The notes beneath the pieces are model-generated. The model had not been told where the DNA came from and did not search any database. It was given only the letters and a program-made list of their open reading frames with translations. Shown here piece after piece: positions 1 through 64,000 of a DNA stretch of 64,000 nucleotides. Source of the stretch: Liquidambar formosana (taxonomy: Eukaryota; Streptophyta; Magnoliopsida; Saxifragales; Altingiaceae); contig CM077831.1 of the NCBI GenBank assembly GCA_039720395.1, positions 4,506,003-4,570,002 on the forward strand, given 5' to 3'. The first letter of the stretch is position 1; each line of letters begins with the position of its first letter. Position numbers and translations under genes: made by a program.

Positions 1-130
1 AACGGTCATCTTATTTGATGATAAAAGATGACGCCTGAAGAGATGACTGTTTTTTCTAAAAACAAAGATGACTGTTTTGCTAAAAGATGACTGTTAAATA
101 CAGTCATCTATCAACGTTTTTGTAGTAGTG
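1..130. mobile_element. CACTA-type DNA transposon terminus
   Basis: The segment ends in TTTTTGTAGTAGTG at 117-130, the inverse of a CACTACTACAAAAA terminal repeat, typical of En/Spm (CACTA) transposons or their non-autonomous derivatives. The motif AGATGACTG or its complement recurs several times within 130 bp, as subterminal repeats of CACTA elements do. The next three bases are TCT. In the uninterrupted LTR copy near 38820 the same site reads GATCTCC, so TCT fits a 3-bp target duplication. The rest of the element lies off-window, so its coding content is unknown. Confidence 0.7.
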
Positions 131-611
131 TCTCCAAGTTGCCAATTGGAGTTCATATGGTTGCATTTGAGGTATTTGTGGGTTCAATTCGATGAATTGA
201 TGGTTCGGGATTAGAATGGCTCAACAAGGCTCAGGTTGGTTAAGAGACCTATTTCGGGTTAGCTCGAATTGGCTCATGATTTTCACTCTATAACTACTCA
301 TTTGACCTCGATTAGTCTTAATTTCATCCCCCAATGTGTTTAGGGAGGTTGAATTTCAAATTGGAAAGCATTTGGTGCAACCCTATGTGCATACCTAAGC
401 TAAGCGATGGTGGTGCATAGCGGTTAACCGCCTTTGTAGGACCTAACCATGCAGACATGGCTAGGGTTTCTTGCCCTCAAGTGACTCAAATTACACTCCC
501 CTTCGAAACACGGTCGTTTTGGCTTTTGTTTCGTCAAAATCGGAGTTGATTTGAGCCCTGAAACACATTTGGAAGCCGAAAGGGTCAAAAATGGGCTGAA
601 GTTGACATGGC

Positions 612-691
612 CTCGGGTGACCACCCAGGCCTGGGCGGCTAGCCGCCTGGGCCCAAGCTGCTAGCCGCCCAGCCCCAGGTGGTCACCTGAG
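612..691. repeat. GC-rich nested palindrome upstream of the LTR promoter
   Basis: The outer arms are CTCGGGTGACCACC (612-625) and GGTGGTCACCTGAG (678-691). Between them lies the perfect palindrome GGCGGCTAGCCGCC (634-647), followed by a second partial copy. The TATA box follows about 190 bp downstream. The same arrangement recurs in other Tat LTRs and upstream of the antisense ORFs. Confidence 0.85.
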
Positions 692-878
692 CCACTTTCC
701 TTTTTTGAGTCTTAACGCGGCTCCCTCCCTATTTCCTCGGAGTTGCTCTCCTCCAGCCGCCATTTAACCCTATTTTCAGCCCTATTTGACCTACTTGAGC
801 CCCAAGGGAACCTCTAAGAGCCCTTGGATCAATACCTAGGGTTTTAATCCCAACCATTGAGGGTTTCCCCTCAATCCC

Positions 879-886
879 TATAAATA
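879..886 (+). promoter_or_regulatory. TATA box of the Tat-3 LTR
   Basis: TATAAATA lies in a CCCTATAAATACCCCC context, conserved in the other B-type LTR copies at 3548-3555, 8983-8990 (minus), 38086-38093 (minus) and 59394-59401 (minus). It is the likely core promoter for retrotransposon transcription. Confidence 0.7.
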
Positions 887-1139
887 CCCCCTTATACTTC
901 AGCAATGGGGGAGGCAATTCCTGAAGGGAGAGGTATGTGTGAGACTTGGAGGCTATGATAGCCATCCTTAGGGTAGTTTAACCTAAAATTTGAGTGAGAG
1001 AGTGAGAGAGAAAGGTTGAAGGAGGGCTGGAGTTTGGCTTGAAGGCTTGAAGGAAGGAATTCCCAGTAGTGCATAAGAGAAGGAGGACTCTCTACAGCAG
1101 CCACCATAGGTATACCTCTCCCTCTTTCTCTTTTCTTTT

Positions 1140-1860
1140 AAAGTTAGGGTTTTTTGCATAGAATAGCATGATTTTATGTCAAAGCATATGCCTCTATCAT
1201 GTCCTGTTGCTTCTATTAGCTAGTATGCATGTCTAGGATGATATTCATGGGCTGTTTAGTGGGCTAGAATGCTATTCCATGTGATTTACTGCATGTTTGG
1301 GATTTTAGGGTTTCCTTAGTGCTGAAATTGGTTTTCTGCATGAAATAACTTTGTTGCATATTAAAGCTAATGTTTTTATCATATTTTGCTGTTTCTAGTA
1401 GCTAGTATGCATGTCTAGGATGATATTCATGGGCTGTTTAGTATGCTAGAATGCTATTCCATGTGATTTACTGCATGTTTGGGATTCTAGGGTTTCCTTA
1501 GTGCTGAAATTGGTTTTCTGCATGAAATAACTTTGTTGCATATTAAAGCTTGTGTTTTTATCATGTTTGCCTACTTCTATTAGTTAGTATGCATGATTAG
1601 GATAATGTTTATGGGCTGTTTAGCATGCTAGAGTGTTATTCCATGTGATTTACTGCATAATTGGGATTCTAGGGTTTCTCTTGTGCTGAAATTGAGTTTA
1701 TGCTTAGAATAGCATTATTTCATGTGAAAGCCTATGTCTTTATCGTGTGTGGATCATTCTATTGATTAATATGCATGGATTGAATGCTGATCATGTTCTG
1801 TTTTGCATGGTTTGAAGTGATTTCATGGGATTTTATGCACTAGTGTGATTCTAGGGTTTC
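1140..1860 (+). repeat. 182-bp tandem repeat inside the Tat LTR
   Basis: The string GGGCTGTTTAG recurs at 1249, 1431 and 1613, a regular 182-bp period, with a degraded fourth unit toward 1800. Each unit carries GCATGNNTAGGAT, the GGGCTGTTTAG core and TTTACTGCAT. The same tandem block occurs in the LTR copies around 37380-37800 and 58680-59100. Confidence 0.8.
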
Positions 1861-2433
1861 ATTCATCCCTGTTTTAGGAAAGTTGCATATAGCATGATAG
1901 CTTAGGGTTCTTCTTTAGTTTTTCTTCATAGTTGCTACATATGTGTTCCATATTAGGTAACTATGATATTTTTAGCATTCATGTAGTGGATTTTAGGGTT
2001 TTTATGCATGTCATGGTTCTAGGGTTGAATTAGGGTTTATGATTGTTCACTGTTTATGTTGTTTGCATGTTTAGTGGATGAATATAGGCTTAATACCATT
2101 CTGTCTAGATTTGTTTATTGTCCTAAACATGATATTTTGAGCATCCATGTAGTTGATTTTAGGGCTTTTTTGCATGTCATTGCATATAGGGTTGAATTAG
2201 GGTTTTAGTTAGCTTATGATTCATGTTGTTTACATGATTTATGGTTGATTTTAAGCTCTATTTCAATTCTGTCCAGATCTGTTTAATGGCTTTAATGATG
2301 AGTTTTGAGCATGTGTTAGCCTATGTTTAAGCATGATAATTGCTTGATTAGAAACTAGGTTTGGTTGGTTGGTATTTTTGGTATGTTTTGCATGCAAATT
2401 GCAGGTGCTTGACAGGTACAACAGGTGCAACTA

Positions 2434-2513
2434 CCCCACCAATGTGGGGTGGTTATTTTAGCTATTGCAAGATGAAATCTTGCAAATAAGGTAACTACCC
2501 TATGCAATAGGGT
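2434..2513 (+). repeat. cluster of three perfect hairpins in the LTR
   Basis: Three adjacent inverted repeats are present. CCCCAC and GTGGGG enclose CAAT (2434-2449). TTGCAAGAT and ATCTTGCAA enclose GAA (2465-2485). ACCCTAT and ATAGGGT enclose GCA (2497-2513). The copy at 6600-6700 keeps them, one arm position changing from A-T to G-T. The minus-strand copies near 7540-7640, 36620-36720 and 57940-58030 keep them with small defects. Confidence 0.8.
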
Positions 2514-2843
2514 GGTTATTTTGACAGGTTGCTTTTGCTTAAGGTAAGTTGGGTATGAAGGTGCCCTAATTCACCTTTCTTTCCTTTCCTTGAAACTTTC
2601 CTTTCTCCCTCCTAGGATTATTCCCTAATAGAGGGAGATGACAATTCCTATAGTTTCCATTCATAAAAAAATGCCTTTTAAATCAAAGTTTCTATCTTTA
2701 ACAAATTCCATATTTTCTAAAGATCTTTTGAGAATCATTTATCTTTGGAAACTCTATTATCTTATGAAAGGAAATTTAGGGTTTACCATAGGCCTCTATT
2801 AGGGTTTAACCCTATTCCCCATTCGAACTACATGGACTTTGAT

Positions 2844-2919
2844 CCATGTATTTCCATACATGGTACGTAGGCGCTCTTCGTGAGGTTCAAGTCCGCCCTA
2901 GGATACTAAGTATCCTAGG
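2844..2919 (+). repeat. conserved double-hairpin block of Tat LTRs
   Basis: Arms CCATGTAT (2844-2851) and ATACATGG (2856-2863) enclose TTCC. GTACGTAGGCGCTC follows, and then an odd-length palindrome with 11-bp arms CCTAGGATACT and AGTATCCTAGG at 2897-2919. The block recurs at 7033-7108, 56603-56679 and, on the minus strand, near 16232-16325, 31346-31440, 36235-36330 and 57545-57640. It is one of the best conserved parts of these LTRs. Confidence 0.8.
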
Positions 2920-2966
2920 TTTTCTTTCCCCTCTTTCTTTTTTTCTGTTTTTCTTTGATTTAATTG

Positions 2967-5900
2967 TCATGTGACCTTGATTAGTCTCAATTTCATCCCC
3001 AAATGTGTTTATGGAGGTTGAATTTCGAATTGGAAAGCATTCGGTGCGACCCTATGTGCATACCTAAGCTAAGCGATGGTGAGGCATAGCGGTTAACTAC
3101 CTTTGTAGGACCCAACCATGTAGCCATGGCTAGGGTTTCTTGCCCTCAAGTGACTCAAATTACATTCCCCTTCGAAACACGGTCGTTTTGGCTTTCATTT
3201 CGTCAAAATCGGAGTTGATTTGAGCCCTGAAACACATTTGGAAGCCGAAAGGGTCAAAAATGGGCATAAGCTGACAAGGCCTCGGGTGACCACCCAGGCC
3301 TGGGCGGCTAGCCGCCTGGGCCCAGGAGGCTAGCCGCCCAGCCTCAGGTGGTCACCTGAGCCACTTTCCTTTTTTGAGCTTTGACGCGGCTCCCTCCCTA
3401 TTTCCTCGGATTTGCTCGCCTCCAGCCACCATTTAACCCTAATTTCAGCCCTATTTGACCTACTTGAGCCCCAAGGGAACCTCTAAGAGCCCTTGGATCA
3501 ATCCCTAGGGTTTTAATCCCAACCATTGAGGGTTTCCCCTCAATCCCTATAAATACCCCCTTATACTTCAGCAATAGGAGGGGCAATTTCTGAAGTGAGA
3601 GGCACATTAGAGGCTATGGCAGCCATCCTTAGGGTAGTTTAACCTAAACTTTGAGTGAGAGAGTGTGAGAGAAAGCTTGAAGGAGGGCTGGAGTTTGGCT
3701 TGAAGGCTTGAAGGAGAGTGTTCCCAGCAGTACATAAGAGGAAGGAGGACTCTATACAGCAGCAAGAGGATACTTCACCGTAGGTATACCCCCCTTCCTC
3801 CTCTTCTCTCTTTTAAAGTTAGGGTTTTGCATAGAATAGGATGATTGCATATCAAAGCTTGTGTTTTTATCATGTCTTGTTGCTTCCATTGGTATGTACG
3901 CATGATTTGTTAGGATTATGCCCTAGAGCCAATCATGGAGATGATTGTTTAGGGATTAGGAACAATCAATTGATTTCATTTATATATGTCACATTTATTA
4001 TTGATTTAATAAAAGGGCTTATTCTATTATGTTTATATGCATCATTTATATTTACATAATATGTCCATGGAGTTAGAGTTGAGAATATGAAATTACAAAG
4101 GGTTGTAATTTTGAGACTGTAAATATATCTCTGTACTAAACTCCTAAATCATTCCTAGTTGAAGGTTCACTATGATGGACAGTAATGAACCATAGGACTA
4201 GCACTTGTTAGGTTGACTCTATAGGAGGATAGCTAGTCTCAAGCTATTTGTGTGGAGACACTACAACCAACAAGTGGGTGCCTATTATAAGAATAGGTAC
4301 ACTGAATGTGACCAAAGATATGAGATAAACTGAATGGAGTTTTAACCTGCCTGTCAATTAGTTTCTCATTGTTATAGTGGTACAAGTAATCCTTAGACCT
4401 GAGACACCATGGTTGTCTTATACATGTAGCTTTAGAAGTTTGATAACACTAAGTGCAGATCCTATTCAGGGGTCTGTAAGGGTGTTAATTGGCCCTACTG
4501 CTATGTGTGTGAAGGCATGTGAGTGATCAACAAGGAATCCATCACTCTCAGGAAAAAGAGAGTGAATGTCTCATACAGCATTCATTGAATATAACTCATT
4601 AAATCCATGGGCCCATGGTAGAATGAATATGGAAAGGAGTTTCCATAAGTTCATCATTGAGTTGATATTAATGAATGAGTATAAAGTAATTGAACTAGGG
4701 ACTTGACAGACTTCCATGTCCTATTAGTTCAATTGGAGACATTGTGTTGATGGAAGGATGTAATTGTAACCTGTAAACTATAACAGAAGGGTTCTTTGTA
4801 AATGACTATTCACCTCACTAAGGACCACACCATGAGCCATATGCTAGGTGTTACTCATGGTTAGTAGAAGCCCTAATTGATAAAAATGAGTTATAATCAA
4901 TTAGGGAATTGAAAGGAATTTCAATTAGACCCTTAATGGAAAGTGTTCCATTGTGCACAACTTGTGCTGTTCCTACTACTTAATGATGTGAACCCAATGG
5001 GTTACACACTGATCATGCTAAGAGAGCTTGATTGTCTATGAGAGAAAGGTTATAAGTGATTAAAGAAAAGTTCTTTAAGGGGCTAATTTGTAATTGATGC
5101 AAACTAGTGGGCTACTTGTGTAATTAAGAGTAATTACACAAATTAGATTAGGGTTTGGAGACCCCCCTTGGCCGGCCCTAGTTGGAGGCTATTTAAAGCC
5201 TTTTATGATGTGATGACATCATCACTTGAAGCACTCTTGGAGGCTCCCAAGTGCTGGCCGAAAATTTCACCTCTCTCTCTCTCTCTCCTCTCTTCTCCTA
5301 CTTTAGCATCAACAAGGGAAAGAAGGAAAGGACATCAAGCTCTAGCTAGGTGTGGATACTGTTGGAGGCAGCACACTTGGGCTGCTCATTCACCGCTGTC
5401 CGGAGACAAAGCTTGGAGCAAAAAGGAGAAGAAAAAGCTTGGAGCATAAAGGAGAAGATTTGAATCAACTGTAAGTAATTCTACCCTCTTCTAGTTAGGG
5501 TTTTTGTTTTGTATTAAGCATAATTAAGATTCATGGGTTTGGGAATCGTAGGAAAAATTTTAAATTCCGCCTTTGTATTTTTCCTCTCTAGTTTGATTCC
5601 CAACATGATTAGGACGATGTTTATGGGCTGTTTAGTATGCTAGGATGTTATTCCATGTGATTTACTGCATGTTTGGGATTCTAGGGTTTCTTTAGTGCTG
5701 AAATTGGTTTTCTGCATGAAATAACTCTTTTGCATGTTAAAGCTTGTGTTGTTATCATGTCTTGTTGCTTCCATTAGCCAATATGCATGTTTAGGATGAT
5801 ATTCATGGGCTGTTTAGAATGCTAGTGGGCTGTTTAATGTGATTTAATGCATGTTTGCAATTCTAGGGTTTCTCTTGTGCTGAAATTAAGTTTTTACTTA

Positions 5901-7529
5901 GAATAGCTATATTTCATGTGCAAGCTTGTATTTTTATCATGTGTTGATGCTTCTATTGATTAATATGCATGATTAGAATGATGTCCATGATGAGTTTGCA
6001 TGATTTAGAGTTATTTATGTGATTTTGAGCACAATTGTGATTCTAGGGTTTTTATCATCCTTGTGTTAGTTTAGTTGCATATAGCATGATAGCTTAGGGA
6101 TTTTCTCTGTCTTTTCTTCATAGTTGCTGCATATGTGTTCCATATTAGGTAACTATGATATTTCTAGCATTCATATAGTTGATCTTAGGGTTTTTATGCA
6201 TGTCATGGTTCTAGGATCAAATTAGGGTTTATGGTTGTTCACTATTTATGTTGTTTGCATGCTTAGTGGATGAATATAGGCTTTAATTCAATTCTGTCCA
6301 GATTTGTTCATTTCCCCAAAAATGATATTTTTGCATTCATAGTAGTGGATTTTAGGGTTTATTGCATGTCCTTGCATATAGGATTGAATTAGGGTTCTTA
6401 TTGGTTCATGATTGGTGTTCTTTGCATGACTTATGAGTGATTTTAGACCTTATTTCAATTCTGTCCAGATTTGTTCATTGTTCTTATTGTCATACTCTGA
6501 GCATGTGTTTGCTTATGTTTAAGCATGATAATTGCTTGATTTGGAACCTAGCTTGGTTGGTTGGTATTCTTGGTATGTTTTGCATGGAAATTGCAGGTGC
6601 TTTGACAGGTACAACAGGTGCAACTACCCCACCAATGTGGGGTGGTTCTTTTGGCTATTGCGAGATGAAATCTTGCAAATTACCCTATGCAATAGGGTGG
6701 TTATTTTGACAGGTTGCTTTTGCTTAAAGGTAAGTAGGGTATGAGGGTGCCCCAATTCACTCTTCTTTCCTTTCCTTGAAACTTTCCCTTTCTCCCCCCT
6801 AGGGTTATTTCCTAATAGAGGGGTATGGTAATTCCTATAGTTTCCTTTCGTAACAAATACCTTTTGAATCAAAGTTTCCATTTTTATCAAAATTCCATAT
6901 TTTACCAAAAATCTTTTGCGAATCATTTATTTTGGAAACTTACCATGTTTTTCTTGAAAGGAAACTTAGGGTTTACCATGGGCCTCTATTAGGTTATAAC
7001 CCTATTCCCTTTCGAACTACGTGGACTTTGATCCATGTATTTCCATACATGGTACGTAGGCGCTCTTCGTGAGGTTCAAGTCCGCCCTAGGATACTAAGT
7101 ATCCTAGGTTTTCTCCCCCTTCTTTCTTTTTCTGTTTTTTCTTTGATTTATTTGATTATATGGATGAATGAATGAATGATATGCATGCTGTCTTGTGATG
7201 ATAATTGTTGATTTGTGTGTGATTAAGACTTTGATTTAGCCCAATTAAATTAAGAGACCGTTTAGGGCGATATGGGTGCCTATAGGCTTTGCCTAGAACC
7301 TTCCCATATCGTAACTTAGCCTCCGAATCCCCGATTTCTCTGGTTTCCAAAAGATCATTTGCCTTACGATTCTTAAATATGGAGTCAATCTTTTGTTTTC
7401 CTAAAACAAAACCGTTTTTTAGGGTTTTTCTTGTTTCCTTAAAAAAATAAGGTGGCGACTCCCTTTTTCTTTTTCAAACAAACCAATCTTTTTGTCGATC
7501 CCTCGTGGGCCCAATTTCTGGGGTTCACA
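2967..7529 (+). mobile_element. Tat-3 LTR, second copy, running to its true 3' end
   Basis: This is a second plus-oriented Tat LTR. It starts about 300 bp inside the LTR and runs to the terminal GGGGTTCACA at 7520-7529, interrupted by a solo copia LTR at 3908-5605. It repeats the LTR landmarks: palindrome 3281-3360, TATAAATA 3548-3555, splice donor at 6730, hairpin block 7033-7108, covarying stem CGATATGGG (7268-7276) with CCCATATCG (7303-7311), and the GGTGGCGACTCC motif at 7451-7462. The next bases, GCAAC, fit a target duplication within the minus-strand LTR that follows. The matching left copy would be off-window. Confidence 0.75.
3908..5605 (+). mobile_element. solo copia LTR, Cop-1 subfamily
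   Basis: The segment starts TGTTAGGATTATGCCC and ends GATTCCCAACA, and is flanked by TGATT on both sides (3903-3907 and 5606-5610), a perfect 5-bp target duplication. It is nearly identical by eye to the two LTRs of the complete element at 45692-55506 and has about the same length (1698 bp). No internal sequence remains, so it arose by LTR-LTR recombination. A TATTTAAA box at 5190-5197 and a CT-rich tract just downstream mark the probable promoter and leader start. Confidence 0.95.
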
Positions 7530-10500
7530 GCAACCTGTCAAAATAACCACCCTACTGCATTGGGTAGTTACCTTATTTGCAAGATTTCATCTTGCAATAG
7601 CCAAAATAACCACCCCACATTGGTGGAGTAGTTGCACCTGTTGTACCTGTCAAGCACCTGCAATTTACATGCAAAACATACCAAAAATACCAACCAACCA
7701 AACCTAGTTTCTAATCAAGCAATTATCATGCTTAAACATAGGCTAACACATGCTCAAAACTCATCATTAAAGCCATTAAACCGATCTGGACAGAGCTTAA
7801 AATCAACCATAAATCATGTAAACAACATGAATCATAAGCTAACTAAAACCCTAATTCAACCCTATATGCAATGACATGCGAAAAAGCCCTAAAATCAACT
7901 ACATGGATGCTCAAAATATCATGTTTAGGACAATAAACAAATCTGGACAGAATGGTATTAAGGCCTATATTCATCCACTAAACATGCAAACAACATAAAC
8001 AGTGAACAATCATAAACCCTAATTCAACCCTAGAACCATGACATGCATAAAAACCTTAAAATCCACTACATGAATGCTAAAATATCATAGTTACCTAATA
8101 TGGAACACATATGCAGCAACTATGAAGAAAAACTAAAGAAGAACCCTAAGCTATCATGCTATATGCAACTTTCCTAAAACAAGGATGAATGAAACCCTAG
8201 AATCACACTAGTGCATAAAATCCCATGAAATCACTTTAAACCATGCAAAACAGAATATGATTAGCATTCAATCCATGCATATTAATCAATAGAATGATCC
8301 ACACATGATAAAGACATAGGCTTTCACATGAAATAATGCTATTCTAAGCATAAACTCAATTTCAGCACAAGAGAAATCCTAGAATCCCAATTATGCAGTA
8401 AATCACATGGAATAACACTCTAGCATGCTAAACAGCCCATAAACATTATCCTAATCATGCATACTAACTAATAGAAGTAGCAAGACATGATAAAAACACA
8501 AGCTTTAATATGCAACAAAGTTATTTCATGCAGAAAACCAATTTCAGCACTAAGGAAACCCTAGAATCCCAAACATGCAGTAAATCACATGGAATAGCAT
8601 TCTAGCATACTAAACAGCCCATGAATATCATCCTAGACATGCATACTAGCTACTAGAAACAACAGGACATGATAGAGGCATATGCTTTGACATAAAATCA
8701 TGCTATTCTATGCAAAAAACCCTAACTTTAAAAGAAAAGAGAAAGAGGGAGAGGTATACCTATGGTGGCTGCTGTAGAGAGTCCTCCTTCTCTTATGCAT
8801 TGCTGGGAATTCCTTCCTTCAGGCCTTCAAGCCAAACTCCAGCACTCCTTCAAGCTTTCTCTCTCACTCTCTCACTCAAAGTTTAGGTTAAACTACCCTA
8901 AGGATGGCTGTCATAGCCTCTAAGTCTCACACATACCTCTCACTTCAGGAATTGCCTCCCCTATTGCTGAAGTATAAGGGGGTATTTATAGGGACTGAGG
9001 GGAAACCCTCAATGGTTGGGATTAAAACCCTAGGTATTGATCCAAGGGCTCTTAGAGGTTCCCTTGGGGCTCAAGTAGGTCAAATAGGGCTAGCGATAGG
9101 ATTAAATGGCGGCTGGAGGCGAGCAAATCCGAGGAAATAGGAAGGGAGCCGCGTCAAGACTCAAAAAAGGAAAGTGGCTCGGGTGACTGTTAGGATTATG
9201 CCCTAGAGCCAATCATAGATATGATTGTTTAGGGATTAGGAACAATCATTTGATTTCATTTATGTATGTCACATTTATTATTGATTTAATAAAAGGGCTT
9301 ATTCTATTATGTTTATATACATAATTTATATTTACATAATATGTCCATGGAGTTAGAGTTGAGAATATGGAATTACAAAGAGTTGTAATTTTGAGACTGT
9401 AGATATATCTCTGTACTAAACTCCTAAAGCATTCCTAGTTGAAAGTTCACTATAATGGACAATAATGAACCATAGGACTAGCACTTGTTAGGTTGACTCT
9501 ATAGGAGGATAGCTAGTCTCAAGCTATTTGTGTGGAGACACTACAACCAACAAGTGGGTGCCTATTACGAGAATAGGTACACTGAATGTGACCAAAGATA
9601 TGAGATAAACTGAATGGAGTTTTATCCTGCCTGTCAATCAGTTTCTCATTGTTATAGTGGTACAAGTAATCCTTAGACTTGAGACACCATAGTTGTCTTA
9701 TGCATGTAGCTTTAGAAGTTTGATAACACTAAGTGCAAATCCTATTCAGGGGTTTGCAAAGGTGTTCATTGGCCCTACTGCTATGTGTATGAAGGCATGT
9801 GAGTGATCAACAAGGGATCCATCACTCTTAGGAAAAAGAGAGAGAATGTCTCATATAGCATTCATAATATAACTCATTAAATCCATGGCCATGGTAGGAT
9901 GAATATGGAAAGAGTTTCATGAGTTCATCAATGAGTTGATATCTATGAATGAGTATAAAGTAATTGAACTAGGGACTTGACAGACTTCCATGTCCTATTA
10001 GTTAAATTGGAGACATTGTGTTGAAGGAAGGATGCAATTGTAACCTATAAACTATAACAGAAGGGTTCTTTGTAAATGACTATTCACCTCATTAAGGACC
10101 ACACCATGAGCCATATGCTAGGTGTTACTCATGGTTAGTAGAAGCCCTAATTGATATAAGTGAGTTATAATCAATTAGGGAATTGGAAGGAGTTCCAATT
10201 AGACCCTAAATGGAAAGAGTTCCATTGTGCACACCTCGTGCTATTCCTACTACTTGATGATGTGAACCCAATGGGTCACACACTGATCATGCAAGATGAG
10301 CTTTAAAGTCTATGAAAGAAAGGGTATGAGTGCATAAAGAATAGTTCTTTGAGGCCATGTTTGTATTTGATATAAACAATAGGGGTCATTGTGCAATTTA
10401 GGGAAATTACACAAAACCCTAAAAAGGTTTCCCCCCTAGGGCCGGCCCCTTTAGTGTGGACTATTTAAGTCACACTATGATGTGTGACATCATAACTTTT

Positions 10501-11604
10501 GGAACTCCCCAAGGGCTGGCCAGAATTTCTAGCCTCCCTCTCTCTCTCTCCTCTCTTCTCCTACTCTAGCAACAACATGGGAAAGAAGGAAAGGACTTGA
10601 AGCTCTAGCTAGGTGTGGATACCGTTGGAGGCAGCACACTTGGGCTGCTCATTCACCGCTGTCCGGAATCAAAGCTTGGAGCAAAAAGGAGAAGACAAAA
10701 TTCTGTAAGTGTTCTAACCCTCTTCGTAGTTAGGGTTTGATTTTGTGTTATGCATAGTTAGATTCATGGGCTGTGGAATCGTAGGAAAAATTTTTATATT
10801 CCACACTTCTATTTTTCCCTCTTGTTCGATTCCCAACAGTGACCACCTGGGGCTGGCCTAGGCGGCTAGCCGCCCAGGCCTGGGTGGTTACCCGAGGCTC
10901 TATCAGCTTCAGCCCATTTTTTACCCTTTCGGCTTCCAAATGTGTTTCAGGGCCCAAATCAACTCCGATTTTGACGAAACGAAAGCCAAAACGACCGTGT
11001 TTCGAAGGGGAATGTAATTTGAGTCACTTGAGGGCAAGAAACCCTAGCCATGGCTGCATGGTTAGATCCTACAAGGGCGGTTAACCGCTATGCACCACCA
11101 TCGCTTAGCTTAGGTATGCACATAGGGTTGCACTAAATGCTTCCCAATTTGAAATTCAACCTCCCTAAACACATTTGGGGATGAAATTAAGACTAATCAA
11201 AGTCAAATGAATAGTCATGGAGTGAAAATCATGAACCAATTCGAGCTAACCCGAAGTTGGTCTTTTAACCAACCTGAGCCATATTGAGCTATTCTAATCC
11301 CGAACCTTCAATTCATCAAATTGAACCCATAAATACCTCAAATACATCCATATGAACTCCAATTGGCAACTTGGAGATCATTTCAAGGTCAAATGGAAAG
11401 TTTGTGACCTAAAAGATGATTATGCCCTTCAAGTCACAAAATTTCTTATTAACCCTCAAGATCAACTCCAAATTGAACCAAAATTCATATCCAGTGTCTT
11501 TGTGATTCTAGAAAACTAATGCAAATAACTAGACTCAAAAACAAAACAAAAACATGCATGGAATGACAAACCCTAGTAAGGTGATGCAAAAATGGGGTGT
11601 GACA
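7530..11604 (-). mobile_element. Tat-2 3' LTR, interrupted and truncated
   Basis: This is a minus-oriented LTR starting (on the minus strand) TGTCACACCCC at 11604. It matches the 35834-39046 copy but stops at the point equivalent to about 36620, where the Tat-3 LTR end abuts it. A solo copia LTR sits inside at 9188-10838, within the left arm of the GC-rich palindrome (9174-9187 and 10839-10894). TATAAATA on the minus strand is at 8983-8990. Confidence 0.85.
9188..10838 (+). mobile_element. solo copia LTR, Cop-2 subfamily
   Basis: It has the termini TGTTAGGATTATGCCC and GATTCCCAACA, and the 5-bp target duplication GTGAC at 9183-9187 and 10839-10843. Its sequence shares diagnostic variants with the Cop-2 LTR at 43761-61700 (for example CACACCTCGTGCTATTCC and GCAAGATGAGCTTTAAAG) rather than with Cop-1, so two LTR subfamilies are present. 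It is 1651 bp long with no internal region. Confidence 0.95.
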
Positions 11605-11617
11605 GAAGCCCCTCATT
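11605..11617 (-). promoter_or_regulatory. polypurine tract of Tat-2
   Basis: On the minus strand the 3' LTR start is directly preceded by AATGAGGGGCTTC. The purine-rich core is the likely plus-strand DNA primer for reverse transcription. The identical string precedes the Tat-1 3' LTR at 18589-18601. Confidence 0.65.
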
Positions 11618-11749
11618 AGTGCAGCAAGTTTCACTTGCGAACCAATGATAAAAGAACATCCCATTTTTGCTTGGGAGAGTAATTGCATCAAATCCAAATG
11701 GAGAACTCCATCATCCTATGGAATTCATCACATATCTTAAGCAATTAGA

Positions 11750-13200
11750 AGTCAATGTCTAGGTAAAGGTCAATACCTAGGACAAGCAGAGGTAGCTCTA
11801 AGTGAAGGTCAACACCTAGGATGAGTACAAGTCAATACTTGAAGAGAATCAATATTGGGAGTGAAGGTTAATACTCAGGGTGAGTAATAGTCAATACTAG
11901 AAAGGAGTAAGGATAAATATGAGTGGAGGTCAACACTCGGAGTGAGTACCTGTCAATACTCAAAAGGAATCAGAGTGAAGTTCAACACTTGGGGTGAGTA
12001 CCAGTCAATACTCGGGACAAATATGCTTTAATGATTAGAATGAGTATGGGTCAATACATAGGGTGAGTATGGGTCAATACTCAAGATGAATATGCGACAA
12101 TATTCAGGGTAAGTATGGGTCAATGCTTAGGATGAGTATATATCAGAACTCGGAATGAGTATAGGTCAATACTCAGGAGAGCCAATAAGACATCGTATGG
12201 GTAAGAGTCATTACTCAAATGAGAACCCATGATAGATAGAAGTCAATATCCATACTGAAAATCTAAAAAGAAATCCCATGAATAGAAGTCAATACTTAAA
12301 AACACACAAGCAAGGGTCAATGCTTGCTATAAGTAAAGATCAATACTCACAAAGAAAAGCTTATGAGCAAGGGTCATTGCTTGAAATGAGTAGGATTCAA
12401 TACTCACAGAGAAAGTCATACGAGCAAGGGTCAATGCTTAAGATAAAATGTATATAAGCAATGGTCAATGCTTGAAATGAGTAGGATTCAATACTCACAG
12501 AGAAAATCACTTGAGCAAGGGTCAATGCTCAAGATAAAATGTATATAAGCAAAAGTTAATGCTTAAAATGAGTAGGATTCAATACTCACAGAGAAAATCA
12601 TTCGAGCAAGGGTCAATGCTCAAGATAAAATGTATATAAGTAAAGGTCAATGCTTGAAATGAGTAAGATTCAATACTCATGGAGAAAATCATTCGAGCAA
12701 GGGTCAACGCTCAAGATGAAGTGTATATAAGCAAAGGTCAATGCTTGAAATGAGTAGGATTCAATACTTACCGAGAAAATCATTTGAGCAAGGGTCAATG
12801 CTCAAGATGAAATGTATATAAGCAAAGGTCAATGCTTGAAATGAGTAGGATTCAATACTCCCAGAGAAAATCATTCGAGCAAGGGTCAATGCTCAAGATA
12901 AAATGTATATAAGCAAAGGTCAATGCTTGAAATGAGTAGGATTCAATACTCACTGAGAAAATCATTCAAGCAAGGGTCAATGCTCAAGATAAAATGTATA
13001 TAAGTAAAATTCAATGCTTGAAATGAGTAGGATTCAATACTCACAGAGAAAATCATTTGAGCAAAGGTCAATGCTCAAGATAAATTGTATATAAGCAAAG
13101 GTCAATGCTTGAAATGAGTAGGAGTCAATACTCACAAAGAAAACTATTGAACAAAAGTCACTGTTGGTGATGAGTAGGGGTCAATACTCAAAGTGCATGT
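11750..13200. repeat. hairpin array of Tat-2 with a GTCAA loop
   Basis: This is a chain of short inverted repeats sharing an 8-base loop that ends in GTCAA. The arms differ from unit to unit but stay complementary: CTAGGTA/TACCTAG (11759-11780), GAGTG/CACTC (11921-11938), GAGTA/TACTC (12065-12082), GAATA/TATTC (12088-12105), CAAGCA/TGCTTG (12307-12326), AAGCA/TGCTT (12729-12746) and GAGCA/TGCTC (12786-12803). From 12390 to about 13190 it becomes a regular 91-bp tandem repeat: GTAGG recurs at 12390, 12481, 12572, 12754, 12845, 12936 and 13027, with variants at 12663 and 13118. Each 91-bp unit holds three hairpins. The array lies between the post-pol spacer and the polypurine tract. Confidence 0.9.
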
Positions 13201-15479
13201 GAACACTCAGGGACGAGTACATGTGAATACTCGAGAGAGCCTACGAAGACACTAGTTAAGTGGGGAATCACTATTCATAAGACAGGAATGGTATAGAGAC
13301 TAAGCCAACACCATATGGAGAGAAACTATCAACCACACAACCAAAAACGAAAACTAGTCAAATATGATCATGGGAAAATGAACCTCCAAAACTCAATGAA
13401 CACTACATATTACTAATGCACACATCAATTAATCAATCAACTCAAGTAAAATTGATTCACACAGATTTATTAGCACAAGTTCAAAGCCATGCACAGAAAG
13501 ATTTATTGGAAGTGGTTTTGTAAACCTATCATTCTTTTTCCTTAAAGACCTCTTTACATACATAGCACAATCATGGAATTTTCAAAAGCCTTTTTCTTTG
13601 TTTATAAAATGGTGGTCGAGCCTTCTTAGGAAACAATGCAATTTAGGAGGATCGGATCAATCCCATGAATTCTTTTTCAAGGTATAGGAATGGATTGGAA
13701 TCACCTCTTCTTCTCTTCTTCTTTCTTCACTTCTCTTTTTTCAAAACCCTAACTTTTGCCTAGATTGCCCTTATAGGTTTTCAACCTAGCGGGTTGCCCT
13801 AATTTTTGCCTAAGCCGCCCTTTCGGGTTTTCAACCTAGCGGGCTCTTCTTCTTTACCTTTTTTCTTTTTTCCTTTCTTTCCTTTCTCACTAGCACAAAG
13901 AAATTCAACTCATGAAGCCCCAGCCCATTCCCTTCATCAATTCATTTAAGTTCTCTGAATAAGACAAACTAGCCCCAGCATTCATTCAAATTCTTCTTTA
14001 ACAAGCATAATCAGCCCCTGGGTTCATAACACATTCACGTTCTTCAATTGAGAAAAATAAATCAGCCCCTGATCTCAAGAAATCACATGCCTACAACTAA
14101 GGCAAATCGTTTCATAGTGGTTACTGCTACCCCTTTTCCATCATTAAATCCATGACAAGAGTCTAAGTCAAGAGGTAAGAAGATATAGAATTTGATGGAA
14201 CCCACAAATGAATCATCATGATTGAATACTTTCAAAGGACGAGGTCTATGACCACTAGAAACACACAAGACTCAAGAGAGGCGAAGGAAAAAAGTGGAGG
14301 GACATCCGAAGGACTCAAACCAAACAAGAACAAGAAAAATAATCAAGTTAACTTCCTTGGTGGCATGTAGTATTTTAGCTCACTAATTTGATGAATGAGA
14401 CTATTTCCTTTTGACTTATTGACAAAGAATTGCCTTCAATGGTTGGTTATATGTAAAGCCTCTTTCTTTTTCTTTTCTTTCTTTTTTTTTTTTTAATGAA
14501 TTGGACCGCACCCAAAGTTACTTTATGGGCTGCCTACGTATCTCCACATTGATATTCACAAGACATTTACAAAACAAACATTTCTTTTTTTTGGTAGAGA
14601 ATCAGGTCCTCATAGTTCAAGAGATTTATTCTTCATTTTTTCAATAACCCTAACTTTTGCCTAGGTCGCCTTTTCAGATTTTCAACCTAGCGGGCTTAGG
14701 CTCTACACATAACCACATAGGGACCACCCTTTACTTGGCTTGAACTTCTCCAACGAGTCACGAACATGGGTTGTAGTCTTCTTTGATTATAAAACTCTCT
14801 TGATTGTTGTTGATTCTCCTTCTTGAGGCTTTTGGATGTTAATCCCCTCCCTTTTCTTTTTGTACCTATTTTGTTTTTTTTTTTTTGTGCACTTTTCCCT
14901 CCTTTTTTTTTCTTTTCACAATTTTTTCTTTTAACTTTTTTTTTTTTTTGAGGGAGAGGGAAATAAACATCTCCAAAAGCTCACCATGCTAATTGATTTC
15001 TTCTTTTGATCTTTGAATTGCTTCTTATAAGGGTTTCAAGATCTTCTCGAGTTGCTTGATCTATGTCTTCACGTAGTGTATTGGGCGGGTGGTCCTTTAT
15101 GTTTACCATTTTGGACTTTTCCAAGTTTTCTAGTCAATTAGTCACAGTTTATTTATCATTCTTTATGTTTGCTCCTTTAATGGAAGGAGTTTTTAAGCCT
15201 CTTAGCAAATATTTCATGTCACTTTGATTGTCAATTGATTGATGAGAAGAGAAATAGAAAAACAATGGAATTCTTGAAATCAAACATTTTACTGAAGGAA
15301 TGCAGAAGAACACATTGAAAATCTTGACTTGACAATTATTAGGACTCGAAAGACTCATAATTTCAAAGGACATTTGACTTGAAAGACGAAAACAATCAAA
15401 TAACTAGAAAACAAAGAAACAAACCCTAAGTCTTCTGTAGGACAAACAACCTAAACTCTTTATCACAAATAGTCATGAC
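13201..15479 (-). other. Tat-2 post-pol spacer, no coding sequence seen
   Basis: No convincing reading frame is visible. The region resembles the stretch downstream of the Tat-1 integrase. The motif TAACTTTTGCCTAG followed by a GTTTTCAACCTAGCGGG core occurs at 13749-13792, 13797-13844 and 14649-14696, as at 23106-23157 in Tat-1. A second shared motif, GACCGCACCCAAAG with GCCTACGTATC downstream, lies near 14504-14541, as at 22944-22981 in Tat-1. Several T-rich runs (14475-14495, 14870-14890, 14935-14950) also match the Tat-1 layout. It is therefore pol-downstream sequence joined to gag by a deletion. Confidence 0.6.
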
Positions 15480-15804
15480 AAAATTGGTGCGACAGTAAGC
15501 ACTAAATGGATTGCCTTTAGAGTGAATGATTGGGTGCCTTAGGTAGAGAGACAATTCCCTGGTCAAAGAGGTCTTGGATTTCATGTTTCAACCTTGGGCA
15601 TCGATCAGTGCTATGCCCCTTGCCTTGGTGGAAGTCACAAATACTCATTCTCTTTAAAGCGACCAGGTAATGGGTTAGGCAACGGTGCTGGGTCAAGGGG
15701 TTGAAGTAAACCTTTCACCTTCAACTTCTCAAAAACATCGCTTAATGGCATGTAGAGTTCGGTAAATTGGCAGGACTATTGGGGAGATATGGCATTAACA
15801 TGCC
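15480..15804 (-). pseudogene. Tat-2 gag, C-terminal fragment
   Basis: The minus strand, read from 15804 downward, continues the gag interrupted at 33707. It encodes a segment homologous to Tat-1 gag around its first zinc knuckle, including a PLDPAPLPNPLP-like stretch and a knuckle of the form C-x2-H-x4-H-x4-C. One frameshift lies just before the knuckle. After about 15480 the similarity to gag stops and spacer sequence begins. The TSD ATGCC at 15800-15804 and 33703-33707 proves that this piece and the one at 33708-34707 were once contiguous. Confidence 0.75.
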
Positions 15805-18588
15805 TGTGAACCCCGGAAATTGGGCCCACGAGGGATTGAAAAGAAAGTGGGTTTGAAAAAGAAAAAGGAAAGGAGTCGCCACCTTATTTTTTAAAGGAAA
15901 CAAGGAAAACCCTAAAAATCAGGTTGTTTTAGGAAAACAATTTGAATGACTCCATAAAAAAAGGAAAGGCAAAAACCAATCTTTTGAAAACCAAAGAAAT
16001 CGGGGATTCGGAGGCTAAGTTATGACATGGGAAGGTTCTAGGCAAAGCCTATAGGCACCCATGTCACCCTTTTGGTCTCTCAGTTCATTTGGGCTAAATT
16101 AAAGTCTTTCCATACAAGAATCAGCACGTATATCATCACAAGAATTGCATGCATATCATATATTTCATTCATCCATCCATGCATAATAAGCAAATAAAAA
16201 CAGAAAATAAAAAGAAGAAAAGAAAACATAAATAAACCTAGGATGCTTGGATCCTAGAACGGACTTGAGCCTCACGAAGAGCGCCTACGTACCATGCAAC
16301 GAAATACATGGATCAAAGTCCACGTAGTTCGATTAGAACTAAGGTTAAGACTTAATACAAACCTATGGTTAAAACCCTAGGTTTCCTTATTTGATCAAAA
16401 GAGTTGAATTTGATAGAGAGTTTGATTTTAGAAAGAACTCCACAAAATGGAAACTTTAATAAAAACTAGAATTTTATTTATGAAGGAAACCTTTGATTAA
16501 ACCATAGACTTGTATTAAAAATTAACCTTAAATAGGGAGAAGAGAAGGGATAAGGAAGAAAGGTGAATTGGGGCACCTTCACACCCACTTACCTGAGCGC
16601 AATTACTCCAAACATTAGCTATTTCAGACATAAGCAGCCCTATTTGCCATAGGACAAATACCACACCTATTTGCACCCTTACAAGTGCTCAAAACCATGC
16701 AAAAACACTAACATGCAAATCTGGACAGAATAGTATTATGACCTAAAATCATCCACTAAGCATGCCAATAGCAAAAACAGCGAACAATAATAAGTCCTAA
16801 CATATTCCTAGAACCATATCATGCATAAAAACCCTAAAACATACTAACATGCATGCAAAACTATCATGTTTACTCCATATGAAAAACATATACAGCAAAC
16901 ACGAAGAAAAACCAAATAAAAAAGTCTACTTTATCATGCTATATGAAAACAAACACAAAACAATAACTCTAAAACCCTAAACTCACAAATATGCTTAAAA
17001 ACTCACAAGACATACTTTAATCATGCTAAAACCAAACTAAACAGAAATTAAATCATGCATATTAACTAACTAAAGCAATATAACATGATGAAAATCCTAA
17101 CTCTAACATGCAATGACACTAATCCTAGCACAAGGACAAACAGGAGCACAAGAATCATAACTATGCATTAAAAACCTAAAGGACAGCCCTAAAGCATGCT
17201 AAACAGTAGATAAAAAATAGATATTCCATGTATATTAACTAGCTAGAGTGTTAATACATGATAAAAAAGTTACCTTTAACATGCAATAAGCCTAACCCAT
17301 ATGAGAACCTAGTTTAAGCTTGAATAGAGAAGGAGAATACCTTAGGAAGTGGCTCCCATTGTGTTTGTAATTGTTCGTGGCTCCTCAGGTCTTTAGAGTG
17401 AATCAAACCAACACGAATCCTCCTCTTTGTCAAAGTGGTATCACAGCAAAGAGATCAAAACTCACTCAACTTTGAAAAGAAATAGAAAACAAAAAGAGAA
17501 CAAGAGAAAAGAAAAAGTGATTCTCGTCACTTTGCAGCAGCAGCAACTTCAATCGCGTTTTTGGGTATGAAAACGTTGGATTTGGACAAAGCTTGTGAAA
17601 TACAAAGTTGTAGAGAATTGAATTATCTTTCTAACAAGACCAATTTCATCAAATTCTGACTTCGGATGAAAACGTTATGATTAAAATACGACCGCTGGTT
17701 TTCAGAAAATCTGCTGCTGAATTATGACGAATTTCACTCCCTCCAAACCCTCTTCTCCTCTCCCCTTGTTTAAAGACATTAAGAGAGTATTTATAGCTGA
17801 AATCTGGAGTTTCCCTTTCCTTCCTGGACTAGGTTTCCTTGGAGAATAATCAAAAGGTATTTTATAATGATAAAAGACTTCTAATCTGAATAGGAAAAGG
17901 AAATTGTCTTTTATAAAAATTGGGAGACTGACCGCTAACACGCATGCACATGTATCGTATGTGCGTACACACACTCATCACATACGTACACGTGTTAGTG
18001 TCATGATAAAAATGGCTAATTTAATAAAATAATTTTCTTTTCATTTTAACCAAAAATCTCATGCTGTGATTCGCACTAATTCTTCAAGGATAATCCGTAA
18101 ATAACCACACTAAACTCATCATCAGGCCATATCAAAATTGAACTTCATGAAACACTTTTGAGGGTAAAATGATGACTAATGAAAGTCAATTTGAAAAGAT
18201 TTGGTTGGTAATTGTGAGTCAATTAGAGCTAACCCAAGGAAGGGTCAATTAACCAACTTGAACTACATCGAGCCATTTTAATCCCGAGCCATTGACTTAC
18301 CAAATTGAACCTAGAAATACTTCTTATGCATCCATATGAACTCCAATTGACAATTTGGAGATCATTCCAAGGTCAAATGAAAAGTTTGGGACTTAAAAGA
18401 CGATTATGCCCCTCAAGTCACAAAAGCTCTTATTATCCCTCAAGATCAACTCCAATTTGAACCAAAATTCATATCCATTGTCCTTGTGACTCTAGAAAAC
18501 TAATGCAAGTGACTAGACTCAAAAACAAAACAAAAACATGCATGAAATGATGAGCCCTAGTAAGGTGGTGCAAAAATGGGGTGTGACA
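15805..18588 (-). mobile_element. Tat-1 3' LTR
   Basis: The minus-strand termini are TGTCACACCCC (at 18588) and GGGGTTCACA (at 15805). On the minus strand it carries a long imperfect palindrome upstream of the promoter (about 17936-18000), TATAAATA (17788-17795), a consensus splice donor CAG/GTAAGT (donor G at 16592), the Tat hairpin block (about 16232-16325) and the stem TGACATGGG/CCCATGTCA (16023-16031, 16058-16066). GGTGGCGACTCC is at 15872-15883. It shares only parts of its sequence with the Tat-2 LTR, so it is a separate LTR type. Confidence 0.95.
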
Positions 18589-18601
18589 GAAGCCCCTCAT
18601 T
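18589..18601 (-). promoter_or_regulatory. polypurine tract of Tat-1
   Basis: The minus strand reads AATGAGGGGCTTC immediately before the 3' LTR start, identical to Tat-2. It is the probable second-strand primer. Confidence 0.7.
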
Positions 18602-18719
18602 GGCGAACAAGTTACACTTGTGAACCAATGATAAAGAACAACCCATTTTTGCCAAGAAGCCTGGAGAAATCACACACTGATACCAACAATGATGGGAGGT
18701 TGAAAACCTGAGACTGAAA

Positions 18720-21050
18720 TAAGGAAGTGTACTCAAGTCATGAGTATACTTAAACCACTGGGGGTTGATGATTGTCAAGAGAAGCATATTCAAGCCACTA
18801 CGAATGAACATACTTTTGAAACGGAGAAATATATTCTAGTCACGAATATATTTAACCAAGTGATGAGAATGAGATCTGAAAAGTACGTTCAAGTGACGAA
18901 CGTACCTTGGAAATGGAGAAGTATATTCAGGTCACGAATATATTTAACCAAGTGAGTGACAAAAAATCTAAGAAGTATACTCAAATGATGAGTATACCAC
19001 TGAAATGGAGAAATATATTCAGGTCACGAATATATTTAACCAAGTAATCTGATAATGAAATCTGAGAAGTATACTCAAGTGGTGAGCTTACCATTGAAAT
19101 GGAGAAATATATCCAAGCGATGGATATCTTTAACCAAGTAGGATAAGAATAATCTGAGAGGTGTATTCAAGTGATGAGTGTACTTTTGAAATGGAGAAAT
19201 ATATTCAGGTCACGAACATATTTAACCAAGTGATGAAAAAGATGCTGAGAAATATACTCAAGTGATGAGTATACTTAATGATTGAAAAAGACTGAGAAGT
19301 ACGTTCAAGTGATGAACATACTTTTGAAATGGAGAAATGTATCCAAGTGATGGATATATTTAACCAAGTAAGCTGAGAAGTACACTCAAGTGATGAGCAT
19401 ACCATTGAAATGGAGAAATATATCCAAACGACGGATATATTTAACCCAGTAAGATAAGAATAATCTGAGAAGTGTACTCAAGTGATGAGTACACCATTGA
19501 AATGGAGAAATATATTCTAGTCACGAATATACTTAACCAAGTAAGTGACAAGTATGTTTGAGTGATAAACATACCATTGAAATAGAGAAATATATCCAAG
19601 TGATGGATATACTTAACCAAGTAAGTGACAAGTATGTTTAAGTGATAAACATACCATTGAAATAGAGAAATATATCCAAGCGATGGATATACTTAAGCAA
19701 GTAAGATAGAGAATAATCTGAGAAGTGTACTCAAGTGATGAGTACACCATTGAAATGGAGAAATATATTCTAGTCATGAATATATTTAACCAAGTAAGTG
19801 ACAAATAATCTGAGAAGTATGTTCAAGTGATGAACATACCATTGAAATGGAGAAATATACCCAAGCGATGGATATACTTAACCAAGTAGGATAAGAATAA
19901 TCTGAGAGGTGTATTCAAGTGATGAGTGTACTTTTGAAATGGAGAAATATATTTAGGTCACGAACATATTTAACCAAGTGATGAAAAAGATGCTGAGAAA
20001 TATACTCAAGTGATGAGTATACTTAATGATTGAAAAAGACTGAGAAGTACGTTCAAGTGATGAACACACTTTTGAAATGGAGAAATGTATCCAAGTGATG
20101 GATATATTTAACCAAGTAAGCTGAGAAGTACACTCAAGTGATGAGCATACCATTGAAATAGAGAAATATATCCAAGTGATGGATATACTTAACCAAGTAA
20201 GTGACAAGTATGTTTAAGTGATAAACATACCATTGAAATAGAGAAATATATCCAAGCGATGGATATACTTAAGCAAGTAAGATAGAGAATAATCTGAGAA
20301 GTGTACTCAAGTGATGAGTACACCATTGAAATGGAGAAATATATTCTAGTCATGAATATATTTAACCAAGTACGTGACAAATATTCTGAGAAGTATGTTC
20401 AAATGATGAACACACCATTGAAATGGAGAAATATATCCAAGTGATGGATATATTTAACCAAGTAAGTGGCAAAATATCTGAGAAGTATACTCAAGTGATG
20501 AGTATCCCATTGAAATGGAAAAAATATACCCAAGTGGTGGATATACTTAACCAAGTAAGTGACAAATGATCTGAGAAGTATGTTCAAGTGATGAACATAC
20601 CATTGAAATGGAAAAAATATACCCAAGTGGTGGATATACTTAACCAAGTAAGTGACAAATGATCTGAGAAGTATGTTCAAGTGATGAACATACCATTGAA
20701 ATGGAGAAATATACCCAAGCGATGGATATACTTAACCAAGTAAGTGACGAAATATCTGAGAAGTATACTCGAGTGATGAGTATACCATTGAAATGGAGAA
20801 ATATATTCAAGTGATGAATATATTTAACCAAGTAAGTGATAATGAGGATCTGAAACTAGGAAGCATATTCAATGGGTGAACATGCTTTTGAAATGGAAGA
20901 ATATATTCAAGTGATGAATATATTCAACCAAGTATGATAGAGAATGAGAATTTGAAACTGAGAAGCATATTCAAAGGGTGAATACACTTTTGAAATGGAA
21001 GAACACATTCAAGCGATGAATATATTCAACCAAGTAGGATGAAAAATCAA
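18720..21050. repeat. hairpin array of Tat-1 with constant loop and covarying arms
   Basis: About 23 tandem units of 92-93 bp, each holding two inverted repeats with a 7-base loop, mostly AAGTGAT or AGGTCAC. The arms vary but remain complementary: GTACGTTC/GAACGTAC (18883-18905), GTATACTC/GAGTATAC (18975-18997), AATATATTC/GAATATATT (19012-19036), AATGTATCC/GGATATATT (19336-19360), GTGTACTC/GAGTACAC (19472-19494), GTATGTTT/AAACATAC (19552-19574) and GTATGTTC/GAACATAC (19817-19839). Between the hairpins lie CATTGAAATGGAGAA and TAACCAAGTAAGTGAC. Frames open across the array are repeat translations. A block of eight units is duplicated about 748 bp apart (from 19141 and from 19889). The array lies upstream of the antisense ORF promoter. 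Confidence 0.95.
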
Positions 21051-21318
21051 GATTTGAAATGAGGATATATGATCAATTTATCAAGATTGAACAGGCATGG
21101 TGCAAGAGGAGAGTGACTTAACACATTGTCACTTGAGTTGGCATGACACAGGGGAAATATATTCAACCCTTTTGAACATAAAATCAATTCAAGGAATTGA
21201 TTTCAAGATGGAATTTGATTGATTTCAAGCTCAAAAAGTGTTGAATATCTCATTTGGAAGGAGGTTTGATCACGCGTCAAGGCGAGACAAAGCGAGGGAG
21301 AAAGCCAAAACAAGGTGG

Positions 21319-21376
21319 CTTGGGTGACCACCAGGCCTCAGGAGGCTAGCCGCCCAGGCCTGGGTGGTTACCCGAG
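21319..21376 (+). promoter_or_regulatory. GC-rich palindrome upstream of the antisense ORF
   Basis: Arms CTTGGGTGACCACC (21319-21332) and GGTGGTTACCCGAG (21363-21376) enclose GGCTAGCC. This is the palindrome of the B-type LTR promoters. It is absent from the Tat-1 LTR, yet present here about 90 bp upstream of the TATA box of the antisense ORF. Confidence 0.8.
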
Positions 21377-21463
21377 CCCGAAGCGGAAATCCCACTTTGA
21401 ATAGGAAACTTCCTATTCTGATGGGTTTTTTCCTATTAGAACTTGGATTTGTGACCTTTTCCC

Positions 21464-21471
21464 TATAAAAA
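21464..21471 (+). promoter_or_regulatory. TATA box of the antisense ORF
   Basis: TATAAAAA lies in the context TTTTCCCTATAAAAACACAT, 49 bp upstream of the ATG at 21520. The same 20-base context precedes the homologous ORF of Tat-6 (minus strand, TATA at 62262-62269), so the promoter is conserved between diverged elements. Confidence 0.7.
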
Positions 21472-21519
21472 CACATCCAAGAGGTTCCTAGACCTACTTG
21501 TATTCATTCATTAGAAATT

Positions 21520-22806
21520 ATGGAGTCTCTAGACAAATTTTTAGGAGGGTTTTTGAGAGTTATAAGTGCTGAAGCAAAATCTGAGTTCAAGTGCTTTGGC
21601 TTGGATCCATTGCTCTCCTTGAGGCATGTGAGGCTTGAAACGAACCTCTTGACTGCTGCTACATATTTTTGGGATCCTCAAGTTCATGTGTTCCGCTTCA
21701 ACTATGAAGAACTGTGCCCAACCATGGAGGAATTCTGTGCATTGTATGGAGTTTCAACGGTAGGTCCTTTCATTCTCCCTACTCCTCGCCCAAGCTTTCT
21801 TACTTCTTTCTCCAATCTACTTGGGATTCACTCACAATATGCCTCTACGTTTGTAAAGGACCATATTGTAGACTTGATGAAATTGGCAACCTCTTTTTTA
21901 GCTTGTGATAGTAAAGGTATTCTGAATTTTACCTTTCCTATTAAGCATGCTCTTGCCTTTTGCCTCATTGGTCGTTTTGTTATTTCCACTGGTACTCCAC
22001 ATGTTCCCATTCAAATCTGTGACTTGATTCCTCTCCTTGCCAAGGGCCATAACTTGATTCCCATGGTGCTAGCTGAAACCCTGAATGGTTTGGATAAAAC
22101 TCATGAGGACCCAAAGGTTCCTTTAGGAGGTAGCCCCATTCTACTGCAGATGTGGTTGCTTGAAAGACTGAATTTCTTGTCACCAGTTGCCATTACACCA
22201 TACAAGCCCCAGCATTACTGCCTTCGCCGCATTGAACTACCTGGGCAATTTTCATTGAGAGATTGGCTAGGTTACTTCCAAACCCTTTCTTGGAGGAGTG
22301 TCAAGTGGTTTGTATTCATATGGGGCTGCAGTGACCAGGTGCTTCTGCGGACTTCTGGATGCGCCATGGTGAGACTCATAGGACTGAGGTCTACTTCCTT
22401 CTATTGGCCTTCAAGGGTTCTTCGTCAGATGGGCGCTATGCAAACCATACCCACTTCCTTGAAAGGTGACTATCCTGTGGTGCCCGCGGGTCTTTCTGTA
22501 GTGACTTGGGCGAAGGACCGATGGCCTAGAAAGCTGACACTGACTCAAGTGACGAATACTGATGGTCCGTATATGATGAGCCCCGAGTATAAGGAATGGT
22601 TGAAAAGCAATTTAGGTGAGAGAGAGACTACTCGAAGAGAAAGGATTTTTGGACTTATCAAGAACAATGAACTTGGATCTTGCAGAGAAGATATTATGGA
22701 AGCAGTGACAGCAGCTTATGAACATGACTTGAGGAAGAAAAGAAGACATGAAAGAGAGAAGAAGAAAGCTGAAGAGCGAGCTGCAAAGAAGCCCAAGAAA
22801 AACTGA
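21520..22806 (+). CDS. antisense extra ORF of Tat-1, plant mobile domain-like protein
   Basis: This is an intact 428-codon frame on the strand opposite to gag-pol. I chose the ATG at 21520 because the homologous ORF in Tat-6 begins at the equivalent ATG (MEALDGFL versus MESLDKFL) and both follow a conserved TATA box. Around residues 55-75 it has FNYEELCPTMEEFCALYG, which resembles the W-x-P...E-x-TPT-x-E-[DE] core of plant mobile domain (PMD) or DUF7745 proteins. RVLRQMGAMQTIP near residue 305 resembles the R-x-x-RQ-x-G-x-x-Q-x-IP motif of the same group. The last 30 residues are very rich in Lys, Arg and Glu and could be a nuclear localisation signal. Extra ORFs, sometimes antisense and with a transposon-associated domain, are known in Tat elements. 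Their function is unknown. I saw no catalytic motif. Confidence 0.8.
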   Translation: MESLDKFLGGFLRVISAEAKSEFKCFGLDPLLSLRHVRLETNLLTAATYFWDPQVHVFRFNYEELCPTMEEFCALYGVSTVGPFILPTPRPSFLTSFSNLLGIHSQYASTFVKDHIVDLMKLATSFLACDSKGILNFTFPIKHALAFCLIGRFVISTGTPHVPIQICDLIPLLAKGHNLIPMVLAETLNGLDKTHEDPKVPLGGSPILLQMWLLERLNFLSPVAITPYKPQHYCLRRIELPGQFSLRDWLGYFQTLSWRSVKWFVFIWGCSDQVLLRTSGCAMVRLIGLRSTSFYWPSRVLRQMGAMQTIPTSLKGDYPVVPAGLSVVTWAKDRWPRKLTLTQVTNTDGPYMMSPEYKEWLKSNLGERETTRRERIFGLIKNNELGSCREDIMEAVTAAYEHDLRKKRRHEREKKKAEERAAKKPKKN

Positions 22807-23036
22807 AGACTCAATAGAATAGGATATTTATGGCATATTTATAGTTCTTTTACTTAATACCAATGAATTGCTATGTCAATCAATTTTAGTTTTGGATAAA
22901 TTGCCAATAATAAATCAAATTTGGGATTTTCTTGTTTGATTTAGACCGCACCCAAGGTAACTTTATGGGTTGCCTACGTATCTTCATGGTTTTTTTTCTT
23001 CTTTTTTTTTTTGTTTTTTTTTTGTTTTTTGTTGTT

Positions 23037-23070
<34 letters not shown>

Positions 23071-23157
23071 TTTTTGAATGGAGAATCAGGTCTTACGTAG
23101 TTCTTATGCCTTAACTTTTGCCTAGGCCGCCCTTACGGGTTTTCAACCTAGCAGGCT
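22807..23157 (-). other. Tat-1 spacer between integrase and antisense ORF
   Basis: The stretch holds no gene. It contains the motif GACCGCACCCAAGG with GCCTACGTATC downstream (about 22944-22981), a long T-rich run (about 22989-23069; poly-A on the element's sense strand) and the TAACTTTTGCCTAGG motif with GTTTTCAACCTAGC (23106-23157) directly beyond the integrase stop. The two transcripts, gag-pol on minus and the antisense ORF on plus, converge here, so both polyadenylation sites could lie in this spacer. Confidence 0.6.
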
Positions 23158-26100
23158 TCAAACATGATATTTCTTCAATTGATCCAAATTAGTTGGACAA
23201 GCGAACTCAATTCCATCTAAATCCATGAGGTGAACAGCCCCTGCTGGCAATATCTCTTTGATAATGTATGGCCCACCCCAACTTGGCTTGAATTTTCCCC
23301 GCGGATCGAACACTGGAGCTCTGATTTCTTTCAGCACTACATCCCCTTTCTTTAGACCTCGATCTTTGACATGCTTGTTGAATGCTCTGGCAACTCTCCG
23401 TTGATACCCCTGAACATGATACAGCGCCCTTAAACGCCTTTCATCCAGCAAAGCTAACTCATCATAGCGGCTCTTAACCCAGTCCACTTCTGTTATCTGG
23501 CTCTCCACGGCAACCCTTAGTGAAGGAACCTCTAATTCAACTAGCAACACGGCCTCCATTCCATAAACTAGAGAATAAGGGGTAGCCCCTGTTGACGACC
23601 TTATTGATGTTCTGTAACCCCATAAAGCCAATGGCAACTTCTCATGCCAGTCTGTGTGCGAGTCCGCAGTCTTCTGTAGTATCTTCTTGATGTTCTTGTT
23701 AGCTGCTTCCACCGCTCCATTAGTCTGAGGACGGTATGGTGATGACAGATGGTGAACTATGCCGTACTTTTGCAAGAGCTCATGGGTTTCTTTCTGAAAG
23801 TGCTGGCTATTGTCTGAGATAACTTCATGCGGTACCCCATATCAATAGATGATGCTGTGCTGTATGAACTGTGCTACCTTCTTGGAATTCAAGGTCTTGA
23901 AGGACGCTGCTTCCACCCACTTAGTGAAGTAGTCGATGGCAACCAGGATGTATTCATGCCCATTTGATGCCTTTGGCTTGATCTGTCCGATGATATCTAT
24001 CCCCCACACCGCGAATGGCCAAGGTGACGACATACTCGTTAAAGGCATAGAAGGCAAATGTTGTCCACTGGCGAACAGTTGGCATTTGTGGCACTTCTTG
24101 ACATGTGCGTGGCAGTCTCTTTCCATGGTGGACCAATAATACCCTAACCTCATGATTTTCTTAGCTAACATATAGCCATTCATATGCGGAGCCCCTGTCC
24201 CTTCATGGATTTCTTTAATCAGATGCTCGGCTTCTTCCTCGGTGACATACAGCAGGTGGATCCCGTCGTATGATCTCCGATATAGCTTTCCTCCACAAAG
24301 TACATAGTGACTCGCCAACCACCTTAGGGTTTTTCTATCGATACAAGATGCTCCTTCTGGGTATTCCCTTTCTTCAATGAACTTCTTTATGTCATGGAAC
24401 CACGGACGGCCATCATTTACCTCTCCTCCTCGGATTGCACAACAGTACACAGGCTTGTCTCGGCATTCTATCACCAACGGCTTCACATTTCCCCTTTCAG
24501 GTATCTCCACCATGGATGCTAGGGTCGCCAAGGCATCGGCGAACTGGTTCTTGTTCCTTGAAAGGTAGTTAAATTCTATCTCTGAGAACTCCTTGGTTAG
24601 AGCTTCCAAGTAGGCATGGTAGGGTAGCAGCTTCTCATCTCGAGTTTTCCATTCCCCTTTTATCTGACAAATGATTAGCGCCGAGTCCCCGAACACTTCT
24701 AATTCTTTGATCCCCAATTCAAGTGCCGCTTCCAGTGCTAGGATACAGGCCTCATACTCAGCAATGTTGTTGGTGGCTTCGAACCCCAACTTGACCGCCA
24801 ACGGTGTAACTGCCTCTTCGGGTGAGACCAGCAGGACTCCTATCCCATAACCTTTCTTATTGGCTGCCCCATCAAAGTATACTCTCCAAATTTTTCTGCC
24901 AATCTCTAGCACGTCCTCGTCTGGGAACTGATCTTTGAATGGAGCAGATGATGACACAGGACAGCTGGCTAGGTAGTCTGCGATGACGCTCCCCTTGATA
25001 GACTTCTGATTCACGTACTTGATGTCGAATTCGTTGAGGAGAATTGACCATCGAGTAGTTCTGAATGACAATACTGGCCTTTCTACCAGGTACTTCAACG
25101 GGTCCATGCGACTTATCAAGAACACTTCGAAGGACATCATGTAGTGCCGGAGTTTCTGCGTCGCCCATACTAGTGCTACACAAGCTTTTTCAATTGCATT
25201 GTACTTCACTTCATAGTCTGTCATTTTCTTGCTTAGGTAGTAGATGGCATTCTCCTTTGTAGACCCTTCGAGATATTGAGCTAACAAAGCTCCCGTCGCG
25301 GTTTCGGTGACCGTTAAGTATAACAAAAGTGGCGCACCTTGCCGTGGGGGAACTAAGATTGGAGGATTGCTCAAGTATCTCTTAATGGTCTCAAAGGCCT
25401 CTTGGCATTCTTCGTTCCATACTTTTGGCACACCTTTCTTAAGCAATTTGAAGATTGGTTCGCAAACCATGGTTAAGTTAGCAATGAATCGGCTTATGTA
25501 TTGAACTCTTCCCAGAAAACCCCGGATCTGCTTCTCAGTGCTAGGCGGCTCCATCTCCACAATAGCTTTTATCTTCCCTGGGTCCACTTCGATACCTCTC
25601 TGAGTGATCATAAACCCCAATAGCTTGCCTGCAGTGACACCAAAAGCGCACTTCTGTGGGTTGAGACGGAGATTGTACTGTTTTGCTCGCTCTAGGAATT
25701 TCTCTAGTGCCTTGAAATGCCCTTCTCTATCCACGGACTTTACGATCATATCATCGACATAAACCTCGACTTCCCTATGGATCATATCATGCAATAGGGT
25801 CGTAGCTGCTCTTTGGTAAGTAGCCCCAGCGTTTCTTAAGCCAAAAGGCATTACTTTGTAACAGTACGTTCCCCATTGCGTGATAAAGGCTGTTTTCTCC
25901 ATGTCTTGAGGTGCCATCTTTATCTGGTTATACCCGGAGAATCCGTCCATGAAGGAGAGGAGTGCATGTCCCACCGTGCTATCTACCAACACGTCGATAT
26001 GGGGTAAAGGAAAGTCATCCTTAGGGCTCGCGGCGTTGAGATCTCGGAAGTCGACACACATCCTCACTTTCCCATCTTTTTTAGGCACAGGCACTATATT

Positions 26101-26536
26101 CGACAACCACTCGGGGTACTCCACAACTTGGAGGAAACCCGCGTCTAGTTGTTTAGTTACCTCTTCTTTTACTTTTAGGGCCCATTCTGGTTTTAATCTT
26201 CTGAGTTTCTGCTTTACCGGCTTCTTTAGGGAATTAGTGGGGATATAGTGTTGCACAATATCGGGGTCGGTGCCAGGCATGTCTTCATAAGACCATGCAA
26301 AAGCCATAATATTGGCTTTCAAGAGGGAGATCATCTTTTCTTTTTCAACGGGGGAGAGGGTTTTCCCAATTTTAACTATTCCTGGCAATTCATTCGTCCC
26401 TAAGTTGATTGATTCCAATTCATCCATATTAGGTTCGGTGACGCCCCTTTTCCTTTGCTCAACGAGCTCCGGGGGAACATCGTTCCTAGGATCTATATCC
26501 ATGCCATAAATATCCATAGAAGAGAGAAAAGAGACA
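23158..26536 (-). pseudogene. pol: Tat-1 pol 3' exon: RT, RNase H, second RNase H, integrase (one stop)
   Basis: This exon copies the element RNA into DNA and inserts it. Numbering from the ATG at 26517: reverse transcriptase about 110-330 with the catalytic YVDD at 253-256; a first RNase H about 400-520 whose opening Asp is replaced (TVTETATGALL); and a second, archaeal-type RNase H about 575-705 with YFDGA, AEYEA, FGDSALI and FADAL keeping all acidic residues. The integrase zinc finger near 770-815 has HEGTGAPH and CHKC, and the catalytic core has GIDIIG, SDN and the Glu of TNGAVEAANK. The dual RNase H is diagnostic of the Tat lineage. One in-frame TGA (23844-23842) splits the integrase core. 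The frame resumes without a shift and ends at 23158. Confidence 0.9.
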
Positions 26537-26707
26537 CTGCATATATAGAGAAAGAAAGCACACTTTATTCACTAGGAATAATGGGAATGACACACAAAAG
26601 AAAGAAGGAAAACAAACAAATCTGTATCAATACTATGACTCCACAAAGTGAGTAAAGTAGATACATCTTATTGAATTAGGGAAATATTACTAAACTAAGA
26701 CACCTAC
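26537..26707 (-). other. predicted intron inside Tat-1 pol
   Basis: The upstream frame ends in a TAG at 26706-26704, and the downstream frame begins with no upstream signal. On the minus strand a GTAGGT donor begins at 26707, and a TTTCTTTCTC tract followed by GCAG ends at 26537. Removing these 171 bases deletes the stop and joins the two frames in phase. Ogre-type elements are known to splice an intron between protease and reverse transcriptase, so position and layout agree. Splicing itself was not tested. Confidence 0.75.
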
Positions 26708-29700
26708 AAGCTGCTATCAGGTAGGCCAAGGTCTTCTTCTTCATGGATCTCCGCAACGACACCACATTCAAGGTACCAATTCAGGAGTGGCAAGGTAGCA
26801 TGGCTAATGGACGAACCCTGGAGTTCTTCAATGGTCGAGTCTTCCATGATGAGGATCATGTCTTGGAACATTTCAGTCATAGCCCCTGCATCAAGGTTCT
26901 CTGCCCAGTCCTCCTCTTTCTTTTCCCAGAACTCATCATTGATGGCATCATCATCCACCATTTCAGCTGTGATTGGATACCATTCGGTGAAGAAGATTTC
27001 AAAACCCGGAACTCGGATCTTGGTAGCTTGGTCAAAGGTGGGCTCTAGAAACCCGCAATATAGAAAATCATCCCCTTCTTTGACGAAGTAACCATTCAAA
27101 GTAGGTCGATATGGCGAGATCTTCAGGTCTGGCACCCTTCCCTCGGCTTTGGCTCTTACTTTCTCTTTATTCCTCTTCAGCATTTCCACATAATCATTTC
27201 TGGAGGGCTCATATCCTAGCCCGAAGGTGTATGAGGTGACACGGCTTTGAATAAACGTAGGGATCCCTTGTTGGTGACGCCCTAGCCCCATGCCTGGAAA
27301 GAAACTCATTCTTCTCATGATTTCACCAACATGCAAGTTGCCATGGGGACAAAAGTCCAAGGGTATTAATTCACCCTTTTCGAGCTCTTTTTCAATGCAT
27401 TGGACATAGTCAAACCCAGATAGCGGTATCGCTGCTGATTCGGGTTGTATCTCACATATAGGCACACCTGCGAGTTTAAATTCATAGTCCCCTTGAAGTG
27501 TTACTATGGCCCCTTCGTAAGGAAACTTCACCTTTTGATAGAGTGAAGATGGTACAGTCCCAGCAGGATGGATCCAAGGTCAGCCCAACAGCAAGTTGAA
27601 ACATGACGGCACATCCAACACTTGGAATTCTACCCTAAATTCAGTGGGTCCCATGATAAGAGGCAAAGTAACTACCCCTATTACTTCTCGGCGGGTGTTG
27701 TCATAAGCCCTTACGGTCTGCCCAGATGGCGTGAAATCAGTGGGTCCCAAACCCAAAACAGTGGCAGTTCGGAGAGGACATACATTCAGTGCGGACCCAT
27801 TGTCGATAAGAACGGTGGGAGCCCTCTTCCCCATAGTGTCAACGGTCACATAGAGAGCTTGAGAATGGCTCGGCCCGCTTTTAGGTAGGTCTACATCGGT
27901 GAACACGATGGTTGAGTTCTTGGGAGTTGGATTCACCAAATGTACCAATCCCTCGGGGGATGTGTCAACAGGCACTTGTATCTGATTCAACAGTTTCAAC
28001 ACGGTCTGTCTGTGCTTATGCGAGGCCATGAGCAAGCCCCAAATAGTAATGTTGGCATTGGTCTTCTTCAGCTGCCTAAGCACTTCATCCTCTTCTTCTT
28101 GCAAGTTAGGACGCCTCTGCCCTTCCAAATCTTCCAACGGATTTTCAGATTCTAGGTGGGGGGGCTTGAAATGACGACCCCCTCTGGTTATATGGTCCAA
28201 CTCATCATCGCTAGCCCATATGTCATGGACTTCCTCGGAGTCATTCATCAAGTCATCCCATTCTATCATGTCGATGCTCTCCATCTCTGTCGGCAAGTCA
28301 TCCCAACCTGAAGGGACTATCGGCTCATCTGATATCGGACTTGGGCTTGAGTACAGCACATAGTAATCATATTTCCCCGACGCTTCACCTAATAGGCCAA
28401 CCTGAGGATCCCCTGCTTCATATCTTTCTTTCAGCTCTTGTTGGATAGATTTCTTTGGCAACAACAAAACCTTTTGGTCAATGAGGTCTTGGATGATCTT
28501 CTTTAGTATAGAACAAGCCTCGGTGTCATGGCCGGGTGCACGATGGTATTGGCAATATTGGTGAGGGGTTGATGGTCTTGGCTTTGGTGGAAGTGGCATG
28601 ATAAGGCTGTTATTGCGGCAAATGGTGAAGAGATGGGTTAAGGTCATGGGGAGCGGAGTGTATTGTCTTATGGGATGGCGAGGGCGAGAGGATTCAACCC
28701 CAATGGCATTTATGGTGTTAGGTGGGGGTGTGTTGTTGTGTGATGGGAGAGGATTACGGGTGACATTTGGACGGGTTGGTGGTGAAATGACTTGCTTGTC
28801 AATGAGGTCTTGGACTTGGTGGCGAAGGCGAATACAGCGATTGGTGGCATGGCCTTTGGATTGATGGTACTTGCAGTACTCATTCTCATTGTAGCTCTTG
28901 GGTAAGGGATTTGGTGGAGGTCTTGGGTCGAGTGGCTTCAATAGGTCACGACTTATGAGCTTTTCAAGGACTCTTTCGAGTGGCATGAATAGGTCAGTGA
29001 ATTGGCGAGGTGGGTTGACATCATTGAGAGAAAAGGGTTGGATTGGTTGAGTTATGGTGTTGACCTTGGCATTGTTCTTCCCAGTAAAGTTTGTCTTGCG
29101 ACTCCTCACTTCCTCAGTCTTGATTGTCCCATCATTGATAGCATCTTCAACCTGCGTGCCAGCCCCAATGAGAGCTTTGAAATTTGGGAAATAGTGGGCA
29201 AATAGGTGCTTGTGATATACGGGCAGCAGGTTCTTAACTACTAACTGAATTTGGTCCTCCTCATTCGGCCTATCCGTCATTCTCGACGCCTTTTGTCTCC
29301 ACCTTGTAATGTAAGCGGAGAAAGTTTCATGAGCCCCTTGCTTGGTAGTTTCTAGGTCCCTTCGAGTAACGTCCACCTCTGTGTTATACTTGTAGTGCTC
29401 TGAAAACTCATTGCATATGTCTTCCCAAGTCCGGGTTCTATTCTCATCCAAGGATAAGAACCATTTCAAAGCAGAAGTGGCCAAGGTTTCATGGAACATT
29501 TGAGCTAAAAGCTCGTCAGTAGCCCCTCAAGGGTGCATAGCTCGCACGTACATCTTCAAATGAGTCTTAGGGCAACCCGTCCCATCGAACTTTTCTAACT
29601 CCGGCATCTTGAATTGTAGTGGAATACGAGCCGTTGGAAATAGGGATAGAGTCCGCACATCGACCATGTCATCAGCCCTGCGAATCCCTTTTATGGTTCT

Positions 29701-30108
29701 CTCCAAAGCTTCTACCTTGCTAGCTAACACGGAATCACTGCTAGTACCTTTCCCCTTGGCTTCCCCTTCTAGGTTGGTGACCTCAGGTTTCGAGCTACTT
29801 TCCCCCCTTGTCTTGGTGTTCTCATTGGATTGAGGTCCCTCTTCGGTGCCAGCCCCATGAGGTATACCCGAGGAATGGGCCTTAGAGCCATTTTGTTCAA
29901 GATCCGCCATCTTCTGTTGGTTCTCTTGAGCCATTTTCAATGCGGTATCGGATGTCTCGGCGGTATGGTCAAGCTTGGTCATGATGGCTTTCAGGCAAGC
30001 CTCAAGGTCAAAGTGCCCCTCACTAGTTCTTTCATCGGCCATGTCTGTCTGATGGGTAGACTCAACACTCACTAGACGCCCTTGTGGATTGCGGATCCAA
30101 GCCAGCAC
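26708..30108 (-). pseudogene. gag: Tat-1 gag-protease 5' exon (two stops)
   Basis: The exon encodes the capsid precursor and aspartic protease of the element. The start at 30108 is the longest option; MADERTSEG at 30042 fits Tat-2 gag (MANKGTSER) better. Retrotransposon gag homology spans roughly residues 165-340. Two zinc knuckles of the form C-x2-H-x4-H-x4-C follow (CKYHQSKGHATNRC and CQYHRAPGHDTEAC). The protease motif LIDNGSALN is near residue 760, and a G-patch-like GLGYEPSRND lies further on. Two in-frame TGA codons interrupt it, at 29529-29527 and 27582-27580. Tat-2 has CGA at the first site. No frameshift was found. The exon ends at the splice donor at 26707. Confidence 0.9.
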
Positions 30109-30897
30109 GTCTATGGATAGAAAAGTTTTAACCTTTAGCCTAAGGATCTGTCCTAAACCTCCATATTTTCCTTAATGAACTCGGTCTCTACACCATGTTC
30201 AATTAATTCATTCCTTTTATCCAATTACCTTTACAGGGATCATGGATTAAGGGTATGTTTTAAAGAATAGGGCATAGAGTCCTTCAACTAGGTTTAATTA
30301 ATCCCCTAGGACTGGCACATCACAAACATAGCTTTACATCCTATTTCCTTAATTTATTCCTCCTAACCCATGGCCTTAACAAAGGCTAGGGTTTAAAGGT
30401 CTATATTAAGGGCATAAGATATAAAGCTTCACAACACAAACACGGCATAGCATCATTACAAACAATTGTGGGTGCATAAAGGTGAGACCGTAGTGTCCTA
30501 CAAGTCTGTCTATATGGACTAATGATAAGGGTAGGCTAGGGTCCTTCACTTGCTTGAGCAATCCTTATACCTAACCACATGTGGCATCAGGAATGCCGCG
30601 TGGGTCCAGCAGTACGTGATTAACTCATTTAATATACCCAAGGGCAAGCCCAAGGGTACTAGGCAAGAGAGGTTGATAGCTTTCGCCCCAACACATGGAA
30701 TCAGGAAAACCAAGGTTGAGACTAGGCCGATCGTTGGCAAGGATACATCGAGGGACATCGATCCTAACATGCAAGAGTTTGCGCACACAATGCAATAAAT
30801 GAAAGCACACAATCAAGCAGATGCAATGTGATTGATTTTAATTAAACATAAGACATTAACCTAGCCCATTTAAACTTTATAGAGTCTAGCCCACAAA
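30109..30897 (-). other. Tat-1 5' leader
   Basis: This is untranslated leader between primer binding site and gag. The part at 30480-30800 is about 95 percent identical by eye to 35400-35715 in Tat-2, while the rest of the leader differs. Open frames of about 80-88 codons exist on both strands in this block in both elements, but the differences change amino acids freely. I regard it as a conserved non-coding leader, perhaps for packaging. Confidence 0.55.
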
Positions 30898-30915
30898 TCC
30901 CCAGTGGAGTCGCCA
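30898..30915 (-). promoter_or_regulatory. primer binding site of Tat-1
   Basis: Three bases after the 5' LTR end the minus strand reads TGGCGACTCCACTGGGGA. It begins with TGG, as a complement to a tRNA CCA end must. The same 18 bases follow the Tat-2 5' LTR at 35830-35813. I could not assign the tRNA from sequence alone. Confidence 0.8.
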
Positions 30916-30918
30916 AAC

Positions 30919-33702
30919 TGTGAACCCCGGAAATTGGGCCCACGAGGGATTGAAAAGAAAGTGGGTTTGAAAAAGAAAAAGGAAAGGAGTCGCCACCTTA
31001 TTTTTTAAAGGAAACAAGGAAAACCCTAAAAATCAGGTTGTTTTAGGAAAACAATTTGAATGACTCCATAAAAAAAGGAAAGGCAAAAACCAATCTTTTG
31101 AAAACCAAAGAAATCGGGGATTCGGAGGCTAAGTTATGACATGGGAAGGTTCTAGGCAAAGCCTATAGGCACCCATGTCCTCCTTTCGGTCTCTCAGTTC
31201 ATTTGGGCTAAATTAAAGTCTTTCCATACAAGAATCAGCAAGTATATCATCACAAGAATTGCATGCATATCATATATTTCATTCATCCATCCATGCATAA
31301 TAAGCAAATAAAAACAGAAAATAAAAAGAAGAAAAGAAAACATAAATAAACCTAGGATGCTTGGATCCTAGAACGGACTTGAGCCTCACGAAGAGCGCCT
31401 ACGTACCATGCAACGAAATACATGGATCAAAGTCCACGTAGTTCGATTAGAACTAAGGTTAAGACTTAATACAAACCTATGGTTAAAACCCTAGGTTTCC
31501 TTATTTGATCAAAAGAGTTGAATTTGATAGAGAGTTTGATTTTAGAAAGAACTCCACAAAATGGAAACTTTAATAAAAACCAGAATTTTATTTATGAAGG
31601 AAACCTTTGATTAAACCATAGACTTGTATTAAAAATTAACCCTAAATAGGGAGAAGAGAAGGGATAAGGAAGAAAGGTGAATTGGGGCACCTTCACACCC
31701 ACTTACCTGAGCGCAATTACTCCAAACATTAGCTATTTCAGACATAAGCAGCCCTATTTGCCATAGGACAAATACCACACCTATTTGCACCCTTACAAGT
31801 GCTCAAAACCATGCAAAAACACTAACATGCAAATCTGGACAGAATAGTATTATGACCTAAAATCATCCACTAAGCATGCCAATAGCAAAAACAGCGAACA
31901 ATAATAAGTCCTAACATATTCCTAGAACCATATCATGCATAAAAACCCTAAAACATACTAACATGCATGCAAAACTATCATGTTTACTCCATATGAAAAA
32001 CATATACAGCAAACACGAAGAAAAACCAAATAAAAAAGTCTACTTTATCATGCTATATGAAAACAAACACAAAACAATAACTCTAAAACCCTAAACTCAC
32101 AAATATGCTTAAAAACTCACAAGACATACTTTAATCATGCTAAAACCAAACTAAACAGAAATTAAATCATGCATATTAACTAACTAAAGCAATATAACAT
32201 GATGAAAATCCTAACTCTAACATGCAATGACACTAATCCTAGCACAAGGACAAACAGGAGCACAAGAATCATAACTATGCATTAAAAACCTAAAGGACAG
32301 CCCTAAAGCATGCTAAACAGTAGATAAAAAATAGATATTCCATGTATATTAACTAGCTAGAGTGTTAATACATGATAACAAAGTTACCTTTAACATGCAA
32401 TAAGCCTAACCCATATGAGAACCTAGTTTAAGCTTGAATAGAGAAGGAGAATACCTTAGGAAGTGGCTCCCCTTGTGTTTGTAATTGTTCGTGGCTCCTC
32501 AGGTCTTTAGAGTGAATCAAACCAACACGAATCCTCCTCTTTGTCAAAGTGGTATCACAGCAAAGAGATCAAAACTCACTCAACTTTGAAAAGAAATAGA
32601 AAACAAAAAGAGAACAAGAGAAAAGAAAAAGTGATTCTCGTCACTTTGCAGCAGCAGCAACTTCAATCGCGTTTTTGGGTATGAAAACGTTAGATTTGGA
32701 CAAAGCTTGTGAAATACAAAGTTGTAGAGAATTGAATTATCTTTCTAACAAGACCAATTTCATCAAATTCTGACTTCGGATGAAAAAGTTATGATTAAAA
32801 TACGACCGCTGGTTTTCAGAAAATCTGCTGCTGAATTATGACGAATTTCACTCCCTCCAAACCCTCTTCTCCTCTCCCCTTGTTTAAAGACATTAAGAGA
32901 GTATTTATAGCTGAAATCTGGAGTTTCCCTTTCCTTCCTGGACTAGGTTTCCTTGGAGAATAATCAAAAGGTATTTTATAATGATAAAAGACTTCTAATC
33001 TGAATAGGAAAAGGAAATTGTCTTTTATAAAAATTGGGAGACTGACCGCTAACACGCATGCACATGTATCGTATGTGCGTACACACACTCATCACATACG
33101 TACACGTGTTAGTGTCATGATAAAAATGGCTAATTTAATAAAATAATTTTCTTTTCATTTTAACCAAAAATCTCATGCTGTGATTCGCACTAATTCTTCA
33201 AGGATAATCCGTAAATAACCACACTAAACTCATCATCAGGCCATATCAAAATTGAACTTCATGAAACACTTTTGAGGGTAAAATGATGACTAATGAAAGT
33301 CAATTTGAAAAGATTTGGTTGGTAATTGTGAGTCAATTAGAGCTAACCCAAGGAAGGGTCAATTAACCAACTTGAACTACATCGAGCCATTTTAATCCCG
33401 AGCCATTGACTTACCAAATTGAACCTAGAAATACCTCTTATGCATCCATATGAACTCCAATTGACAATTTGGAGATCATTTCAAGGTCAAATGAAAAGTT
33501 TGGGACTTAAAAGACGATTATGCCCCTCAAGTCACAAAAGCTCTTATTATCCCTCAAGATCAACTCCAATTTGAACCAAAATTCATATCCATTGTCCTTG
33601 TGACTCTAGAAAACTAATGCAAGTGACTAGACTCAAAAACAAAACAAAAACATGCATGAAATGATGAGCCCTAGTAAGGTGGTGCAAAAATGGGGTGTGA
33701 CA
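30919..33702 (-). mobile_element. Tat-1 5' LTR
   Basis: It is the same length as the 3' LTR, with differences such as AGCAAG versus AGCACG near 31236/16122 and CCTCC versus CACCC near 31179/16065. The TATA box is at 32902-32909 on the minus strand. Transcription of Tat-1 would start here and run toward lower coordinates. Confidence 0.95.
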
Positions 33703-34707
33703 ATGCCTATGTGTCTTTCCATTACTTCTAGTTCGGGAATTCCCTAATGTCTCATCTTCCTCAATTGTACCGTCACCAATGGCATCTTCTACTTGAGTTC
33801 CAGCCCCAATCAACGCCTTAAAGTTTGGAAAATAGCTTGCAAATAGATGCTTATGGTAGATAGGGAGGAGGTTCTTAACTACCATCTGAATCTGCTCTTC
33901 TTCATTGGGTCGGTTCACCATTTGAGAAGCCTTTCGTCTCCACCTTGTAATGAATCCGGAGAAGGTTTCATTAGCCCCTTGTTTTGTAGTCTCCAAGTCT
34001 CTTCGAGTAACGTCCACCTCCGTATTGTACTTGTAGTGTTCCGAGAATTCATTGCATATGTCCCCCCAAGTCCGAGTCCTATTCTCATCCAATGATAAAA
34101 ACCATTTCAAAGCGGAAGTGGCCAAGGTTTCATGGAACATTTGAGCCAAAAGCTCGTCAGTGGCCCCTCGAGGGTGCATAGCTCGTACATACATCTTCAA
34201 ATGAGTCTTAGGACAGCCCGTCCCATCAAATTTCTCTAACTCTGGCATCTTGAATTGCAATGGAATACGAGCTGTTGGAAACAAAGATAAAGTCCGCACA
34301 TCGACCATGTCATCAGCCCTACGAATCCCTTTTATAGTTTTCTCGAATGCTTCTACCTTGCTAGCTAACACAGAATCATTACTGGTACCCTTTCCTTTGG
34401 TTTCCCCTTCTAAGTTGATGACTACAGGTTTTGAACTACTTTCCCCCCTTGTTTTGGTGTTCTCATTAGATTGAGGTCCCTCTTTGGTGCCAGCCCCATG
34501 AGGTATACCCAAGGAATGGGCCTTAGAGCCATTCTGGTTGAGATCTGCCATCTTCTGTTGCTTCTCTTGAGCCATTTTCAATGCTGTATTGGATGTCTCG
34601 GCGGTGTGGTCAAGCTTGGCCATGATGGCTTTCAAACAAGCCTCAAGGTCAAAGTTCCTTTCACTAGTCCCTTTGTTAGCCATCTCGGGTTCAAAATTTG
34701 AGTCCAA
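33703..34707 (-). pseudogene. gag: Tat-2 gag, N-terminal part, cut by the Tat-1 insertion
   Basis: The frame starts at the ATG at 34707 (MDSNFEPEMANKGTSER; the second Met matches the Tat-1 gag start). It is strongly similar to Tat-1 gag through the capsid region, for example KMPELEKFDGTGCPKTHL and HETLATSALKWFLSLDENR. It is open up to the TSD at 33707-33703. The frame continues open into the nested LTR as far as 33583, but those last codons are not gag. The remainder of gag lies at 15804-15480. This copy has CGA where Tat-1 has its first premature TGA. Confidence 0.85.
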
Positions 34708-35833
34708 CCTTAATAAGTTGTCACGGGTTTAATCCAACCCCCCTTCAAGAACAAAATCCCCTTTTTAGGCTATGACGAAAACATTTTAACAATATTTCCA
34801 TGACTGCGCTAAATTGATAAGTGTGATCTTATAAAGCATCCCCTTAGTTAGACATCTCATCTTCAAGGGTACCTTGAAGTGTGAGATGACGTACTAAGGA
34901 CATGAAGGTGAGTCACTTAGTCTTAGGTTCTAACCATTAACCATCACAAAACCATCAAGAGTCACTTTCCCCCAAGTGTAAGCAAACTATGAGCTAGGTT
35001 TAAATAGTATATCTCCTTAGTTAGACACCTTATCCTCAAAAGTGTCCTTAAGACGGAAGGTGAGGTGACATACTAAAGACATAAAGATGAATAAGCCCCT
35101 ACTTCTTAACCCCTAATCAAACACTTCACTCCAAACAAGCCCCTATTGGTTCATTGAAAAGCCCATGATTAAATGGTCTTAGCTCACATACCTTTAATTA
35201 GTCCATCCCTCTTTTAAGGAGCCCCTTGGGTGAAGGGTGGATGTACTTACTAAGGGTATGTAGGTGAGACCATATATCAAGTGTCAATCATTACACATGG
35301 TTAAAATAAACCTAAGCCTAGAACACAACTTATGAGCATAGCAACACAACACAAGCACGGCATGATATCATTACAATCAAGTGTGGGTGCATAATGGTGA
35401 ACCAATAGTGCCCTACAAGTCTGTCTACATGGACTAATGATAAGGGTAGGTTGGGCTCCTTCACTTGCTTGAACAATCTTTATACCTAACCACATGTGAC
35501 ATCAGGAACGCCGCGTGGGTCCAGCAGTACGTGATTAACTCATTTAATATACCCAAGGGCAAGCCCAAGGGTACTTGGCAAGAGAGGTTGATAGCTTTCA
35601 CCCCAACACATGGAATCAGGAAAACCAAGGTTGAGGCTAGGCCCATCAGTGGCAAGGATACATCAAGGGACATCGATCCTAACATGCAAGAGTTTGCGCA
35701 CACAATGCAATAAATGGAAGCACACAATCAAGTGGATGCAATGTGATTGATTTTAATTAAACAAAAGAAATTAATTTAGCCCAATTAAACTTTATAGAGT
35801 CTAGCCCACAAGTCCCCAGTGGAGTCGCCAGCC
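34708..35833 (-). other. Tat-2 5' leader with primer binding site
   Basis: The primer binding site TGGCGACTCCACTGGGGA lies at 35830-35813, three bases from the LTR. The block at 35400-35715 is shared with Tat-1. The rest, about 34708-35400, is AT-rich and shows nothing recognisable. Confidence 0.7.
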
Positions 35834-38800
35834 TGTGGACCCCGGAAAGTTGAGGCCCACGTGGGGGTTTGAAAAAAAGGAAAGGAAAGGAGTCGCCACC
35901 TTATTTTTTAAAGGAAATAAGGAAAACCCTAAAATGTTTTATTTTCCAAAACGAGTGACTCCATGCTTAAAACGGTAAGGCGAAAGATCTTTTGGAAATC
36001 AAAGATGGTGGATTCGGAGGCTAAGTTATGATATGGGAAGGTTCTAGGCAAAGCCTATAGGCACCCATATCGCCCTAAACGGTCTCTTAACTTAATTGGG
36101 CTAAATCAAAGTCTTAAACACTCAAGAAATAGCAATTATCATCCCAAGGCAGCATGCATATCATCCATTCATTCATCCACACAATCAAATAAATCAAAGA
36201 AAATAGAAAAGAGAAATAGGGGGATAGGAAACCTAGGATACTTAGTATCCTAGGGCGGATTTGAACTTCACGAAGAGCGCCTACGTACCATGTATGGAAA
36301 TACATGGATCAAAGTCCACGTAGTTCGAATGGGGAATAGGGTTAAACCCTAATAGAGGCCTATGGTAAACCCTAAATGTCCCTTCATAAGATAATAGAGT
36401 TTCCAAAGATAAATGATTCTCAAAAGATCTTTAGAAAATATGGAATTTGTTAAAGATAGAAACTTTGATTTAAAAAGCATTTTTTTTTATGAATGGAAAC
36501 TATAGGAATTACCATATCCCTCTATTAGGGAATAATCCTTGGAGGGAGAAAGGAAAGTTTCAAGGAAAGGAAAGAAAGGTGAATTAGGGCACCTTCATAC
36601 CCAACTTACCTTAAGCAAAAGCAACCTGTCAAAATAACCACCCTATTGCATTGGGTAGTTACCTTATTTGCAAGATTTCATCTTGCAATAGCCAAAATAA
36701 CCACCCCACATTGGTGGAGTAGTTGCACCTATTGTACCTATCAAGCACCTGCAATTTGCATGCAAAACATACCAAAAATACCAACCAACCAAACTTAGTT
36801 TCTAATCAAGCAATTATCATGCTAAAACATAGGCTAACACATGCTCAAAACTCATCATTAAAGCCATTAAACAGATCTGGACAGAATTGAAATAGAGCTT
36901 AAAATCAACCATAAATCATGTAAACAACATGAATCATAAGCTAACTAAAACCCTAATTCAACCCTATATGCAATGACATGCAAAAAAGCCCTAAAATCAA
37001 CTACATGGATGCTCAAAATATCATGTTTAGGACAATAAAAAAATCTGGACAGAATGGTATTAAGGCCTATATTCATCCACTAAACATGCAAACAACATAA
37101 ACAGTGAACAATCATAAACCCTAATTCAACCCTAGAACCATGACATGCGTAAAAACCCTAAAATCCACTACATGAATGCTAAAAATATCATAGTTACCTA
37201 ATATGGAACACATATGCAGCAACTATGAAGAAAAACTAAAGAAGAATCCTAAGCTATCATGCTATATGCAACTTTCCTAAAACAAGGATGAATGAAACCC
37301 TAGAATCACAATAGTGCATAAAATCCCATGAAATCACTTTAAACCATGCAAAACAGAATATGATCAGCATTCAATCCATGCATATTAATCAATAGAATGA
37401 TCCACACATGATAAAGACATAGGCTTTCACATGAAATAATGCTATTCTAAGCATAAACTCAATTTCAGCACAAGAGAAACCCTAGAATCCCAATTATGCA
37501 GTAAATCACATGGAATAACACTCTAGCATGCTAAACAGCCCATAAACATTATCCTAATCATGCATACTAACTAATAGAAGTAGCAAGACATGATAAAAAC
37601 ACAAGCTTTAATATGCAACAAAGTTATTTCATGCAGAAAACCAATTTCAGCACTAAGGAAACCCTAAAATCCCAAACATGCAATAAATCACATGGAATAG
37701 CATTCTAGCATACTAAACAGCCCATGAATATCATCCTAGACATGCATACTAGCTACTAGAAACAACAGGACATGATAGAGGCATATGCTTTGACATAAAA
37801 TCATGCTATTCTATGCAAAAAACCCTAACTTTAAAAGAAAAGAGAAAGAGGGAGAGGTATACCTATGGTGGCTGCTGTAGAGAGTCCTCCTTCTCTTATG
37901 CACTGCTGGGAATTCCTTCCTTCAAGCCTTCAAGCCAAACTCCAGCACTCCTTCAAGCTTTCTCTCTCACTCGCTCACTCAAAGTTTAGGTTAAACTACC
38001 CTAAGGATGGCTGTCATAGCCTCCAAGTCTCACACATACCTCTCACTTCAGGAATTGCCTCCCCTATTGCTGAAGTAAAAGGGGGTATTTATAGGGATTG
38101 AGGGGAAACCCTCAATGGTTGGGATTAAAACTCTAGGTATTGATCCAAGGGCTCTTAGAGGTTCCCTTGGGGCTCAAGTAGGTCAAATAGGGCTGGAAAT
38201 AGGGTTAAATGGCGGCTGGAAGCGAGCAAATCCGAGGAAATAGGAAGGGAGCCACGTCAAGACTCAAAAAAGGAAAGTGGCTTGGGTGACCACCTGGGGC
38301 TAGGCGGCTAGCCGCCCAGGCCTGGGTGGTCACCCGAGGCCCTGTCAGCTTCAGCCCATTTTTGACCCTTTCGGCTTCCAAATGTGTTTCAGGGCTCAAA
38401 TCAACTCCGATTTTGACGAAACGAAAGCCAAAATGACCGTGTTTCGAAGGGGAATGTAATTTGAGTCACTTAAGGGCAAGAAACCCTAGCCATGGCTGCA
38501 TGGTTAGGTCCTACAAAGGCGGTTAACCGCTATGCACCACCATCGCTTAGCTTAGGTATGCACATAGGGTTGCACCAAATGCTTCCCAATTCGAAATTCA
38601 ACCTCCCTAAACACATTTGGGGATGAAATTAAGACTAATCAAAGTCAAATGAATAGTCATGGAGTGAAAATCATGAACCAATTCGAGCTAACCCGAAGTT
38701 GGTCTCTTAACCAACTTAAGCCATATTGGGCCATTCTAATCCCGAACCTTCAATTCATCAAATTGAACCCATAAATACCTCAAATACATCCATATGAACT

Positions 38801-39046
38801 CCAATTGGCAACTTGGAGATCATTTCAAGGTCAAATGGAAAGTTTGTGACCTAAAAGACGATTATGCCCTTCAAGTCACAAAAGTTCTTATTAACCCTCA
38901 AGATCAACTCCAAATTGAACCAAAATTCATATCCAGTGTCTTTGTGATTCTAGAAAACTAATGCAAGTAACTAGACTAAAAAACAAAACAAAAACATGCA
39001 TGGAATGACAAACCCTAGTAAGGTGGTGCAAAAATGGGGTGTGACA
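35834..39046 (-). mobile_element. Tat-2 5' LTR, complete B-type reference copy
   Basis: It is 3213 bp long, with minus-strand termini TGTCACACCCC (39046) and GGGGTCCACA (35834). It includes a GC-rich palindrome at 38281-38338 (14-bp outer arms, inner palindrome GGCGGCTAGCCGCC at 38303-38316), TATAAATA at 38093-38086, the 182-bp tandem repeats (about 37380-37800), the hairpin cluster (about 36620-36720), a splice donor at 36609, the double-hairpin block (36235-36330) and GGTGGCGACTCC at 35900-35889. A gene is absent; small frames are not conserved in a coding way. Confidence 0.9.
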
Positions 39047-40086
39047 CCCCACATTCCCCTTATGTATCCCTTTCTTTAAATTATGTAAATGTTACGTAAT
39101 CGAGAGCGCACTAAGGAGCATGGTGGACCCAAAGGAGCATGACAGCGCCCAATAAGCCAATGGTGGAGACCATTAAGCCAAGGGAGCAAATTGAAGGACT
39201 TGAAAGCTTAGAGAAGTGTTTCAAGACAGCATACATGTTTCAAATGTGTTATTTTACGATCACCCACACCCACCTTAGACCTTGGATTCAATCTATTGGC
39301 TTGGATTGAATCCTCTCAAAGTCCATAATCATCATAGTGGGAGCTTTTAATGAGATTAATAGTGATGGCTCCAAATCCATAGATCGTTATATGTCTCCTT
39401 TTAGGGACTAATATCGATAAGTGGATTATTATTATGCTGTTCATTTTTTATATTTAGATGCATGAGATGTATGTTAAATTAGTTAATTTGATGAGACCCT
39501 AAAAACCCCTCTCTTTTAATATTAAGTTGAAATGGAGAATACATTAGGGAATGCATTCTTCATTGCCTTCCATCATTATAGGATCATCTAACGTCCTTTA
39601 ATGTGGGTATCTAGCTACAGACATGTAGGAGCTACCCATATTAAAGACATTACTTGAAACAATCACATATAAGATATCATCGGGTGCCTAAATTGGTATA
39701 TACCAAGAAACTATAATGTGAGTTATATATTTGGCGAAACATACCTGTGTGAATGATGGGCTTAACTTAACTAGGGAAGTATTCCAAGAAACTATAATGT
39801 AAGGAGTACGTACCCTAGAGGCAAAATGGTTGGAACATGCTTATGAAGCAATAGATGAAGAATTGTCTCCTCATTATGGGTTAGAAGTCAAGAAACTATA
39901 ATGTGACGCTTCTAGGTCACAGTGGGACCCCAATCCCCATTAGGAATGAGATTCCTGAATTCCATTAGAGGGTGTATGGAATTTGATAAAATAGTGGGAG
40001 GTACCATATGATTAAAGACCCGATCATTATGGATTAAAAAATTAAATCTAATTTTTCGTTTAATTTTCTGTATGTAGATCACCGTA
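39047..40086 (+). other. Cop-2 leader (3' portion) with three constant-loop hairpins
   Basis: The region is homologous to 49857-50899 of Cop-1. Three hairpins lie at 39697-39729, 39779-39809 and 39882-39914. Their 17-base loop is AAGAAACTATAATGTGA (the second ends TAA), while the arms differ: TATATACC/GTTATATA, GTATTCC/GGAGTAC and TAGAAGTC/CGCTTCTA. Isolated arm mismatches are present. No gene is seen. Confidence 0.75.
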
Positions 40087-43000
40087 ATGGCTCACCGCAA
40101 CCCGTTATCCAACATTTTGGAAACCAACCTTTTAACTGGACCTAATTATCTTGATTGGCTAAGGAATTTAAAAATCGTTTTGAATTCCAAAAATATTACC
40201 TATGCACTTCAAAGTCCACTTCCCAATGCTCCTACTGAGGCTACAACTTAGCAAGAGAAAGACGCTTATCAGAAGCGCAGGGATGATGATCTTATGACGA
40301 GATGCTATATAATGGTGTCTCTAAGTCCTAAGCTTAAGAAGCAATATGAGTCCATGGGAAGTGCACCCGAGATATTTATCCACATACAAGAGTTGTATGG
40401 TAAAGAGTTTTTGCTTGAATGTGATGAATGGGTTGAAGTTCCTGCTTCCAATTCTGTGCTCAAGCCTAAAGGCAAGGGAATAAGAAAGGGTAAGAGTACC
40501 CGAAGAAAGAAGAAAGGTAAAGGGATCTGTTTTTACTGCGGCAAAGATGGGCATTGGAAATGTAACTGCCAAGAGTATCTGGATACTCTAAAGAACAAAT
40601 CTTCGGAAGGTATAGATCATGCTCTTATACTTGAGACTAACATGAGTATTAGCTCTACTTCCACTTGGGTACTAGATTCTGGTGCGAGTTCTCATATTTG
40701 TAATTCCATGCAGGACCTAGTGGGAAGCAGAAGGCTGAGTAAAGGAGAAGTAACCCTACGAGTGGGAAATGGAGTAAACGTTGCTGCATTAGCCGTAGGG
40801 ACTTGCTGCTTGACTTTGCCTAGTGGGAGTAGTTTAGAATTATTAGGCTGTCTTTATATTCCAGAAGTTATAAGAAACATTATTTCTATTTCAGTGTTAT
40901 CTAAACAAGGATTTAGGTTTGTTTTTGAGGAGAATAAATGTTCTTTATTTAAAAATGAAGAGTTCATTACTTCTGGAGTTTATGTGAGTGGCCTTTATTT
41001 TCTAAACTTTATTGCAAATGTTAATTGCATAGAGCATGATTGTTCTAAATTGAATGTAGACAAACCTAAGAGAACAAGAGATGAAGAAAACTCTGCATAT
41101 AACTGGCACCTGAGACTAGGTCACATCAGTGAGAATAGGATTAACAAGATGTGTAAGGATGGACAATTGGGTCTATTGGCTTCTATGCCCTTTCCAACTT
41201 GTGAATCCTATTTACTAGGTAAAATGACCAAGTCACCTTTCACCGGTCACGGTGAGAGGGCTGCAAACATATTAGGATTAATACATAGTGATGTATGTGG
41301 TCCTATGAGCATACATGCTCGTGGAGGTTTCTCTTATTTTATAACCTTTACCAATGATCATTCTATGTATGGGTATCTGTACTTGATGAAGTACAAATCT
41401 GAAGCATTTGAAAAGTTCAAAGAATTCAGATATGAAGTAGAGAAACAAATCGGTAAAAGTATTAAAGCTCTTCGATCGGATCGAGGAGGAGAATATTTAA
41501 CCGGTGAGTTTTTAGATCATCTTGTTCAGGCAGGCATTCTATCTCAATGGACACCTCCTGGAACACCACAGCTTAATGGTGTGTTAGAAAGGAGGAATAG
41601 AACCTTATTGGATATGGTTAGGTCCATGATGAGTTAGACTGATTTACCATTGTCCTTTTGGGAACATGCCCTAGAAACTGCCACGTACTTGTTGAACAGA
41701 GTCCCAACCAAAGCTGTCCCTAAGACACCATATGAGATATGGGCAGGAAAAGCACCAAGCCTTAAGCACATTAAGGTTTGGGGTTGCACCGCATATGTAA
41801 AGACACATGATGCAACCAAATTGGAATCAAGATCAATTAAGTGTAGGTTTGTGGGATATCCTAAAGAGAGTATAGGATATTATTTCTATTATCCTGATGA
41901 ACAAAAGGTGTTTGTTACTAAGTTTGCAGTCTTTCTTGAAAAAGAGTTTATTCAAGAAGGAGACAATAACAGGAAAATAGAACTCAAAGAATTGTTTGAT
42001 GAGACACAAACCAACAGTGATCCCACCCCTGTCCCTGAAGAGACAAAACCCACTAATGTACTACAACCTCTCCGTAGATCAAGTAGGGTATCTGTTGCTC
42101 CTGAGAGATATGGATTTCTCAACCATAATGTAGAGGAATTGTTCCTTGGTGATAGAGAATACCCAGATGACTCTACTACTTATGGACAGGCGATTTCAGA
42201 TATTGATTCGAACAAATGGCTAGAAGCTATGAAATCTGAAATGGACTCGATGTATTCCAACAAAGTCTAGACTTTAGTTGATCCACCAGAAGGTATAGTA
42301 CCTATTGGCTACAAATGGATCTTCAAAGGGAAGATAGGCTCAGATGGAAAGGTAGAGACCTATAAAGCTAGGCTAGTGGCGAAAGGTTACTGATAAAGAC
42401 ATGGTATTGACTATGAGGAAACCTTCTCACTAGTGGCTATGCTTAAGTCCATTAGGATCTTGTTAGCTATAGCTGCACACTACGATTATGAGATATGGCA
42501 AATGGACGTAAAGACCGCTTTCCTTAATGGCAACATTGAGGAAAACCTTTATATGCAGCAACCTGAGGGTTTTACATCCAATAGTGAGGACCACAAAGTG
42601 TGCAAGCTACAGCGGTCCATTTATGGACTTAAACAAGCTTCTAGAAGTTGGAACATCCGATTCGATGAGGCAATCAAATCGTTTGGTTTCCTACAGAATA
42701 TAGATGAACCATGTGTGTACAAGAAGGTTAGTGGGAGTGCAATTACCTTCCTGGTCCTATATGTTGATGACATTCTACTTATCAGGAATAATGTAGAAAC
42801 GTTATCCAAAGTGAAAGAGTGGCTTTCATAGAATTTCTCCATGAAAGATTTGGGAGAAGCATGCTATATTTTAGGAATAAAGGTTTATAGAGATAGATCT
42901 AAAAGGATGCTAGGTCCCTCCCAATCTTTGTACATAGACAAAATATTAAAAAGGTTCAATTTAGAAGATTCCAAAAGAAGTCTAATTCCTGTTAGGCATG

Positions 43001-43746
43001 GAATCAAGTTGTCTAAAAACATGGCACCTAAAACTCTAGAGGAGATTGCGTACATGAGGACGATTCCCTATGCTTCTGCAGTAGGGAGTCTAATGTATGC
43101 CATGTTATGTACAAGACCAGATATCGCTTTTGGTGTAAGTGTTACAAGCAAATATCAGGCAGACCCAAGTGTGAAACACTGGGAAGCAGTCAAGGCTGTC
43201 CTTAAGTACTTAAGAAGAACTAAGGAACTATTCCTTATCTATGGAGGAAGAAACTTAGAAATGGTTGGTTATACAGATTCAGATTTTTAATCTAACGATG
43301 ATGATAGGAAATCAATATTAGGGTATGTTTTCACCTTGAATGGTGGAGCTGTAAGTTGGAGGAGCTGTAAACAAGATGTTACAACGGACTCCACTACAGA
43401 GGCTAAGTACATTGCTGCATCAGAGGTTACAAAGGAAGCTGTTTGGATAAAGAAGTTCATTACTGAACTGGGAGTAGTTCCTGCCATTGAGAAGCCCTAG
43501 CCATTGTTTTGTGGTAACAACGGGATTATTGCTCAAGCTAAGGAACCACGGTCTCATCAAAAGTCCAAACACATTGAGCGTCGATTCCATGTGATTAGAG
43601 AGATTATTGGAAGAGGTAATATTAGCATACAGAAGATTCACACAACAAAGAATGTAGCAGATCCCTTCACTAAAGCTATGACCCAAGAGCAGTTGGATCA
43701 CCACAGACAGGAAATGGGTATTAGATACATTGTGGATTGGCTATAG
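40087..43746 (+). pseudogene. Cop-2 gag-pol, one frame with eight in-frame stops
   Basis: A single reading frame runs from the ATG at 40087 to 43746 with no frameshift. Stops lie at 40249 (TAG), 41635 (TAG), 42268 (TAG), 42391 (TGA), 42394 (TAA), 42829 (TAG), 43288 (TAA) and 43498 (TAG). Domains in order: gag with an in-frame internal deletion relative to Cop-1; zinc knuckle CFYCGKDGHWKCNC; protease WVLDSGASSH; integrase with an H-x4-H finger whose CxxC has lost a Cys (CESY); core residues in HSDVCGPM, RSDRGGEY and NGVLERRN; reverse transcriptase with QMDVKTAFLNG and YVDDILL; RNase H with GYTDSDF and TTEAKY. Gag-protease-integrase-RT-RNaseH is the Ty1/copia order. At least four stops fit C-to-T or G-to-A changes. 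Confidence 0.9.
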
Positions 43747-43750
43747 TGCA

Positions 43751-43760
43751 AGTGGGAGAT
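43751..43760 (+). promoter_or_regulatory. polypurine tract of Cop-2
   Basis: AGTGGGAGAT directly precedes the 3' LTR start TGTTAG at 43761. Cop-1 has the same tract at 53799-53808. Confidence 0.8.
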
Positions 43761-44229
43761 TGTTAGAGTTATGCCCTAGAGCCAATCATAGAGATGATTA
43801 TTTAGGGACAAAGGAACAATCGTTTGATTTCATTTATGTATATCACATTTATTATTGATTTAATAAAAGGGCTTATTCTATTATGTTTGTATGCATCATT
43901 TATATTTACATAATATGTCCAAGGAGTTAGAGTTGAGAATATTGAGTTACAAAGAGTTGTAATTATGAGACTGTAAAAATATCTCTGTACTAAACTCCTA
44001 AATCATTCCTAGTTGAAGGTTCACTATGATGGACAATAATGAACCATAGGACTAGCACTTGTTAGGTTGACTCTATAGGAGGATAGCTGGTCTCAAGCTA
44101 TTTGTGTGGAGACACTACAACCAACAGGTGGGTGCCCATTAATAGAATAGGTACACTGAACGTGACCAAAGATTTGAGATAGACTGAATGGAGTTTTAAC
44201 CTGCCTGTCAATCAGTTTCTCAATGTTAT
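43761..44229 (+). mobile_element. Cop-2 3' LTR, first piece
   Basis: It starts TGTTAGAGTTATGCCC and is cut at GTTAT by the Tat-4 LTR. The piece at 60508-61700 continues it exactly, giving an LTR of about 1.66 kb. Confidence 0.9.
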
Positions 44230-45691
44230 TGTAGACACCCCATTTTCACCCCCATGAGATCATGATAGCATTTGGTTAGGTTTAGAAGCATTTAGGAGTC
44301 CCTAAGCCTTAAAGGACACTTTTGCCATTTTAAGCCTTAGGAGGACAGGTCATCATTGCATGCATATTTTTGTCTCTTTGTTGAGTCCCATCACTTGTAT
44401 TTAGTTTCTAGGATCATTTTGGATATGTGTGTCAAATTTGGTTCAATTCCAGATAGGTTTGGATAGTTAATTAGAACTTTTGCGACTTGAAGGGCAATTT
44501 CGTCTTTTACTTCGTATATTTTCCAATTGACTTCCAAATTTGTTCTGAAGTGTTCCATTGACCTTAAAATAATGAAATGAGTCCAATTTAAGATCCAATT
44601 TAATTTATTGATAGGTTTTGGATTGGTTCACCACATTACCCTATGGTTAGTTGACCTTCTTTTCGAGTAATTGCCTCATGAAAACCCAGCCACCTAACCA
44701 TGGTCAGGGATTTTTGGTTCAAGAATATTCTATGCTTATTCTACATTGAATCCTTGAAATTTTGGCTTTTGAATCACTCAAATCGGAGTCAAAATGAAGA
44801 ATTTAAGTCCGTTTGAATTTCGAAGTCCAAACCGAGTCAGAATTCCAAAATTTTTGGATTCCTCTCGGGTGACCGGTTCACCCCAACCGGTCCAACAGGT
44901 TGGCCAACCTGTCCAACCAGTTCACCCCAACCGGTCACCCAAGCCCTTCGTCCTGATTCTCCTTTTGAATTTTTGACGAAATGGGACTCTACCACTCCGA
45001 TTTTCAGCCTTCTAAAGGACTTCTAAGCCTATTAGGAGGTGGTTTTGAGTTGTTTAACATTCATGGGATTTAATTACAGCCCTAGATTGATTTTATGGTG
45101 AATTAATCTCAACCATTGGTTCATATGGTTGGTTGGTTATAAATAGAGGCTCATTCATCAGCATAAGGGACTTTTGGCTTATTTGACACTTCATATTCAT
45201 AAGAGAGAGAGGGACCACGAGTTTGCACACACCCATATCACTTAGAGGAGGCTTTCTACTGCAATTTCAAAGGAGAACTAGAAGGGAACCAAGCCAAAGA
45301 GAAGGAAGAACGCAGCAAAGACCCTTGCTTTGTTGTAAGTCTCCTTTGCATTCTTTTACAATTCCTTCTTCTTCTACTCCATTCTCTGCATAGTTATGGC
45401 TTAGTATTGAATTAGGAATCATATATACTCTATATTTTAGAGTGTATATGATTCAAATATGATGGGAATGCATGTTAGTGGATTAGGATTGTGAATTGTT
45501 TGTTGTTACGATAGTTTCTCTCTTAAGGATAGAGGTACATTTTGCATAGAAAATCAGTTGATGTGTTTAGGCCGTTTTCTCTTCATGGTTCAATTATATG
45601 CATGATTTTAAGCATCTTTTGTATAGGACACTTGCTGTGTAAGTCTCATCTTCATAGGTGTATGGATGATTATTCTTTTCGAGGATAATTA

Positions 45692-47391
45692 TGTTAGGAT
45701 TATGCCCTAGAGCCAATCATGGAGATGATTGTTTAGGGATTAGGAACAATCAATTGATTTCATTTATATATGTCACATTTATTATTGATTTAATAAAAGG
45801 GCTTATTCTATTATGTTTATATGCATCATTTATATTTACATAATATGTCCATGGAGTTAGAGTTGAGAATATGAAATTACAAAGGGTTGTAATTTTGAGA
45901 TTGTAAATATATCTCTGTACTAAACTCCTAAATCATTCCTAGTTGAAGGTTCACTATGATGGACAGTAATGAACCATAGGACTAGCACTTGTTAGGTTGA
46001 CTCTATAGGAGGATAGCTAGTCTCAAGCTATTTGTGTGGAGACACTACAACCAACAAGTGGGTGCCTATTATAAGAATAGGTACACTGAATGTGACCAAA
46101 GATATGAGATAAACTGAATGGAGTTTTAACCTGCCTGTCAATCAGTTTCTCATTGTTATAGTGGTACAAGTAATCCTTAGACCTGAGACACCATGGTTGT
46201 CTTATACATGTAACTTTAGAAGTTTGATAACACTAAGTGCAGATCCTATTCAGGGGTCTGTAAGGGTGTTCATTGGCCCTACTGCTATGTGTGTGAAGGC
46301 ATGTGAGTGATCAACAAGGAATCCATCACTCTCAGGAAAAAGAGAGTGAATGTCTCATACAGCATTCATTGAATATAACTCATTAAATCCATGGGCCCAT
46401 GGTAGAATGAATATGGAAAGGAGTTTCCATAAGTTCATCATTGAGTTGATATTAATAAATGAGTATAAAGTAATTGAACTAGGGACTTGACAGACTTCCA
46501 TGTCCTATTAGTTCAATTGGAGACATTGTGTTGATGGAAGGATGGAATTGTAACCTGTAAACTATAACAGAAGGGCTCTTTGTAAATGACTATTCACCTC
46601 ATTAAGGACCACACCATGAGCCATATGCTAGGTGTTACTCATGGTTAGTAGAAGCCCTAATTGATATAAATGAGTTATAATCAATTAGGGAATTGAAAGG
46701 AGTTTCAATTAGACCCTTAATGGAAAGTGTTCCATTGTGCACAACTTGTGCTGTTCCTACTACTTAATGATGTGAACCCAATGGGTCACACACTGATCAT
46801 GCTAAGAGAGCTTGATTGTCTATGAGAGAAAGGGTATAAGTGATTAAAGAAAAGTTCTTTAAGGGGCTAATTTGTAATTGATGCAAACTAGTGGGCTACT
46901 TGTGTAATTAAGAGTAATTACACAAATTAGATTAGGGTTTGGAGACCCCCCTTGGCCGGCCCTAGTTGGAGGCTATTTAAAGCCTTTTATGATGTGATGA
47001 CATCATCACTTGAAGCACTCTTGGAGGCTCCCAAGTGCTGGCCGAAAATTTCACCTCTCTCTCTCTCTCTCTCCTCTCTTCTCCTACTCTAGCATCAACA
47101 AGGGAAAGAAGGAAAGGACATCAAGCTCTAGCTAGGTGTGGATACTGTTGGAGGCAGCACACTTGGGCTGCTCATTCACCGCTGTCCGGAGACAAAGCTT
47201 GGAGCAAAAAGGAGAAGAAAAAGCTTGGAGCATAAAGGAGAAGACTTGAATCAACTGTAAGTAATTCTACCCTCTTCTAGTTAGGGTTTTTGTTTTATAT
47301 TAAGCATAATTAAGATTCATGGGTTTGGGAATCGTAGGAAAAATTTTAAATTCCGCCTTTGTATTTTTCCTCTCTAGTTTGATTCCCAACA
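45692..47391 (+). mobile_element. Cop-1 5' LTR
   Basis: The termini are TGTTAGGATTATGCCC and GATTCCCAACA. A TATTTAAA box lies near 46974, followed by a CT microsatellite (about 47056-47075) that probably lies in the transcribed leader. It is nearly identical to 53809-55506 and to the solo LTR at 3908-5605. Confidence 0.95.
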
Positions 47392-47392
47392 G

Positions 47393-47404
47393 TGGTATCA
47401 GAGC
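47393..47404 (+). promoter_or_regulatory. primer binding site of Cop-1 (initiator tRNA-Met)
   Basis: TGGTATCAGAGC starts two bases after the LTR end. This is the standard plant copia primer binding site, complementary to the 3' end of initiator tRNA-Met. Confidence 0.95.
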
Positions 47405-50400
47405 CATGATTATGCCTAATACAAACTGCATGTGGGCTGTAATTCATGGTAAATTGATTGGTTTAATGAATTGAGATTCATGTTCATGCATTCAATTGAT
47501 TTCCCTCTCATGGCCGAACCTAGGGTTATTGAACCCTAGGTGTTTATCTCTCCTTCTCCTCTTCTAAAATAGTTTTAGGGCTGCTGGAAAATTCAAAGAG
47601 TTGAATAGGTTTCAGTTTTGGAGAAGAAGAAGGAGGAAACTAGGGTTTCCTCTTCATGGCCGAACCTGGGGTTTTGAACCTAGGCTGTTTTTCCCTCTTC
47701 TCCTCTTCTAATATTCTTCTAACATTAATTCTGGAATTTTTGAGAAGCATGTGATGTATACAGAAGAAGAAACCAGTGTTTCTTCTATGGAGGCCGAACC
47801 TAGGGTTTGGAACCCTAGGTTGTTCTCTTTTGTGTTTTGTTTTTGTTTTGGTTTAATTAAGACATGAGATGCCTGTAATTAATCCACATAAAGTTGTTAT
47901 GGTGATTTCTCAAGTATAGGGATGCATAGAAATCAAAACAATTCAAAAAGTTTGGGAAGAACACCATGGAGTTCGAATCTGGGTTTTAGAACCCTATGGT
48001 TCTTGCTACTGTTCTGATATGATATCTCTGTAAAATTGATGTAAATCCTTTATAGGATAATTATACATATTGTATGTATGATTTTCTTTAAGTTTTATAA
48101 GAGTCTTGATGCATATAAGAATCAAAAAGTTTGATTTCTTGAAAAACACAGCAGGCTGTTTTTCTGCAGAAAGTCATCAATGGAGTTTTGTTCATATCTT
48201 GAGCTAGGGAACTCCAAATTGCATGAAACCAATTTTATTAGTTTCCTAAGACATGTAGGATGCTAGGAAAAATAATTTGGTAACCTGAATTAATCATCTT
48301 GCTGGGTTTTAAATCAATTTGTGATCAGGGACAGTATGCTGTCAAATTCTGGACAGCCTACTGTTCTTGAATTGTTTAGAACAATTGGGGATGATTTGAT
48401 CATCCAAACCACTTCAATTAGCTTAGTAATTCATGTAGGGACATGATACAAAAGCTGGTTTTGTAGGTGGAGTCGAATTGATTAAGTTTTAGAAACGTTT
48501 GTGACCTTGGAGGTCCTCCCATGGTGGTGCCAGCAAGGGTTCTTGAAACCCTAATGTTCTTTGAAGAAGACAGCCCTCTTGGCCACTCCACACGTGTCCA
48601 TGGGCTTGGCCCACACCCTAGCTTGAGTCCCCCTTTGCTGGCCATGGCCTCCCATGGCCTGGCCAAGCCATGGCAGCCTTGGCTAGCCATGGCAGCCCAC
48701 TATAGGTGGCGGCAGCCTTAGGGTTTCTTAGGAAACCCTAATTCCCTTTAATGATGAAACCCTAATTCATTAATTGCATTAATTAAAAACCCTAATTGAC
48801 TATTAATTACCTTAATTAAAATGTTTAATGATTGGTCATCAATTGACCAATCATGGTTATTAATCATTAGGGTATAATTAATTGCATTTATGATGTCTAG
48901 GGTTTAGGGTTTAGGAAACCCTAATTCATATTAATTAAACCCTAATTCTATTAATGCATTAATTAATAACTAAACCTAGTAATTAATGTGTCTAACCTAG
49001 GGTTAAATGATTGGTCATGATCATTAATGGTTTAGTAATTAATCATTGGCATTTAATAGGTTTAAGGTTTAGGGTTTTAGAAACCCTAATTAGTGCATAT
49101 TAATTAGGAGTAATTAATATCCTAGGTGGCATTAATTAAACCCTAATCCTAATCATTAATACCGTATAAACCTAGGGTTTAAATGATTGGTCATTAATTG
49201 ACCAATCATAAGGCATTTAATGCATTAGGGTTACACTTAGGGTTTAGAGTTAATGCATTTAGGGTTTAGGGTTTTAGGAAACCCTAATGCACTAATTAAT
49301 TAATAAAATGATTTTATTTAATTCCGAAATTGAGTATTTAATTAATGGTGATTAATTTTATATTGTTTTAAATGGTTTAAAACACAATTTAGGATTAAAT
49401 AAAAATCTGGAAATTTTAATTAAATAAAATTGTTTTGTTTAATTAAAAAGATTCTAATATTTGATATTAGAGTTTAATTAGGGGACTTTATATGTTTCAA
49501 TTGATTTGATTAATTGAAATTAAATGTCTTAAATGTTAAGACTTAATTAATTCAAGAATTTATGCATATCCTAATAAGATTAGGACACATTAATGAGATT
49601 AATGAAAACCAATCAATAGAGTTACCATAAATGCCCATATGTTTATTCCCTACAGTTATTTCCTTTATTATGCAATGTGATTGTATGGTTATGGATGGAT
49701 GATGATTATGGACTATACCCTTAAACCAATTGTGATTGGCCGTCTTATGAATGGGTTGTATAATTTTTCAAGAGTTGTCAATTTTTGGTGATGTATTATT
49801 TATTTGGGGCTTGCATGCCACCTTCTTCTCTCTCTCTATCATTCTCTTATGTACCCCACATTCCCCTTATGTATCCCTTTCTTTAAATTATGTAAATGTT
49901 ATGTAATCGAGAGCGCACTAAGGAGCATGGTGGACCTAAAGAAGCATGGTGGAGCCCAACAAGCCTATGGTGGAGACCATCAAGCTAATGGAGGAGATTG
50001 AAGGACTTGAAAGCTTGGAGAAGACTTTCAAGAGAGCATGCTATGTTTTGAATGAATGTTTTACGATCACCTACACCCACCTTAGACCTAGGATTCAATT
50101 CATTGGCTTAGATTGAATCCTCTTAAAGTCCATAATCATCATAGTGGGAGCTTTTAATGAGATTAATAGTGATAGCTCCAAATCCAAAGATCGTTATATG
50201 TCACCTTATAGGGACTAATATCGATAAGTGGATTATATATATATATATAATGTTGTTATATATTTCTTATTTAAATGCATGAGATGTATGTTAGAATTAG
50301 TTAATTTGATGAGACCCTTAAAACCCCTCTCTTTTAATATTAAGTTGGAAATGGAGAATACATTAGGGAATGGATTCTTCATTGCCTTCCATCATTATAG

Positions 50401-50899
50401 GATCATCTAACGTCCCTTAATGTGGGTACCTGGCTGCAGACATGTAGGAGCTACCCATATTAAAGACATTACTTGAAACTATCATATATGTAGATATCAT
50501 GGGGTGCCTAAGCTGGTATATACCAAGAAACTAACATGTGAGGTATATATTTGGTGAAACATACCTGTGTGAATGATGGGCTTAACTTAACTAGGGAAGT
50601 ATTCCAAGAAACTAACATGTGAGGAATATGTACCCTAGAGGCAAAATGATTGGAACTTGCTTATGAAGCAATAGACAAAGAGTTGTCTTCTTACTGTGGG
50701 TTAGAAGTCAAGAAACTAACATGTGAGGCTTCTAGGTCACAGTGGGACCCCAATCCCCATTAGGAATAAGATTCCCGAATTCCATTAGAGGGTGTATGGA
50801 ATTTGATAAAATAGTGGGAGGTACCATATGATTAAAGACCCGATCATTATGGATTAAAAATGAAATCTAATTCTCTAATTTTATATGTAGTTCATAGAA
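47405..50899 (+). other. Cop-1 long leader rich in hairpins
   Basis: No reading frame of note lies in these 3.5 kb. The first half has perfect inverted repeats built on AGGGTT and AACCCT: ACCTAGGGTT/AACCCTAGGT at 47518-47541 and 47798-47820, and TTAGGGTTT/AAACCCTAA at 48718-48741 and 49069-49089. Two 11-bp-arm hairpins ATGATTGGTCA/TGACCAATCAT lie at 48828-48854 and 49183-49209. The stretch 49300-49850 is AT-rich with nothing recognisable. From 49857 it is homologous to the Cop-2 leader, and three constant-loop hairpins lie at 50517-50549, 50599-50629 and 50702-50734. Confidence 0.75.
50517..50734 (+). repeat. three hairpins with an identical 17-base loop upstream of Cop-1 gag
   Basis: The loop AAGAAACTAACATGTGA occurs three times exactly (50525-50541, 50606-50622, 50710-50726). 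Each copy is closed by different complementary arms: TATATACC/GGTATATA, TATTCC/GGAATA and TAGAAGTC/GGCTTCTA (one T-G pair). The last ends 165 bases before the gag ATG, where packaging signals usually lie in retroelements. Confidence 0.9.
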
Positions 50900-51772
50900 A
50901 TGGCTCATCTCAACCCACTATCCAAAATATTGGACATTAACCGTTTGACTGGACCAAACTATCTTGATTGGCTGAGGAACTTAAAAATAGTTTTAACTTC
51001 CGAAAAGATTACCTACACACTTGATGGCACACTTCCTGAGGCACTGGCTGAGACTGCAACTCAGCAAGAGAGAGACGCTTTTCAGAAGCGCATGGACGAC
51101 GATTTGAAGGCAAGATGCTATATGATGGCATCCATGAGCCCTGAGCTTCAGAAGCAACATGAGTCCATGAAAAGTGCTCGCGACATCTTTCTCCACTTAC
51201 AAGAGTTGTATGGGGAGCAAAGTAGGACCGCAAAGTACAATATTGTCAAGGATCTATTCAAGGCAAGGATGAATGAGGGTTCATCTATGACTGATCACAC
51301 CTTGAAAATGATCAACCATATCGAGCAGCTTGAAAAGCTTGATGTGATCATTGAAGCTGATATGTGTTCAGACATTATATTGCAGTCCCTTCCTGATTCA
51401 TTTGGGCCGTTCATAATGAATTTTCATATGAACAAGCTTGAGCCCACTCTCCCCGAGCTGCACAATTTGCTCAAGATGACTGAGGAGACAATGAAGAAGG
51501 GAAAAGGTTCTTTGCTCGCATTTGATGGAGCTTCTACTTCCAAGGCCAAGCCCAAGCCTAAGGGCAAGGGCAAAGGAAAGGGTAAGAGTACCCAAGGGAA
51601 GAAGAAGAAGAACTTGAAGCCAAAGGGAGGTGTCAAGAAAGGTAATACTGACAAGGCCAAAGGAACCTGTTTTCACTGCGGCAAGGATGGGCACTGGAAA
51701 CGTAACTGCCGGGAGTATCTGGATACTCTAAAGAGCCGACCTTCGGAAGGTATGGATCATGCTCTAAACTAA
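50900..51772 (+). CDS. gag: Cop-1 gag polyprotein, intact
   Basis: This is a 290-codon frame encoding a copia-type gag, the structural protein of the virus-like particle. The N-terminal part (PLSKILDINRLTGPNYLDWL) and the central helical region (about residues 75-210, with HLQELYGEQ and DIILQSLPDSFGPFIMNFHM) match the plant copia gag pattern. A Lys/Gly-rich linker (about 213-260) leads to the zinc knuckle CFHCGKDGHWKRNC near 262-275. The frame ends shortly after the knuckle at DHALN. Cop-2 reads on from the equivalent point into protease, so the stop here separates gag from pol. Unlike everything downstream, this frame has no lesion, which suggests selection on gag or on RNA within it. Confidence 0.9.
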   Translation: MAHLNPLSKILDINRLTGPNYLDWLRNLKIVLTSEKITYTLDGTLPEALAETATQQERDAFQKRMDDDLKARCYMMASMSPELQKQHESMKSARDIFLHLQELYGEQSRTAKYNIVKDLFKARMNEGSSMTDHTLKMINHIEQLEKLDVIIEADMCSDIILQSLPDSFGPFIMNFHMNKLEPTLPELHNLLKMTEETMKKGKGSLLAFDGASTSKAKPKPKGKGKGKGKSTQGKKKKNLKPKGGVKKGNTDKAKGTCFHCGKDGHWKRNCREYLDTLKSRPSEGMDHALN

Positions 51773-53790
51773 ATGTTAGTTTTGCTTCCACTTAGGTACT
51801 TAATTCTGATGTGAATTTTGAATTCCATGCAGGATCTAGTGGGAAGCAGAAGGCTGAGTAGAAGCGGAATACCCCTACGAGTGGAGAATGGAGCAAAGTG
51901 TTGCTGTATTAGCTATGGGATTTGCTGCTTGACTCTACCTGAAGGAGTAGTTTAGAATTAATAAGCTATCTTGACATTCCAGAAGTTTTAGAAACATTAT
52001 CTTTATTTCAGTTTTGCCTAAACAGTGTTTTAGTTTGATTTAATAAATGTTTTTATGAAGAGTTCATTACTTCTGGAATTTATAGCATTTATCTTCTAAA
52101 CTACCTTGCAAATATGAATTGCATGAAACATGATAGCTCTAAAATTGAATGCTAATAAACCCAAGAGAACAAGAGAAATAGTTTCTCATACTTTATGAAC
52201 CTTTACTTAAAAATGTTAAGGTATAGGTGCATATACTTAAAGAAGTACAAATCTGAAACATTTGAAAAGGTTCAAAGAATTCAGATATGAAGTAAAGAAA
52301 CAAACTAGTAAAAGTATTAAGCTCTTCGATTGGATCGAGGAGGCGAATATTTAACTGGTGATCTTTCAGATCAACTTGTTCAAATAGGCATTCTATTCTA
52401 ATGGACCTCTTAGAACATCATAACTAAATGGTGTGTCAGAAAGGAGGAAGAGGACCTTATTTGATATGGTCCGGTCCATGATAAGTTACAACGACCTAAT
52501 ATTATCCTTGTTAGGATATGCCCTAGAAATTGCCACGTACCTGTGAAACAGAGTTCAAACCAAGGCTGTCCCTTAGGACCTATATGAGATATGGAAAGGG
52601 AAGCACCAAACCTTAAGCATGTTAAGGTATGGGGATGCACTACATATGTAGAGACATATAATGCAACCAAATTGGAAATCAAGATAACTTAAATGTAGGT
52701 TTGTGGATTACCCTAAAGAAAGTTTAGGATATCATATCTATTATCCTGATAAACAAAAGGTGTTTTGTTTGTAAGTTTGCAATCTTTCTTGAAAAAGAGT
52801 TTATTCAAGAAGGAGATAACAACAGGAAAATAGAACTCAAAGAGTTGTCTAATGAGACACAAACCAACATTGATGCAACCACTATCCCTGTTGAGACAAA
52901 ACCCATCATTGTACCATGATCGTACAAAGGGTTAGTGGGAGTGCGATCACATTTATGGTCCTATAAGTGAATGACGTTCTACTTATTAGGGAATAATGTA
53001 GAGACATTGTCAAAAGTGAAAAATTGGTTTTTCACAAAGTTTCTTCATAAAAGATTTGGAAGAAGCATCCTATATTCTAGGAATAGAGGTCTATAGAGAT
53101 AGATCTAAAGGATGCTAAGTCTCTCCCAATCAAAGTACATAGACAAGATTTTGAAAGAGTTCAAAATGCATGATTCCAAAAGGAGGTCTAATTCCTGTCA
53201 GACATGGAATCAAGTTGTCTATAACTAAAAGACCAGATATCAGTTTTGCTGTAAATGTTACGAGCAAATATCAGGCAGACCCAGATGAGGAACACTGGGA
53301 AGCAGTCAAGGCTATCCTTAAGTTCTTGAGAAGAACTAAAGGACCTATCCCTTGCCTATGGAGAAAGAAAGTTGAAATGGTTGGTAGAACGGATACAGAT
53401 TTTCAATTTGATGATGATGATAGGAGATCAACATCGAGGTATGTTCTCACCTTAAATGGTGGAGCTGTAAATTTGAGTGCATTGCTGCATGTTTGGATGA
53501 GTAAGTTCATTGCAGAACTAGGAGTGGTTCCTGACATTGAGAAGCCTTTACTATTGTTTTTGTGACAACAATAAGGCTAGTGCTCAAGACAAGGATCCAC
53601 GGTCTCATCAAAAGTCCAAACTTTAAGCGGCGATTCCAAGTGATTAGAGAGATCATTGGAAGAGATGACATATACATATAGAAGTTTAATACAACAGAGA
53701 ATAAAGAAGACCCCTTCACTAAGGCTATGACCCAAGTGTATTGGATCACCATCGACAGGATATGGGTATAAGATACATGGTGGATTGGCT
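51773..53790 (+). pseudogene. Cop-1 pol remnants
   Basis: The sequence aligns by eye with Cop-2 pol from protease to RNase H but has many single-base indels and large deletions. The integrase finger region is missing near 52165. Near 52920 the match jumps from the integrase-RT linker to just before the RT YVDD position, removing roughly 640 bp of reverse transcriptase. A further deletion lies near 53220. Surviving pieces include the integrase core (about 52320-52480) and RNase H (53220-53560). No functional enzyme can come from this. Confidence 0.85.
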
Positions 53791-53798
53791 ATAGTGCA

Positions 53799-53808
53799 AG
53801 TGGGAGAT
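53799..53808 (+). promoter_or_regulatory. polypurine tract of Cop-1
   Basis: AGTGGGAGAT lies immediately before the 3' LTR start at 53809, as in Cop-2. Confidence 0.8.
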
Positions 53809-55506
53809 TGTTAGGATTATGCCCTAGAGCCAATCATGGAGATGATTGTTTAGGGATTAGGAACAATCAATTGATTTCATTTATATATGTCACATTTATT
53901 ATTGATTTAATAAAAAGGCTTATTCTATTATGTTTATATGCATCATTTATATTTACATAATATGTCCATGGAGTTAGAGTTGAGAATATGAAATTACAAA
54001 GGGTTGTAATTTTGAGACTATAAATATATCTCTGTACTAAACTCCTAAATCATTCCTAGTTGAAGGTTCACTATGATGGACAGTAATGAACCATAGGACT
54101 AGCACTTGTTAGGTTGACTCTATAGGAGGATAGCTAGTCTCAAGCTATTTGTGTGGAGACACTACAACCAACAAGTGGGTGCCTATTATAAGAATAGGTA
54201 CACTGAATGTGACCAAAGATATGAGATAAACTGAATGGAGTTTTAACCTGCCTGTCAATCAGTTTCTCATTGTTATAGTGGTACAAGTAATCCTTAGACC
54301 TGAGACACCATGGTTGTCTTATACATGTAGCTTTAGAAGTTTGATAATACTAAGTGCAGATCCTATTCAGGGGTCTGTAAGGGTGTTCATTGGCCCTACT
54401 GCTATGTGTGTGAAGGCATGTGAGTGATCAACAAGGAATCCATCACTCTCAGGAAAAAAAGAGTGAATGTCTCATACAGCATTCATTGAATATAACTCAT
54501 TAAATCCATGGGCCCATGGTAGAATGAATATGGAAAGGAGTTTCCATAAGTTCATCATTGCGTTGATATTAATGAATGAGTATAATGTAATTGAACTAGG
54601 GACTTGACAGACTTCCATGTCCTATTAGTTCAATTGGAGACATTGTGTTGATGGAAGGATGGAATTGTAACCTGTAAACTATAACAGAAGGGTTCTTTGT
54701 AAATGACTATTCACCTCATTAAGGACCACACCATGAGCCATATGCTAGGTGTTACTCATGGTTAGTAGAAGCCCTAATTGATATAAATGAGTTATAATCA
54801 ATTAGGGAATTGAAAGGAGTTTCAATTAGACCCTTAATGGAAAGTGTTCCATTGTGCACAACTTGTGCTGTTCCTACTACTTAATGATGTGAACCCAATG
54901 GGTCACACACTGATCATGCTAAGAGAGCTTGATTGTCTATGAGAGAAAGGGTATAAGTGATTAAAGAAAAGTTCTTTAAGGGGCTAATTTGTAATTGATG
55001 CAAACTAGTGGGCTACTTGTGTAATTAAGAGTAATTACACAAATTGGATTAGGGTTTGGAGACCCCCCTTGGCCGGCCCTAGTTGGAGGCTATTTAAAGC
55101 CTTTTATGATGTGATAACATCATCACTTGAAGCACTCTTGGAGGCTCCCAAGTGCTGGCCGAAAATTTCACCTCTCTCTCTCTCTCTCCTCTCTTCTCCT
55201 ACTCTAGCATCAACAAGGGAAAGAAGGAAAGGACATCAAGCTCTAGCTAGGTGTGGATACTGTTGGAGGCAGCACACTTGGGCTGCTCATTCATCGCTGT
55301 CCGGAGACAAAGCTTGGAGCAAAAAGGAGAAGAAAAAGCTTGGAGCATAAAGGAGAAGACTTGAATCAACTGTAAGTAATTCTACCCTCTTCTAGTTAGG
55401 GTTTTTGTTTTGTATTAAGCATAATTAAGATTCATGGGTTTGGGAATCGTAGGAAAAATTTTAAATTCCGCCTTTGTATTTTTCCTCTCTAGTTTGATTC
55501 CCAACA
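53809..55506 (+). mobile_element. Cop-1 3' LTR
   Basis: The termini are TGTTAGGATTATGCCC and GATTCCCAACA. Differences from the 5' LTR include a G/A change in the AATTRGATTAGGG region and the length of the CT microsatellite. It is followed by the target duplication AATTA. Confidence 0.95.
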
Positions 55507-57144
55507 AATTATCGTCCTTAGAGGGTGAGGTTGTGCACAGGTGCTTTCTGGAGTGTGTTCAAGTGCTCTGTGAGTTTCTTTGCATTCTTAGGTATATATT
55601 TTATGTAGGATATGTGAATAAATCATTCATGTGGAGTGATTTCTACGTAAAATTATCTCCGGGTAGTTTTACTTAAGAAAGCTCGCCGTAAATATAATTA
55701 TTTCACATTCTTACATAAAGTACTTACCTAAGGCATCATGTTAGATTTTCTTTTCATGTCTTGGATTGTCATATGATTATTTTCATCATGGTAATTCATA
55801 TTTAGCATGTTTTTGATAGTTTTGTGCATGTTAGGGTGTTTAGAGCATATAGAAGCATATTAGGATTTTGTTTTTCTTTTGATTTTTGTTGTTTGCATGA
55901 GTGTTAGGTCGTTATATGCATGTTTAGTATTCTGTCCAGATTTGATTTAGGTCTTCTAATGATAATTTGAGCATGAATATGAATTATTTGAGCTTAATAA
56001 TTGCCTTATAGAATACATAGGGTGATTAATTGGTGATTTCTCGATGTTTCGGGATGATTTGAGCATATAGGAGCATATAGGATTGAGTTTTTCTTTTGAT
56101 TTTTGTTATTTGCATGAGTGTTAGGTCATTATATGCATGTTTAGTATTCTGTCCAGATTTGATTTAGGTCTTCTAATGATGATTTGAGCATGAATATGAA
56201 TGGTTTAAGCTTAATAATTGCCCTATAGAATACATAGGGTGATTAATTGGTGTTTTCTCGATGTTTCGAGATGATTTGCATATGGTAAGTGGTTCATGGT
56301 AAGTCTTGTGTGAGTTGTTCTCTTCTCCCCCTCGGGTTATTGTCTTTACTTTGAATTAGAAGTCTTAAGTTTCGAACTCTCTTAAAATTTTGTTTTACTT
56401 GGAGTTCTATTCGCTTTTGAATTCAAATCACTTTAGAAGTCTATTTGAGTTAGAATTCTATTCTTTCTCAAATACCTACTTTTTCTCAAACTATTTTTGG
56501 AAACTCCTAAGTTTTAAAACCTTTCTTAAGTTGGAAACTTAGGATTTATAGTTCATTGTAAAGGGAGTAACCCCTTCTCAATCGAACTATGTGGACTTTG
56601 ATCCTTGCATCTTTGTATGCAAGGTACGTAGGCGCTCATTTGATGTTCAAGTCTGCCCTAGGATACTAAGTATCCTAGGTTTTCTTTTCTTTCTTTTTCT
56701 TTTTCTTTTATCCATTTATCCATCAATTATTTGCTAGTGGATAGGATGGATTTGTTTGCTCATTCTCTCCTTCTCTTGCCTGCTTTCCATATCTCTCATA
56801 CTTATTCATGGATGTTTACATGCTTTATGGATGTTTATTGCTTTATGGATGTTCATGGATGAATGTAGATTATTTATGGATGATTCTTTGCATATACATG
56901 GTGACTAATTAGGAAGTGATTAAAATAGCCCATATAAATTCAGAGACCCATTTTGGGGCGATGTGGGTGCCTAAAGGATGTTTCTTAGAACCTTCCTACA
57001 TCGTAACTTAGTCTCCGAATCCTCTCTTGTTTTGTTAAGATTTGCTTTTCCTTGATCGGAGTCATGTGGTTTGTTTTCAAAGGTTTCCTTTTAAAACTAT
57101 TTTCATGGTTTTCCTTTTTTTTCCTTAAAAAATGAGGTGGCGAC

Positions 57145-60100
57145 TGTGGACCCTGAAAGTTGGCCCACGTGGGGGTTTGAAAAAAGGAAAGGAGTCGCCA
57201 CCTTATTTTTTAAAGGAAACAAGGAAAACCCTAAAAAACTGTTTTGTTTTAGGAAAACAAAAGAATGACTTCATGTTCAAAAATGGTAAGGCAAAAAGTC
57301 TTTTGGGAAACCAAAGATTGGGGATTCGGAAGCTAAGTTACGATATGGGAAGGTTCTAGGCAAAGCCTATAGGCACCCATATCGCCCTAAATGGTCTCTT
57401 AATTTAATTGGGCTAAATCAAAGTCTTAATCACATACAAATCACCAATTATCATCAAAACACAGCATGCATATCATCCATTCATTCATCGAAATAATTAG
57501 GTAAATCAAAGAAAAACAGAAAAGAGAAAGAGGGGAAAGAAAACCTAGGATACTTAGTATCCTAGGGCGGACTTGAACCTTACGAAGAGCGCCTACGTAC
57601 CATGTATGGAAATACATGGATCAAAGTCCACGTAATTCGAATGGGGAATAGGGTTAAACCCTAATAGAAACCTATGGTGAACCCTAAATTTCCTTTCATA
57701 AGATAATAGAGCTTCCAAAGATAAATGATTCTCAAAAGATCTTTAGAAAATATGGTATTTGTTAAAGATAGAAACTTTGATTTAAAAGGCATTTTTTTTA
57801 TGAATGGAAATTATAGGAATTACCATATCCCTCTATTAGGGAATAATCCTAGGAGGGAGAAAGGAAAGTTTCAAGGAAAGGAAAGAAAGGTGAATTAGGG
57901 CACCTTCATACCCAACTTACCTTAAGCAAAAGCAACCTATCAAAATAACCACCCTATTGCATTGGGTAGTTACCTTATTTGCAAGATTTCATCTTGCAAT
58001 AGCCAAAATAACCACCCACATTGGTGGGGTAGTTGCACCTGTTGTACCTGTCAAGCACCTGCAATTTGCATGCAAAACATACCAAAAATACCAACCAACC
58101 AAACCTAGTTTCTAATCAAGAAATTATCATGCTTAAACATAGGCTAACACATGCTCAAAACTCATCATTAAAGCCATTAAACAGATCTGGACAGAATTGA
58201 AATAGAGCTTAAAATCAACCATAAATCATGTAAACAACATGAATCATAAGCTAACTAAAACCCTAATTCAACCCTATATGCAATGACATGCAAAAAAGCC
58301 CTAAAATCAACTACATGGATGCTCAAAATATCATGTTTAGGACAATAAACAAATCTGGACAGAATGGTATTAAGGCCTATATTCATCCACTAAACATGCA
58401 AACAACATAAATAGTGAACAATCATAAACCCTAATTCAACCCTAGAACCATGACATGCATAAAAACCCTAAAATCCACTACATGAATGCTAAAAATATCA
58501 TAGTTACCTAATATGGAACATATTGCAGCAACTATGAAGAAAAACTAAAGAAGAATCCTAAGCTATCATGCTATATGCAACTTTCCTAAAACAAGGATGA
58601 ATGAAACCCTAGAATCACACTAGTGCATAAAATCCCATGAAATCACTTTAAACCATGCAAAACAGAATATGATCAGCATTCAATTCATGCATATTAATCA
58701 ATAGAATGATCCACACATGATAAAAACATAGGCTTTCACATGAAATAATGCTATTCTAAGCATAAACTCAATTTCAGCACAAGAGAAACCCTAGAATCCC
58801 AATTATGCAGTAAATCACATGGAATAACACTCTAGCATGCTAAACAGCCCATAAACATTATCCTAATCATGCATACTAACTAATAGAAGTAGCAAAACAC
58901 AATAAAAACACAAGCTTTAATATGCAAAAGAGTTATTTCATGCAGAAAACCAATTTCAGCACTAAGGAAACCCTAGAATCCCAAACATGCAATAAATCAC
59001 ATGGAATAACATTCTAGCATACTAAACAACCCATGAATATCATCCTAAACATGCATACTAGCCATTAGAAGCATCAAAACATGATAGAAACATAAGCTTG
59101 AACATGGAACAATGTTATTCTATGCAAAAAATCCTAATTTCTAAGAAAAGAGAAAGAGGGAGAGGTATACCTATGGTGGCTGCTGTAGGGAGTCCTCCTT
59201 CTCTTATGCACTGTTGGGAATTCCTTCATTCCAGCCTTCAAGCGAAACTCCAGCCCTCCTTCAAGCTTTCTTTCTCACTCTCTCACTTTAAGTTTAGGTT
59301 AAACTACCCTAAGGATGGCTGTCATAGCCTCCAAGTCTCACACATGCCTCTCCCTTCAGAAAATTCCCCCCTTATTGCTGAAGTATAAGGGGGTATTTAT
59401 AGGGATCGAGGGGAAACCCTCAATGGTTGGGATTAAAACCCTAGGTATTGATCCAAGGGCTCTTAGAGGTTCCCTTGGGGCTTAAGTAGGTCAAATAAGG
59501 CTGAAAATAGGGTTAAATGGCAGCTGGAGGCAAGCAAATCCAAGGAAATAGGAAGGGAGCCGTGTCAAGACTCAAAAAAGGAAAGTGGCTCGGGTGACCA
59601 CCTGGGGCTGGGCGGCTAGCAGTCTGGGCCCAGGAGGCTAGCCGTCCAGGCCTGGGTGGTCACCCGAGGCCATGTCAGCTTCAGCCCATTTTTGACCCTT
59701 TCGGCTTCCAAATGTGTTTCAGGGCTCAAATCAACTCCGATTTTGATGAAATGAAAGCCAAAACGACCGTGTTTCGAAGGGGAATGTAATTTGAGTCACT
59801 TGAGGGCAAGAAACCCTAGCCATGGCTGCATGGTTAGGTCCTACAAAGGCGGTTAACCGCTATACACCACCATCGCTTAGCTTAGGTATGCACATAGGGT
59901 TGCACCAAATGCTTCCCAATTCAAAATTCAACCTCCCTAAACACATTTGGGGATGAAATTAAGACTAATCAAAGTCAAATGAATAGTCGTGGAGTGAAAA
60001 TCATGAGCCAATTCGAGCTAACTCGAAATAGGTCTCTTAACCAACCTGTGCCATATTGAGCCATTCTAATCCCGAACCTTCAATTCATCAAATTGAACCC

Positions 60101-60375
60101 ATAAACACCTCAAATGCATCCATATGGACCCCATTTGGCAACTTGGAGTTCATTTCAAGGTCAAATGGAAAGTTTGTGACATAAAAGACGATTATGCCCC
60201 TCAAGTCACAAAAGTTCTTATTAGCCCTCAAGATCAACTCCAAATCGAACCAAAATTCATACACATCATCCTTAGGACCCTAAAAACTCAATGCAAAAGA
60301 CTAGACTCAAAAAGGAAACAAAAAGACACATGAAATGACAAACCCTAGCTAAGGTGGCAAAAATGGGGTGTGACA
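57145..60375 (-). mobile_element. Tat-5: solo Tat LTR of the B type
   Basis: It is 3231 bp long, minus-oriented (TGTCACACCCC on the minus strand at 60375, terminal GGGTCCACA at 57145), with the perfect target duplication GCGAC (57140-57144, 60376-60380). It is homologous throughout to the Tat-2 5' LTR: palindrome 59589-59668, TATAAATA 59401-59394, splice donor at 57920, hairpin block 57545-57640, stem CGATATGGG/CCCATATCG at 57341-57384 and GGTGGCGACTCC at 57202-57191. It inserted into the GGTGGCGACTCC motif of Tat-4. Confidence 0.95.
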
Positions 60376-60507
60376 GCGACTCCTTGTTTGTTTGTTTTTG
60401 TGAACCTTTTAAAAACCAGATTTTTATTAATTTAAATCTCTACAAGTCTTTTTAAAAGAAGGGTTCTTCCTTCCTCTCCCGGATCGAAACTCGTGGTTCA
60501 CAGTTAT

Positions 60508-61700
60508 AGTGGTACAAGTAATCCTTAGACCTGAGACACCATAGTTACCTTATGCATGTAGCTTTAGAAGTTTGATAACACTAAGTGCAGATCCTATTCA
60601 AGGGTCTGTAAAGGTGTTCATTGGCCCTATTGCTATGTGTATGAAGGCATATGAGTGATCGACATGGAATCCATTACTCTCAGGAAAAATGGAGAGAATG
60701 TCTAATATAGCATTCATGATACAACTCATTCAGTCCATGGCCATGGCAGTGTGAATATGGAAAGGAGTTTCCATAAGTTCATCATTGAGTTGATATTTAT
60801 GAATGAGTATAAAGTAATTGAACTAGGGACTTGACAGACTTCCATGTCCTATTAGTTCAATTGGAGACGTTGTGTAAATGGAAGGATGTAATTGTAACCT
60901 ATAAACTATAACAGAAGGGTTCTTTGATAGATACATATTCACTTCATTAAGGACAACACCATGAACCATATGCTAGGTGTTATTCATGGTTAGTAGAAGC
61001 CCTAATTGATATAATTGAGTTATAATCAATTAGGGAATTGGAAGGAGTTCCAATTAGACCCTAAATGGAAAGAGTTCCATTGTGCACACCTCGTGCTATT
61101 CCTACTACTTGATGATGTGAACCCAATGGGTCACACACTGATCATGCAAGATGAGCTTTAAAGTCTATGAGAGAAAGGGTATAAGTGAATAAAGAAAGGT
61201 TCTTTAAGGCCAAATTTATATATGATATAATTAAGAGGGGTTATTGTGTAATTAATTGTAATTACACAAAACCCTAAGTGGGTTCTCCCTCATGGCCGGC
61301 CCCCCTTGGTGGGCTATATATATGTAATGTGATGTGATGACATCACAACACAACAACAAGTTCAACTCCCTAAAGGGCTGGCTGAAAATTCTAGCCTCCC
61401 TCTCTCTCTCCTCTCTTCTCCTACACTAGCAACAACAAGGATAAGTTGGAAAGGACTTGAAGCTCTAGCTAGGTCTGGATACCGTTGGAGGTAGCACACT
61501 TGGGCTGCTCATTCACCGCTGTCCGTAATCAAAGCTTGGAGCAAAAAGGAGAAGACAGAAATTCTGTAAGTGTTCTAACCCTCTTTGAAGTTAGGGTTTG
61601 ATTTTGTGTTATGCATAGTTAGATTCATGGGCTGTGGAATCAAAGGAAAAAATTATTATATTCCGCACTTCAATTTTTCTCTCTTGTTTGATTCCCAACA
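60508..61700 (+). mobile_element. Cop-2 3' LTR, second piece
   Basis: It continues 44229 after the Tat-4 insertion and ends GATTCCCAACA. A TATATATA stretch lies near 61315. It shares subfamily-specific variants with the solo LTR at 9188-10838. A small open frame at 61585-61770 crosses its end and is not a gene. Confidence 0.9.
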
Positions 61701-62214
61701 GGGCAATCAACTCACATATTTGAACAGAGGCTTGAAGAGTGCCAGTAGAGATAAGAAAGTGACCAATTAAACAAAAAGTGAGTGTACGCTAAAGTTGAGG
61801 GGTGAAAATCAGAGTACCTTCGCTGTCGTGAGCCAAGAAAGAGGTTGCTAACTTCATTAAGTCCACCATATGATCCTTTACAAATATCGTTACATCCTTC
61901 TGAGGAATGCCAAGAAAGTCTGAGAAAGAAGCAAGGTAATCCGAGTGAAGTGTAGGAAAGATGAATGGCCCTGCGGGTGAAACTCCAAATAAAGCACAGA
62001 ATTCCTCCATGGTTGGGCATAATTCTTCATAATTGAATTGAAAGACATGGATTTGAGGATCCCAGAAATATGTAGCAGCAGTGAGAAGAGTCGTTTCAAG
62101 CTTCATATGCCTTAGAGAGAGTAACGGTTCCAAGCCAAAGCACTTAAACTCAATTTTGTCTTTGGCAACCATGACTGCCAAAAACCCTCTTAAGAACCCA
62201 TCCAAGGCTTCCAT
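61701..62214 (-). pseudogene. antisense extra ORF of Tat-6, cut by Cop-2
   Basis: From the ATG at 62214 the minus strand encodes a homolog of the 428-residue antisense ORF of Tat-1 (MEALDGFLRGFLAV, then FNYEELCPTMEEFCALFG and DLMKLATSFLA). The longer frame from 62391 adds upstream codons that run through the promoter and are unlikely to be used. Near 61800 a frameshift ends the frame, after which homology resumes (ISTGTLQASVQICELI) and runs straight into the Cop-2 LTR end at 61700. The rest of the ORF should lie left of Cop-2, off-window. The similar PMD-like core and start show that this ORF is a shared component of at least two Tat elements. Confidence 0.85.
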
Positions 62215-62261
62215 AATTATTTCAATAAAAAATAAGTGAGCTAGAAGGCTTCCCTCATGTG

Positions 62262-62437
62262 TTTTTATAGGGAAAAGGTCACAAATTCGAGTCCTAAAAG
62301 GAATAGAATCGTCAAAATAGCAAAATTCCTGAAAAATCGTGAAAAAACGCATCAACCTCGGGTAACCGTCCTGGGCTGGACGGTTAGCCATCTAGGCCCA
62401 GACAGCTAACCATCCGTGGCCAGATGGTCACCTGAGG
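62262..62437 (-). promoter_or_regulatory. promoter of the Tat-6 antisense ORF
   Basis: On the minus strand the GC-rich nested palindrome (62437-62356, outer arms CCTCAGGTGACC and GGTTACCCGAGG) is followed by TATAAAAA at 62269-62262, in the same TTTTCCCTATAAAAACACAT context as Tat-1, and then the ATG at 62214. Confidence 0.7.
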
Positions 62438-63146
62438 CTCTGCCTTGTTTTGCTTTGTTTCACCCGGTTTAGCCTATTTTCGCTTTCGGATGGCCTTTTT
62501 AGGCCATTTTCACTCCTATAAGCTCACATTGACTCAAGTTTTCATAAGAAAAGCACCAAAACATCATCATGATAGGTTCTAAGGAGCACCAGAAGTATCC
62601 ATGCTAAGGGTTAAGAAAGTTGGTTTAAGGTTGCAATTACAAAACATAGCATGAAATGCAAAAAGATAGTCATTGTCTCATTGTTTTTACAATCCCAACA
62701 AAGAAGTGAGTGAACTCAGCAAGTCCCAGAGCTTCTTTTGCGGCTCAGCCCAGCTCCATCATGAGCCCCACGAGGTGCTCTAGGAGGGCGCATTGATGGT
62801 GGCAGTTGCGCAGATGAAGTTTGTTGCAAAGAAACTAAGTATTAGAATAGGGTTGGTTGAAAACCTCAAATGGGAACTTTAAATAGGTTGAACACTTAAC
62901 TATGGTGTCCAAACGGGCCTCCACCATGGATTTGGCTAAGCTCATCCTTACAAGGTCATGCCTCAAGCCCTCGCTAAGATCAATGAACTCTTAAGCATAT
63001 GCCGCAGGCACCTAGGATAATCAATAAGATTAAATTGAAGGTAATGTCGAAAAAAAAAAAAAAAAAGAAATACCCATAAAGAGAACTCACCTGTTCTCGA
63101 CTTGGGTCGATCCTAGGGGATTCATCAAAAGCGGGATGGGTGATGG
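62438..63146 (+). other. Tat-6 region between antisense ORF and 3' LTR
   Basis: No gene is visible. Unlike Tat-1 and Tat-2, I see no constant-loop hairpin array here. An A run lies at about 63050-63066. The purine-rich GGGATGGGTGATGG at 63133-63146 directly before the LTR may be the polypurine tract. Confidence 0.5.
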
Positions 63147-64000
63147 TGTCACACCCCATTTTTGTCACCTTAGCTAGGACATATCATTTCATGTAGGATT
63201 TTGAGTCTTTTTCGAGTCTAGTCTCTTGCATTGAGTTTCTATGGCATTGAATATCATGCGTATGAATTTTGAAGTGATTTGGAGTTCATCTCAACAGTCA
63301 ATAAGAACTTTTACGACTTTAAGGGCATAATCATCTTTTAAGCCGTATATTTTCCATTTGACTTTGGAATGAATCCCGAGTCATTCCATCGAGTTCATAT
63401 GAGTACATAGAGTCTATATAGAGGTTCAATTTCATGAATTAATGGTTTAAGATCAATTCGGTTCAGGTTGGCTAAAAGACCCTTTCTTGGTTTGCTCAAA
63501 TTGACTCATAAGATCCAACCAATTTTCTCTCATTTAACTTCAATTGGGCTTTTTTTACATCCTAGATATGTTTAAAAAGGTCAATTTTCGATTGGGAAAG
63601 CATTTGGTTCAACCTTGTGTACAAACCCAGCTTAGCGACGGTGAGGCACCATGGTTAACCACCTTTGTAAAACCTAACCATGCACCCATGGTTAAGGATT
63701 TTTGTCCCAAAATGCTTAAAAATGTGTTCCCCTTCGAAACACGGTCATTTTGGCTTTTATTTCATCAAAATCGGACTTAATTTGAACATTCTAGGACTTC
63801 TACAGCGAGTAGGAGTCAAAACTGAAGCGGATTGAAGAGAGCCCTTGGGTAACCGTCCGGGGCTGGACGGTCAGCCATCCAAGCCCAGACGGCTAACCGT
63901 CCAGGCCTAGATGGTCACCCGAGGAGTCCGTCTTCAACTCAACTTCTGACTCCTCTCTCCCTCTTTTGACGGTTTCCTCCGCCAAAACAACTTGTTTGCT
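63147..64000 (+). mobile_element. Tat-6 3' LTR, 5' part
   Basis: It begins TGTCACACCCCATTTTTG and follows the order of the other Tat LTRs in diverged form, including the variant nested palindrome (about 63843-63924; inner arms GGACGGT and ACCGTCC). It runs off the window before any TATA box. Confidence 0.8.

Follow-up and report, generated by a model that had tools for sequence, protein, structure and literature searches.

Tandem repeats have been described in the hypervariable 3'UTR of Tat/Ogre/Retand retrotransposons, where they lie, like the array reported here, between pol or the antisense open reading frame (ORF) and the 3'LTR, have family-specific sequences and are sometimes a source of satellites (accessible sections of PMC7004042 and PMC11963269). 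The unit size of the present array is within the 8-100 bp reported for Retand repeats in the same sections (PMC11963269/PMC7004042). The majority of the satellites of one legume derive from Tat 3'UTR repeats, and a hypothesis on how the repeats arose is reported (PMC7004042, in part); the origin and function of the Tat 3'-region tandem repeats are stated to be unknown in the accessible part of PMC11963269. The word "hairpin" occurs in the main text of neither paper (PMC7004042, PMC11963269) and "palindrom" just in a reference title, whereas the repeats described here consist of covarying hairpins and occur in two element families. An architecture of hairpins with covarying arms was not found for Tat 3'UTR repeats in the open-licence literature searched. 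Known, then, are tandem repeats at this place; apparently new are the covarying hairpins, which occur in two neighbouring Tat elements.

The constitutive transport element of type D retroviruses and the direct repeats of Rous sarcoma virus (RSV) sit near the 3' end. Both are cis-acting RNAs; the stem-loop of the type D element is bound by TAP/NXF1, and the RSV repeats flank src (PMC3856414, in part). They are present in one or two copies, compared with about 50 hairpins here, and the likeness would be one of kind. Structured RNA transport elements of LTR retrotransposons include the RTE of IAP and the MTE of MusD, both from mouse, of which the MTE is one complex fold with a pseudoknot and kissing loops and not a series of tandem hairpins; the same review, in its accessible sections, finds no direct study of RNA export of plant LTR elements (PMC12786077). 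Compensated changes in short palindromes are also known from hairpins maintained by template switching (PMC8794818, in part).

The window analysed is a stretch of 64,000 nt of Liquidambar formosana DNA (GCA_039720395.1, CM077831.1:4,506,003-4,570,002, forward strand) that contains nested LTR elements (Table 1). One of these, Tat-1, is a young Ogre/Retand-type Ty3/gypsy element of the Tat clade. Angiosperm Ogre and Retand are characterised by a second RNase H, positioned between the first and the integrase (PMC6317226, in part), and the 908-aa pol ORF of Tat-1 contains RT_RNaseH at residues 412-514, RVT_3 at 565-683 and Integrase_H2C2 at 776-832. The extra ORF and the long non-coding region of this clade, often with tandem repeats, are represented by the antisense ORF and the array. 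In Ogre, an intron-bearing gap lies between the gag-protease and RT ORFs; in Tat-1, 135 bp (26569-26703) separate the RT ORF from the preceding ORF, but a stop also parts gag from that preceding ORF. An antisense ORF with a TRP28 domain is found in 97% of Retand clusters (PMC11963269, in part); TRP28 was not listed for the Tat-1 antisense ORF, for which the matches were PMD and DUF7745. The order of Tat-1 is pol, antisense ORF, array, 131 bp and 3'LTR, which places the array close to the 3'UTR end in the genomic RNA.

A G-patch domain (PF01585, 22.8 bits; cut-off 22) was detected in the Tat-1 ORF at 26704-27579 (-), between gag and RT. This domain is present in some retroviral proteases. For the antisense ORF, a relative of 92% identity is present on a public contig of 5735 bases (P0001), the flank of which could have room for another array. 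The DNA of this relative gave no match in viral_contigs, and no protein-level relative was confirmed in viral_contigs and genome_contigs.

Table 1. Features of the Tat-1 and Tat-2 elements (window positions; sense RNA of the arrays corresponds to the minus strand)
Feature	Position	Strand	Remarks
Tat-1, whole element	15805-33702	-	
Tat-1 3'LTR	15805-18588	-	99.57% identity to 5'LTR
Tat-1 5'LTR	30919-33702	-	
Tat-1 target-site duplication	15800-15804 and 33703-33707		ATGCC
Tat-1 gag ORF	27580-29526	-	
Tat-1 pol ORF	23842-26568	-	RT, RNase H, second RNase H (RVT_3), integrase zinc-binding domain
Tat-1 antisense ORF	21469-22806	+	ATG at 21520; PMD / DUF7745 domain
Tat-1 hairpin array (array 1)	18707-21038	-	23 regular two-hairpin units and partial units; 50 hairpins of 11+5+11
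Example unit	18881-18945	-	A hairpin 18881-18907, B hairpin 18919-18945, 11 nt apart
Edge units with private compensated pairs	20861-21027	-	Column 4 is C-G once and U-G in two neighbouring hairpins; the two B hairpins have G-C at column 1
Partial or single-hairpin units	18707-18762, 18776-18864, 19248-19278, 19996-20026		
Tat-2 hairpin array (array 2)	11740-13240	-	23-bp units, 91-bp higher-order unit; 50 hairpin segments (22-mers, 41 distinct)
End of Tat-2 3'LTR adjoining its array	10839-11604	-	96.6% identity to 38286-39046 of 5'LTR
Small hairpin between array and 3'LTR, within block shared by the two elements	18607-18621 (Tat-1), 11624-11638 (Tat-2)	-	Outer pair A-U in Tat-1, G-C in Tat-2 (by eye)

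The hairpins of array 1, 36 of which are distinct, fit a frame of 11-nt arms and a 5-nt loop; one long-loop hairpin seen by eye within 18776-18864 is outside this frame and was left out of the count. Two hairpin types (A and B) mostly alternate, with 11-12 nt between them in the regular units. A sequence-only reading had described about 23 units of 92-93 bp with two inverted repeats each. The count of regular units agrees with this, but partial units are also present, and the spacing is less strict than 92-93 bp: tandem repeat (TRF) periods of 80 and 102 were found besides 92-93, plus multiples and fractions. Positions 18720-21050 contain 35 strong hairpins (score >= 8), compared with 0.8 on average and at most 2 in 30 dinucleotide shuffles. 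For the eight core pairs, counted over all 50 hairpins, 355 of 400 cells are Watson-Crick pairs on the sense strand, 31 are G-U, 11 are A-C and 3 are other. An additional outer UGG/CCA helix was predicted on the B hairpin by RNAalifold. The array has been turned over, since a block near 19157-19404 recurs near 19905-20152.

The loop had been described as constant. The 5-nt core of the A type is TCACT (sense) in 20 of 26 hairpins, and its entropy (0.36 bits per column) is lower than that of the arms (0.60 and 0.48). The B type shows 6 core forms among 24 hairpins, and its loop (0.62) is more variable than its arms (0.35 and 0.37). The best-kept stretch is the spacer between hairpins (0.17; one insertion column was omitted from these entropies). 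Constancy of the loop was thus not upheld: B loops vary more than the spacer, and only in the A type is the loop better conserved than the arms.

A covariance model of the array-1 unit gave 39 matches, 38 of them inside array 1, and did not find array 2. The single weak match elsewhere, at 48791-48860 (E 0.0098), was taken as chance in AT-rich sequence. Rfam models gave no match at gathering score in 11500-33800.

Covariation, which had been named beforehand as a possible refutation, was tested and the result was positive. In 38 aligned hairpins, drawn from the 50 and including all distinct ones, 93.4% of 396 cells pair, compared with 86.7% when the 3' letters were redealt, and 0 of 500 shuffles reached the observed value. 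Two-sided change was found in 9 of 11 pairs, and slid-partner controls gave 20.5-50.5% pairing. When hairpins were picked by the flanking spacer and not by pairing, B-type arms (n = 24) paired with their own partner in 97.4% and with random partners in 94.5% of cells, and A-type arms (n = 21, perhaps with a few misplaced segments) in 86.9% and 78.3%, with 0 of 2000 random runs reaching the observation in either type. A looser A-type anchor, which picked 45 segments and took in sites without hairpins, was set aside. Own partners were better than, worse than or tied with those of the second-next hairpin in 44, 8 and 44 comparisons. A 3' arm and the following 5' arm paired at 0.83 (46 neighbour pairs), compared with 0.97 within hairpins.

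Trees were used as a further null, in which the substitutions of each branch were replayed at random stem positions. The observed Watson-Crick count was reached in 0 of 300 runs on the hairpin tree, for which (as for the event counts) identical hairpins were collapsed, and in none of 300 runs on either of two unit trees, which were built from the 23 regular units without the four partial units; one insertion column was omitted here and in the event counts. The covariation score was reached by 0 and 1 of 300 runs on the two unit trees, the latter being the non-stem unit tree. B-type hairpins alone were weaker (12 of 300 runs reached the observation), and the measure "further standard pair types" showed no excess over shuffles in array 1 (245/500; 498/500). 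The arms of array 1 are coupled within each hairpin, beyond random partners, slid partners and tree nulls, and the earlier description of a tandem hairpin array with arms changed in matched pairs was borne out.

Folding of both strands, which had been proposed as a check, agreed with this result. Local minimum free energy (MFE) z-scores, from 20 dinucleotide shuffles each, were -19.6 (sense) and -12.6 (antisense) for array 1, and -9.3 and -5.2 for array 2. Controls gave -1.2/-1.7 (182-bp LTR tandem repeats, set at 37290-37825), 0.0/-1.1 (array-less 3'UTR of a third Tat fragment) and +1.1 to +4.5 (two coding stretches). The 182-bp repeats fold little better than shuffles, so tandem repetition alone does not yield the folding of the arrays. 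The MFE fold contained 43 of 50 array-1 hairpins on the sense strand and 34 of 50 on the antisense strand. For array 2 it contained 23 and 16 of 50 segments, respectively, which makes the fold of this array less certain.

Array 2 belongs to Tat-2, the element within which Tat-1 is inserted; it has the same place relative to the 3'LTR and a different sequence, and the sequence-only reading had not reported it. It is also made of covarying hairpins. Its segments were picked by pairing and loop likeness, and the sense loops start with TGA in 45 of 50, a constancy that is partly a result of this choice. In segments picked by loop motif alone (n = 42), pairing with the own arm was 0.919 compared with 0.816 for random arms (0 of 2000). 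In the alignment, 87.0% of 246 cells pair, compared with 79.4% after shuffling (0 of 500), and two-sided change was found in 6 of 6 pairs, a count reached by 15 of 500 shuffles. The tree null was passed narrowly (0 of 300; 181 Watson-Crick cells, null maximum 179), and further pair types showed no excess over shuffles (98/500). Own partners were better, worse or tied in 45, 8 and 45 comparisons with the next hairpin, and in 27, 9 and 58 with the third-next. Between neighbours (3' arm with the following 5' arm) the value was 0.70 (22 pairs), compared with 0.93 within hairpins. Strong hairpins showed no excess in array 2 (1 compared with 0.4 at score 8), although 21 compared with 4.8 were counted at score 6.

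Tat-2 (11605-15804 and 33708-35841) looks like a gag-only, non-autonomous element whose gag is interrupted by Tat-1. It retains the upstream ORF (86%) and gag pieces up to about residue 254. RT, integrase and the antisense ORF were not found on Tat-2 by tblastn, and Pfam gave no domain in 13241-15803. Tat-2 moved rather recently, because its LTR pieces are 96.6-97.4% identical, and perhaps it moved already without pol. A block beside the 3'LTR is common to both elements (83.9% over 11152-11670 and 18135-18652). Arms ATACTC/GAGTAT are seen by eye in both arrays (12040-12178; 18973-18999), in opposite order around the loop; from these shared arms, the two arrays may have a common origin. Within the window, Tat-2 thus carries an array of this kind, and a third Tat fragment near 61705-63147 has part of an antisense ORF and no array. 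Not all Tat elements therefore need an array.

The substitutions in the stems follow a particular pattern. Alternative Watson-Crick pairs are all transition-related, in 9 of 9 variable columns of array 1 and 6 of 6 of array 2. T-A and A-T both occur in the outermost column 1 (7 and 2 of 50) and the loop-side column 8 (6 and 2 of 50) of array 2; these two mostly unpaired border columns are the exceptions to the transition-only rule and were placed outside the stem. On the array-1 unit tree, transversions made up 10% of stem and 40% of non-stem changes (Fisher p 0.0004); the figures were 8% and 28% on the array-1 hairpin tree (p 0.047) and 12.5% and 49% in array 2 (p 0.0003), with rounded counts in all these tests. 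A strong asymmetry of G-U over A-C on the sense strand was first apparent in array 1 and was rejected. The ratio of WC>GU to WC>AC events was 19:8 in array 1, compared with 12.9:10.4 at unpaired positions (Fisher p 0.24), and was reversed in array 2 (6:10). The G-U share per cell was 0.76 (null 0.58) in array 1 and 0.32 (null 0.42) in array 2.

Paired arms without function could result from mutational repair: a polymerase engaged in DNA replication or reverse transcription would switch template in an imperfect palindrome, and one arm would be rewritten with the other as template. The mechanism has been described and leaves a footprint of the same kind (PMC8794818, in part). The palindromes here are short with small loops, and template switching would explain a pattern that is tied to neither one strand nor one loop. 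Double changes on a single branch also speak for it; there are 9 in the unit tree and 3 in the hairpin tree, where the null gives a mean of 0.72 and a maximum of 4. Loop inversion as a mark of template switching was inspected by eye alone. However, template switching should also make pairs from transversion mismatches, and in the stems of the two arrays a transversion-related alternative is found in none of 15 variable columns, whereas unpaired positions change by transversion in 28-49%. In rRNA genes, 61% of instantaneous compensations are of the transition type (PMC8794818, in part), compared with all variable stem columns here, and wobble states persist in several array-1 units. Template-switch repair has no reason to shun transversions, but stepwise passage via a wobble pair does, and transition-only compensation thus fits maintenance of the fold better. 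Repair by template switching, which the sequence-only reading had offered as its alternative, is considered rather unlikely while retaining appreciable weight. Hairpin units may instead have provoked jumps of reverse transcriptase such that well-paired units were copied most, with selection acting on units and not on the element. The turnover of array 1 is in line with such a drive, and it would explain arrays that differ between families yet are both palindromic; Macas et al. 2009, as given in the accessible part of PMC7004042, propose that the repeats arise by illegitimate recombination or abnormal strand transfer. By itself, however, amplification creates no compensations, and edge units that are apparently unamplified still hold private compensated pairs. 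This drive is considered improbable.

At the DNA level, cruciforms or palindromic sites could serve as an enhancer or insulator of the promoter of the antisense ORF. The antisense ATG is 470 bp downstream of array 1, and on either strand folding is better than in shuffles. On the other hand, a protein that reads fixed bases would not tolerate paired variation of the arms, the third Tat fragment has a piece of an antisense ORF and no array, and Tat-2 has an array in the same place without a trace of the antisense ORF by tblastn. The enhancer proposed earlier is weakened by this last result, and a role at the DNA level is very improbable. Neutral coincidence would require that a few arm haplotypes were spread by homogenisation and that parallel transitions arose in identical contexts (e.g., methylated CpG) in both arms. 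Because the arms are copied as haplotypes, cells are not independent; the null has no context-dependent mutation, and column 6 (CG versus TG/CA; hairpins 18881, 19297 and 20045) fits CpG decay in both arms, by eye. Parallel CpG decay may explain this one column but not nine; the number of compensated columns (nine in array 1, six in array 2) and the tree nulls (0/300 for the Watson-Crick count) oppose this explanation, which is hardly credible.

Selection on an RNA fold is the preferred explanation, held tentatively and somewhat short of probable: within the 3'UTR of the Tat-1 genomic RNA, the array would be a structured, multivalent RNA element. Tat-2 keeps its array though RT, integrase and the antisense ORF are undetectable, and the edge units hold private compensated pairs with the U-G state next door; both were counted in favour. 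Fifty redundant hairpins would place little selection on each, and the tree null treats mutation as context-independent; both were counted against. Selection for a fold that presents a constant loop had been suggested from the letters alone, and of this suggestion the fold survives, being kept beyond chance and also in a second element, but the loop is not the best-kept part. Since the fold would matter, stem-breaking mutations would be removed or rescued through a wobble pair, and tandem duplication and exchange would renew the units; the array would then shift fast in sequence while its hairpin form persisted. The array may act in cis on the genomic RNA, which is the least certain step. A host or Gag protein might be recruited, its target most likely being stems and not a loop of fixed sequence, with many stems bound at once. 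Candidate steps are export of unspliced RNA, packaging and protection from decay, and packaging or protection would be equally eligible; any particular step is at most about a third as probable as selection on the fold itself.

An extension to Tat-type retrotransposons as a group, each genomic RNA carrying a multivalent element of tens of hairpins whose sequence is renewed by tandem turnover and whose fold is selected, is doubtful. If true, the hypervariable 3'UTR repeats and the satellite DNAs derived from them would be relics of a functional RNA device and not junk, and both would bring hairpin-rich arrays into plant chromosomes. If covarying hairpins are the rule among Tat repeats, a single covariation scan of any plant genome could put the origin and role of these repeats to the test, and its data would also tell selection on RNA apart from template-switch repair.

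Several other repeats are present in the window. A repeat of ~1.7 kb occurs in Tat LTRs and elsewhere (3907-5605, 9188-10838, 45692-47391 and 53808-55506), with three copies 98.9-99.1% identical and one about 88%. The 182-bp tandem repeats are inside Tat LTRs at 1210-1860, 8274-8721, 37377-37824 and 58686-59141. Another LTR element, presumably of the copia superfamily judging from its domains, is present in two diverged copies (39046-44232 and 49853-54279), with ORFs at 40252-42270 that contain copia-type pol domains.
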